The notes under the pieces: generated by a model | Database searches by the model: none | What the model was told of the DNA's origin: nothing | The model's input: only the letters and a program-made list of their open reading frames with translations | Source: Persicaria tinctoria | Lineage: Eukaryota > Streptophyta > Magnoliopsida > Caryophyllales > Polygonaceae | Assembly: GCA_037127255.1 (NCBI GenBank) | Contig: JBANSL010000003.1 | Coordinates: 19,781,314 to 19,845,313, forward strand | Length of the DNA stretch: 64,000 bases | Reading direction: 5' to 3' | Shown here: one piece after another, positions 1-64,000 of the stretch | How the letters are laid out: each line of letters begins with the position of its first letter | How positions within the stretch are numbered: the first letter of the stretch is position 1 | Program-made: the position numbers and the translations under genes

Positions 1-1160
1 GAGGATTTGGGAGACAGAAAAAAATGTCTGTACAATCCGAGAATAAGAATATATAGTGGCTATTTTGCTAAAATGTCCAAAAACACGACCATTTTGCAAA
101 TACGTCTAAATAAAGTGCCTATTTTGCAAAATTTTTCTAAATTTTATTGCCTCTTTACTTAATCTTTGACATGCTAGCCGATCTTTCCTAAATCCCAATA
201 TATTCTAGACTTGATAAAACTCCATAAAATTTTACCTTAAAACTTTATCTCTGACATCATAATTCCTTACAAAGTGACATCATAAAAGGAAAATAGAGTC
301 GGAGTATTTCACTTTCCATAGTGTGTTTAGGAAAACACAATCATTTCATCATCAATTGCAGTAGGATTACAGGGGGTGGCCGTTAATCTATTCACCACCG
401 GCCAGGATTGACCAATCAACTCACCCGCATGCTCATAATTACACCTTAATCTGCAGAAAAGCATTCTATTAATCATAGGGTTAGAGTAAATCAAAGGGTT
501 GTTCATAAAGGTTTGGTTAAAAGGTTTGGTTTTGAGAAGGTTTTGCAAAGTTTTACACTTCAAAAGAGGATGTGTGAAGTCTTGGAACTCTAGAAGTTTA
601 GAAAGTCTCGGCGGCTCGTATTTAAAACTTATCCCACGCCACTGCACTAATGACTGCAGCAAGGCCACATTCCTCAAAACAGGGGCGGAGATTAAGAGAT
701 TTTGGGAGTTTGATTGCCCATGTATGTGATGATTTGTTGGGAGTTTGAGGTCTGAAAGCCAGATGAGGCGATTATGTTTTGAAAGAGAACTTGGTTAGAA
801 GCAAAAGGTCCGAGCATGCATCCATCCCCCAAGGTAGATAGTTGCATGCCGGAGATGATGAACCCAGAAACCCACCCAGAAGCACCCTAGCAAACATTAG
901 CCAAAATCAGAGCGTTTTTGGGAGTTTGATAGTTGCCAACTGATTGGTATGTAAAATATCCAACTTTTTATAAAAAAATTTAGCAAGTTCGTAGCTTATT
1001 AATATTAACTGCGAAATTGTTATTTTTTTTTATATAAAAGATAGATATTTATGTAGTTGTTATCCCCTAAAAAAACATGTGTGAATAGTAAAATGACATG
1101 TTTTGCCGGACGGAAGGAGTAGTTAATAATTAAGATAAACAAAAAATAATCAGCATTTTA
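1..1160. other. AT-rich intergenic sequence, no gene recognised
   Basis: No recognisable gene. Short open frames occur on both strands (for example 327-677 minus, 116 codons), but they overlap each other, match no family I know and show no domain motif. Around 1108-1121 the text GGACGGAAGGAG followed by TA resembles one end of a Stowaway MITE, but no partner end was found. Confidence 0.5.
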
Positions 1161-1845
1161 TCTATTAATATTACTAATTCTGCTAGCATTTTGCTGACGT
1201 GTCACGCTCACAATTAAAGTTGAATTTTTTATTCAAATGAGCTTTTCTTATTGGTCAATATTATTATGGAAACTTTAAAATATTTGTTTCCTATTTTAAA
1301 TATGATTTGAATCCGTTCCTTTTTTTTATTTTCGGTTATATTGTCGTAAATATTGAGACATGTTTCCATTTTTTTTTCCGATTGCAATATATCTATCTAT
1401 CTATTAATATTACTAATTTTGCTAGCATTTTGCTGACGTGTCGCTCTGTAAATTAAAATTGAATTTTTTAATCAAAAGTTTCATTTCTTATTAATCGATG
1501 TTATTAAGGGAAGTTTAAATATTTGTTTTCTATATTATATTCATCACAATCGTATTAAAAATATCTAGACAATTAATTCAAATGTCAAAATAAAAATCTA
1601 TTAATTAACAATCTATTAATATTACTAATTCTGCTAGCATTTTGCTGACGTGTCGCTCTGTAAATTAAAGTTGAATTTTTTAATCAAAAGTTTCATTTCT
1701 TATTAATCGATGTTATTAAGGGAAGTTTAAATATTTGTTTCATATATTATATTCATCACAATCGTATTAAAAATATCTAGACAATTAATTCAAATGTCAA
1801 AATAAAAATCTATTAATTAATAATATCTATCTATTAATCTATTAA
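1161..1845 (+). mobile_element. Stacked Helitron 5' ends without 3' ends
   Basis: Helitron-type 5' termini start at 1161, 1400 and 1612: each begins TCTATTAATATTACTAATT after an A or T, followed by GCTAGCATTTTGCTGACGTG. The units 1400-1611 and 1612-1823 are near-identical tandem copies of about 212 bp. None reaches a hairpin-plus-CTAG 3' end before the next begins. A fourth start at 1838-1845 is cut after eight bases by the next Helitron and resumes at 3015. A 5' TC and insertion between A and T are known Helitron features; the reading as truncated, stacked, non-autonomous Helitrons is inference. No Rep/helicase coding is present. Confidence 0.6.
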
Positions 1846-3014
1846 TCTATATAAACTCTTAATTTAGAAGAGTTTAGGATGATGTGTCAAGATTAGATGA
1901 ATTTTAGGAGTCTCGACTAACCATTTATTTTGCCATTTTTCTTTGATTTTCTTTAATTCTATTTTTTTTCTTCTTTTTCCTTTAATTCTTTTTTTTCTCT
2001 AATTTTACTAACTATTGGGCTTAATTCAAAACATTGATCTTAGCCTAAATTATAATTTTAGTAGTTTTTTCTCTCTAAAAAAACAATCTATATAAACTCT
2101 TAATTTAGAAGAGTTTAGGATGACGTGTCAAGATTAGATGAATTTTAGGAGTCTCGACTAACCATTTATTTTGCCATTTTTCTTTGATTTTCTTTAATTC
2201 TATTTTTTTTCTTCTTTTTCCTTTATTTTTTTTTTCTCTAATTTTACTAACTATTGGGCTTAATTCAAAACATTGATCTTAGCCTAAATTATAATTTTAG
2301 TAGTTTTTTCTCTCTAAAAAAACAATCTATCTATCTATATAAACTCTTAATTTAGAAGAGTTTAGGATGATGTGTCATTCTTAGAGACATTTTAGGAGTC
2401 TTAACTTTTTTTTTGACATTTTTCTTTGATTTTTTTTTAATTCTCCTATTTTATTCATTTTCATTTAATTCTTTTTTTTCTTTAATTTTACTAACTATCT
2501 ATATAATAAACTCTTAATTTAGAAGAGTTTAGGATGATGTGTCATTCTTAGAAACATTTTAGGAGTCTTAACTTTTTTTTTTTGACATTTTTCTTTGATT
2601 TTTTTTTAATTTTCCTATTTTATTCATTTTCATTTAATTCTTTTTTTTCTTTAATTTTACTAACTATTGGGCTTAATTCAAAACATTGAATTCAATCTAA
2701 TATAACTATTGGGCTTAATTAAATTTATTTACTAACTATTGGGATTAATTCAAAACATTGAATAATTATTGATTATGGCACATCACATTTAAACAATGTT
2801 ATAATGATATTGATATTATTATTACTGAGTAATTTGAAATATTCATATTTATGTATTATACTCTACATAAAATAATTTAAAAATAATTTTCCGATATAAT
2901 TATAAGATACATTTATTGTAAAGTTTTTTTTTTTTTATCTTAACATTTATTAATATTTTTATATATTATATTTTAGTTTTCAAAAAACGCGCCATGGCGC
3001 GGGAATCGTACTAG
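1846..3014 (+). mobile_element. Non-autonomous Helitron with four tandem 5' ends and one 3' end
   Basis: The 5'-type sequence TCTATATAAACTCTTAATTT occurs at 1846, 2087 and 2334, and with a small insertion at 2498. The first two units (about 241 and 247 bp) are almost identical. One 3' end is present: a 14-bp palindrome CGCGCCATGGCGCG at 2988-3001, nine bases, then CTAG at 3011-3014 followed by T. This matches the Helitron 3' rule (hairpin about 10 bp before CTRR, insertion between A and T). The flanks TCTATTAA and TATTACTAATT join into the 5' end of another Helitron, so this element is nested in that one. No protein is encoded. Confidence 0.75.
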
Positions 3015-3233
3015 TATTACTAATTCTACTAGCATTTTGTTGACGTGTCACGCTCACAATTAAAGTTGAATTTTTTATTCAAATGAGATTTTCTTATTGG
3101 TCAATATTATTATGGAAACTTTAAAATATTTGTTTCCTATTTTAAATATGATTTGAATCCGTTCCTTTTTTTATTTTCGGTTATATTGTCGTAAATATTG
3201 AGACATGTTTCCATTTTTTTTTTCCGATTGCAA
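3015..3233 (+). mobile_element. Interrupted Helitron body, left part
   Basis: This continues the Helitron whose first eight bases are 1838-1845. It closely repeats 1166-1387, with small differences such as CTACTAGC for CTGCTAGC. It is cut at 3233 by the large LTR element, and TGCAA (3229-3233) is duplicated at 22829-22833. No coding potential. Confidence 0.65.
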
Positions 3234-3494
3234 TGTAAAGGCTCGGATTTTTAAATCCAAATTTTTCGGAAAAAAAAAACATAAACATGGATTTGAAAGT
3301 GGAATTTAACGGAAAACTCGCTAACTCGGATTTTAAAAATTCATGGAACGAATTTCCGACCTAAAATAAAATTCTTGAAAACTAACTTTATATGGCGATA
3401 TCTTCCTCGGATTTTTGAAAATCTAATTTGATCGAGTCGGGATTAGCGGGTTTCGAGATTTTGTTTCCGGGTAATTCAATTTGACTTTTGGGGA
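3234..3494 (+). repeat. Left LTR of outer element, first segment
   Basis: It matches the start of the right LTR at 19631-19890. It breaks at GGGGA (3490-3494), where the inner Athila-like element is inserted; the LTR resumes after the second GGGGA (11288-11292). Confidence 0.9.
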
Positions 3495-4853
3495 TGATAG
3501 CGTGCATTTAGGTAGGCATAATAGGTTGCATTTAGCTTAGTTAAGATGCATTTCATAGATGGTTTAAGCACGATTTGCATATTAGTTCTCTATGTTGTCG
3601 GAATCGGAATCTACACGCTTTTATTGATTATTTCAGGTAATCGTGGATCCGAGGAGGAGACATGGGTTGATAACGCATTGGATGAGAATGTCTAGTTGAT
3701 CGAAGAAGCTTACATGAAGATCTCAAGAGGCCCTGAGAAGAAGAAGCGAACCTAAACGAAGAACAAGTCTGCAGAAGTTGTCGCCAGACATGCTGAACTT
3801 GTTTTGCACTTTCTGGAGGCCTCGGTTGTCCGATCGACTATTATGACCATGCGTTGGAAAGCTCTTTCAGAGGGCTACAACTTTCATGTTGACGTCGAGA
3901 GCTGATTCAAGACGGAATTTCCGTGAAAGACCAATGCAGCGCCCGCCGCACGTACGAACAGCGCGTATGCGCCGTTTTGGAAACCCTAGTTTTATTCTAT
4001 GATTGTTGGGGGCCGACTTGGATATTATTATTAGGCACTTTTATGTTATTTTGGATAACTATTCATTCTATTCTTCCATCCATTAGACTTTTTAGAGATT
4101 TTGAGCCATGTCTTCCATGAGGAACTAAACTCATCTATTCTGCCTGCAATTTGAAGCTTTATTCGGATTGATTGTGAGTTTCTAATTCTCGCTCCTGGTT
4201 TCCTATTTGTGAATGCTTCAACTTCTTTGTGCTTGATTGTTCATTGTTTCATTCTATCTCAACTGATCAACTTGGTAGAATCAATTCAATTGCTAAGGTT
4301 TTGTAGATTCCTGGTTGTGAACCTTAACCTAAGTGGCAAACTTATTCCTTTAGGGCTGGTTGAACTAATTGAATAAGTAGGAAGTTGAATGTGTTGTTAA
4401 ATCCTTTTTTAGGGACTGCAAATACCTTGGCTAATCTCTGAACTTAAAGCTATCAATTGGGTTAAATCCTTCTTTAGGGACTGTTCGATTGATAAGGGTT
4501 GCTAGGACTGGTTGGACTAGTAACTATATTAGGTCGGGACAAGGGCATTCATAGGAACCGTAATAGGACGAGAAGAAGTTACAAGGATCGCTTCAATCCA
4601 ATAAAGTGGAAAATTGTAGGTGGAATTGCTTCTCCTAAATTGTCTAAAACAAATTCCTTTACTTTGCTTTCTTTACTTCGCTTTGATAAAAGGCGAAACT
4701 TTCACATCAAAACCCCCTTTTGTTTACTTGATTAACATCTAAATCACACTTGAATAATAATTTCCCTGTGGGATCGACCTCTTTCTTATTGCTATACTAG
4801 TTATAGGTTTGAGATTTCTTTGGCGGAATCAACGACAGGTTTCCCCTCCGTCA
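3495..4853 (+). repeat. LTR 1 of inner Athila-like element
   Basis: It runs from TGATAGCGTGCATTTAGG to TTTCCCCTCCGTCA, immediately before the tRNA-Asp-type PBS. It is nearly identical to 9172-10530. The 65- and 78-codon frames inside it (3923-4120, 4499-4735) recur in LTR 2 with one residue changed and are not regarded as genes. Confidence 0.93.
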
Positions 4854-4857
4854 AATT

Positions 4858-4875
4858 TGGCGCCGTTGCCGGGGA
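4858..4875 (+). promoter_or_regulatory. Primer-binding site, tRNA-Asp type
   Basis: TGGCGCCGTTGCCGGGGA lies four bases after the LTR. It is complementary to the 3' end (with CCA) of plant tRNA-Asp. The same site recurs at 10535-10552 after LTR 2. Confidence 0.9.
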
Positions 4876-4980
4876 CTTTTATTAAATTCTTGTGTGTTTT
4901 AGTGTTGATCTTGGTGTGGACTGGCTCTTAGGGTCCGTACCTTTTGCTACTAATTCTTCTCTGTAGAAAGCATTGCAGAG

Positions 4981-7551
4981 ATGGCGAACCTCACTCTTAA
5001 GGAGCTTTCTGCTCCTGATCTGGCACAGCAACCCCTGGCAATCCAATACTCTGCGCTAGCGGAAGGAGTTAACTTTGAGCTGAAGTCAGGGGTAGTTCAT
5101 CTTCTACCCAAATTCCATGGGCTGAGTGGGGAGGACCCCCACAAGCATCTTTCTGAATTCCATAGGGTGGTGGTTGGGATGAAACCAGCAAATGTAACTG
5201 AAGAGCAAATCAAGCTGAGAGCCTTTCCCTTCACTTTGAAGGATGATGCAAATGAATGGTTCTTCTATCTACCACCTGACTCTATTGCTACTTGGGCCGA
5301 GATGAAAAGAGTTTTCCTAGAGATGTACTTCCCTGCAACAAAGCTAAATGCTTTGAAAAGGTCTATCAGCAGCATTGAGCAGTACGCGACAGAGTCTATA
5401 CATGAGTACTTTGAGCGCTTCAAGAAACTCTGCGCCAGCTGCCCATGCCATGGGTACTCCCAAAAGGATCTGGTTCTCTTTCTATTTAATGGGTTGACTG
5501 ATACAGAGCGCAAGACGGTGAATTCTGCTTGTGGAGGAAACATGCTGAATAAGACACCTACCGCGGCTTGGGAGGTGTTTAGGGAGCTATCTGAGGGCTC
5601 TAGACAGTTCAATAAAAGCACTCGGGCTAGGGGTGTACTCGTTGTTGATGCTCTTGTGGCTGCACTTCAGACGGATATGGCAGAGGTGAAGGAGATGATG
5701 AAACAATTGATCCTTGATAGAAATCCTCAACAATTGAAGGCATGTGGTCTTTGCAACCAATTCACCCATCCTATGGACATGTGCCCGCTCATACAAGATT
5801 CTAATGTTGAATTGAATGCCATTGGGAACTTCGCTCAACAAAGGCCTATGCAAGGAAACTATGGAAATCCTGGGTATTTCAATAACAACAATTACAATAG
5901 GGGCTATCAGCAAGGCTATGGGAACTATCAAGCCTCTTTCAATCAGCAAGGGGGGCAACAGGAAAGGCCTCAACAACAATATGAACCTCGACAGGGAGGT
6001 CAGCAGCAATCAAATGGGGATAATGAGGATCCACTGCAGAAACTGTCACGATTAGTCATGAGGAATGATAAACAACAGTCAGAGCGGATGGTGAATCTAG
6101 AGAAGCAGCAATCCGATCGGATGACAAATCTTGAGAATCAAATGAGTCAGCTCATTCAAATCTTAAGTGCTAAGGAGGCAAACAGTTCAGGAAAGCTTCC
6201 GTCGCAAACCATTGAGAATCCTAAGGAGAATGTCAGTGCTATAACGCTTAGAAGTGGCAAGGAACTGGTTGTCACAAATAAAAACGACGATGAGGAGATA
6301 ATGGATGAGGAATTAGAAATTATTGAAGATGAAAATGGGCAAACAGTGGTGCGGCGCCCGCGGCAACCCTTGCGGCGCCCGCCGCTGTCACCTGCGGTGC
6401 CCGCCGCCAGAGAGCCGATTCCAGCTGCGCCCGCCGCAGGAGAAACCTGGCAAGCTGCGGCGCCCGCCGCTCCTGTTGCCGCGCCCGCCGCTGCCTCACC
6501 CGCCGCCGATTCGTCTTCTGTTACATTTTCTCCCTCACCTCTTTCCTCTTCTCTCCCTCTTTCTTCTTCTTCTTCTTCTACTCCTTCTTCTCCCTCATCT
6601 ATGGAGATTCCAAAGCCCATTCCGCCTTTTCCGGAAGCCTTGAAGGACACACGAAGATATGAGAATGACAAGGAAATCTTTGAGACATTCGGTAAGTGTC
6701 AGGTAAACATTCCCTTGCTCAGATTAATTAAGAGCATCCCTAGATATGCTAAATTTTTGAAGGAATTGTGCACCATCAAGAAGAAGCAGAGATTGAAAAA
6801 GAAGGAAAAGGTAAGCTTGAATGAAAATGTTTCTGCCATGTTGCAAAGGAAATTGCCTGAAAAATGTGGCGATCCAGGTATGTTTACAATTCCATGTGCA
6901 ATTGGGAATACTATATTCAAACAAGCCATGCTAGATCTAGGAGCCTCAATCAATGTTATTTCCTATAACATGTACATGTCTTTGGGTTTGGGTCCTCTGA
7001 CTGAGACAGGGGTTACAGTGCAACTTGCTGATCGATCACAAATCAGGCCAAGAGGCGTTGTTGAAGATGTGTTGGTTATGGTGGATGATTTGTTTTTCCC
7101 TGTTGATTTCTTTGTTTTAGATATGGAGCAGGGAGCCCCTGAAACACCCATTATACTAGGAAGGCCATTCCTGAAAACTGCGAAAACGAAAATTGATTGT
7201 TGTGAGGGTCTATTGACAATGGAGTTTGATGGAAGAAAGATAGAGTTCTCTCTCTTTAATCATGCTAAGCTTTCTCCTGAAAATTCTTTAGATATGCCTA
7301 TTGCTAACAATACTGAGCACAACAATATTTTCCGTGATTTGTTAGAAACACCTGTGGAACATAGTATATGCAAATTTGAACCCCCTAACAAATTGAACCC
7401 GTTTGTGATTCCAGGACAACCCCCAGGCAGTGCTCATGCAGAGGAGCTACGGGTAATGGCTGAATGTTGGAACAAAAAGCTACACCTTTCAAGGGTGCCC
7501 GCATTGGTCAATGAGATAACCGGTGTTGGTGACCCTGGTGGAGGAACATAG
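4981..7551 (+). CDS. Athila-type Gag-protease polyprotein (no pol)
   Basis: The 856-residue open frame is intact from ATG to stop. Roughly residues 35-205 form a retrotransposon Gag (capsid-like) domain, with the FHGLSGEDPHKHLSEF and NEWFFYLP patterns typical of plant Ty3/gypsy Gag. A Cys/His cluster (CGLCNQFTHPMDMCP, about residues 255-269) resembles a divergent zinc knuckle. Then come Asn/Gln/Gly-rich and Gln-rich stretches, a Pro/Ala-rich linker (about 455-510) encoded by GC-rich repeats, and a Ser-rich stretch. Residues about 640-750 form a retropepsin-like fold; the active-site position reads LDLGASINVI, with LDLGA in place of the common DSGA or DTGA, and ILGRPFL follows. The frame stops before any RT, RNase H or integrase. 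It probably makes particles that depend on pol from a related element. Confidence 0.88.
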   Translation: MANLTLKELSAPDLAQQPLAIQYSALAEGVNFELKSGVVHLLPKFHGLSGEDPHKHLSEFHRVVVGMKPANVTEEQIKLRAFPFTLKDDANEWFFYLPPDSIATWAEMKRVFLEMYFPATKLNALKRSISSIEQYATESIHEYFERFKKLCASCPCHGYSQKDLVLFLFNGLTDTERKTVNSACGGNMLNKTPTAAWEVFRELSEGSRQFNKSTRARGVLVVDALVAALQTDMAEVKEMMKQLILDRNPQQLKACGLCNQFTHPMDMCPLIQDSNVELNAIGNFAQQRPMQGNYGNPGYFNNNNYNRGYQQGYGNYQASFNQQGGQQERPQQQYEPRQGGQQQSNGDNEDPLQKLSRLVMRNDKQQSERMVNLEKQQSDRMTNLENQMSQLIQILSAKEANSSGKLPSQTIENPKENVSAITLRSGKELVVTNKNDDEEIMDEELEIIEDENGQTVVRRPRQPLRRPPLSPAVPAAREPIPAAPAAGETWQAAAPAAPVAAPAAASPAADSSSVTFSPSPLSSSLPLSSSSSSTPSSPSSMEIPKPIPPFPEALKDTRRYENDKEIFETFGKCQVNIPLLRLIKSIPRYAKFLKELCTIKKKQRLKKKEKVSLNENVSAMLQRKLPEKCGDPGMFTIPCAIGNTIFKQAMLDLGASINVISYNMYMSLGLGPLTETGVTVQLADRSQIRPRGVVEDVLVMVDDLFFPVDFFVLDMEQGAPETPIILGRPFLKTAKTKIDCCEGLLTMEFDGRKIEFSLFNHAKLSPENSLDMPIANNTEHNNIFRDLLETPVEHSICKFEPPNKLNPFVIPGQPPGSAHAEELRVMAECWNKKLHLSRVPALVNEITGVGDPGGGT

Positions 7552-7901
7552 GCCAATCAAGGGCCCTCACGTCGAGCCAACGACTTGAAACAAAGGCGCT
7601 TCTCGGGAGGCAACCCGAGGTAAGTTTTTCTTTCCTTTTCCTTTTTCTTTTCCTTCACCCTGATTATATGTGATTTACTTTTGTTGTTTTTAATGTTTCA
7701 TTGAGGACAATGAAAACTTCAAGTGTGGGGGAGAGGAATTTTATCTATAGAGTGCATTTAGTTAGATCATATTTAATTTTCTGCACCATGTTTAAGTTTA
7801 AATAAGTTGTTGGTTAGATTTATGGTTGTTTTATTTTCATTTATTTCAATTTTCGTCAATAAAAAAAAATTAAATAAATAAAATATACCCGAGTACAACG
7901 A

Positions 7902-8050
7902 GCGGCGGCCGCCGCAACCCCTGCGGCGCCCGCCGCAGCCGCTGCGGTGCCCGCCGCCAGGGAGCTGTTTCCCGCGGCACCCGCCGCAAGGGAACCAAAG
8001 GGTGTTGCGGCGGCCGCCGCACCCTCTGCGGCGCCCGCCGCAACGGTACC
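7902..8050 (+). repeat. GC-rich repeat of GCGGCGCCCGCCGC-like words
   Basis: Copies of a 12-14-base word (TGCGGCGCCCGCCGC and variants with GGTGCCC or GGCGGCC) recur every 20-30 bases in an otherwise AT-rich region. Related copies encode the Pro/Ala linker of Gag (6349-6510), and a single copy lies in the LTR (3936, 9613). The word is palindromic in its core, so it could fold or be a protein-binding site; function unknown. Confidence 0.75.
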
Positions 8051-8520
8051 CCATCTCGGATTTAAAAAAAAAAAAAAATCATTTCAAAAATATTAAAAAT
8101 AGAGCATGCATTGCATATATATGTGTTATTCAAATACCCATCTTGCTTAGTTTGTCCTTTATTTTAAATTTCAAGCATGAATCATACAAATCCCATGGAG
8201 TTCTGGATGTTTTGATTATTATTTCTATTTGATTTTTGTGGAGCATGAGCTAGCAAATATAATTGAGCATGTATGATTGAGCTAAAGTGTGATTGAAGTC
8301 CTAAAAACATGACCCTGTGAGGATGTTTGGCCTTATTTGAATTCTTTTGCTCAATTGTGTGAATTACTCGCCTAGTGTTGCTACCTCTTGGCATTGACTG
8401 CAGTATCTATTTTTAAAGGCCGATGCACATGTTTTATTGCTTGCAGAGTTTATGTTTATATTTTGAGTCTTTTTGTTCAATTTTATGCATATCTAGTAAA
8501 TAAGGTGGCAATGGTTGATG

Positions 8521-8750
8521 CACTGAGTAACCGGGTCTACGCATGACACCCATGGGTATGATTCGCGCAAAAAGGTGTTGAAAACTATCCACTAGGAAAG
8601 AAGCTTGATCATTGAGTAACCAGGTTCATTCATGACACTCATGTTTGCAATTTGCGTCAAAAGGTGTTCGAGTGGACTTCATATTAGTAAGTTGAGGTGT
8701 TGATAGACCGGGGCCATTCATGACACCCATGTTTGCGCTTCGCGTAAGGA
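8521..8750 (+). repeat. Three degenerate ~90-bp repeats
   Basis: Units near 8521, 8611 and 8699 share the order GAGTAACCGGGT, CATGACACCCATG, then a GCGC/GCGT-containing segment before AAAGGTGTT or a variant. They diverge from unit to unit. They lie between the end of gag-pro and the PPT. Confidence 0.65.
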
Positions 8751-9171
8751 AAGCACCAAGACAAGGAAAAAGAAAAAAGAAAAAAGAAAAGAAAACCAAA
8801 GAAAAAGAAAAAAAGTGTTGCATTTTTTTTTTTTTTTATCCCGCAAGTAATGACATTTCGGTAGATATTTGGTGATATGGTGGTCAATGTCTATGAGCTT
8901 AGTGCATTTTGGATTGAGTAGAGAGTTGTACCTTAAAGCCTAAACACATGAGTGAAACACATATTTCTGGTGAGGTTGGATGATGTCTACTTCTAAGCTT
9001 TGATCACTGGAATACATGCTATGACGTTTGTTTGCTTGGTTTATGTTTTCACCTGCTATGATGTTGCTTTTTGATGAGGTTGAAACTTGAAGGGATTTCC
9101 TGTGGGATGCGTTGATTCATGTTCATTCTATCATTGCTTGAGGACAAGCAAAGGTTAAGTGTGGGGGAGTT

Positions 9172-10530
9172 TGATAGCGTGCATTTAGGTAGGCATAATA
9201 GGTTGCATTTAGCTTAGTTAAGATGCATTTCATAGATGGTTTAAGCACGATTTGCATATTAGTTCTCTATGTTGTCGGAATCGGAATCTACACGCTTTTA
9301 TTGATTATTTCAGGTAATCGTGGATCCGAGGAGGAGACATGGGTTGATAACGCATTGGATGAGAATGTCTAGTTGATCGAAGAAGCTTACATGAAGATCT
9401 CAAGAGGCCCTGAGAAGAAGAAGCGAACCTAAACGAAGAACAAGTCTGCAGAAGTTGTCGCCAGACATGCTGAACTTGTTTTGCACTTTCTGGAGGCCTC
9501 GGTTGTCCGATCGACTATTATGACCATGCGTTGGAAAGCTCTTTCAGAGGGCTACAACTTTCATGTTGACGTCGAGAGCTGATTCAAGACGGAATTTCCG
9601 TGAAAGACCAATGCAGCGCCCGCCGCACGTACGAACAGCGCGTATGCGCCGTTTTGGAAACCCTAGTTTTATTCTATGATTGTTGGGGGCCGACTTGGAT
9701 ATTATTATTAGGCACTTTTATGTTATTTTGGATAACTATTCATTCTATTCTTCCATCCATTAGACTTTTTAGAGATTTTGAGCCATGTCTTCCATGAGGA
9801 ACTAAACTCATCTATTCTGCCTGCAATTTGAAGCTTTATTCGGATTGATTGTGAGTTTCTAATTCTCGCTCCTGGTTTCCTATTTGTGAATGCTTCAACT
9901 TCTTTGTGCTTGATTGTTCATTGTTTCATTCTATCTCAACTGATCAACTTGGTAGAATCAATTCAATTGCTAAGGTTTTGTAGATTCCTGGTTGTGAACC
10001 TTAACCTAAGTGGCAAACTTATTCCTTTAGGGCTGGTTGAACTAATTGAATAAGTAGGAAGTTGAATGTGTTGTTAAATCCTTTTTTAGGGACTGCAAAT
10101 ACCTTGGCTAATCTCTGAACTTAAAGCTATCAATTGGGTTAAATCCTTCTTTAGGGACTGTTCGATTGATAAGGGTTGCTAGGACTGGTTGGACTAGTAA
10201 CTATATTAGGTCGGGACAAGGGCATTCATAGGAACCGTAATAGGACGAGAAGAAGTTACAAGGATCGCTTCAATCCAATAAAGTGGAAAATTGTAGGTGG
10301 AATTGCTTCTCCTAAATTGTCTAAAACAAATTCCTTTACTTTGCTTTCTTTACTTCGCTTTGATAAAAGGCGAAACTTTCACATCAAAACCCCCTTTTGG
10401 TTACTTGATTAACATCTAAATCACACTTGAATAATAATTTCCCTGTGGGATCGACCTCTTTCTTATTGCTATACTAGTTATAGGTTTGAGATTTCTTTGG
10501 CGGAATCAACGACAGGTTTCCCCTCCGTCA
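9172..10530 (+). repeat. LTR 2 (middle LTR) of inner element
   Basis: 1359 bp, the same length as LTR 1 and almost identical to it; one visible substitution (TTTTGTTTAC at 4721 versus TTTTGGTTAC). It follows the PPT on its left and is followed by a second PBS and gag start on its right, so it is shared by two tandem element copies. Confidence 0.93.
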
Positions 10531-10657
10531 AATTTGGCGCCGTTGCCGGGGACTTTTATTAAATTCTTGTGTGTTTTAGTGTTGATCTTGGTGTGGACTG
10601 GCTCTTAGGGTCCGTACCTTTTGCTACTAATTCTTCTCTGTAGAAAGCATTGCAGAG

Positions 10658-11431
10658 ATGGCGAACCTCACTCTTAAGGAGCTTTCTGCTCCTGATCTGG
10701 CACAGCAACCCCTGGCAATCCAATACTCTGCGCTAGCGGAAGGAGTTAACTTTGAGCTGAAGTCAGGGGTAGTTCATCTTCTACCCAAATTCCATGGGCT
10801 GAGTGGGGAGGACCCCCACAAGCATCTTTCTGAATTCCATAGGGTGGTGGTTGGGATGAAACCAGCAAATGTAACTGAAGAGCAAATCAAGCTGAGAGCC
10901 TTTCCCTTCACTTTGAAGGATGATGCAAATGAATGGTTCTTCTATCTACCACCTGACTCTATTGCTACTTGGGCCGAGATGAAAAGAGTTTTCCTAGAGA
11001 TGTACTTCCCTGCAACAAAGCTAAATGCTTTGAAAAGGTCTATCAGCAGCATTGAGCAGTACGCGACAGAGTCTATACATGAGTACTTTGAGCGCTTCAA
11101 GAAACTCTGCGCCAGCTGCCCATGCCATGGGTACTCCCAAAAGGATCTGGTTCTCTTTCTATTTAATGGGTTGACTGATACAGAGCGCAAGACGGTGAAT
11201 TCTGCTTGTGGAGGAAACATGCTGAATAAGACACCTACCGCAGCTTGGGAGGTGTTTAGGGAGCTATCTGAGGTTTCCCCTCCGTCAGGGGACCATATAA
11301 TTTTGTCCCCTTCCCCCTTCACGTGTCCAATTTTAACAATTTCCCTCTTCCTCTCCCTGTCGACAGCAGCAACTGGGAATCTGGGATGGAAACAGCCTTC
11401 ACCCTTCTCCAACACTTCGTTCTATTCTTAA
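10658..11431 (+). pseudogene. Truncated second gag, fused by deletion to LTR sequence
   Basis: Residues 1 to about 205 match the first Gag (from 4981), with a silent difference (CCGCGG versus CCGCAG) near 11240. The match ends at TCTGAGG (11267-11273), and the sequence continues with the last bases of the inner LTR (TTTCCCCTCCGTCA) and then the outer LTR. The final ~50 codons are therefore chimeric read-through and not a Gag domain. The join shares AGG with both parents, a microhomology deletion. No zinc knuckle or protease remains. Confidence 0.85.
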
Positions 11432-14322
11432 GTAAACTCTCCCACACTCACCTTCTCCCTCATGTGTTTGTTTCACCCAAAAATGGCAAAGCGCCGAACC
11501 CAATCCTCACCCTCTCTGGTCAATTACAGCCAGCACTCCCCCTTTCCCTTCAAATTGGAATCCGGACAAGCTCAAAGGAGAACCTCTCTCCCTCTCTCCC
11601 CTTTACTTCCTGCATAAAATCAGAAACACCCAGCAAAACCCACCAGAAGAACCCCCCCCCCATCACCGATTCACCATTCCCGTCTCTTTCCTTCCCTTGA
11701 ACCGAGCTCCGAGCCACCTCTGGCCGTTCAATCCACCACCGTCCCTGTTCGTTTGAAGCAATAACCACCGGCAGCCCTCCTTGCTCAGCCACCAGCGGCG
11801 CCGACAGCCACCATCGCAACTCTGTTCAGTTCTCCTTCCCCGAGGAGCAGCGGTAGCAGCTCCTTCTCCGTCTTCCACAAGCCGCAACAGCACTTAGACC
11901 TCGACGACGCCCAGGAGCAGGTGGATCCAAGTCGTCGAGCGCCATCCTCTCCCTCCTTCCTCCGCCCTGTCTTCCGATTCGTCGGCGGTAAGCTCCAATT
12001 TTCCCCTTCTCACGACCCAAATCTGTGTAAAGTCAGGCCTTTAACCGCTTTCCACTCTTCCTAGGCCAAGATCGAAGAGGTTCCGGCACCGGCGAGGCCG
12101 TTTCGAGCCCCGACAGGCGTTTTCCGGCAAATATCGCAAAGCCCTCGGTGAGATTCCTTCTCCTTCCTTCTTGCACTCGTTGAGTATTTCTAGGTGGGAT
12201 GTTGTCGGTGAGGGATTCCGATCGGATTGCGGGTGGTCGGGTTGAGAAGGGATTCCGAGCAGCCTGGGACAGGTCGGATTGAAAACGGCCGCCGGCAAGG
12301 CCGGATTCCATCTTCTTCTTCTTTCTTCCGTCGTTCTTCCCGTCGTCCGTTCCAAGAGCTCTATTCTGAGCTTGAAGAAGACAAAGCCTTCCTCTGCTTT
12401 TGGGCCTAATTTTTGGGCCTGACCCGGATCGGGAAAACGGGTTATATCATTTTCTAACCGGGTTTCAGAAATAGGAGGGGTTGGATCCGGATTTCTTTCG
12501 GGTTCTCTTGTGGGAATTGGATCCGGGTCTACTGGGTTTCCTTTCCTTTTTCTTCTCTGGGCCTGTTTCCTTCGTGTTGAAAGATCTCGGGCTTCAGGGT
12601 GGGCTCTCGGGTCTGGGCTATTTGGGTTGGGCTTTTTATTTTCATTTGATTTGGTTAATGGGTTGTTATTTCTAAATTGTGTTATATATTATGGTTATAT
12701 GTTATGTTAATAATTAATCATTGTTATTTTATTAGATTATTATTATATGTTATATTCTGATATTTGTGATCATTATAAATTCCGGAAAGTATACATATTA
12801 TAAATGATTTAAAATAATAATAATAGTAGTATTAAGTGGAATATGGATTTTGTGGTGTTCTACTATGTGAATATTAGGAATTTTAAAATGATATATTGGT
12901 TGTGATTTATAAATATGATTTGTAAAGTGGATTTAATGTTGGTATTGTATTTTTTGACGATAAATTGTCTAAAAGGGTTTTCAAGTTACCTGGATTTATC
13001 TCTTAAAGGATTTGTGTTTGGAAGATCAAAATGTCGGAATTATTTCTCTAATATGATTTGAGAGATTGATTTTATGGTTTAAATGTCTAATGTCGGGATT
13101 CTTTTTCTTGGTTTGATGATGTTGGTTTTAAAAAGGAAATTGGGAGGATGATTTTGGTTGATGTTGATCATATCGGAAGGGTTTTGGAAAATGGTTTTAC
13201 CGTCGATTGGTTTTAAGGATGTTGAGAACTTGAGTTTTGTGTGTGTAAATGTTGGTCTGGTAGCTTACAGAAATGGCTTGATGATAGGTGTGTGTTGCTT
13301 TTGGATTGCTTTGGACTTGCATTTGGGCCATTGCTTGTGTTATCTTGATGTTCTGCATCTTCAGGTAAGTTCCCTAGGGGGCTTACTCAGGTTGGACATT
13401 CATGCCTGTTGTTGCATTTTATGTTAGGTGTTGCATATGCATAAAAGCATGCCATGTAGTATCCTGTTTAGGTTGCACTAATTGAATGAGCATCTGCTTA
13501 CTTTATGCGTTTGAAACAGAATGGCCGTTATCTGTGATAGTCCTAGAGTCTTTGCTAGGGTCATAGGGTAGCCCAGCCTCATCGGGTACCCTGAGTCAAT
13601 CGAGTCATGAACTTCCTTATATTATGAGATGCCTGCGGGCTTTATTGTGGAGCGGGTTAGGCATGCGTGCCGCCCGATTATGATGGAATGCATTCACGAG
13701 CTGGCCAGTCTCCACCCTATCGGAAGGGGGTGGAGGTAGGAGAGGGATATGCCACTTGGCATTGTCTTGGGCCCTTTATAGTATTTTTACACATTATTAT
13801 GACTAGGAGCATGCTAGTGTGTTTGACTTTCGTATTGCATTAGAGCATCTTTTTTAGGTATAGCACATACTATGTGGCCTCAGCGAGGACTGCCGGTCCC
13901 GCATGAGTGGCTCGATCTGACTCCTTTCCCCGTTCTTTTTTTTAAGGTATTTTCTGCAGATCTTGTTTGCTCCTTGCTTCTGTGACGGGAAACCCTTTGG
14001 CGAATCGAAGAACCTAGCTAATATTATAACTTGGTAAAATGTTAATCACTTGCTTATGATTTGGTTTGACCTGACTTTGTCGTGGCATTTGTATCCTAGT
14101 TTTGCTTCCGCTTTACTTTCGGTTGAATTGGATTTTGCGACATAGTCTTAGGACAGGTAAAGGGTACCCAATGGCCCTTCGAGGTTTTTAGGGTTTGAAA
14201 TCCTTCTTTCTACTAATCTTAAATGAGTTTGAAACCTCGATCCGTACCTGGATTGCAAGATCCGAACAAGGGGTCTTATCCCTTGAAACGTAACCCGAAA
14301 ATCATAATTCTGGGCCGTTACA
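11288..14322 (+). repeat. Left LTR of outer element, second segment
   Basis: Begins with the second GGGGA TSD copy and ends GGGCCGTTACA at 14322. It matches 19886-22828. A C/T-rich, gene-like stretch (about 11290-12420) contains GGTAAGCTCC and CTTCCTAGG boundaries that could act as intron borders (11989-12064), but several overlapping frames there are open on both strands and none is convincing as a gene. About 105 bp (roughly 12779-12885) is absent from the right LTR. Confidence 0.88.
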
Positions 14323-17300
14323 AAGATGGTATCAGAGCTGAGGTTGTGCAATTCGGGTACGCAAGGGTCGAGTGTGTGTTTTGAAAAACCGCCCATGAAT
14401 TTCAAGGACTTTTGAAAGGATTTTAAGAAGGGCAAAATGAACTTAAGATGTCTAACTAAAATTGGACTAAGTAATGAACTTGACTTGTAATAAAAGAGGG
14501 AAACCGACCAAACGGGGAAGCGAGTGGGTAGTAAAGGCGCTAGACCACCCCTATTGGGTGTAGTTGGGAACGGTAGACAAAATATCAGCTTGTTCTTTAC
14601 AGATGGGTTGGGAGACTCCAAGGAGATCATTATGTGTTTTATTAACTGATTCTGTGCTGAATGATTGCTATGCTAGAGATTTGATTTGGATGCCCTAACT
14701 ATGAAATGTGTATTGACTTACCTGTGCAAACGGGATAGCGGGAGTACCTTTATTTTTATATGGTCAAGTACAACTTGTGTGAAACAGCCCTTCAACTATG
14801 TTCTATCGAGTCTTCCTCCCAGATGTCAGTGTCTTCCACGGGGAATCGGGTCGGTAAACACATTGTGTCGGAAACATGTATGGATATAAAGGTGGTTTGA
14901 GTGAGTATTGGAAGGTAGTTCTTGATGTCATTTTGAGTCGAGAGTAAGGTGTTTATGAGGCTGTCTTTCTTGATTTTTATGATGATTAACCAGTGTTTTC
15001 CTCCCACAAGAGTCGTACTAAAGTCCCACGGGAAAGAGGAGTGATGAGTCGGTTGGGAAAAGTCAATGGTTGCCCTTAGGGATCTCTGTCCGGTTGTAAT
15101 TGTGACTCTCTCTGAATTGCATGACATAATTTTGTAATCTTTGGCATGTACCCTGCGAATGACCATTGGTAAAAAGCTACTCGTGTTGTTGCATCTATGA
15201 TTGGTTACATTGCTTAGGTCTTGTGTTATGTCTTGGCTTCTACCATGATTATATGTTGTCATAGCATGTTTACTTGGTCTATTGATCGTAGGATTGAATG
15301 AAAGTGTGAGCTGCATGAAATGAATCTGCATGATTTTACTCTACTAGGTTCATGATAGTGTGATCGTTAAATTTTGATACCCTGATGAAGCAAGTTCCTT
15401 ATTTGATACGTGCTACAACTTGATGTCAACATGCCTTATATGATACGTAATTTCTAGTACATGTTATGGTCATGATCCTTAATGTAAATTTGTGATTGTA
15501 TAACATTCTATATCCATGCTAGTCACATTGTTTAGGTCTCGTGTTGTATCTCGCTTTCTGTCATGATTATGTTTGGGTTCGCGTGTCTGATTGACCTATT
15601 GTAATGATCATACTACTGATTGGTTAGAACCATGAATGGCATGATATGAATCTATATGAATGTTGCTTCCCTTGAATTAGGTTCATGATAGTGTGATAAG
15701 CTCCTCTTTGTACGAATGCCCCGTAAGATGATCTCCTCGGCATTTTAGTTAGTGTTGCCCTTGGCCTTGCTTGATTAAATTAGTAGTTCCATCTGTGACC
15801 ATGATATCGAAGTAATATCTTGATATATGCGTGTCTCATTTAGTATTATTAAATTGGAACACATGCCCCTGTATTCTGCTTATATTGTCATGTTACGTAG
15901 GCTTATATTATGCACTGCTACATTCCTCCCATGCTTTTGTATCGCTGGACTATGTCAATATGGTCTCTTGTGTATCGTGGTGTTAGTCAATCAAGCGCAT
16001 GTATGTATCAAATGTTGTATTGCGTCATTAGTACCACGTAGGACTCTTGGTTGCGAGTTGTGCGGATTTGTACCTTGGCTACATTATTGTTGATTCCCTC
16101 TCGAGATATGTCCTTGACAGTGTGACTCTTCCCTTCTGCTATTCTCTTAAAATGTTGTATTCACCCTTATTAGCCCTAGCATGTTTACATGATCATCGCT
16201 CTGTAGCGTTCCCTATTACTTTATGATGCCCTCTCGTACTTACATGAATATATGACTTGACACTTCGCATGATCACACACCACGCTATATCATGTTTCCG
16301 CATATACATGGCATCGGAATGTTAGGGTGGGTCTAGTCGAAGTGCCTTGATGAGTTCATGTTCGATATGTGCTAATAGTATCCTATAAGGTTTATGAATT
16401 CCGATATGACTCCCTAGATGGTAACTTTTCGTACTTACTGCATTGCGTAAACATGATATGCTTCGTGAACCTTATAATGAGTTCTCTTAGGTCACTCTTA
16501 ACTATGTCATGCCTCATCGTGTATCGCTAGCATCCTGTAGGACCTATGCTTTCTGAATGTGACCCTTCGTCTGATTGCATGCCATTTTTAACTTATTATA
16601 TGATCATGGTTGCCATATGTGATAGATACTATGCTGCTCTTATGTGTTCTCGTATAACATTAGGTCGGATTGTTACGATAACCTTATCATGATGCATTGA
16701 CCTTGATTGTTGATATATATACCCCGCTAGTGCATTGCTCATATATGTGATATTTGCTCTGTTTGGTAAATCCCGCATATCTCACTTAAGACTACTAGGC
16801 ATTATGGCTTTCATGAATCGATAGATTGTTAGCTTGTCTCGCATGCCCCTCAAGGTAGAACTCGAATGTGTCTTTTGAATGTACATGTATGTCGTTGATC
16901 TTCGAGATAGGTACATGTTAGTGTGGGTTGATATGGTTGATTGATTGAGACGAACCCTTGCTACTTGTCACAAATTGTAACCTCATAGATTTTCATAGGG
17001 GCAATCGTTGTCATTCTCGGGTTGAAGTTTTATCTCTGGTTATCGTCTTAGTATTGGTCTGTGGTTGTTTCCGAGAGGAACTTTGGGTTGTCTTCTCTTG
17101 CCACTCCCCTATCTCCGCTAACTTGGACCCTATGCGATACATTCGACGAGCGACCGCATGGAAGAGGGAACGAAAAGTTAGATAGTGATAGAGCAGTGCA
17201 GCGGAAGCGTGGGCCCATAACCCACGGGCCTCAGGATCAATGATGTCGGCGGAACGAGCACGCATCGAGAATTGCGGATACTGAGTACGATTCGACTCGC

Positions 17301-19630
17301 AAGCGGGAGTGTTCTCCGTTCGAATTGCTAACCCTTTTGAATTTATTGACAATGATATTGCACTAACCTAACGATGAGATTACGTGTTGATGTGCTGACC
17401 TGGTGATGACTGTTACTTGATTGCCTGTTGTCTATGATGATATGATTTGATGACGTATAGATCTCATATACCATGATGTCTTGACTTGTTGCTATGTTGA
17501 GTTGCTAAGCATGATTTGAATTCATTTGCCTGTAAAATGTGAACTACGTATGCTAAGAAGCCTGAATTGTATCTGATAAGGTTATAATGCAACATGCTAG
17601 CTTGACTTGATTATGTTCATATATGATGGTTGCGATGGTTATTGAGCATAATGTTAACTGAGACTGGTTGAATCCATGATGTTATGTTATAAATGTTGGT
17701 TGACCTGATGTAGATCTTATGTGTGATGATTCCATGATTGTTTCTCCTTTAAACCTGTGGGTGAGATCATTTGGTAGTGTGGTTGAAGAGTGGTGAAAGA
17801 ATTTGAGCGATTAGGACGACCGATGGTTTATTAGGCAAATCACGAGAGAGAAATGTTGGCAGGGTAGGATGCTTGTGATGTCTTGAGTAGTATATAAAGT
17901 GTGGGGAATGACTTTTGAGAGTAGTGAAGATATAGTATGAGAGGGTTCTCGGGTTTGAAGTTAGAGATAGGAATTGGGTTCTTAGAGGTAGATGATGTGT
18001 GGGAGTGCTTGATGGAATGAGGGTGAGATTGGAGTATCAAAATGAATTGGGATTTCTTCAGGGGATTTTGTCGGAGTTAGTGTTGTTGAGTCTAGAAGAG
18101 GATTAATCTTGGCTTGAGAGTGGAGATGGGTGAGTGGGGATTGTGTCTTATTTTGGGTTGTATGATGTGAGGAATTTTCTTGATTTTGTGATTTATTTAT
18201 ATCTGTTGGCATGATGTTAGATAACGACCATGATGAACCTGATATGGAATTACATGTTGATATGCAATATTAAAATCTACTAGTTGGTAGTGACAAGGGT
18301 TACCATGATATATTACTGCTTTGTTATCCTGTTATGTTGTTTTAGAAGCATGTTAGGACGTGATGTGATATGATATATGAAGTAATGGTGAGTATGAACT
18401 ATGGGATAATGATGTGCTATTATGTGGAAGCATGATGTTTTATTATGTGGTAGTAAGCATAATGTGTACTATATGGTTGACAAGTAAAATTATTGGTTAT
18501 GTAAATGATGAATACGACTTGAAGTATGATCGTGATTAGTATATATGAGATAATGGTGCATGATTTCTAAATGATTGTCATTCGATATTGTGATGAGTTA
18601 AGGTGATGTCTTTCAGAGCATGCTGACATTTTGGTGATTTATATACTGCTTGATCTTCCTTTTTCTGAATCTTAATAGCATGACTTTGTTGTGTTGATAT
18701 GTTAACGTGATGAATCTGTTCTACTTGTGTTGCAATATCGATATGCGATAGTGAGATTTGATGTGTACTAACGTACTAACCCCATAACATCTAACTCGTT
18801 GATTTCTGGACATGTGTGCTTACGTGATGAGTGATGAGCATTCGATTATGCACTTGTGATGCCTTCAGTATGATGTAGATATACCTTATGATTTGTAGTA
18901 TGTTGAGGTTAGTTGTTCTTTTGTTACTTGAGACTTTTGGTTATGGTACTTGGTGAGTTGTGAATGATTTTTGCATTATCTGGAAACTAGGAAGAGAATA
19001 TGGGATTAGCCCTTAGAGGTGGATGATTCCACCTCCGAGCTTCTGAATTTGATTGATTGTTATGCGGGAAACTGATTTGGTTTGGAGGATTTTGACGAAA
19101 TTTTGATCGAAAGAATTTTACTTGTTTGGTGTAAAGTTGCTTGGTTAAACGTCTTATTTGAAGATTTTGAGCGGTTGAAAAGAAATTACTTGAAATTTTA
19201 AGGAATAAACGTTACCGAGAATTTCAACGATTTTGAGACCAATCTTTTCTAATTGCGGAATCCCTTTTTGAGAATTTTGCACACCCGGGCTTATATTATA
19301 ACGCCTCACGAAGTGGATACAAGCATTTTATAGGGGCACATATAGAATGCTTGCTAAGACCCAGTAGAGACGCTATGATTGCTTTTCGAGTTATGATGTG
19401 ACCGAAAGGTCGGGGTAAGGGTGTGATAGGGGCCCATATCACATACTTGCTACGACTAATTGGGAATGTTATGATCACGTCAAGGGTGCTGTGAGGACCT
19501 CATACGGGCCCCTATGAGATGCTTATAGAACCAATGGCATGATCCTTGGACTCACCAATTTAAAACTTCATCCCCATGTTTTAGTGTAAATTTAGTCTCG
19601 GGGACGAGACTTATTTTTAGAGGTGGATGA
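14323..19630 (+). other. Non-coding interior of outer LTR element
   Basis: It starts with a PBS for tRNA-iMet at 14327-14338. No zinc knuckle, protease, RT, RNase H or integrase motif was found on either strand; the longest frames (about 110-180 codons) look random. It contains an old tandem duplication (15186-15365 resembles 15512-15700) and a set of three degenerate repeats near 19334, 19429 and 19504. It ends in the PPT AGAGGTGGATGA. Confidence 0.8.
15186..15700 (+). repeat. Degenerate ~325-bp-spaced duplication
   Basis: Both copies show, in order, GGTTACATTGCTTAGGTCT or CACATTGTTTAGGTCTC, then CATGATTAT, a TGATTGACCTATTG-like stretch, ATGAATCTRYATGA, and TAGGTTCATGATAGTGTGAT (15346-15364 and 15677-15696). 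Copy-to-copy divergence is high. Confidence 0.6.
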
Positions 19631-22600
19631 TGTAAAGGCTCGGATTTTTAAATCCTAATTTTTCGGAAAAAGAAAATAAACATGGATTTGAAAGTGGAAT
19701 TTAACGGAAAACTCGCTAACTCGGATTTTAAAAATTCATGGAACGAATTTCCGACCTAAAATAAAATTCTTGAAAACTAACTTTATATGGCGATATCTTC
19801 CTCGGATTTTTGAAAATCTAATTTGATCGAGTCGGGATTAGCGGGTTTCGAGATTTTGTTTCCGGGTAATTCAATTTGACTTTTGGGGACCATATAATTT
19901 TGTCCCCTTCCCCCTTCACGTGTCCAATTTTAACAATTTCCATCTTCCTCTCCCTGTCGACAGCAGCAACTGGGAATCTGGGATGGAAACAGCCTTCACC
20001 CTTCTCCAACACTTCATTCTATTCTTAAGTAAACTCTCCCACACTCACCTTCTCCCTCATGTGTTTGTTTCACCCAAAAATGGCAAAGCGCCAAACCCAA
20101 TCCTCACCCTCTCTGGTCAATTACAGCCAGCACTCCCCCTTTCCCTTCAAATTGGAATCCGGACAAGCTCACAGGAGAACCTCTCTCCCTCTCTCCCCTT
20201 TACTTCCTGCATAAAATCAGAAACACCCAGCAAAACCCACCAGAAGAACCCCCCCCCCCATCACCGATTCGCCATTCCCATCTCTTTCCTTCCGTTGAAC
20301 TGAGCTCCGAGCCACCTTTGGCCGTTCAATCCACCACCATCCCTGTTCGTTTGAAGCAACAACCACCGGCAGCCCTCCTTGCTCAGCCACCAGCGGCGCC
20401 GACAGCCACCACCGCAACTCTGTTCAGTTCTCCTTCCCCGAGGAGCAGCGGTAGCAGCTCCTTCTCCGTCTTCCACCAAGCCGCAGCAGCACTTAGACCT
20501 CGACGACGCCCAGGAGCAGGTGGATCCGAGTCGTCGAGCTCCATCCTCTCCCTCCTTCCTCCGCCCTGTCTTCCGATTCGTCGGCGGTAAGCTCCAATTT
20601 TCCCCTTCTCACGACCCAAATCTGTGTAAAGTCAGGCCTTTAACCGCTTTCCACTCTTCCTAGGCCAAGATCGAAGAGGTTCCGGCACCGGCGAGGCCGT
20701 TTCGAGCCCCGACAGGCGTTTTCCGGCGAATATCGCAAAGCCCTCGGTGAGATTCCTTCTCCTTCCTTCTTGCACTCGTTGAGTATTTCTGGGTGGGATG
20801 TTGTCGGTGAGGGATTCCGATCGGATTGCGGGTGGTCGGGTTGAGAAAGGATTCCGAGCAGCCTGGGATAGGTCGGATTGAAAACGGCCGCCGGCAAGGC
20901 CGGATTCCATCTTCTTCTTCTTTCTTCCGTCGTTCTTCCCGTCGTCCGTTCCAAGAGCTCTCTTCTGAGCTTGAAGAAGACAAAGCCTTCCTCTGCTTTT
21001 GGGCCTAATTTTTGGGCCTGACCCGGATCGGGAAAACGGGTTATATCATTTTCTAACCGGGTTTCAGAAATAGGAGGGGTTGGATCCGGATTTCTTTCGG
21101 GTTCTCTTGTGGGAATTGGATCCGGGTCTACTGGGTTTCCTTTCCTTTTTCTTCTCTGGGCCTGTTTCCTTCGTGTTGAGAGATCTCGGGCTTCAGGGTG
21201 GGCTCTCGGGTCTGGGCTATTCGGGTTGGGCTTTTTATTTTCATTTGATTTGGTTAATGGGTTGTTATTTCTAAATTGTGTTATATATTATGGTTATATG
21301 TTATGTTAATAATTAATCATTGTTAGTTTATTAGATTATTATTATATGTTATATTCTGATTTTTGTGATCATTATAAATATTAGGAATTTTAAAATGATT
21401 TATTGGTTGTGATTTATAAATATGATTTGTAAAGTGGATTTAATGTTGGTATTGTATTTTTTGACGATAAATTATCTAAAAGGGTTTTCAAGTTACCTGG
21501 ATTTATCTCTTAAAGGATTTGTGTTTGGAAGATCAAAATGTCGGAATTATTTCTCTAATATGATTTGAGAGATTGATTTTAAGGTTTAAATGTCTAATGT
21601 CGGGATTCTTTTTCTTGGTTTGATGATGTTGGTTTTAAAAAGGAAATTGGGAGGATGATTTTGGTTGATGTTGATCATATCGGAAGGGTTTTGGAAAATG
21701 GTTTTACCGTCGATTGGTTTAAGGATGTTGAGAACTTGAGTTTTGTGTGTGTAAATGTTGGTCTGGTAGCTTACAGAAATGGCTTGATGATAGGTGTGTG
21801 TTGCTTTTGGATTGCTTTGGACTTGCATTTGGGCCATTGCTTGTGTTATCTTGTTGTTCTGCATCTTCAGGTAAGTTCCCTAAGGGGCTTACTCAGGTTG
21901 GACATTCATGCCTGTTGTTGCATTTTATGTTAGGTGTTGCATATGCATAAAAGCATGCCATGTAGTATCCTGTTTAGGTTGCACTAATTGAATGAGCATC
22001 TGCTTACTTTATGCGTTTGAAACAGAACGGCCGTTATCTGTGATAGTCCTAGAGTCTTTGCTAGGGTCATAGGGTAGCCCAGCCTCATCGGGTACCCTGA
22101 GTCAATCAAGTCATGAACTTCCTTATATTATGAGATGCTTGCGGGCTTTATTGTGGAGCGGGTTAGGCATGCGTGCCGCCCGATTATGATGGAATGCATT
22201 CACGAGCTGGCCAGTCTCCGCCCTATCGGAAGGGGGTGGAGGTAGGAGAGGGATATGCCACTTGGCATTGTCTTGGGCCCTTTATAGTATTTTTACACAT
22301 TATTATGACTAGGAGCATGCTAGTGTGTTTGACTTTCGTATTGCATTAGAGCATCTTCATTAGGTATAACACATACTATGTGGCCTCAGCGAGGACTGCC
22401 GGTCCCGCATGAGTGGCTCGATCTGACTCCTTTCCCCGTTCTTTTTTTTAAGGTATTTTCTGCAGATCTTGTTTGCTCCTTGCTTCTGTGACGGGAAACC
22501 CTTTGGCGAATCGAAGAACCTAGCTAATATTATAACTTGGTAAAATGTTAATCACTTGCTTATGATTTGGTTTGACCTAACTTTGTCGTGGCATTTGTAT

Positions 22601-22828
22601 CCTAGTTTTGCTTCCGCTTTACTTTCGGTTGAATTGGATTTTGCGACATAGTCTTAGGACAGGTAAAGGGTACCCAATGGCCCTTCGAGGTTTTTAGGGT
22701 TTGAAATCCCTCTTTCTACTAATCTTAAATGAGTTTGAAACCTCGACCCGTACCTGGATTGCAAGATCCGAACAAGGGGTCTTATCCCTTGAAACGTAAC
22801 CCGGAAATCATAATTCTGGGCCGTTACA
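19631..22828 (+). repeat. Right LTR of outer element
   Basis: Starts TGTAAAGGCTCGG after the PPT and ends GGGCCGTTACA, followed by TSD TGCAA. 3198 bp; it is the uninterrupted copy and shows the pre-insertion GGGGA site near 19886. It lacks about 105 bp found in the left LTR (deletion point near 21380). Confidence 0.92.
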
Positions 22829-22845
22829 TGCAATATATCTATCTA

Positions 22846-23817
22846 TCTATTAATATTACTAATTCTGCTAGCATTTTGCTGACGTGTCGCTCTGTAAATT
22901 AAAATTGAATTTTTTAATCAAAAGTTTCATTTCTTATTAATCGATGTTATTAAGGGAAGTTTAAATATTTGTTTTCTATATTATATTCATCACAATCATA
23001 TTAAAAATATCTAGACAATTAATTCAAATGTCAAAATAAAAATCTATTAATTAATAATAATAATAATACTAATCTGCTAGCATTTTTCTAACATGTCACG
23101 CCCACAATTAAACTTAATTTTTTTATTCAAATGGTATTTTCTTATTGGTCAATATTATTGCTGAAATTTTAAAATACACGTTTCATATTTTGAACATATT
23201 TGTTTCCTATTTTTATACTAATCAAAAGTTTCTTTTCTTATTAATCGATATTAATAAGGGATGTTTTTTTCTTACAATTTACTTATTTTAGACATCTTAA
23301 ATGACTATCGAAAAATAAATAATATTTTAAGACTTACAAGCATTACTAATGATTATTTTACATCTTAGATGAGGTTTCTTAGATCACTTTTCTACCTTTT
23401 AGGATCTTTTTATTTTTATCATATTACCTTTATTTTCACTATTAATTTCCCTCTCTTTCTAGCCATCTTTCTAATGAAAATAATGAATAAGTTATGTATA
23501 TCTACATCACTTCAAAAGTATTCGCACAATCATGTGCTTATGACAATAATTATATACGGAGTATTTATTTCAATTATATTAGGTGGTGTGTTTGAGTATT
23601 ATTACTACTTTACCTTATTAAATCATTTTAAAATTTTGTATTGTATATCTTTCCAACTAATTTATAAATTACAAAAAAAAAAACTTTATACGTACATATT
23701 TTTGTTATAAATAAGTATATATTAATATAGTACTATTATAGATATAGATATATAAAATGATGTTCAAATTAAAATGGATCAAACTCCCGTGCCTTCAAGG
23801 CACGGGTATTACACTAG
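22846..23817 (+). mobile_element. Helitron with clear 5' and 3' ends
   Basis: Starts TCTATTAATATTACTAATTC at 22846, as at 1400 and 1612. Ends with a strong hairpin (arms CCCGTGCCT and AGGCACGGG, 23786-23806, loop TCA), seven bases, then CTAG at 23814-23817 and T. About 970 bp, AT-rich, no helicase. Before the LTR insertion it was contiguous with 3015-3233. The 113-codon frame at 23369-23710 is low-complexity and not supported as a gene. Confidence 0.75.
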
Positions 23818-24351
23818 TAATATAACTAAATCTGACCCGCTTGACCTAACCCGAGCTCCAAATCCAATCGTTTCGAACTCACCCTGTTAGGATTAATTCA
23901 CATCTTCAAATACCAAAATAAATAAATGGGTTGCTTGATTAATTGATCGTACGGGCCAAAAGTGATGGACTTATTGGTGGAGTATAATGGGCTTGATCAA
24001 TTAATCATTGTTAGTGGGTTAATTGAATTTCCTAGAGAGATCTAGAAAATGTTGACCGTGAGTTTGTAATTAGATTGGTCTAGAATAGTGTGGGTAAACA
24101 TAGGGAGGATGATGCACGTACACTTGTGTATGTTGGTGTATCTTTTTTCCATGTGTAAAAATTTGTACAATTTATCCACTACTTTTAAAATTGTAAAAAT
24201 TAACCCTGAAATTTTTCTTTAAAACTCTATTATACTCATATTATAAAGAATAAACCCTAAAAATTTCAATAACCACTAATGATACCCTAAATTTTAAATG
24301 GTGAACCCTAAAAAAATAAATTTTCAAGAAAAAAAACAATAGTGTATACAT
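23818..24351. other. Intergenic, nothing recognised
   Basis: AT-rich sequence between the Helitron and the foldback element. No gene, domain or repeat with clear borders was seen. Confidence 0.5.
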
Positions 24352-24662
24352 ACACCAAGTGTATGTGTAGCCTTTTTCCTCTAGCGACCAACTCACGTTA
24401 ATACACCGACTTACACACTCACTTACTAGACTCACATCTCGCTCTTTTACAACTCCCCACTTACTTCACACAACACACACACATTGTCTATTTATATTTA
24501 TAACTTATAAATAGACAATGTGTGTGTTGTGTGAAGTGGGGAATGTCTCTTACACACTCACTTTAGGATCCTAAAGTCGGTGTAAGAGACATTCACTGAC
24601 CCTCCTAGAATCATCCATCTACTAATCTATGTTTAGAAAAAGGCTACACATACACTTGGTGT
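24352..24662. mobile_element. Foldback/MITE-like element with nested inverted repeats
   Basis: Outer arms are 27-bp perfect inverted repeats (24352-24378 and 24636-24662, reading ACACCAAGTGTATGTGTAGC...). Inside are a second near-perfect inverted pair, 24463-24496 and 24506-24537, with a 9-bp loop and one AC unit of difference; a third pair, 24541-24555 and 24580-24594; and an 18-bp palindrome ACTTTAGGATCCTAAAGT at 24560-24577. No ORF and no certain TSD. Confidence 0.65.
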
Positions 24663-25279
24663 TATACAAAGTTTGTACATTAATATAAGTCCTCATTTGT
24701 AAGGAGAACTTGTCCATCCGAATCGTACACGTGATCGAGTATTAGCTAGCTACCCGTTTTTCCCCAACACACCCAACCCGATTCCCTTTTTAGTTGCTTT
24801 GTTAGTGTCATATACTCTGCCCTTCTAGTAGAAATAGTCACAATGTGTATCGATAGGCTTAATCGATGACATACTAAACCTCGCCAACATCTTTTCGAGG
24901 TAACCTTTCTGCGATAAGAATCTCGGTTCCTAGAGTTTCTCGAGTTGCTCCCAAATCATTCATCTCCAATTCAGCACTTAAAAATCATTCAGCTTCCAAA
25001 CGCCATACTTGTTCATTGTAGCTATCAACATATAGAACTACAACATATATATATCATCTCCGTGTAGGACAATATAGATGAAAGAATCATATATCTTCCA
25101 ACCGATGAAAAAATCATCTCCGTGTAGTACACACAGCAATCATATGAACTTCTGTTGTAGCCAAGGTCCATCACATAGATGGCAAATCTCTTGTACTGTA
25201 CCACTGCCTTGAAGACTACATAAGGAAAAAGTAGCACGGTTTCGGAGCTATAATGTAATTTAGACAACACTATATGGGA
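24663..25279 (-). other. 3' flank/UTR of UGT80 fragment A1
   Basis: From about 24985 to 25279 the sequence matches 29292-29523, the 3' flank of copy B (for example GGTCCATCACATAGATGGC in both). This shows that the duplication included the 3' untranslated region. 24663-24984 has no recognised feature. Confidence 0.6.
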
Positions 25280-25283
25280 GCCA

Positions 25284-25727
25284 GATGAAGCCTATGAGGA
25301 TGCAAGCAAACACAACACAAGGGCCAAATTTTGGTTGTTAAAGAGCCACGGCTGAGAGTCTCGAACGTCGTCTTTCAATGAGGGTCGAGGAATAGGCAGC
25401 GGCAGATCGAGGGGCAAGTAAGTGTTAATGGAACATATCAACTGCAGCAGTGACACAATCTTTGTTCTCTACTAGTTTCGCTATTTCCATTGCACGAGAT
25501 TTCATCTGAAAGCACCCGTTTTGGTTTGATCAGTTTTTGCTAACTGAAAACTTACATTGTATGGTATAATTTACCTCTGGCTGAAACATAAATCTTATAG
25601 CATTTGACAGGGCTTCAACACTAAGATGATCAATCGATATTGGTACGGGTCCAAGTCCTTTCTCATAAATCCTATCGCCCCACAAGAACTGGTCTCCGAC
25701 AAATGGCCGGGACTCAGTCATCGGACA
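25284..25727 (-). pseudogene. UGT80 fragment A1 (last two exons, B-like)
   Basis: The penultimate exon, 25727-25575, encodes VGDQFLWGDRIYEKGLGP and LSVEALSNAIRF, but the start reads CPMTESRP where copy B has CPTTIVP. The last exon starts at 25505 after TTTCAG; it reads about 26 codons (KSRAMEIAKLVEN...) and then meets TAA, where copy B continues. Both exons and the 3' flank resemble copy B rather than C. Upstream of the penultimate exon the sequence switches near 25760 to C-type 3' flank, so all earlier exons are missing. A non-functional remnant. Confidence 0.85.
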
Positions 25728-26062
25728 CTGCAATTCAAGATGAAGTTCAATTCAGGCTATATACACATCTATACTTTTGAAAAACAGAGATTCTTTTTCC
25801 AGGCTTAAGATGACTAGAGATATAAACAAGTATTTATGACATCAATCATATACACAAATTAATTGAAATGACTTTTTGTATTTCCTATCCCCAAACTAAT
25901 ACAGGAATGTTATATTCATATGTGCAGATATTGAAAGAGCCATTCTAGGCAAAACAATGAGAATCAAATACAGATATCTCAAACACAAGCAATTTACAAG
26001 AAGAAAATGAGGGCCAAAACCTGTGCATAGCAGTACAGCTCCATATGGGAGGTAGATGAAGC

Positions 26063-26677
26063 CTATGAACATGCAAGACAACACAAATTTCTAATTTTGG
26101 TAAAGAACCTCTGCAATGAGTCTGGATTATCGTATTTCAGTGAGGGCTGAACGGGCAGTGGCAGGTCGAGAGGTAAGTGCTGATGGAACACGTTAACCGC
26201 AGCAGTCACACCATCTTCGTTCTCTTTTAGTTTTGCTATTTCCATTGCTCGAGATTTCACCTGAAAGAAGTGCATTGAGTTGGAGATAAGTCCTCCTACA
26301 TTACTAGCAATGGTATGCAGTATACTCACTGTATCCAAAAACTATACAAGTAAAAAGATTCTATTTCGAAACAGAAAAACTATCAATTAGAAGTGATAAC
26401 TGAAGCCAAAGCCTACACATATTTTCATAGACTGAAAGATAAATCAGATCGAATGCATCCATTTTTCTTTCCTCGGTTCTGATAAGTTTTACTGATTTAA
26501 CACTCCTCGAGTTGCATGTATGTTGACTGTTGCCTGTCACTGAAAAATACAAAGTGGAATGTACCTCTGGCTGAAGCATAAATCTCATAGCATTTGACAG
26601 GGCTTTAACACTGAGCTGATAAATCGGTATCGGTTTGGGTCCAAGTCCTGTCTCATAAACCCTAGAAGCCCACAAGA
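26063..26677 (-). pseudogene. UGT80 fragment A2 (last exon plus part of penultimate, C-like)
   Basis: The last exon, 26260-26063, encodes 65 residues (from VKSRAMEIAK to LCCLACS) and matches copy C almost residue for residue. The penultimate exon survives from 26565 to about 26677 and then breaks inside a conserved codon run, where unrelated sequence begins. The 3' flank (25850-26060) matches the 3' flank of C but lacks the hAT MITE; the single CACAAATT at 25853-25860 is the empty site. Non-functional because the upstream gene is absent. Confidence 0.87.
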
Positions 26678-28869
26678 TATAGAGAAAAGGGTATGTTTCC
26701 GACTATTGGCAGAAGTTAACCAAAATAACCAATGTTTGAAATCTAATGACACCACCAAACTGCAAAACTTCAAATTCGGAAACACAAATTTAATACTCCA
26801 TTGTTTGTAAATCACAAGATATTGAGAAAAAAGGAAAGGAAAGAAAGATGGGAGGCTCAGACACGCACAAACGCAGTCATCACGGAGCAAACATAAGGTT
26901 TGATTATGTATGCTCACATTTGGATCTCATCCTTCAGTATCGAGAAACGATTTCTGTCATCACCGCCTCAAACCTATAAGCATCGCAACAAAACCGAATT
27001 TTCAAAGAGCTTTAAAACACCAAAAGAGACACCAACCGACGGGGAAGGGACGAGACGAGGAGAGGATGAACGCCCTTTTTTAGCTCCTTCAGTTCAAACC
27101 CTAGGTTTGGATTTATATCAAATAAGGAACTCTTATCTGGGCCATGGATGGTTCAAGCCCAAATGAGTCCCAGGCCCAATATGCGGGTTTACACTTTACA
27201 GTCTAATCACTTGATTTTGCAATATGTTGCAATATGGGCGTTTATTAGGGGTGTACAGAAAAAACCCGACACGACTTATACAACATGAAAACACGACAAC
27301 ACGATATGAAAAGCGGAGAAACTGAATGCACCACAAATCATGCACGTCCATTCCGACGTGCATGGTTGAAATGAATTAATTAATTTTTTTGGCGTGTTGA
27401 TTAATAGGGAATGCCCGCACGTTAGAATAGACGTGCACTTTTGATGGGAATCTGTTGTGTATCTAACACCCTACGAAAAAAAAAACGAAATCGAAAAGAC
27501 ACAACACAAAAATTACACGAACCAATAAAACACGATATTAAACGATTCGTGTTCGGATCGGGCATATCCCCTTGTCGGATACTCGACGTGAACCGTTTAA
27601 TTTTTTTTTTTAATATGGTAATCTGAGCATAGTTGAAATACAATATCTGACATAAAGAAATGTAAAAAGCAATTAGCCTAGTTGGTTAAGCGGGTGCTTT
27701 TAGGTCCTAATGTTTAGATTTTGATTCCCAATCATTGTCAAAAGTTTTTCACTATGATTGATGTTATACAATTTTAAATTTTAACATCACACACATAGAC
27801 ATCGATTTTTTTTATTTTGATTAACATCAGTTTGTAGGCGATGTTAAATGAAATATTTGTTTTCTTTTTGTCAGATTTGAATCCGTACCTCTTTGTTTGA
27901 CCACATCGCTCTATTAATTTGAGCTAATATGCTTTAAATTGTACTTATTATTTACTAATTCAACACTAATGCCAAAAGAAAACTCCAAACAAACTATGGT
28001 CTACCAATTCAACACTAATGCCAAAAGAAAGCTCCAAACAAACTATCCTCTTGCATAGCTTTAAAAGTAGCTACTGTATCTTCACATCTTTGAATATAAT
28101 AATCAGATCAAGTAAAATAGTTTCATAAGTCCAACACAACGATTTAGTTTCTACAAAGAATTTTGTCCATATAACAAAGTATTCATTTGAAGGAGATAAT
28201 ATTAGAAACAGAAATGCTCAAAACATAGAATAATAAATATACATATATAAAGACCAAAGTTGGTCCGTATCAGATCCAACCCGTCTAATCCGACCCAACA
28301 CCGTATCTCCCAAGTAATACAAAATGGAAAAAAGAAGCATCAAGCAAAATTCATCATTAGAAATGGAGGTAATTAGAAATGCACAGCAGGCTCAAACATA
28401 TGCATTAATTTTTTAATTCAAAATCAAATCCCAAAGATTTACACTAGAAGGAGAATGTACAATTCATGACATCATACCTCTCCAGACATTGTGTAGCTTG
28501 TTTGTTTATTAACAATCTCTGACATCAAGAAACAAAAATAGGTGAATACCACAATCCCTAGCAGAAACGAGACAATCGATCAACTCGACATGCTAAACCA
28601 ACAGGGTTAAAACTAACCGGTAAAGCTTCAATAAGAAAGGTAAGGTTATATTCAGACTCACACAATGCCAGCATTATAACAAGGATCAGGGCCAGTAAAA
28701 GCACGCACCTTTTATACTTTTCTTGGTGGATGAAAATCAGTAGCGCTACGCAACCAGAATCAATTTTATGACCTATTACAACCAACATGAAATTAGTGTG
28801 TGCCACATAAGAAGAAGTCACCCAACCACGGAGAAGCGGAAAATGCACAAGGTGGCTTGCTCCGAAATC
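26678..28869. other. Spacer between UGT80 remnants, no gene recognised
   Basis: Short frames occur (26900-27166 plus; 28558-28848 minus, hydrophobic) but none shows a family match or codon-level support. 27240-27600 holds dispersed ACACGAC/CACGATA words of the kind seen in degenerate plant DNA transposons; no TIRs were fixed. Confidence 0.45.
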
Positions 28870-29291
28870 ACTAAAGCCGAGGGAACTCGGAGGGCTTGGA
28901 ATTAGGAACTTGGTTGATGTTAATCTGGCCTTGGTCGCGAAGACCAGCTGGAGACTTGTTATGACCGATGATGGCTGTGGAGTTGATCAAGAAGAATATC
29001 AAGACATCTCATCTGCATTACAGCCTGGTCACGCAGTGCCAGAGCTCCTGAAGTAGAGATTGGACTGTACAGTTTCGACATATCTTTAGCGAGGCTAATG
29101 CCCTGCCAATCATCTTGCGCAGTTATCCTCATCGTTAACCTTAGGCGTACCCTCCTCGGCTCTCTCCCTGGTGGAGCGGGACCGTTACTGCTCGCGGACG
29201 CTCAAGGGATCACTAAGACCCGCCTATGCCCCTTACTACTGTCATACATTAATGTTTCGTTGCTAGTGTTTTGTTTACCCAAAAAAAAAAA
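28870..29291 (+). mobile_element. 5'-truncated LINE 3' end
   Basis: The plus strand carries a decayed RNase H-like C-terminus (GCGAGGCTAATGCCCTG and CATCTTGCGCAG, resembling an EANAL...HLAQL motif with a small deletion), then a short 3' UTR and an A-run at 29280-29290, beyond which the 3' flank of UGT80 copy B resumes. The 5' border is uncertain and no TSD was fixed. Confidence 0.45.
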
Positions 29292-31533
29292 GCTTCTAAA
29301 CGCCATACTTGTTCATTGTAATTATCAGCATATATCTACGTGCAGGACCATATAGATGAAAGAATCATTTATCTTCCAACCTGTCGTAGTATACACAACA
29401 ATCATACGAACTTCTGTTGTAACCAAGGTCCATCACATAGATGGCAAATCTCTTGTACCGTACCACTGCCTTGAAGACTACATAAGGAAAAAGTAGCACA
29501 GTTTAGGAGCTATAATGTAATTTAGGCAGCACTATATGGGAGCCAGATGAAGCCGATGAGGATGCAAGCCAACACAAGTGCCAAATTTTGGTAGTTAAAG
29601 AGCCACGGCTGAGAGTCTCGAACGTCGTCTTTAAATGAGGGTCGAGGAATAGGCAGTGGCAGATCGGGGGGTAAGTGCCGATGGAACATATCAACTGCAG
29701 CAGCAACACCATCTTCGTTCGCTATTAGTTTTGCTATTTCCATTGCTCGAGCTTTCACCTGAAAGCACCCGTTTTGGCTTGATCAGTTTTTGCTAACTCA
29801 AAACTCTCATTGTATGTATGTTAACCGTTGCCTGTCACTGAAAAAACATGAATAATTTACCTCTGGTTGAAGCATAAATCTTATAGCATTTGACAGGGCT
29901 TCAACACTAAGATGATCAATCGGTATTGGTACGGGTCCAAGTCCTTTCTCATAAATCCTATCGCCCCACAAGAACTGGTCTCCGACAAATGGTACTATAG
30001 TCGTAGGACACTGCAATTCAAGATGAAGTTCAATTCAGGCTATAAACACGAACATGTCGAAAAAGGTTCATTAAAGGAACATACCCCGGCCTTTAATCCG
30101 ATGGCTACAGTGCCAGGACCACCATGATGAACCTGCATTTGCAACAGCAAAAATTGCTCTATCAGCAATAAACCTAAGAGATGGCAACATTCACTAAATA
30201 GGGGATTAATGGTTCAAATTTTACAACATATTATTAACACAAGTAAAACTCACAACAGCATAGCATTGCGGAAAAAGCCAATCATGAGGGCAATCTTCTA
30301 CAAGGAATACGTTTTCAGGGACATCCGATACTGCAGGTCACCAAACCAATAAGTGACATAAGCAAGATAAATCAGAAAGCCAACAAGCCCGACTGGGGTT
30401 CCAACTGAACCAATTGGCAATAGATGGAGTAACCCATCTCAGAGTGAGATTCAAAAATATCCCAAGTCACATAACAGAAATCAAACGAGAAAGAGATACT
30501 TACATATACCAAGGTCTCCCCAGCCACGGTCAAGTATTCCCCGCTGTCCTGTTTTGTTCAGAGCTTCCATAATGATTCTTGTAGTTTCGCCGGGATTTTC
30601 AAGTGGCTGTACAAAAAAAAGCAGTGTAGTTATTAAACAGCATTAGTCAGGGGAAAGCTCGTAGTGAACCAAACAAACGCATAGAGGAGAGTATACCAAG
30701 CTTCCGAACCCTATATATATTGGTTCTGGCCCTTTCTTGATCCACTGAACAACCTCTTCTCGAGGTTGATACTTTGATCCAAGATTGAGGAAACAATAGC
30801 CAACGACATCAATTAAAGGACCCCAGTCTGCAAATTTTGATGTTACAGTTTATCCTCGATACTCTTACCTTTTGGCTTAGCAAGCACATGAGGGCTCCAC
30901 ATGTAACCTGTTGGGAAGCGAGATACTGAGTCATCATATGTGCTGAAGAATGCAATAGAAGCGAGCTTCAATTTTCTTTTCCTAAGGTCATTGATGTAGC
31001 TCCTTATGCTCCACCACATGGACAAATCCATAAGTTTAAACGAGAGCTGCATCATTTCAAATTTGGATATCATTGGACAAAGACGAATGACATGAAAGAG
31101 CAACAATGATGAGCTAGAGCTTACCCAATTGCTAGTACATTTTGGTACAAGTGCAAAATATTGACGAATTTCAAATGTTGGGCTGCCAATTTAAAAAGCA
31201 AGAGTTTGAACATCACATTGATGTACATTCTGTTTTAACATAGGACAGTTTATAGCACAGTTCAAGTGTGGAATTTTGAATATATGAACATTACCACGAC
31301 AGCAAAATGATTATTTGTTGATTACATAGTCTAACAATAAAGCTAACTCATAACACGGCGAGAAAGAAATACTCACGCCCATGGCGTAATGAAGAATATG
31401 TGAAGGGGTACACCAAGAGCTTCAGCAACATGGCCTTGCCCTGCAAGAAAAGAACTCACCAAAGAAGTTAAAGGAGACGTCGGAGAGATGTTTCTCACTG
31501 CATATCAATAAATAAAAGCAGGTACAGCACATC

Positions 31534-32506
31534 TGATGCGGGACCATCCAAGACACCTCCGGACAAACCTATACTTGGTGATGGATCTATGATCTGAGCT
31601 CGTGAGAATGATGTCATCCTCAAGAGGAAGAAGAAGAAAGCTCCACCATGGGAGAAAGTGCAAAGGTGGAAGCTTGACGTTCGTTCTGGGTTCGTTCATA
31701 TACATTTGACAGCTTTTCGACGTCTCAGTAAAATGAGTCGTACGGATTCAATATTAATCGGATTGGATCATGCCATACCTTGTCGGAACGAGGACGAAAA
31801 GATCTACAACTTTTCTGTTGAAGGTTTTTCCAGATTCAACCTAGAGCTTGGCCGAAAATCACATTCTTTGGGCTGTCGCTGTTTTAGACGGGATTTCTTA
31901 AGTGTTGGAACTTTCTTTTATTGCTATTCTTAGAGACCTTATTTACTTAAGTTATTTTAGGTAATTTAGGGGTTATTTTTAATTATTCTTTTAATTATTA
32001 TTTTCCATCTAAATCAGCCCTAGGGTTATAAGTAACGGCTGATTCCTCCACATTGTACTCAGACGTCTTTTCATGAATGAAATTCCTTTGTGTGAAACAC
32101 AATGAGAGAAAGTCGATCGATTCGTAGCGTTGCTCATCGATTGCAAATTGGTTATAGATCCTGCTTGGTTTGCTTTGAGTTCGTCAACCTCGCGAGAGCT
32201 TGGTGATCCAGGTAATCACAAGTCCCCTCCTTGTGCCTCCAAGTTGTCCGCTTGGTTGTGTAAGGTTGTAGAGGCGGGCTTTATAGTCGTTGGCGTTTGG
32301 TTCCTACCCTCTACGGAGGCCTGGGGTCTTCATCTCGTTCTATTTTAGTTCGAATCAACCAATCTATCGGTCTTTTCATTACTTTTGTCGAGTCTTCTAT
32401 TGTTGCGTTCGAGTCTTTGTTCTTGTTTCTTGAGTCTTTGCTTCCGTTCTTGTCTTTGAGTCTTGATTGTCGAAGATCGGGCCATCCTACGGCTAACCCC
32501 GTATCA
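31534..32506 (+). repeat. Plus-oriented LTR of palindromic element
   Basis: 973 bp, TGATGCGGG to CCCCGTATCA with short inverted ends, followed directly by the PBS. Differs by a few substitutions from the inverted partner (for example TGATCTGAGC here, which makes a stop, versus CCGAGC in the partner on the matching strand). Confidence 0.85.
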
Positions 32507-33846
32507 AATTGGTATCAGAGCTTTGGTTTCCGACATCAAAGTTGTGTCTTTTGTTATTCCCTAAACACAAAACCTACAAAAAAAAATAGAGTCTTTCTTG
32601 TTCTTGATTTTTACTTCTTAAATTTTTTTAATTTGATTGCATTAACCTTTGTTTGTGATTGTTGTGGTTGCTCTAGCCCTAAACAAATCATAAGCCGAGA
32701 CCACAATAGCCTTGTGTGATTGCCGACTCGCCGTTCATGTGCTTTAGCCGATGTACACCATAGTTTGAAAGAAAGTCATAGGTGGCAACTTTCATTCCAA
32801 GCCAAGCAATTAGCACTAATATTGTTGTTGGAGCCAATTAACAAATTGAAGCCAATTAGCCACATTCTTGTTTTGTGCAGCTGATCAAAGTGGTTGAAAG
32901 TGGAATTCCTGTCGGCAGTCTTCAACCCAACCACAAGAGGTTTCCAAACCCTAGTCTGCTTTCTATCTTTGGCTATCTTGTTCCATCTTTGTTTATCTAT
33001 TTTATTGCCTTATTAAATTTTGATTTTTGATAGATTAAATCACTTTTATCTATCATAGATTATAAAAAGGCCTTAGATAGATATACCTTCCATATTTAGC
33101 CAAACCATCACCTATATATATTTCATAGGGCTACATATTTTATTTTTCTTTCACCATAGTTTAAATTTTCAAGAGTCATTTTATTTCATAGATAGTTTCT
33201 TGCATTAGTAAAAAAAAAAAGTGTCCGAAAAATTAAAAAAAAAATACATTCAAAGCTTTGACCTAGGAGGATAAAATTCACTAAGGGCAAAAGTAAGCTT
33301 TCAAAAAAAAAAAAAGGATTGTTGAGATCTAGTGCAAGAACTTTCAAGGACCAATTTTGGTGAAATCCTATAGCCCTAGTGGAAAGTCTCAAACACATAT
33401 CTCCCAAACCATAATTTTTTTTTAAGCCCTACCTTGCAACTACAACATCCAAACTAAGGGTTTAAATCAAAAAGAGGTAAAAATCCAAGTTTTTCTTTCT
33501 TTTCCTTCATTTTCTTTTCCTATTTTTGTGTGTCGTGTACTGCAGTGTCCATACCGACCCCCTCCATCCTCGGTACAGCCTCGGTACAGTGTCTGTCGAG
33601 TCAATTTGGCCGTTTCCGAGCTTCAGCCCAACTTGTGTCGAGCATTTTCTTCAGTGTTTCTTTGTCCTTTCTCTTGATTACTCTCTTTTGATTACTAAAT
33701 CTTTCCTTGAGTGTTGATTTGCCCAAAGCGGATTGCCCCAACAAGCTTGTCATACCAATTAGAGAGACGAGTGAGAGCGAAACACTTGTGAGATTGTTTA
33801 TATTTTTACTAACTGTCACATAGTTCTTTGTTTCTCTTTATTTGAC

Positions 33847-34112
33847 ATGTTTAACCAGGGCAACAACATGATTACGCGAGCCGAGATGATCAAACAGTTG
33901 GAAGCCGTGAATGAGACATTGGTACGGATAAATGACAGATTGACGGCAGTAGAGGCACGACATTCTTCTGGGGCATCTACTGGCCCTAAGGGGAGTAATC
34001 CTAACTCTTCTCCTCTTAACCCTTTGTACGTTCCTTGCTTTATATGTCAAGGTAGAGGACATGTTATGAAGGATTGCCCAAATAAGAAGACTTTCATGAT
34101 TAATCACCTAGG
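33847..34112 (+). CDS. Gag fragment with CCHC zinc knuckle
   Basis: The frame opens at 33847 (MFNQGNNMITRAEMIKQLEA...), shows a predicted coiled-coil-like segment (MIKQLEAVNETLVRINDRL), and carries one CX2CX4HX4C knuckle, CFICQGRGHVMKDC, about residues 64-77. This is the nucleocapsid part of a retrotransposon Gag. Beyond 34112 the frame continues to 34269 only by reading the inverted PBS/leader arm in antisense, so the tail is not Gag. Protease and pol are absent. Confidence 0.7.
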
Positions 34113-34373
34113 CAAACTATGGTGTACATCGGCTAAAGCACATGAACGGCGAGTCGGCAATCACACAAGGCTACTGTGGTCTCGGCTTATGATTTGTTTA
34201 GGGCTAGAGCAACCACAACAATCACAAACAAAGGTTAATGCAATCAAATTAAAAAAATTTAAGAAGTAAAAATCAAGAACAAGAAAGACTCTATTTTTTT
34301 TTGTAGGTTTTGTGTTTAGGGAATAACAAAAGACACAACTTTGATGTCGGAAATCAAAACTCTGATACCAATT

Positions 34374-35341
34374 TGATACGGGGTTAGCCGTAGGATGGCC
34401 CGATCTTCGACAATCAAGACTCAAAGACAAGAACGGAAGCAAAGACTCAAGAAACAAGAACAAAGACTCAAACGCAGCAATAGAAGACTTGACAAAAGTA
34501 ATGAAAAGACCGATAGATTGGTTGATTCGAACTAAAATAGAACGAGATGAAGACCCCAGACCTCCGTAGAGGGTAGGAACCAAACACCAATGACTATAAA
34601 ACCCGCCTCTACAACCTTACACAACCAAGCGGACAACTTGGAGGCACAAGGAGGGGACTTGTGATTACCTGGATCACCAAGCTCTCGCGAGGTTGACGAA
34701 CTCAAAGCAAACCAAGCAGGATCTATAACCAATTTGCAATCGATGAGCAACACTACGAATCGATCGACTTTCTCTCATTGTGTTTCACACAAAGGAATTT
34801 CATTCATGAAAAGACGTCTGAGTACAATGGAGGAATCAGCCGTTACTTATAACCCTAGGGCTGATTTAGATGGAAAATAATAATTAAAAGAATAATTAAA
34901 AATAACCCCTAAATTACCTAAAATAACTTAAGTAAATAAGGTCTCTAAGAATAGCAATAAAAGAAAGTTCCAACACTTAAGAAATCCCGTCTAAAACAGT
35001 GACAGCCCAAAGAATGTGATTTTCGGCCAAGCTCTAGGTTGAATCTGGAAAAACCTTCAACAGCAAAGTTGTAGATCTTTTCGTCCTCGTTCCGACAAGG
35101 TATGGCATGATCCAATCCGATTAATATTAAATCCATTCGACTCATTTTACTGAGACGTCGAAAAGCTGTCAAATGTATATGAACGAACCCAGAACGAACG
35201 TCAAGCTTCCACCTTTGCACTTTCTCCCATGGTGGAGCCTTCTTCATCCTCTTGAGGATGACATCATTCTCACGAGCTCGGATCATAGGTCCATCACCAA
35301 GTATAGGTTTGTCCGGAGGTGTCTTGGATGGTCCCGCATCA
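34374..35341 (-). repeat. Inverted LTR of palindromic element
   Basis: Reverse complement of 31534-32506, 968 bp. On the minus strand it holds a 138-codon frame (35361-34945) that begins just outside the element; no family assigned, though PMIRARENDVI faintly recalls the end of some gypsy Pol proteins. Confidence 0.85.
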
Positions 35342-35464
35342 ACATCCTTGTTTTTTTTCACTTACCCCAGGCTGAAGGATTAGCAATAATTGATTGAGCT
35401 CTAAAAGCTGTACTAGTCTCTATATCTGGTTCCGTACAGGCAGGCAAAACGGACTCAATTACGA

Positions 35465-36454
35465 TGTAATGATATGTGTTTACTTTCCTAAGTTTTCCTT
35501 TTGGCATGTAATATTGTTTATATGTTTGCTTGGACATGTATGTGTGTATGATGTTTATACAGGTATATTATAGTATATATTATACATATATGTTGCACTA
35601 TAGTTATACGTCTCGACTGAGTCGTATTGAGCCTTTTATAGGCTTGATCCTCTAACGAGACTATACTATAGCGGGGTTTAACATATATATGTATAAAACT
35701 ATACTATATGCATATATCATGTATAAGGTATTATAAGGGAAGAAGTAAACTTACCTGGTATTGGGCTTTAGCCCATTACTCGGCCCATAGATCCTGAAGC
35801 TCGGATGAGCTGGTAGTCCAGAGACTCGGAGCCCGCTCAACCCTACCTCCTTAAGTTGAAGCTCTGCGTTTTGAGGTTGGGAGCTTGACCTAGCTATAAA
35901 GCGTCTCTTCTTGTCCGAGGAGCAACACACTTCAGCTGCTCTCTTCTCTCTCCTCACAAACGCTCTCTTTTGCGCCGATTAGGGTTTCTTGGGTTTGGAG
36001 CTTTCTCTCCTTCTCTTGCCTTTGGTTCTTGAGCGCTCGGAGAAGAAAGGTTGCTGGTGGCTTCTCTGGAAGGTGGATCGAGCTCCGGCGTCCTCCTGGG
36101 TGGCCGCTCTCCTCGTCTTCTGAGATCTAGGGTTCTAGAGATCGATTTCTCTATCGATCTTCTGGTTTTATCCCATACAGGGGGATTTCTTCTTCTTCCT
36201 TGTACCTCTGATTCACATGCATGTTAGATTAGGGTTGCTTGCTTTCATTGCTTGTATCATCCCCTGTACGAACTCTCTTATAGTGGATTCGGCCAACTCT
36301 TGAGGCCCCGTGGACATAGGTATTATACCGAACCACGTAAAACTGCTTGAGTGTTCGATTGCTTGTGATTCTTCGTTTGATCTTTCGTTATCACTTTAGA
36401 TCTATTACGCTTCCGCTATCCAAAACCGATTTCTAGACGATTCTAGGTTTTACA
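35465..36454 (+). repeat. Left LTR of Tork copia element
   Basis: 990 bp, TGTAATG...TTTTACA. Includes a repetitive TATATATGTATA region and a CT-rich stretch with GCTCTCTTTTGCGCC that resembles a 5' leader. Confidence 0.92.
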
Positions 36455-36768
36455 ACGTGGTATCAGAGCTTGGCTGTCGCGTTCTTGATTTCTTGGCTCA
36501 TTGTTGAGTTCTAGGGATAGGGAACGGGTGTAGGGCCTCGGGCTGACCTAAAAGGCGACATCGCTGGTGCAGCACCCCCCCTACACGACGTACCACACCC
36601 TTGTTTGCTAGATCTAGGGCTTATGTGCTTTGATCTTGTGTTTTTGTGCTTCTGATCTTCGAGCTTTCTTGTTTTGCACTTGGCTTGATAGGATCTTTAG
36701 TTGCACTGTTAGATTCATATTTTCTTGAATCGTTTTTGTGCTCTTTAAATCATTTACTAACTGTTTAG

Positions 36769-39700
36769 TTGTTCTACAGGTACAATACAGCAGCTATGGG
36801 TGATAAAGGCACTTATCTTAAGCCTTTCAATGGCCACACTGACTTTGCTATGTGGCAATTGAAGATGAAGGCTATTCTGATCAAGGAAAAGTGTTGGGTT
36901 GTTGTAACCAACAAATTTCCAGAAGGGACTTCAAAGGAAAAAATCTTTGAAACTGATCAACAAGCTCACATTGAAGTGATGCTTCGCTTGAGCGATGAAG
37001 TTGCTAGACAGGTATTAAATTTTGACACAGCTGATAAGCTTTGGGAAGGTCTTGAAGGTTTGTACTTGGTAAAATCTCTCCCTTCCCGTGTTAATTTGTT
37101 TAATAAGCTGTTTAATTTCAAGATGGATGTTTCCTGTCCCTTGTCTGATAATCTTGATAAATTTCTGACTATTCTTCAAGATTTGCAAAGATGTGGTGAT
37201 AAAGTTGAGGAAACTCAGCAATGTGTTTTGTTGTTAAATTCTTTGCCTGCTCAATTTGATATTTTTAAAGATGTTGTGCAATACAGTACTGATAAATTGG
37301 AAAAGAAAGTTATTCTTGAATCCATTATTCAGAAAAATGATGCTTTAAAGGTCTTTAAAAACAAGTATGAGCTTAAAAATGACCATAAACCTGACAATAA
37401 GAATGAGGTTCTTGTTGCTAGAGGTAGGTTTAAGGGCAATAAGAATAATAACAACAATAACAACAATAAACCACCTCAAAAGGATTCCAGTAAAACTGAA
37501 AATCATCAAAATGGTAAACCTGATAAATCTCACCTTATGTGTTCTTACTGTTCTAAATCCGGTCACATTGAGAAACACTGCTTTAAGAGGAAGAAAGATG
37601 AAAGGCTTGCTGGTAAAAAGCCTAATGTCTCTGTTGTGCTTGAATCTCATCCTTCCTATACTCATGAAGTGCTTGCTTTGTTAAATTCCGGTGACTCCAA
37701 TGCTTGGATTTTAGATTCTGGATGTACTATGCATGCTACTTTCCATAAGTCTTGGTTTTCTGACCTTAAATGCTATGATGTTGGTACTGTCATGCTAGGT
37801 GATCATTCTGTGCTTAAAATAAAAGGTGTTGGTTCTGTTGCTTTAAGAATGTTTGACAATGTTGTTAGAGTTATAAAAGATGTTAAATGGGTGCCTGATT
37901 TGAGAAGAAACTTATTGTGTGAAAGTGCTCTTGAGGAATTAAAATATGATGTGTACAGTTCTGATGGTGTGAGGATTGTTACTAAGGATAGTAAACCTGT
38001 TATTAAATGCTTAAGAAAAGCTGGTTTATATGAACTGATTGCTACTCCTATTGTGAATTCCTCTGCGACTGCTTTTAATTCCATTGATATGCCTATGTCT
38101 ATGCATGATTCTATGTTATGGCATGTTAGGTTAGGTCATATTGGTAATAAAGGCCTTGAGAACTTGTATAAGTCTGGTGTTATTCCTGCTAAACCTTGTT
38201 CCATTGAATTATGTGAAAACTGTGTTCTAGGTAAGCATACTAGAAAAAGTTTCAAATCATCTACATTTGTTTCAACGGCTCCTTTGGATTATATTCATTC
38301 TGATCTATGGGGCCCTGCCCAAATATCTACTGTTGGTTTGAAAAGATATTTCATGTCCTTGATTGACCATTATAGTAGAAAAGTTTGGGTGTTTTTGTTG
38401 AAAACTAAAGATGAAGCTTTTGAAACTTTTAAACATTGGAAATCTATGGTTGAAAAGGAAACTGGCTTATTTGTTAAGTGCTTAAAAACTGACAATGGCC
38501 TTGAGTTTTGTAATTCCTTGTTTGATGTTTATTGTAAACAAAATGGCATTAAAAGACACTTTACAATTCCTGGAACTCCCCAGCAAAATGGTACTGCTGA
38601 AAGGATGAACATGACTCTTCTTGAAAAGGCTAGATGCATGCTAATTTCCTCTGGTTTAAAGCATTCTTTGTGGGGTGAAGCTGTTATGACTGCTGCATAT
38701 TTGATAAATAGAACCCCTTCCTCTGTGATTGATTTTAAGACTCCCTATGAACTGTGGTATAAAGGAAAACCTCACCTTGATCATTTTAAACCTTTTGGTT
38801 GTACTGTATATTCATACATTAACCAAGGCAAGTTGAATCCCAGATCACAAAAGTGTGTCCTATTGGGATATCCTCAAGGTGTTAAAGGTTATAAATTGTT
38901 ACTTGTTCAACCTGGAGCTTATAAAACTATTGTGAGTAGGAATGTTATTTTTAATGAGAATGAGTTTCATTTTAAAATGACTTCTGTTCCTACTATACAT
39001 GATACTAACTTGCAGGAACACAATGATGATCAGTTCTATGTTCCTAAGAACATTGAAACTGACTATGATGATGAGTTTGATACTGGTTATTCTCCCTCCC
39101 CTCCTCGTACTCTCTCTTCTGTTTCTACCCCTTCTGATTCTGTGGTTATGCAACCTCACCAATTGGGTGGGGAAGCTAATGAACCTATTATTGAACCTGT
39201 TGTTTTACCTTCCTCTTCAGTTTCTCCTATTTCTGTGGATGAGGATATTATTGTTGAGTTTGTGCCTGCTTCTGGTTCTGGTTCCTCTAGTTCTTCAGTT
39301 GCTGAAAGACATGATCTCACTGATTGGCAGTTGACTAGGGATAGGAGCCCTAGGTCTGTCATTCCAAATAAAAGGTTCATAAGTAACATTGTTGAGTTTG
39401 CTTGCCTGGTTTCTGATGTGGTTAAATCATTTACTCCTGAAACTTATGAACATGCTTTAAAGTGTGCTCACTATAAGAATTGGAAAAGGGCTATGGATGA
39501 AGAGATTGAGTCTATGAGGGTTAACCAAACCTGGACTTTAGTTGCTAAACCTAAAAATGCAAGACTTATTGATTGCAAATGGATTTTTAAACTAAAAGAT
39601 GGTGTGTCTAAATCTGATCCACCTAGATATAAAGCCAGACTTGTTGCTAAAGGCTTCACCCAAAGAGAGGGTGAAGACTATAATGAAATCTTTGCTCATG

Positions 39701-41009
39701 TGGTTAAGTATAAGACTCTTAGACTCTTACTTGCTATGACTGTTGTGCATGATTTTGAACTTGAGCAAATGGATGTTAAAACTGCTTTCTTGCATGGTGA
39801 TTTGGATGAGACTATATACATGAGACAGCTTAAGGGCTTTTTGATTCTGTGCATCCTAACTATGCTTGCCTGCTGAATAAATCTATCTATGGCCTTAAAC
39901 AGTCTCCTAGACAATGGAACATTAAGTTTGATAGATGTATGAGATTCAGTTTAGGGTTTAAGAGAAGTAAGTTTGATACATGCTTGTATTTTAAAGGTGT
40001 TAAAAGACATGGTCCTGCTGCTTATGTGCTTTTATATGTTGATGATATTCTTTTGATTTCTAAATCTAAAGATTGCATCTTAGATATTAAAAAGAACTTG
40101 CAGAAGCATTTTGACATGAAAGATTTGGGTGTTGCTAAGAAAATTTTAGGAATGTCCATTCTTAGAGATAGAAAGCATAAGAAATTATGGTTGCATCAAT
40201 GTGATTACATTCATAAGGTGCTTGATAGATTTCATATTTCTGGTGACAAAGTGAATAACATTCCTTTAGGTCCTCATCTTGATTTGACTAAGTCTAAAGA
40301 TGTATTGTCTGCTATTGAGATGAAAAATATGAAGTCTATACCATATGATGCTGCTGTTGGGTCTGTTATGTACTCTATGATCTGTACTAGGCCTGATCTG
40401 GCATTTGCTATCAGTACTTTAAGTAGATTCATGTCTAATCCTTCTGAGAAGCACTGGTTATCCATGAAATACTTGTTGAAATACTTGCTTGGCTCTGTTA
40501 ATCTGTCATTATTGTATTCTGAGCATATTTCTGCATCTGAATTACATGGCTTTGTTGATGCTGACTATGCTAGTAACAAGGACACTAGGAAATCTATTAC
40601 TTCCTATGTTTATTCATGGGCAGGTAATTGTATTTCCTGGAAGTCCCAACAACAGCCTATAGTTGCATTATCTTCCACTGAAGCTGAATACATTGCAGCA
40701 ACAGAGGCCTGTAAAGAGGCTATCTGGCTGCAGGGTATTTTGAAAGAAGTGGAGTTGAAGCATTATACATCTGTGCTGCATATAGATAGCCAAAGTGCTC
40801 TATATTTGTGTAGAGATCCCATGTACCATGAGCGTACTAAACATATTGATGTGAGATACCATTTCATTCGTGAAAAAGTTGAAGATAACATCATTCATGT
40901 TAAGAAAATTGATGGTAGACTTAATCCTGCAGATTTTGGCACTAAAATTGTCCCTCGTGATAAATTTGTGTTTTGCAGGAACTTCCACCACTTGGAGGAA
41001 CTTGAGTGA
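36769..41009 (+). pseudogene. Copia (Tork) Gag-Pol polyprotein, single frameshift
   Basis: Two frames, 36769-39876 (likely start is the second ATG, 36796, MGDKGTYLKPF) and 39849-41009, form one polyprotein broken by a 1-base loss near 39835-39850. Domains: UBN2-type Gag (about 15-210); zinc knuckle CSYCSKSGHIEKHC (about 258-271); aspartic protease WILDSGCTMH (about 312); pre-integrase HHCC with WHVRLGH and CENCVLGK; integrase with HSDLWGP, KTDNGLEF and AERMN carrying the D, D and E; RT starting near residue 920 with QMDVKTAFLHG; in the second frame YVDDILL and RNase H motifs (DADYAS, STEAEY, HIDSQSA). FAHVV replaces the usual FSPVV before the first RT Asp. Without the lost base it cannot make full-length Pol. 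Confidence 0.92.
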
Positions 41010-41121
41010 TCTCTGTGTGTGATGTATGCTTGGGCTGAGGACGGACCTGGCCATGAAGAATCCACTTACATGTTGAGTCTGAGTCTGCCCAGTGCAAGAC
41101 TTAGAAAAGTAGAGGGGTGTT

Positions 41122-42129
41122 TGTAATGATATGTGTTTACTTTCCTAAGTTTTCCTTTTGGCATGTAATATTTTTTATATGTTTGCTTGGACATGTATGT
41201 GTGTATGATGTTTATACAGGTATATTATAGTATATATTATACATATATGTTGCACTATAGTTATACGTCTCGACTGAGTCGTATTGAGCCTTTTATAGGC
41301 TTGATCTTCTAACGAGACTATACTATAGCGGGGTTTAACATATATATGTATAAAACTATACTATATGCATATATCATGTATAAGGTATTATGCATATATC
41401 ATATATTATAAGGGAAGAAGTAAACTTACCTGGTATTGGGCTTTAGCCCATTACTCGGCCCATGGATCCTGAAGCTCGGATGAGCTGGTAGCCCAGAGAC
41501 TCGGAGCCCGCTCAACCCTACCTCCTTAAGTTGAAGCTCTGCGTTTTGAGGTTGGGCGCTTGACCTAGCTATAAAGCGTCGCTTCTTGTCCGAGGAGCAA
41601 CACACTTCAGCTGCTCTCTTCTCTCTCCTCACAAACGCTCTCTTTTGCGCCGATTAGGATTTCTAGGGTTTTGAGCTTTCTCTCCTTCTCTTGCCTTTGG
41701 TTCTTGAGCGCTCGGAGAAGAAAGGTTGCTGGTGGCTTCTCTGGAAGGTGGATCGAGCTCCGGCGTCCTCCTGGGTGGCCGCTCTCCTCGTTTTATGAGA
41801 TCTAGGGCTCTAGAGATCGATTTCTCTATCGATCTTCTGGTTTTATCCCATACAGGGGGATTTCTTCTTCTTCCTTGTACCTCTGATTCACATGCATGTT
41901 AGATTAGGGTTGCTTGCTTTCATTGCTTGTATCATCCCTTGTACGAACTCTCTTATAGTGGATTCGGCCAACTCTTGAGGTCCCGTGGACATAGGTATTA
42001 TACCGAACCACGTAAAACTGCTTGAGTGTTCGATTGCTTGTGATTCTTCGTTTGATCTTTCGTTATCACTTTAGATCTATTACGCTTCCGCTATCCAAAA
42101 CCGATTTCTAGACGATTCTAGGTTTTACA
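41122..42129 (+). repeat. Right LTR of Tork copia element
   Basis: 1008 bp; differs from the left LTR by a handful of substitutions and a short duplication (GCATATATCATATATTAT near 41390). Confidence 0.92.
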
Positions 42130-43387
42130 ACCTTAAATTGGTTACTTACAGTTGTTATAGCTTCAAGTGAAGATAGAGAAAGTTTACTGTTCTTCAGCAT
42201 ACCTGATAGCAGCGATGCAGGGATCAAAGACATTATCTCTTTAATACATTATAACACAAACAATAACGAGGTAAAAGTATTTTATTCAGGAAACCAGCCT
42301 TTGATAATCATTTTCTTTTCCAACCAACCCAACTGATGCCAAAATAAAACAATCAAGCAGAAATTAAGGCATTGCAACATTGAGATTTGAGGCTTCTTAC
42401 AACTTGCTAGAATCTTAGGGCGAAGTCTCTAAAGTAAACATGGGTAGCCAATCTCACACGATGACCGTGTTCCTGCTCGTCCAAAAAAGCCTAGTCACTG
42501 TCATTTATCAAACTACAAGTCTGCAAATGTTTAACATGAACATATGCTACATTAGCAGCACAGTTGAGGCTTATATGAAGGCCATTTTAGTCCTTACACC
42601 CGACACTTTGTCCTAAACTTTATAATCTTTTGTTGGGGGGAGGGGGAATTTGCAACCCATGAGAATAATCAAAGAAAACATTTATAAATAACAAAAATAG
42701 CAGCCCAGCGAATCTCGCAATAAAGCAGGGTCCGAGGGGTCAAGATCCAACCACTATCTATAAATGAAACTTGAAAAGGAAAAGGAAGCACATATTAGTA
42801 AGTTCTATTTACGCTTTAAGACATACCTGCAACCTCTTTGCCAAGGCTATAAATGGCTGTACATCTCCTCTTGTGCCGACCACAAGAATTGCAATGCTTA
42901 GCCTAGGAATAGATTTTTTAAGATCCACCGGGACGTCCCCAGTGGTTACTCGTGGACTCTCAATTGCTTGAAAGTTCAACAGGTCCGTTGTTGCATAGCA
43001 AGAATTTAATGAGTTAAATGTTAGATACAATAAAGTTTAGTAGTAATAGAAAAAGATCTAAAATAGTATTGTTAGGTTGAATGTGTGCAAAGACTCTATT
43101 CAATAAAGTTTACAAGTTCAGTTTATGTTTTCAAGTGAGCATAATATCTTCTGTTCTTGGCGATTCAAGATGGAAAGATGAACTTGATCAAAATCATTCT
43201 CTTTACATCCCAATCAAGAAGCAAGCAACTACTCGCATACCTCTATCGGGTGAATAACTGGAGTTCTCCCCATCTGGCAGTGGCACTATACTGCTCGATG
43301 CAGATTGATCATCTACAACAGATGATTCGTTTTGAAGCTGGTTTCTCCCATTGAATGGCTCTTCCAAGAACTCGTCTTTGGCCATTC

Positions 43388-44343
43388 CTGTACCAGAAGC
43401 ATATGATAAGCCCATAAACCAAAAATCAACAAACCAGAATTTATCAAATTTCTCGTATATTTACAGAGAAAAACAAGTCAACACATGAAACGAAAGCCAG
43501 CTGAAAACACAAGGCACCCTCCCTTCCATGTGGGTTTGAAATCAGTTAAGTTTGAATAAAAATATAAAAACACTGAGATGAAGCAACTAACCAACCAATC
43601 ATTCAGGAGGAAACATCAAAGAGACAGCTTCATATTTAAGTGATTGAAAAAGGGATTTGAGTAACGTGCTGAGATCGATCAACCTATTAAATTAATCCTA
43701 CAGAGTCAAAATAAACAGCTGCCAATAGTCAGCAAGAGAGATTCACTCACAACACAACACAGCTGCCGACAAAACGAGATCATCCAGGCAACATTTCAAA
43801 TGCACACCATGTGCAGCTTTCATCAGTTTCATGTAACAACAACCAAAAAATGAAGCTTCAATGCCTACATTGAAGCCCAAACTTGCCATAAGAGCAACTT
43901 GAATACGAATGGGACAAGAATTAAACCACCTTGTGCAAGGGATAGAGGCTCAACAAAGACCTTAAACACGTCCCTCGCTCTTAAAATACACTTCCAACTC
44001 CATCAATCTACTCTCTTCTCTTCCACCATTCCTACCTTCCAACCTAGAGATCCTAGGGTACATCAAGCAAAGTATCAGCTGCCAATTTAACAATATGCAG
44101 GGACCAGATTCTTTCTCCTTTGTCACTGTCGTTCCAAATCCAAAGAAACCTCTTGGCGCCTTGGTGGTTTCACCAAACATCATACTCTTTAACAATTCAA
44201 ATGCTCAAAACGATCCAAGATTTGGCATGCCAAAAAAATACCCCTGTGTATGAAAAATACACGATTTTATGATAAATCCCCACCCAAAAAAATACAACAA
44301 ATCCACAAAAATGTTGCTCGAATTCCTTGCACATTGATTCACT
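43388..44343 (-). other. Upstream flank of UGT80 copy B
   Basis: A splice acceptor (GGTACAG) just before the copy B ATG implies an intron in the 5' leader. Around 43530-43640 the sequence resembles 62780-62920 upstream of copy C, so the duplication includes upstream DNA. From about 43760 to 44343 no feature was recognised. Confidence 0.5.
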
Positions 44344-44348
44344 TCCAG

Positions 44349-44707
44349 TAATACAAAGACCAATGTTGGTCGACAAAGAAGCAAAGAGAGTTGCCAGCTC
44401 AGCAAGCCTAAGTGAAGCTCAGCCAAGCAATCAAGACCGTTCACCCTTGTTCACTATGGATGATCATGATTTTGGTTAAGTTGTACCAGATTAGTTGTTA
44501 GTTTAATTTTCTGTTATGAACAGCTTATAAATGAGATTAATATCTCATAACCTTGCTGTATCAAGTTTTCTGAGGTAATTGGAGAATAAAGTCATCGCCA
44601 TTGATGGTCCAAAATCAAGCTTGTCATTTACAGTTTTCTTCTTCAATTTCACACCTCAATTCCTTCTTCTTCCTCAATCAAATTCATCAATTCTACTAGC
44701 TGTAACA
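44349..44707 (+). repeat. Left LTR of Ale element
   Basis: 359 bp, ending TGTAACA directly before the PBS. The terminal TA is shared by both LTRs, so it predates insertion. Confidence 0.88.
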
Positions 44708-46099
44708 TGGTATCAGAGCTATGAGTAATCCAAGTGAAGATTCTCGTGATTCTCCGTCGAATGGAGAAATTGACAGCCTCAGAATCTATTCCAACAATCC
44801 TATGTTTCTGCATCATTCGGATCACCCGAATTACGTTCTATCTACGCAGTTGTTGACAGATCGGAACTACTATCCATGGAGGAAGTCGGTGGAAGTTTAT
44901 CTCCGTGCGAAGAACAAAATCGCCTTCGTCACTGGCAAATGTAAGCAACCACCAGATGACTCACCTCTTCTCTATCAATGGGAGAGGTGTTATAGCATGG
45001 TGATCTCCTGGCTTACACACTCCATGGACAAAGAAATTGCCGAATCTCTGCTGTATTTTGATTCCGCTCAGAGCATATGGCTTGATCTTCAGATGAGGTA
45101 TGCGTTTCCGAATTTTACTCGGATCTTTCAAGTCCAGAAGGAACTTTTTACTCTAAACCAAGGAAATCTTGCAATTAGCACATATTTTACTAAATTCAAA
45201 AAACTTTGGGATGAGTTTGTTGTGCTAATTGAGATCGAGAACTGTGGAGCCTGTGGTGCTGCTAGTCTGTTCCCTAAGTTCTTGCTCAAGCTGCAGGTTA
45301 TTCAATTCCTAGTTGGATTGAATGAATCTTACAACATGGTGCGTGCTAACATGTTGATGACGAAGCCAATGCCGACCATTGCTGATGTCTATCGGATGTG
45401 CTTGGATGAGGAAAAGAAAAGGGAGTTGCGGTCATCTCCAAGTGTGGGAATTGATTCCACCGCACTGAATTCATTTCAGAAAGGATCCACTTCCAATTCT
45501 CAAGGAAGCAAGAATGGAAGTTATGGAAGCTCTTCTTCACAGCAATGGAACAACAATACATCCAAGAATGGTGGAAACTCTGTGCCTAACTCCAACAATC
45601 AGTCTACTGGGAATTCGAATGGCAAGAAATCAAGGTATTTCTGTGATTTTTGCAAAAGAGAGGGGCACAGTATGGAAAGATGCTTCAAACTTCATGGCTA
45701 TCCTAAAGGGGATAAGGACAAGCCACAGCAGAAGAGTTATGCCAACAACTCTTCGTCTGATGTGGCCAGTGGTGGTGATAGAGAAGCTGGGGACCAGCCA
45801 CCTGCTTTTACAAAAGAGCAATACAGCCAACTGATAGCATTGCTCAGTTGTCAGTCTGTGAATGACCATGCCAATGCTTCAGGAATGATGGCAGGTAAGG
45901 TTCTTTGTTTTCTTATTAATGGTCAAGATCATCGGTGGATTATTGACAGTGGTGCTACTCACTACATTACCCCTACCTTGTCATTGTTTCAATCCTTTGC
46001 CAAAGCTCCACCAAATTCCTTTATTACTAAACCTGAAAAATCCCAGTCTCCCATTGATCATATTGGCTCAATTAAGTTGAGCAATGATATTACCCTGAC

Positions 46100-46713
46100 T
46101 AGAGGCGGAACTACTTGGGGTTCAGAGATGGCCCTGGCCCCCACAAGTTTTTTTTTTGTAATATATAGGTAAATATATATGTAGTACTATTTATATAGGT
46201 GATTATATATGATATTAATAATGAAAGAGTAAAATAATAAATAATTTAGTTGTTGAAGGGTAACCACTTTAATTTAGAGATTAGAGATTCAAATCTTTAT
46301 ACCTCTAGTTTGGAAAAAAAATTGTATCAATGATTTGTTTTAAATTAAACATTTAAACTAAGATTTTATAGTTTTTTCAATTCTTTTTTATTATAAACAA
46401 AAATCATTTTTCACGAAATTTTTAGTATACATTCAATTTTTGTTTTTACCATTTTTTTAAAGAAATTAAACATTTAAGCTATAATTTTATAGTTTTTTTT
46501 TTCAAAAATTTCGAAACACTTTTATTTATGATAAAAAAATCCACATTTTTTGAGTATGTCCCTTTTTGTTTTTTTATTTTTCATAAAGAAATTGCATATT
46601 TAAACTACAAATTTATTGCCTTTTTAATATTTTTATAAAATTTTGTGTTTGATAAAAAAAATATAATGTAAAATTTCGGCCCCCTCATCACCGGGAGTCT
46701 AGTTCCACCACTG
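46100..46713. mobile_element. hAT-type MITE inside Ale gag-pol
   Basis: 614 bp with imperfect terminal inverted repeats TAGAGGCGGAACTA and TAGTTCCACCACTG (reverse complement CAGTGGTGGAACTA), and an 8-bp TSD ACCCTGAC (46092-46099, 46714-46721). The 8-bp TSD and YARNG-type ends are hAT hallmarks. AT-rich interior, no transposase. Confidence 0.87.
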
Positions 46714-46965
46714 ACCCTGACTGGTGTCTTACATGTTCCCACCTTTGCCTATAATTTTTTTTTTTTAAAGGTAAATATATTGCTTAAATTTAAATATGTA
46801 CATAAGGGGTTTGATCGGACCATAGGCTACAACCGAGGCTAGCTCTATTGTAGCCTTTAAAGTTAGTAAGGCTCACATCCTAATTTGACCATAAGGGTGT
46901 GGGACAATGTCCATGTGTGGTTCCTATCTCTTCAAGCCTCGGCTATCAGAAGTCGGACACACACC

Positions 46966-47033
46966 TCAAAAGTGTTAAGGTGAGACCTCCCCTTCGGCTT
47001 GGCCATCAAGGAGGTTCCACCCTAACACTTTGA
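46966..47033 (-). other. Hairpin in LINE 3' UTR
   Basis: Inverted repeat arms 46966-46990 and 47010-47033 (about 24 bp, three or so mismatches or bulges) with a 19-nt loop. It lies about 200 bp upstream of the A-tail; such 3' structures serve as RT recognition in some LINE families, but that role is inference here. Confidence 0.65.
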
Positions 47034-47255
47034 GCACCCTAATCCCATATTTAGCCTCCCTATTTCAAAAATTACTGCCTCTTGACAGCTTTACAAATCT
47101 GAGTACCCAAATACATTGGTGAAGCAACAAGAGACAAAAGGTTGCCTACACACTTCTTTCTTTAAACTCGGGTTTGGCAGTTGATGTTGGTTGTTGACTT
47201 TTGTTAATCATTGCACAGCAAGATGCAAAAGGGGCAGTTGTGCACAGATTCCTCT

Positions 47256-50200
47256 TCATTCGAAAGTCTCTCCAGTGTAGTCCTCACTTATCAGCCCTTC
47301 TTGAAGTATAGGTGCAGCGCTGAAGTGCAGTGAAAACCTTTGACTTAGCACCTTGTACACATGTGTTTTGACGGTATGGATGATTTCATTCGGGCTCTTT
47401 GTAGTCTCTTCAAAAATCTTCTCATTTCTAGCCTTCCAAATATGATAGACGGTGGAAGCTAGGCCTGTTCTTTTTGCTTTGGATTGCCAACTCCTTCCTC
47501 TTGCTTCCTTCTTCATCCACTTGAGAGCTCCCTGCAGTGTGGTCATTCCCCTCCAGAGGCCTAGCCAATGCTTTACCTGGGACCAAATGTGGGAGGAAAA
47601 ATTACAACCAAAAAATAAATGTTCATCAGTTTCAATTGCTTGGTCGCAAAAGGCGCAACCTAAGTCAACTTCCCTTGTTTTAATTTTGTCCTTCGTGGCT
47701 AGTCTTTTTTTAGCTGCTATCCATAGGATAAAGGAGTGCTTGGGTATGATTGTTGCATCCCACACCACTGGACACCATGGAGGCTTCATTGCTTTCCTCC
47801 TGAAAAATTCATACGTTGCGCTAATCCTAAACTTTCCCCCTTGGTACCATGAGCTTAGCAGCATTTGAGCTTGTTCCTCCGATCCTGCAAGTGTTAGTAA
47901 CTCATTTTTTATAGATATTACCTTTTTGATTAAGGGAGAGTCGTTGACTTTATGGGCTTCCCACGTCCAAATACTTCCTTGTTGTATATATTGGTGGTGA
48001 ATCCACATTATCCAAAGGCTGTCCTTTTTCTTCAATATGTCCCATAACAGCCTAGACATGAAGGCTGTATTCCATGTCTTTAAGTCCTAAGCCTCCCTCT
48101 TCTTTTGGAAGGCACACATCTTTCCATCTTATCCTGTGTGATTTCCATAGGAATTTTGCACATAAACTATTTACCTTATCTATTAGAGTTGAGGGTGAAG
48201 GTAAAATTGAGAACCGGAAAGCTTGGATCCCCTGTAGCACTGTCCTTATCAGCTCCACCTTGCCTGCATATGATAATGTCTTTGAATTCCAATAACTAAT
48301 GTTAGCTAAGAGTTTATCAAGGAATGGAGAGAACTGGGAAATTGTTAGCCTTCCTGAGGAGATGGGTATGCCTAAATATTTTAATGGGAATTCCCCTGAA
48401 GAGAATCCCGATCTGTTGACAAGGTATTCCTTATCTTCTGATTTTGCTCCAGCCATGAAAAAGGAAGATTTAGTTGCACTTACCTCAAGTCCAGAAACCT
48501 CAGTGAAATGTTCAAGTGCATCTAACAAAACTTTGATGGAGCCTTTGTCTCCTCTGGTCCAGAGGATTATATCATCTGCATAGGCTAAGTGAGTGATTTG
48601 CATCATACCACATTTAGGATGAAAATTGAAAGAAGGAAGCCGAGATTTACATTTCAGCACTCTAGACAAATAATCCACTGATAGCACAAATATAAGAGGA
48701 GATATAGGGTCACCTTGCCTCAAACCTCTTTGTCCTTTAAAGAAACCTTGCATAATGCCATTTATATTAATGGAGAAAGAGACCGTGGTTATACATTCTA
48801 AGATCCATTCTATAAAGACCAGAGGAAAATTTAATGTCAGGAGCATTTGCTCAATAAACCTCCAAGATAAGATGTCATAGGCCTTTCTAATATCTAAGTT
48901 AAGTATAAACCTAGGACTAATCCTCTTTCTAGAGTATTTCCTGATTAATTCTTGAAGAAGCATTATGTTTTCACTCATAACTCTTCCTTCAATGAAACCA
49001 ATCTGTGTAGGGGAAACAATGGACCCTAATTCAGGTTTTAGTCTATTAGCAAGGATTTTTGTGATGACCTTATAAGTAACATTGCAGCAAGAAATGGGCT
49101 TAAAGTCACCAACTGTGTTAGCATTTGAGGTTTTGGCTATAAGTGCAATACTTGTGTGATTAATCTGTTTTAGAAGTTTGCCTGATACAAAGAACTCTCT
49201 CACAGCTTTACTGAGTTGATCCCCAGTTGTCTCCCAAGTATCTTTGAAAAATTTATAGGTAAATCCATCGGGTCCCGATGATTTCTCATCCCCTATATCC
49301 CATAGTGCATTCTTGATTTCTTCCATAGTAACGTCTTTGATGAGGGATTCATGTCTTTCGTTCCTTAAAATTGCCCCTCCATCAATGACTGAATTTATAT
49401 CTATATCTCCAGTTTCCCTTGCAGTTCCTAATAAACCTGTGTAAAAATTTTTAAATTGAGCAGCAACCTCTTCTAATGACACAGTTTCCATTCCATTCTC
49501 CTTAACCAGGCTGCTTATATGATTTCTATGCATGTTCTTTTTCATCAAGCTATGGAAGTAGGATGTACACTTGTCTCCCTGAAACGTGTGTCTTGCCTTG
49601 GCCAGCTGAGAGTTGAACTTATATTCAACTTCCTTTAGTCTTCTTGCTTTCTTCTTTGAGTCTTCCATAATCTGTAGAAGCTGTTTTGAGTCAGTATCTT
49701 CTCTAAGTGCCTGGAAATTCCTTTCATATTCTTCCTCTGCTTTCCTTGCTCGAGTTGTAATGTCTAAAAAGTGTCTTTTATTCAGTTCTTTTAGAGGTAT
49801 CTTGAGATTCTTCAGTTTTTTGCAAAGCAAGAATTGTTCAGAGCCTCTCCCAAAATACACCCAGTTTGTAGCAATGGTCTCTTGAAATTGTTCATGTTGC
49901 CCCCACATATTAAAATACTTAAAAGTCCCCTTTCTCCTTTCCTGTTGCTGAAGCACTTCCACCACTACTTGACTATGATCACAAAATGCCTTTGGAGGAA
50001 GGTAGGTTGCCTTGCAATAGTAATCTGAACTGTCCCAACTGTCATTCACCATTACTCTATCTATCTTCGTTGATTTTTTACCTTTAAACCATGTATGCTC
50101 CTGTCCAGCCATAATTGCATCCTTGAGCCCTAGTTGAGCACAACAATCCCACAGGTCTGAGATCTCATATGCTGAGACTGTATTGCCATTTTTCCTCTCA

Positions 50201-50634
50201 CAGGACCTCATTACTGCATTGAAGTCCCCTTGAATAAGCCATGGTCCCTGCCTGCTGTAACTTTCCCGAATAATATCATTCCACAATGCTCTTCTCCTTA
50301 CTATGGTATGTAGACCATATACCTGAGCAAACTCAAATGTTTTTCCTGACACTTTGCATTTCAATTGTCCACTTATCATCTGATCGGTGCTTCTCTTGTG
50401 TGAAAAATCCACCCTTGCAGGATCCCACATAATGACAATCCTTCCTGCTGTGCTGTACTCAAAGTTGTGCATGAATCTCCACTGAGGAAAAACTTTTTTC
50501 ATAATGTCTTCTAATTTCCTTTCCTCCAGTTTTGTTTCTACAATTCCTAGGAGACTAAGATTTTTTTCCCTTAGGAATTTCTTCACAGCTTTTTGTTTAA
50601 GGGAGCTGTTGAAACCCCTTACATTCCAGGAGCC
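47256..50634 (-). pseudogene. LINE ORF2: endonuclease-reverse transcriptase, one frameshift
   Basis: Frame one, 50586-48052 (and upstream to IIGSWNVRGFN around 50634, overlapping the end of ORF1), encodes an exonuclease-endonuclease-phosphatase domain (VETKLEE, GDFNAV, CDHSQVVVE) and the reverse transcriptase (RGLRQGDPISPLIF, LAYADDIILW). At about 48055-48075 the frame shifts; frame two, 48059-47256, carries FMSRLLW and the zf-RVT domain (FCDQAIETDEHLFFGC). The YADD active site and the three endonuclease motifs look intact, so only the frameshift clearly inactivates it. No RNase H domain follows. Confidence 0.9.
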
Positions 50635-50636
50635 TA

Positions 50637-52295
50637 TTATCGTTTCTTTTTTCTCCCAAGGGCGCTAGGCCCTTTTTCAAACTGTTTCCCTCCATCATCT
50701 TTACTGTTATAGGCATCCTCACTTCTCTCTATGCTGTATTTCTGAGTATGGTTCCCTTTGTTAACTCTGCAACTTTGTCTAACCTCAAGAATCTCACTAT
50801 CACTGCTTGTACTTTTTTGCACTGTCTGCCTTTTATCTCCAGGTTGAGATATCTGCATTTGATCTCTTGTAGGTTGTACCTGTTCTTGCTCTGTACCTTT
50901 CATCACCGGATGTACCTCTTCTATTGGAATTATTTGGAGCCCATCCATGTTGTGCCGCCCGTGAAGATTTCCTTCCTCTCCAGTAGTAGGTCTCTCCATG
51001 TCAGCCAAGATCTGGAACCTGTTTTCCTCGGCAAAAGAGACTTTCTTCTTTTTCTTTGCTTCCGTTTCCTTTTGGGTTTGAATTCTCCTCATCTCTTCTT
51101 CATGTCTCCTTGTGGCTTCTCTATATAGATTTTGGGTTCCTTGTAAGTCAATGCCCCTTGGGGGCGGGGGAGAGGAGGCTTTTTTCCTTTGGTATGTTAG
51201 ATTGATACGGTTTATTGGTGAAAAAAGAGAGGATTTGACATCTGATTTTGTGGAGTTTGAGACAGAAGGGCTAGCTCTAGGTGGGTGTTTTGTGACAGAG
51301 TTTGAGGGTTCTCTTGGAGGGGGTGGAGGGGGATGGTTTCTTGTTTCCTGATGGGTTTGATGGCTATTAGGAGGGGTCTGTGCAAGAGGTGTTTCGGCTT
51401 GGGCAGAGGGAGTAGGTTGTTGGCCATCAGGAGTTTGTGTGGTATTTTGTGGGGTTGTAGTGGGAGTCTCAGTCCTGCTTCCTCCTTTATAGGCATTAGA
51501 ACTAGGAGGCATAGAAGGAGGAGGGTATTTCTTACATTGAGGGTTTTGGATGGGATCATTGACAGTACCAGAAGTAGAGGCATTTTGTAAGTTAGCAGAG
51601 CTTCCCTTTTCCTGCCACACCTTTTTCCCTTTCTCTCTTGCAGTAGATCTGACTGCTGGACACTTTGCAGTCTCATGACCATATGTGTTACACCTGTTAC
51701 ACTGTGGAGGCAAATTTTCATATTCCACAAAGCACATATGGTCAGGGGCATCAGAAAATTCTATGTTGATCATCCTCTTCAATTCCTTGGAGCAGTCCAT
51801 GTCAACTAAAACCCGTGCATACAATTGTTTGGTCCTTTGCTCGGTGTAGGCATCAGTCATTATGGGCTCACCTATCTTGGAAGCAATCTTTTGTAGCATA
51901 CTTGGAGTCCAGAATTCAGTTGGGAGCTTATGGAATCTAACCCATATTTGTAGGCTAGAAAATAGGGCTTTATCAAAAGTAAATCGTTCAGGCACACATT
52001 TTAGCAGTAGGGTGTATCCAGGTCCTGTGAACGGGCCTTTGAGCAACACAGCTTCCCTATCTTCCTCATTGTGAAATTTGAACATGAACCAACCACCTTG
52101 GGCATTGAATTGGTGTTTGGGACAGTTCTCCTTTAGTTTCCCTATGGCTTGAAATCCAGGGAATCTACCCATGACATATTCTACTAGAGAGAAACCCCAT
52201 GCTTCTTCAAGACTTAAGCAATCCTCCTTACATGCCTTTACAGCATCCCCTTCACCTGATCTTTCATAAGACAATTTGAAACCTCTTGCCTTCAC
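50637..52295 (-). CDS. LINE ORF1 protein (DUF4283 and zinc knuckle)
   Basis: 552 residues. The N-terminal part is a plant LINE ORF1 DUF4283-like domain (EEAWGFSLVEYVMGRF, GWFMFKFHNEEDREAVL, WVRFHKLPTEFW), then a CCHC knuckle CNRCNTYGHETAKC (about residues 205-218), a long Pro/Thr/Gln-rich low-complexity region, and a Lys/Arg-rich end KKKR. It binds LINE RNA in the ribonucleoprotein. Its start is uncertain because a further frame, 53130-52387, lies upstream in a different phase and shares a ...PLQG(P/K)WA... phrase with this one. Confidence 0.82.
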   Translation of the reverse strand: MKARGFKLSYERSGEGDAVKACKEDCLSLEEAWGFSLVEYVMGRFPGFQAIGKLKENCPKHQFNAQGGWFMFKFHNEEDREAVLLKGPFTGPGYTLLLKCVPERFTFDKALFSSLQIWVRFHKLPTEFWTPSMLQKIASKIGEPIMTDAYTEQRTKQLYARVLVDMDCSKELKRMINIEFSDAPDHMCFVEYENLPPQCNRCNTYGHETAKCPAVRSTAREKGKKVWQEKGSSANLQNASTSGTVNDPIQNPQCKKYPPPSMPPSSNAYKGGSRTETPTTTPQNTTQTPDGQQPTPSAQAETPLAQTPPNSHQTHQETRNHPPPPPPREPSNSVTKHPPRASPSVSNSTKSDVKSSLFSPINRINLTYQRKKASSPPPPRGIDLQGTQNLYREATRRHEEEMRRIQTQKETEAKKKKKVSFAEENRFQILADMERPTTGEEGNLHGRHNMDGLQIIPIEEVHPVMKGTEQEQVQPTRDQMQISQPGDKRQTVQKSTSSDSEILEVRQSCRVNKGNHTQKYSIERSEDAYNSKDDGGKQFEKGPSALGRKKKR

Positions 52296-52386
52296 TGTCC
52301 TACATGTGAGACTTGTACTGGTAGCCCATGGACCTTGGAGAGGTGTGGATGTGTTGGTGGGTTAGGTCTCTTTCCTTTTATATGCT

Positions 52387-53130
52387 TCAGCAAGGGGTAG
52401 GGTCAGAGGTAGTGGTATCTGGGTAAGAAGGTTGTTCCTGATCAAAACTTCTGCCAACTGTATTATTTTCTGCATTTGTGTTAGTCATGGGGGAATTGGT
52501 TTCAGCTTGGATGGAGATATGGTTAGGGGGATCCTTTCTGGTAGATACATCATCAATCACCACATCAGCCCTTGAGCCATCAGCATTTGCCACAATAATA
52601 ACTTCAACATTTGGCACATTTCCAGAAGAGACATTAGACATAGCTTCAGTAGTAGGTGGCTTTGCATTTGAAACAACTTTAGCCTTCTCAGACTTACCAG
52701 GCTCAGAATCAGTATAAGCATTGTTGTTCTTATAGCCATTATTATCTCTAATGCTATCACATCCAGTAAAAGCATTTAAATCTATCCTAGAGGACCCGAC
52801 AAGATCCGGGGGAAGGGCGGATGAGTCGCATACCTGGGAAATACGAAGTTGGTCATTAGGAGAAGAAAAGGAACCTTCAGGTGTTGGTTGTTGTTCAGCA
52901 TTTGCACCATACTCACTGGTCTTTCCTTGTGGCCTAGGAGTTGTGTTGAGCTTTGGGATGGTTCCTAAAACCGTCATTCTCGATGGTGTGCCTCCTTGCT
53001 TAGTCTCCAAACTGGGGCTTGGAGTGTAGTTTATGGCCCATTTGCCCTGGAGAGGAGAGCTCATTCTTTCCTTCTGATTCGGACGTCTCCAAAAACCCAG
53101 AGATTGGGCGTTTTCCAAATGCTCCCCCAA
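52387..53130 (-). CDS. LINE upstream frame, N-terminal ORF1 extension or separate ORF
   Basis: 247 residues beginning MGEHLENAQSLGFWRR, low complexity (Ser/Thr/Pro/Asn rich), no known domain. SSPLQGKWAINY in it recalls STPLQGPWATS just before the main ORF1, suggesting a duplicated segment. It may be the original ORF1 N-terminus separated by a frameshift or stop; I cannot decide. Confidence 0.5.
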   Translation of the reverse strand: MGEHLENAQSLGFWRRPNQKERMSSPLQGKWAINYTPSPSLETKQGGTPSRMTVLGTIPKLNTTPRPQGKTSEYGANAEQQPTPEGSFSSPNDQLRISQVCDSSALPPDLVGSSRIDLNAFTGCDSIRDNNGYKNNNAYTDSEPGKSEKAKVVSNAKPPTTEAMSNVSSGNVPNVEVIIVANADGSRADVVIDDVSTRKDPPNHISIQAETNSPMTNTNAENNTVGRSFDQEQPSYPDTTTSDPTPC

Positions 53131-56100
53131 TTACCAAATTCGTAAGGATTATACCTGAGACTAGGTAGAGGAGCACGGTACTGGGTTCAATTTGAGGGTG
53201 GTAGCCAGTCCAGGGATCCTCGTTGACGATGGGGTTTGATCGACCCCTAGACTTTAGGCGTTTCCATTGGTGTCCACCAATCTCCCAATTTGCAAGGTTA
53301 CAGGTAGAAATAGGAGAGGGGTGACTGGATCTAGGTTCAATTTGAGGAGAGGAGAGTGAAAAAGGAACCTTCCCGTTAATTTCAGAGGAGTTGGTTACTG
53401 TTCATTTTTCATGGATAAGTATCGGGCACGCCCAGCTTAATCGTTACTCCACCAAACCTTCTTCTTTCAAGATAGAGAGGTACTCAGGAGCCTAGGAGGC
53501 CGGAAGAGGCGTTTGATTTGAAGATCCGTCGCCGGAAACCTCCTCAGAGCTTCTGTTGTCAGGTGTCAGAAAAGCTTCCAACGTTCGAAAATTTGAAGAA
53601 TTTGACCGTTATATGTATAACGGTAACTTGTCAGCGTTGGCAGGTACCTTCGTCTAGCTTGTAGGGGGAGTTTTGTGGGTTTATTTCCGGCTTGGGTGCG
53701 GTGGCGCCGCCGCCGGGGGGCACAATACAAACAGAAAATCTCTCTCCTGTGTAGCTTTGGTATAAACAAAGATAAATAAAGAGGTCAGCCCCAGGTTTCA
53801 GGTGGAATTTAATGTGGAGGTCAGTGGGAAAGGTAAATGTGGTGGTCGGTGGAAGGGTAAGCGTAGATGGTGGCGAGAGTTAATGCGGTGGTCAGCTACT
53901 GGGTCAGTGGTGGACAGGTGTCTCCATGAAAAACATTGTCGGTGGGAGGGAGAGACTTAGTTTTCACCCATTAACCATAGACGTTACCACTTTGAAAGGA
54001 TCGATGTGCTCGTCGGTAGCTTAGAAGCTGCTGGAGAGCCAGCGTTTATGGCGGTCGGAGTTTGAAAATGCAAGGGGGAAGGCAAGAAGGTTTCCCTTTT
54101 TTGAGAGTTTCTCTCTCTAACCACTCACTTTAAAAGAGTAAGTTTGTTGCCCTTTGCCTATAATCTCTTGTCTGTTCGACAACTAACTAAAGCTTTACAC
54201 AGAAATGTGTTACTCACCCCAACCCATTGTTTGTTGCTTCAGGACCTTTCCATGAGCAAATCTCTGGTTCTTGGTGAGGAGCATGATGGTTTGTATCTCA
54301 CCAATTTTTCAGACAGTCTTGCAGACTCACATGCCTCACCATCTTCTGTTTCAAGTTCCACAGACATTGCAGCTTGTAATCTTTCTTTTCAGAACTAGCA
54401 TTTTCGCCCAGGACATGTTCCTTATAGTCAGATGCATCTGTTTCCTTTTCTAAAACACATTGCTGGAAATAAGCCTTGCTTATGTGATATCTGTCCCAAG
54501 GCAAGACATTGTAGGGATTCTTTTCCTGTCAGTTCTATCAAATCTGTATGTGCTTTTGAACTGCTTCATGTTGACATTTGGGGACCCTATAGCAGTTACA
54601 CATACAATGGCTATCGCTTCTTCTTAACAGTGGTTGATGATTTTACAAGAACTACATGGACTCATTTGTTGTCCCACAAAAGCAATGCTTTCCCTATTTT
54701 GCAGGCCTTCATCTCATACCTCTCTACCCAATTTCAAGCCAATGTTAAAGTCATTCGATCTGAGAATGGGGGTGAATTTTGTAGCCAAATAGCCAAACAA
54801 TTTTATGCTGATAAGGGTATCTTACACCAGACATCTTGTGTTGACACTCCTCAACAAAACGGGGTAGTTGAGCGCAAACACAGACACCTTCTTGAGACAG
54901 CTAGAGCTTTGCTCTTTCAGTCCAAATTGCCTATTTCTTACTGGGGAGAGTGTATCATTCATGCTACCTACCTCATCAATCGATTTCCCATGTCTTCTCT
55001 CAATTTTATTACCCCTTTTGAGAAGCTTCACAATCAGCCTCCCACTTATGACCATCTTCGACCATTTGGGTGCTTGTGTTATGCTAGCACTCTCAAAACT
55101 CATCGTCACAAATTTGATTCTCGAAGCAATGCCTGTGTATTTCTGGGATTTCCTCCAGGCACAAAGGGATTCAAACTTCTTGACTTGGTAACTATGAAAG
55201 TGTTTGTGTCAAGGGATGTTAAATTCCATGAAATGGAATTCCCTTTCTCTTCCAATAAACAATCTGATTATACTCTTGCACCATTGCCTGTCATTGTCCA
55301 GGATTCAGACATTGATTCCCAAATTCATGCACCTGACAGTGTTCATGATCCTCCCGAGAATGCCAGTATTCCCTCACCATCACCCCAACCCCCACCTTCA
55401 ATACCTGATCTCAGACGATCCACCAGATCTCATCACATGCCTTCTCGTTTTACTGACTATGTGATGGCCACTTCTTTGCCTTCTTCCCAATTCCCATTTT
55501 CTACCAGCTTCGATTGTTCCCTTTGCTGCACCACTATCTCTTCTCCCAACCTTCACATTTCTGAGCCCAAGTCCTACTCCCAAGCATCCAAAGATCCCCG
55601 ATGGATTGAGGCCATGAATAAGGAAATAAGTGCCTTACATGCCAATCATACATGGGAAGCAGTTTCTCTTCCTCATGATAAGAAACCAGTGGGATGCCGA
55701 TGGGTGTATAAAATCAAGCTCAAAGCTGATGGTTCTGTTGAACGCTTCAAAGCCCGACTAGTGGCTAAAGGCTACACTCAACAGCATGGGATCGATTTTG
55801 ATGAAACATTTTCTCCTGTGGTTCGTATGAACACAGTTCGAGCACTGAGTTCCCTTGCTGTTACTAAGGGTTGGATGATTCACCAAATGGATGTGAACAA
55901 TGCGTTTTTACACGGTGACTTGCCAGAAGAGGTCTATATGGTTATGCCACCAGGGATTCCCAATCCTTCGGGTAAGATTTGTCTATTGAGAAAGTCCTTG
56001 TATGGGCTTAAGCAAGCATCCCGCCAGTGGCATGCTAAGTTGGCTTCTACATTGCATACTCTCGACTTTCTTCCTTCCAAATTTGACTCTTCATTGTTCA

Positions 56101-57104
56101 TTCAGAGAACCCCTTCTGATTTGGTCATTGTTGCTGTGTACGTGGACGACATTCTGGTCACTGGAACCAGCTCTGTCGTTATTGATCACCTCAAATCCAC
56201 CCTTGACAGCTTGCTCAGCATCAAGGACCTTGGACGACTCAATTTCTTCCTCGGATTGGAAGTAGTTTATTCTGGCGACAAAGTGGTGCTTCATCAGCAC
56301 AAGTTTGCTCAGGAGTTGATTTCTGATGCTCATTTGGAGGACTCTTCTTCAGTAGTTACTCCTTTGCCTCTCAATTTGAAGGTAGGGGTTGATAATGCAG
56401 GAGATGTGTTGCCAGATCCATCTCTGTTCAGGAGCATCATTGGAAAGCTCAATTACCTGACCAACACCCGCCCTGATCTGTCGTATGCAGTCCAAACCCT
56501 TAGTTAGTTTATGCAGGTGCCTCGTACTGGTCATCTAGATGCCTTACATCATGTCATCCGCTATGTCAAAGGAACATCGAGTTATGACATTCAGTTTCTG
56601 CCAGGCATCAACCTCAAGCTCCAAGCTTTTTCTGACTCCGACTGGGCATCTTGCCCCATCTCTCGTAGGTCAGTCACTGGATATGTGCTATTGTTGGGTA
56701 TCAATCCTATTTGTTGGAAGTCAAAAAAGAAGGCAACCGTCTCCAAAAGCTCTTCCGAGGCCGAATATAGAGCTATGTCACAAGCAGCTTCTAAAGTCAC
56801 ATGGTTAGTGGGCTTACTTCATGAGTTTGGTCTTCAAGATCTTACTCCAGTTACACTGCATTGTGACAATCAATCGGCCCTTCATATCGCTCGGAATCCG
56901 GTTTTCCACGAGCGTACTAAACACATAGAAATTGACTGCCATTTCACCAGGGAAAAGGTGATCGATGGGCTACTGCAACTCTCATTTCTTCCCACTCACA
57001 ACCAGCTCGCAGATGTCTTGACAAAAATTTTACCTTCTCATCAGCATCGTCTCCTTCTTTCCAAGCTGGGCATGTTCACTGACCCTGCTCCAGCATGCGG
57101 GGGG

Positions 57105-57470
57105 TAATACAGAGACCAATGTTGGTCGACAAAGAAGCAAAGAGAGTTGCCAGCTCAGCAAGCCTAAGTGAAGCTCAGCCAAGCAATCAAGACCGTTCAC
57201 CCTTGTTCATTGTTCACTATGGATGATCATGATTTTGGTTAAGTTGTAACATATTAGTTGTTAGTTTAATTTTCTGTTATGAACAGCTTATAAATGAGAT
57301 TAATATCTCATAACCTTGCTGTATCAAGTTTTCTGAGGTAATTGGAGAATAAAGCCAACGCCATTGATGGCCCCAAATCAAGCTTGTCATTTACAGTTTT
57401 CTTCTTCAATTTCACACCTCAATTCCTTCTTCTTCCTCAATCAAATTCATCGATTCTGCTAGCTGTAACA
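57105..57470 (+). repeat. Right LTR of Ale element
   Basis: 366 bp; follows the G-rich PPT and precedes TSD TCCAG. Differs from the left LTR mainly by a short TTCATTG duplication near 57205 and scattered substitutions. Confidence 0.9.
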
Positions 57471-57475
57471 TCCAG

Positions 57476-57747
57476 CAACAGCTCTCCAAAACTCCCTCAA
57501 TTAGAGTGAACTGCCCCTGTATTGGCCAGACATATGGCCCATTGATGCAAAGTTTAGGGATCAAACTACAGGGACGAGTAAGGGAAAAAAATTTACCCTA
57601 AATCAAGATTACTATGATATAAGCTTTGAACTGAAGTGGCAAAGTATATACATATCTATACTTTTGAAAAACAGAGATTCTTTTTCCAGGCTTAAGATGA
57701 CTAGAGATATAAACAAGTATTTATGACATCAATCATATACACAAATT
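57476..57747 (-). other. 3' flank of UGT80 copy C
   Basis: No gene. 57640-57747 matches 25766-25860, the flank of fragment A2, up to the MITE insertion point. Before the Ale insertion it was contiguous with 44343. Confidence 0.65.
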
Positions 57748-58226
57748 CAGTGTTCTAAAAATCGCGCCTAGGCACCGCCTGGTCCCGCCTAGGCGCCACC
57801 TGGGCCCGACTGGTCCCGCCTAGGCGCCGCCTCGGCCCGCCTAGGCACCGCCTAGTCCAACGATTATTCAATTTGCGCTTCTAAGAATATGATTAGTTGA
57901 CTTAGGGTTTTTTTATCCCCATGTCGGGATGCATTTGCTTTTCAGTCGAACTTATAGTTTTCGATTTTATGAGGTTTAGAGTTGTTTAGTCAGACATATA
58001 CTTTTGTGTTTATTTACTTTAGTGTTACTTAACTACTACAAATTTGGGTTTATAAGTGATATTATGGATTATTATTACATTATACGAATTATTGGCAAGT
58101 GTTATTCGTCCAAATATAAGGAAATAATCGAGTTTGTTCTAAGTCCGCCTAGGCGCTGCCTAGGCACCCGCCTAACCGCCTAGGCACTAGGCGGCCACCC
58201 ACCGCCTAGCGCCTTTTAGAACATTC
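57748..58226. mobile_element. hAT MITE of the GCCTAGGC-rich type, 3' of UGT80 copy C
   Basis: 479 bp with 8-bp TSD CACAAATT (57740-57747, 58227-58234). The ends pair imperfectly: CAGTGTTCTAAAAATCGC on the left, and GCGCCTTTTAGAACATTC on the right. Both subterminal regions are packed with CGCCTAGGCG-like palindromes; the centre is AT-rich. Fragment A2 keeps the empty site (25853-25860). Confidence 0.9.
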
Positions 58227-58436
58227 CACAAATTAAATGAAATGACTTTTTGTATTCCCTATCCCCAAACTAATACAGGAATGTTATATTCATATGTGCA
58301 GATATTGAAAGAGCCATTCTAGGCAAAACAATGAGAATCAAATACAGATATCTTAAACACAAGCAATTTACAAGAAGAAAATGAGGGCCAAAACCTGTAC
58401 ATAACAGTACAGCTCCATATGGGAGGTAGATGAAGC

Positions 58437-61400
58437 CTATGAACATGCAAGACAACACAAATTTCCAATTTTGGCAAAGAACCGCTGCAATGAGTCTGGA
58501 TTATCGTATTTCAGTGAGTTCTGAACAGGCAGTGGCAGGTCGAGGGGTAAGTGCTGATGGAACACGTTAACTGCAGAAGCCACCCCATCTTCGTTCTCTA
58601 TTAGTTTAGCTATTTCCATCGCTCGAGATTTCACCTGAAAGAAGTGCATTGAGTTGGAGATAAGTCCTCCTACATTACTAGCAATGGTATGCAGTATACT
58701 CACTATATCCAAAAACTATATAAGTAAAAAGATTCTATTTCGAAACAGAAAAGCTATCAATTAGAAGTGATAACTGAAGCCAAAGCCTACACATATTTTC
58801 ATAAAACTGAAAGATAAAGCAGATCGAATGCATCCATTTTTGTTTGCTCGGTTCTGATAAGTTTTTACTGATTGAACACTCCTCGAGTTGCATGTATGTT
58901 GAATGTTGCCTGTCACTGAAAAAATACAAAGTGGAATATACCTCTGGCTGAAGCATAAATCTTATAGCATTTGACAGGGCTTTAACACTGAGCTGATAAA
59001 TCGGTATCGGTTTGGGTCCAAGTCCTTTCTCATAAACCCTAGAAGCCCACAAGAACTGATCTCCAACAAATGGTACTACAGTCGTCGGACACTGCAATTC
59101 AAGAACGTATTACTAAGTCTATTCGTTTATAATCTTACCACCATGAAAAACAAAATCAGCACATTTAAGGAACATACCCCAGCTTTTAATCCGGTGGCTG
59201 TAGCACCAGCACCACCATGATGCACCTGCATTTGTCAATAAAAAAAAATGTGCTTGATTAGCAATTAATCAAAAAGATGACAGCATTCCCTAAATAGGGA
59301 TTAAGGTTTCAAATTTTGGATTATTTGACACCGTAAACAAGATTAATTGAGGCTCTACATCCACCGGGTTCTAAAGAATCACATAGTTGTTTAAAAAGTT
59401 GGGCGCTATCAAAACATCTGTTTAAAAGCAACTTAATACCTAAATAATAAAATAAATAAAAACTCACCACAGCAGAGCATTGTGGAAAAAGCCAATCATG
59501 AGGGCAATTTTCTAGAAAGAATATGGTGTCTGGGGCATCAGATACTGCAAGTTACAGAACAAATAAGAACCCAGTAAATATTCAACTACAAGTTCATTTC
59601 AACACATGATACAATGCAACTGAAGTAAAATATGATGGAAAATCAATGCAGAAAAAAATATCAAAGCAAAATAAAATAAATGTCATGCATATTGTAGAAA
59701 AACTAAAGCAGCAAGTTAGCAACATATAACAAATAATGGAAATTGAACGAGAAGGAGATACTTACATATACCAAGGTCTCCGCAGCCACGGTCAAGTATT
59801 CCCCGCTGTCCTGTTTCTTTTAGAGCTTCGATAATGATTCTCGTAGTTTCACCAGGATTTTCAAGTGGCTGTACAGGAAAAGGAGTGTACTTGTCAAACA
59901 ACATTAGGCATGCAAAATAATGCGGGTGTTATTTTTGGCTTAGTGGCATTAACCAACGCCAAATGGTTAACAAATATCTAGAAAAGAGAGAGAGGTAGAT
60001 AATCAAATTTTGTGTTAGAAAAATGTGTACCATGCTTCCAAACCCTACATATATTGGTTTTGGCCCTTTTTGGATCCATTGAACAAACTCTTCTCGAGGT
60101 TGATACTTTGATCCGAGATTGAGGAAGCAATAGCCAACGACATCAACTAAAGGGCCCCAGTCTGCAAATTTTGGTGTCAAAACTTATCCTCAATACAGAC
60201 TACTAAACCTCGCAGAAGTTCTTGGTTACCTTTCGGCTTTGCAATCATATGGGGGCTCCACATGTAACCAGTTGGAAAGTTGGATATCGAGCCATGATAC
60301 ATGCTGAAGAATGGAATAGGAGCCAACTTCAATTTTCTTTTCCTAAGGTTGTTGATAAAGTTTCTTGTGGCCCACCATATTAACAAATCAAACATTTTAT
60401 AAGAGAGCTGCATCATTTACATTTGGATATCAGTGGACATTGGACAATGAAGAATGGCTTAAATAGGAGCCAGCCAAAATAGAGAGACAATGATGAACCA
60501 GCGCTTACCCAATTACCAATACATTGAGTTACAGATGCGGGTGCAAATGGGTGAGGAAATTCAGATGTTGGCCTGCCAATTGGAAAGCAAGAGTAAGGAG
60601 AGTTCACATCAAATCGATTATTCATTAATAATTAACAGTAAAATTTAACTCATAATGTGATGAGGATGAAATACTCACGTCCAGGGCAGAGGAAAGAATA
60701 TGTGCAGAGGTGCACTAAGACCTTCAGCAACATGGGCTTGCCCTGCAAACAGGGAGCTTGTCAAAACCAAAGGCTAAAAAAGAAGATCGGAAGAAAAAGC
60801 TGTTATTGCAGATACAAAATTCCTTTCACAGACCATAAGCTGGAGGATTAGCAATAATTGCTTCAGCTCTAAAAGCTGCACCGGTCTCTATATCTGGTTC
60901 TGTACAGGCAGGCAAAAGGGACTCGATTATGGCCTTCATTTGCTTACGTTGAGTTGATATCGCTTCTAGTGAAGATGGAATGAGTGCTTTATTGTCCACC
61001 ATATCTGATAGGGATGCAGTGACTTAAAAAAATGTTCTCACTTAATGCATTTTAAGTAGAAACAATAGCAAGTTAAAAATTGACAGAAAATGCAAATGAA
61101 AACTGAAAAGTTTTGGCACACAAAAAGCTACTTTAGACCAAGTTACAAATAAATTCTACAGACAAAAAGAGGATTCTCTAATAACAGCTTCGGCTTCTCT
61201 AGCAGAAAGCACCTTGGTGTATCTGTCTAAGCCAGATGTGCTAATGGTGTCTTTCAAAGAGCAGTGATATGTTGTATCTTCAGCCATTACTAAAAATACT
61301 GTTGCTTCAGCCAATATTTCCAGTTACAATATCGGCATCATCTATCAGATTTTCTGCTTGATGGAGATGGCTTATAAAGGGTTCTATAAGTCTGATACAT

Positions 61401-62574
61401 CCCTAATTATTGTCATTTCTGAAGTCAGAATGTAGCTGGTTCACTGATTATCAAAACAAAATCATGCTATGAGTTTTAGGAATGCTAGTTAACAGCACCA
61501 TAGAATTAAGATATCTGGAAACCAGCATTTTGTAATCATTTTCTTTACGGAGCGACACAGCTATCCCCATAATAAAAGTTAGTGTAAAACAATCAAGCAG
61601 AAATTAAAGCACTAAGACATTGAGAATTGATTCTTCTTACATCTTGCTAGAATCCGAGAATCGCCACCCAGAGGATAGAACTCCACACCAGCAGATTTGA
61701 CAAAGTCACAAAAGTTAATATGAGTGGCCAATCTCACACGATGTCCAAGTTCCTGCACGTCCGAAAAACCAATCACCATCATTTATCAAACCTCAGCTGT
61801 TTAACATGCAGACATGCTAAATTATCATGACAGTGGAGGCTCATATGAAAACCGTATGGTGTAAAAAATACACAGAAGGGCATTTCAGTTACTGCACTCA
61901 TCACACAACAATAATAGGGATGTATGATAAATCATCATCTTACAAATTCGGACTACATCATCAAATAGAAAGAGAGCAATTATTATAGTTACACTTTGAG
62001 ACATACCTGCAATCGCTTTGCTATGGCTAGAAATGGTTGTACGTCTCCTCTTGTGCCAACCACAAGAATGGCAATGCTTAGCCTAGGAATAGATTTGCTA
62101 AGCTCGTGGGCATTCTGAATGGTTACGAGTGGACTCTCAATCGCTTCAAGCTTCAATGGGTCTGATGCTACATTGGGATTTACATGCACAAGCTCAAAAA
62201 ATAAACCAAAATATTTGATTTAAAAGTGAACTATTTATGTAGCAAGAGAGCATTATATTTTTCCTTGGCAGTTCAAGATGGATTGATGAAATTCGCCAAA
62301 ATCACTCAAATATTCATTTCCCCGCCTCGAAACAAGTTTCTCTTTACAACCAGTTTCTTTCGAAAACATCCAAAGCAACAAGCCAACAAATAAAAGCGCA
62401 TACCTCTACAAGGTGATAAAGTACTGGAGTTCTCCTTATCTGATACTTTAATGCTCGATTCAGATTGTTCATCTGAAATGCTAATCTGATGAACAAACCC
62501 TGCTCCAGTGATTCTCCCAGGAACTCAACTTTAGCCATAAATGGTTCACCGCAATCAATTTCGGTTGAACCCAT
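58437..62574 (-). CDS. UGT80-type sterol 3-beta-glucosyltransferase, copy C (14 coding exons, suspect exon 1)
   Basis: Exons (minus): 62574-62404; 62167-62007; 61752-61641; 61004-60834; 60742-60679; 60572-60509; 60407-60230; 60161-60031; 59868-59766; 59544-59468; 59225-59178; 59091-58942; 58634-58437. (An extra 5' UTR exon is likely.) From exon 2 on, all phases join without a stop. Motifs: LVVGTRGDVQPF (sterol GT N-terminus), AIIANPPAYG, HIFFPLPWTPTSEFPHP, GYMWSPH, DWGPLVDVVGYCF, IYVGFGSM, HDWLFPQC, HHGGAGAT (donor-sugar loop) and CPTTVVPFVGDQFLW. The enzyme family glucosylates sterols at membranes using UDP-glucose. Oddities: both candidate ATGs (62574, 62538) are in the wrong phase for exon 2; the GWG of the donor loop reads GCG (copy B has GWG); the exon-4 donor is GTCTGT. 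It is either a decaying gene or uses another first exon. Confidence 0.82.
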
Positions 62575-63336
62575 TCCACCTCAAACCCTCTACAGCAAAA
62601 TCATTGCACCAGAATTTCTCACATTTCTCCCAATTTCAAAGGTAATGTTATGTATAAGAGAAATTCAACGCACCAAGAGAAAGCCAGCTCAAAACACTGT
62701 CATAAAACGAATTTAACAAATAAAATTGAAATCCTCAAAATCCTAATGGTTTGACCCCGCCAATACAAGTCACCCTCACATGTAGGTTTGAAGTTGGTTA
62801 GGTTGGCATGAATAATTTGAACAGAGAACGGCAAGGCAACCAACCATCAAAGGCGGAAAACAGCGAAGAAACAGCTTCACATTCCAGAGTTGAAACTTTA
62901 AACTCAGCCAGCCGATCCCTGAAACTCTGACACTTCAAAGGAGGGGTTTCGTAGCCTTGGAGTAACATGTTGAATTGCTGTGGGGGGGGATCGATCGATC
63001 AATTATGCCAATCACAGGACTTGATCGACAAACCCTAGCGCGAAAGTGCTGTCAAATTGTCAATGGTCACAAGTGAGATTCACAGTTTAGCCGCAGACGC
63101 ACTCCAAGATCTCTGCCTTCTCTTCTTCATAGACGCCGAACACTAAATCAAGCTTACCGTCGCCGCATACAGCTGACACCGGCCACTGCCATGACTACCG
63201 GGCGATTCTCTTCCCGACGTACACATCTGCCAGACTGCCACCATGTCCCGCCGGGCATGGATCCGGGGAAAGGCTACCCCAGTCCAAATGGGGAATTTTT
63301 TTTTTTTGAAAATAAAAACTGAGTGGAATTTAACGA
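62575..63336 (-). other. Upstream/5' leader region of UGT80 copy C
   Basis: 62780-62920 resembles the region upstream of copy B. 63050-63200 is GC-richer and could be a 5' UTR exon or promoter-proximal DNA. An inserted LINE tail begins at about 63340, only some 0.8 kb upstream of the first coding exon. No TATA box was assigned. Confidence 0.4.
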
Positions 63337-63339
63337 AAA

Positions 63340-64000
63340 CGTTTCTTTCTTTTTTTTCTTTTTTTTTTTTGATACAAGGTAAGATTTTAAAAGGTGTCCG
63401 ACCCTGCTGACCCACCAACCAATAGCATCTCTCCGAACAAGTGAAAGAAACTCCGGGTGCGATAGGAGAGTCTCATGGTCCATTGCGTGGCGTAGCTGAA
63501 CCACCTTGTCAGCTACCTGGTTGACTTCACGAAAGACATGAGTGCAAGATGACCATTCGAACAACCTGAGAAGATGCATGATGTCCGAAATGATAATCTC
63601 AATCTCCCACGGGCACCTCCACTTGCCGACGACGGAGTTGATGATCGTAAGACTATCTCCTTCTATGTCGATGCGCCGCAGACCAAGATCATGGGCAGCC
63701 AAAAGCCCGGAATGAAGGGCCAAAGCTTCGGCCTCTAAGGAGGATGCATAGTCACAACGATTGCTACCAGAAGAGATGATTGAACCATTGGAGTCCCGAA
63801 TCACGAACCCTGCAGTTGCTTGGCCTGTTTGGATCTTAGAGCCGTCAAAATTAATTTTAAAGTGTCCTACCTGGGGATTTTTCCATTTAATATTTTTCTT
63901 TTTCCTGGGTGGACTTTGTGGTTTAGTGTTTGTGGTGCTTATCTTCCCAAAAGGTGTTTTTGGAATCATTTAGTTGTCTAAAGAGTTGTCGCAAATACGC
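63340..64000 (-). mobile_element. 3' end of a second LINE with RNase H domain (runs off window)
   Basis: The minus-strand frame (63969 down to about 63380) encodes a plant LINE-type RNase H (RVT_3) domain: FKINFDGS (first Asp), LEAEALALHSGL (Glu), DIEGDSLTII (Asp) and VNQVADKVVQL near the end. A 3' sequence CTTACCTTGTATC is followed by A-runs (T-runs on plus, 63340-63371), the usual plant LINE tail. The codons after VSKKKK are tail read-through. The RNase H residues look intact; the 5' part lies beyond 64000. A host RNase H-like gene is less likely given the A-tail. Confidence 0.75.

Follow-up and report, generated by a model that had tools for sequence, protein, structure and literature searches.

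An LTR element normally ends in U3 on one side and in U5 on the other, and LTR finders search for direct repeats. LARD and TR-GAG elements are LTR retrotransposons that are non-autonomous and whose coding capacity is partial or absent, and foldback/TIR DNA transposons bear long terminal inverted repeats. DIRS elements are not known to have a target-site duplication (TSD) or a tRNA primer-binding site (PBS). In Triticeae, rice, and maize, LTR template-switch complexes have been described that arose by single integration and bear 5-bp TSDs and highly similar outer LTRs (Sabot & Schulman 2007; PMC1950507); the term "invert" is absent from that text. DIRS-1 is described as having inverted LTRs and a tyrosine recombinase that acts on circular intermediates (PMC5633606). 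DNA-templated synthesis by reverse transcriptase also switches template, and plus-strand pieces can move between molecules (PMC3187697). Template switching has likewise been reported in the plant element Tnt1 (PMC2923131). Among titles and abstract openings of the open literature, no precedent was found for an LTR element of plants that combines inverted LTRs with a TSD.

The element considered here lies at 31534–35341 of a 64,000-nt stretch of DNA, the window (C3:19781314–19845313), in the 1.68-Gb Persicaria tinctoria assembly (GCA_037127255.1, contig JBANSL010000003.1). It probably entered the genome as the cDNA of a non-autonomous LTR retrotransposon from a large family, already palindromic before integration. 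The element is a single insertion between perfect copies of a 5-bp TSD (ACATC, 31529–31533 and 35342–35346). Its arms (31534–32767 and 34113–35341, about 1.23 kb each) are inverted and 98% identical, and each consists of LTR, PBS, and leader. The left LTR (31534–32506, plus strand, 973 nt) runs from TGATGCGGG to CCCCGTATCA, ends that are the same or nearly so in relatives. The right LTR (34374–35341, minus strand) has 968 nt, and the U3 end is outermost on both sides. A 3-nt spacer separates LTR from PBS in each arm; the PBS TGGTATCAGAGC, presumably complementary to initiator-Met tRNA, is exact at 32510–32521 (plus) and has one mismatch at 34359–34370 (minus). Beyond the LTR the inverted repeat continues for 261 nt of PBS and 5′ leader, at 32507–32767 on the plus strand and, in inverted copy, at 34113–34373 on the minus strand. 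In the 64-kb window the PBS has five matches at ≤1 mismatch (0.15 expected), three of them in other elements, and BLAST detected no further copies of the arms there. The 1,345-nt centre (32768–34112, plus) is single copy within the window apart from a 36-nt BLAST match at 7622. Comparison with relatives identifies it as the remaining 5′ leader followed by the beginning of gag, which bears an internal deletion. It holds a shortened gag frame of 80 aa (33868–34107, plus) with a CCHC zinc knuckle at residues 56–72 (PF00098, E = 1.7e-5). This gag remnant is the coding content of the element, in which no pol was seen. Homologue searches with the gag piece returned no match, and neither the U5-PBS motif against viral contigs nor an Rfam search gave a useful match. 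The perfect TSD, the LTRs as reverse complements with identical U3 outer ends, the convergent PBS pair, and the single-copy centre with its gag zinc knuckle had all been named in the original prediction and are borne out; the 973-bp LTR that it names is the left one, the right LTR is shorter, and the repeat outruns both.

Set against the definition of a complete LTR retrotransposon, the element combines regular and irregular traits. It has TG...CA ends (TGATGCGGG/CCCGCATCA) within the usual 4–6-bp TSD, and a PBS beside the LTR in each arm. The two LTRs are inverted instead of direct. The polypurine tract (PPT) is lacking: the family purine tract AGAAAGGGGGAA has no match at ≤2 mismatches within 31534–35341, and the inner edge of the right LTR borders PBS and leader where a PPT would stand. 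With the template-switch complexes the element shares the character of an abnormal reverse-transcription product that integrated once, with a TSD and near-identical outer LTRs (PMC1950507). Those complexes, however, carry the extra LTR internally between two element cores and, in the published model, have ordinary outer ends, whereas in the present element one of the LTRs is inverted and U3 lies outermost on either side. The third, internal LTR between two full cores without inversion that marks such complexes is not found here. The likeness to DIRS-1 is that of a retroelement bounded by inverted LTRs (PMC5633606), but the present element differs in its tRNA-type PBS in the arms, its direct-LTR relatives, and its 5-bp TSD, the last of which points to integrase. 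DIRS identity was set aside on account of the TSD ACATC and the PBS; a Pfam search confined to the 80-aa frame found zinc knuckles only. A foldback/TIR DNA transposon, similar in its long inverted ends, was set aside as well, since the arms are the LTR, PBS, and leader of a retroelement.

The original prediction had asked for direct-LTR relatives, and a genome search found them. Twenty relative regions were extracted, and full LTR pairs were measurable in 16 of them (17 pairs; L033, L038, L042, and L048 have no full pair). All 17 pairs are direct, with element lengths of 3,920–5,315, LTR identities of 92.8–100%, and a perfect 5-bp TSD in 12; of the other five, three are neighbouring pairs within multi-LTR arrays (L031, and L034 twice) and two are L041 and L050. 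The purine tract AGAAAGGGGGAA stands before the LTR in six extracted loci. With LTRs of about 1 kb, a PBS, a purine tract, a gag remnant, mostly 5-bp TSDs, and lengths of 3.9–5.3 kb, these relatives resemble LARD/TR-GAG elements; LARD/TR-GAG elements have direct LTRs, in contrast to the inverted LTRs of the window element. As LTR, leader, and gag are all homologous to direct-LTR copies with 5-bp TSDs, the sequence comparison identifies the element as a derivative of this genome's LTR family, which also has dense and tandem copies in the genome. Searching the genome with the arm, with 40 of 7,980 candidates scored, produced 43 matches; in this list no two matches less than 10 kb apart point in opposite directions except the window's own arms, and the best other copies are 90–91% identical. 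For the centre, the best other matches are 85–92% identical over part of its length (40 of 4,546 candidates scored), and apart from the element itself no copy above 92% identity occurred among the 40 candidates scored in either search. Inverted repeats of at least 100 nt were absent from 10 of the 12 relative regions checked (of the 20 extracted); L033 has inverted pairs of 83–84% identity involving an inverted LTR fragment of 75% identity, and L035 has one of 177 nt outside the element. Six relatives (L032, L033, L037, L039, L040, and L044) cross 33848–34112 without a break, and four (L035, L036, L041, and L042) hold about 0.75–1.1 kb extra within it. Because several relatives run through this interval unbroken, the loss of the gag middle is, on the sequences compared, a deletion common to several relatives and separate from the palindrome event.

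The inner joint (34105–34120, plus) is where gag, ending in ...CACCTAGG-CAAA, meets the reversed 5′ leader through a 4-nt microhomology, CAAA (34113–34116). The parental sequence here was derived from relatives, as no copy exceeded 92% identity among the 40 candidates scored per search. Two types of gag continuation occur in them. Type 1 reads ...AATCACCTAGGCAAAAATGGATC (L012, L025; in short, ...CACCTAGGCAAAAATGG) and type 2 ...CACCTAGGCGAAAAT (L018, L022, L024, L028, and, with one change, L020; in short, ...CGAAAAT...). The reversed leader reads ...GACTTTCTTTCAAACTATGG (in short, ...TTTCAAACTATGG), and the window element reads ...CACCTAGGCAAACTATGG across the joint. The CAAA overlap follows from comparing the type 1 continuation with the reversed leader; type 2 would share C only, and some relatives indeed carry CGAA at this position rather than CAAA. 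A 116-nt joint query against the genome gave 40 matches, of which one was full-length (its own locus), one leader-side, and 38 gag-side. Thirty-two of the 38 stop exactly at query position 57, the final A of CAAA, which indicates that dozens of copies in the genome have CAAA after gag; the leader-side match is the element's own left arm (query 54–114) and begins at CAAA. No second full-length copy of the joint was found among the 40 of 1,209 candidates scored. A longer match of gag to the reversed leader, just ahead of the joint, had also been considered; it proved weak (equalled by 74 of 2,000 random pairs) and was dropped once the relatives had settled the joint.

For the formation of the palindromic cDNA, plus-strand template switching in the 5′ leader is the route to which the analysis inclines, if only somewhat. 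During aberrant reverse transcription of a non-autonomous member of the family, plus-strand DNA (U3-R-U5-PBS-leader-gag) would have been extended as far as the end of the zinc-knuckle part of gag. With its 3′ terminus, ...GGCAAA, this strand may then have annealed over 4 nt to a plus-sense 5′ leader, either that of its own cDNA or that of a sibling. Extension on this plus-sense leader DNA back to the U3 end would give a linear DNA with two inverted LTRs and U3 at each end, and integrase would have joined both U3 ends to a gene intron, leaving the normal 5-bp TSD. Retroviral reverse transcriptase switches between repeats or co-packaged genomes (PMC3187697); here the switch would have gone to same-sense DNA over 4 nt and so produced an inversion. 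We infer polymerase switching over end joining, the template molecule, the use of integrase, and the non-autonomy of the parent. Alternatively, host end joining might have linked two separate cDNA fragments head to head ahead of integration, the first with its break in gag and the second with its break in the leader, with integrase again using both U3 ends. This variant of the same core reading, the chief rival, is rather unlikely, though it would yield an identical product and the microhomology is equally compatible with it. Autointegration was ruled out by reasoning, as it yields circles and not two free U3 ends.

The palindrome is unlikely to be an artefact of assembly. Chimeric reads can yield long palindromes, but the arms, over 1,234 aligned columns, differ by 19 substitutions and two indels (3 nt and 2 nt), and the element has a TSD. 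The flanks are unmirrored and collinear with a paralogue, which further argues against a palindromic read, so that such an origin is scarcely credible. Of the 19 substitutions 16 are transitions, and against 41 projected relative copies, some of them one place extracted twice, 11 changes appear to be derived on the right and 8 on the left. Derived states shared with at least four relatives number 3 of 19, compared with 1.75 under the null (P = 0.25; 28 copies). The arm differences thus look private, and these sequence patterns favour arms that were identical at insertion, although two near-identical templates would also fit them. With plant substitution rates, the arm divergence of 1.55% corresponds to 0.6–1.1 million years, or to a greater age if arm-to-arm conversion acted; three elements nearby show about 1.4–2.5% between their paired LTRs, counting substitutions only.

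The insertion lies within a minus-strand gene copy with exon pieces near 31.4 kb and 35.4 kb. A second gene copy at 57.6–62.9 kb matches both flanks in its segment 60606–60929 (31299–31446 with 60606–60748, and 35356–35461 with 60824–60929) and has no element between; conservation is poor over some 40–60 nt around the point of insertion, which limits the placing of the empty site to this interval. The predicted location in a gene intron agrees with GT...AG intron ends around the insertion, as read by eye. A Copia element (LTRs 35465–36456 and 41122–42131, with Pfam domains), however, splits the adjoining exon of the same gene copy, which is therefore probably dead. The gene is one that we take to resemble a sterol glucosyltransferase (UGT80); searches of Pfam, PDB, and NCBIfam with the exon pieces gave no support for this, the sole PDB match (E = 0.058) being to an unrelated deacylase. 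A direct-LTR insertion could also have been rearranged later, either by inversion or by an adjoining inverted insertion plus deletion, and the dense and tandem family copies would offer material for it. An inversion, however, must have stopped exactly at the outer LTR base beside the TSD. Two insertions would have left different TSDs, and a chance 5-bp match (about 1 in 1,000) would be needed both here and in a second element described below. Both outer ends are, moreover, U3, and rearrangement after integration is altogether improbable. Support for the palindromic, two-U3-end cDNA accepted by integrase, as put forward in the original prediction, comes from the TSD, the U3 ends on both outer sides, the element-free paralogue, the CAAA microhomology of 4 nt, and the missing PPT.

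The exact U5-PBS pattern occurs at 2,295 sites in the genome (1,095 + 1,200), and the first 100 sites listed include two convergent PBS pairs within 6 kb. One of them, L059, proved to be a second element with U3 at both outer ends and a TSD (ATCTA/ATCTA) directly outside. Its LTR is about 75% identical to that of the window element, which places it in another subfamily. It consists of a left LTR (107–1238 of the locus), leader, gag parts, a purine-rich tract, a middle LTR (3428 to about 4537), a PBS reaching to 4552, and an inverted arm of leader, PBS, and LTR (4552–5911). The middle LTR is followed by exactly the 12-nt PBS (AAATTGGTATCAGAGC) and then by a jump to the reversed leader ACAAAGGG..., with a joint overlap of 1 nt. 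The joint query gave 70 matches, one full-length (itself) and 69 one-sided (40 of 2,088 candidates scored). Before the inverted part, plus-sense sequence had reached gag in the window element and the PBS end in L059; the inverted segment starts in the leader in both, 261 nt and 228 nt after the LTR, respectively. Two U3 ends and a TSD in each element make it most likely that both molecules were palindromic before integration. In the simplest common account, a plus-strand 3′ end primed anew on leader DNA of plus sense and copied that DNA back as far as the U3 end.

The outer arms of L059 differ at 18 of 1,360 positions. Its middle LTR differs from the outer two at 47–49 of about 1,095 positions, plus 53–55 gap columns. 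Such divergence is unexpected from one template in one cycle and suggests, from the sequence, either two co-packaged RNAs or later conversion between the outer arms. It also fits the two molecules that head-to-head end joining requires, and the joint overlaps of 4 nt and 1 nt are compatible with such joining; that of L059, being just 1 nt, speaks against template switching. On the other side, one break in L059 falls exactly where the PBS stops; DNA ends there naturally, unlike at a random break, and on the reviewed pathway (PMC3187697) the piece might be plus-strand strong-stop DNA. The other break, too, lies in the same part of the leader in both elements.

Whether such elements replicate as palindromes bears on the prediction of a distinct non-autonomous architecture, which the evidence does not show to be self-sustaining. 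The existence of a second U3/U3 element would suit a replicating palindromic family, but the L059 joint is unlike that of the window element, and each is full-length once among 40 candidates scored. The window element has no PPT, and a transcript starting from either LTR would carry R at its 3′ end as the complement and not in sense, so normal first-strand transfer should fail and the element should not replicate; a replicating family is, for these reasons, very improbable. U3/U3 palindromes look like a recurrent by-product, neither a lineage nor a unique accident. The element itself could be transcribed into a predicted hairpin of about 1.2 kb.

If the palindromic-cDNA reading is correct, the element would be natural evidence that integrase accepts, in the germ line, a cDNA with two identical U3 ends, and it would mark the point at which plus-strand synthesis failed. 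Convergent PBS pairs flanked by a TSD would then offer a simple genome-wide assay for counting such failures, and as LTR finders seek direct repeats, U3/U3 copies would tend to be overlooked. The long inverted LTR repeats would be candidate natural sources of family-specific siRNA. It may tentatively be proposed, from two cases whose inner breaks lie 261 and 228 nt beyond the LTR, that this family has in its 5′ leader a hot spot of same-sense plus-strand switching that regularly yields U3/U3 palindromic cDNAs; the genome might then hold tens of single-generation U3/U3 inverted repeats with normal TSDs, from which double-stranded RNA directed at the family itself could be made. A possible third U3/U3 case lies at C1:42144623+/42150008-.

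A second element in which both outer ends are U3 ends was found in L059, a genome region on C1 (C1:41227100-41233100) carrying relatives of the LTR family of the window element (31534-35341). In this copy, an internal direct LTR is followed by precisely the PBS and then by an inverted leader-LTR; the outer two LTRs are alike, and the middle LTR is far less similar to them. Among the first 100 of 2,295 exact U5-PBS sites listed for the family, a convergent pair spaced 5.4 kb apart (C1:42144623-42150032) constitutes a candidate third inverted element. Units of the family also occur at near-constant spacing, every ~3.17 kb in L034 (C7:23324500-23334499), at ~3.34 kb in C1:41241420-41254810, and at about 2.95-3.03 kb in C1:42122391-42134292. 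These runs look like tandem LTR-internal-LTR arrays, the sequence having been read for L034 alone.

Within the window, a minus-strand gene, putatively UGT80-like, is present in two copies (25100-31460 and 57600-62900). The former carries additional partial duplications at 25.1-26.7 kb and is interrupted in an exon by a Copia element (35465-42131), at whose ends no obvious matching TSD was seen by eye (...TTACGA / ACCTTA...). Another Copia element (44348-57471) contains a LINE-like unit on the minus strand with RT and endonuclease domains. Two very long direct repeats (11288-14322 and 19885-22828; ~3 kb each, 98-99% alike), accompanied by a PBS at 14327, probably represent a large LTR element.
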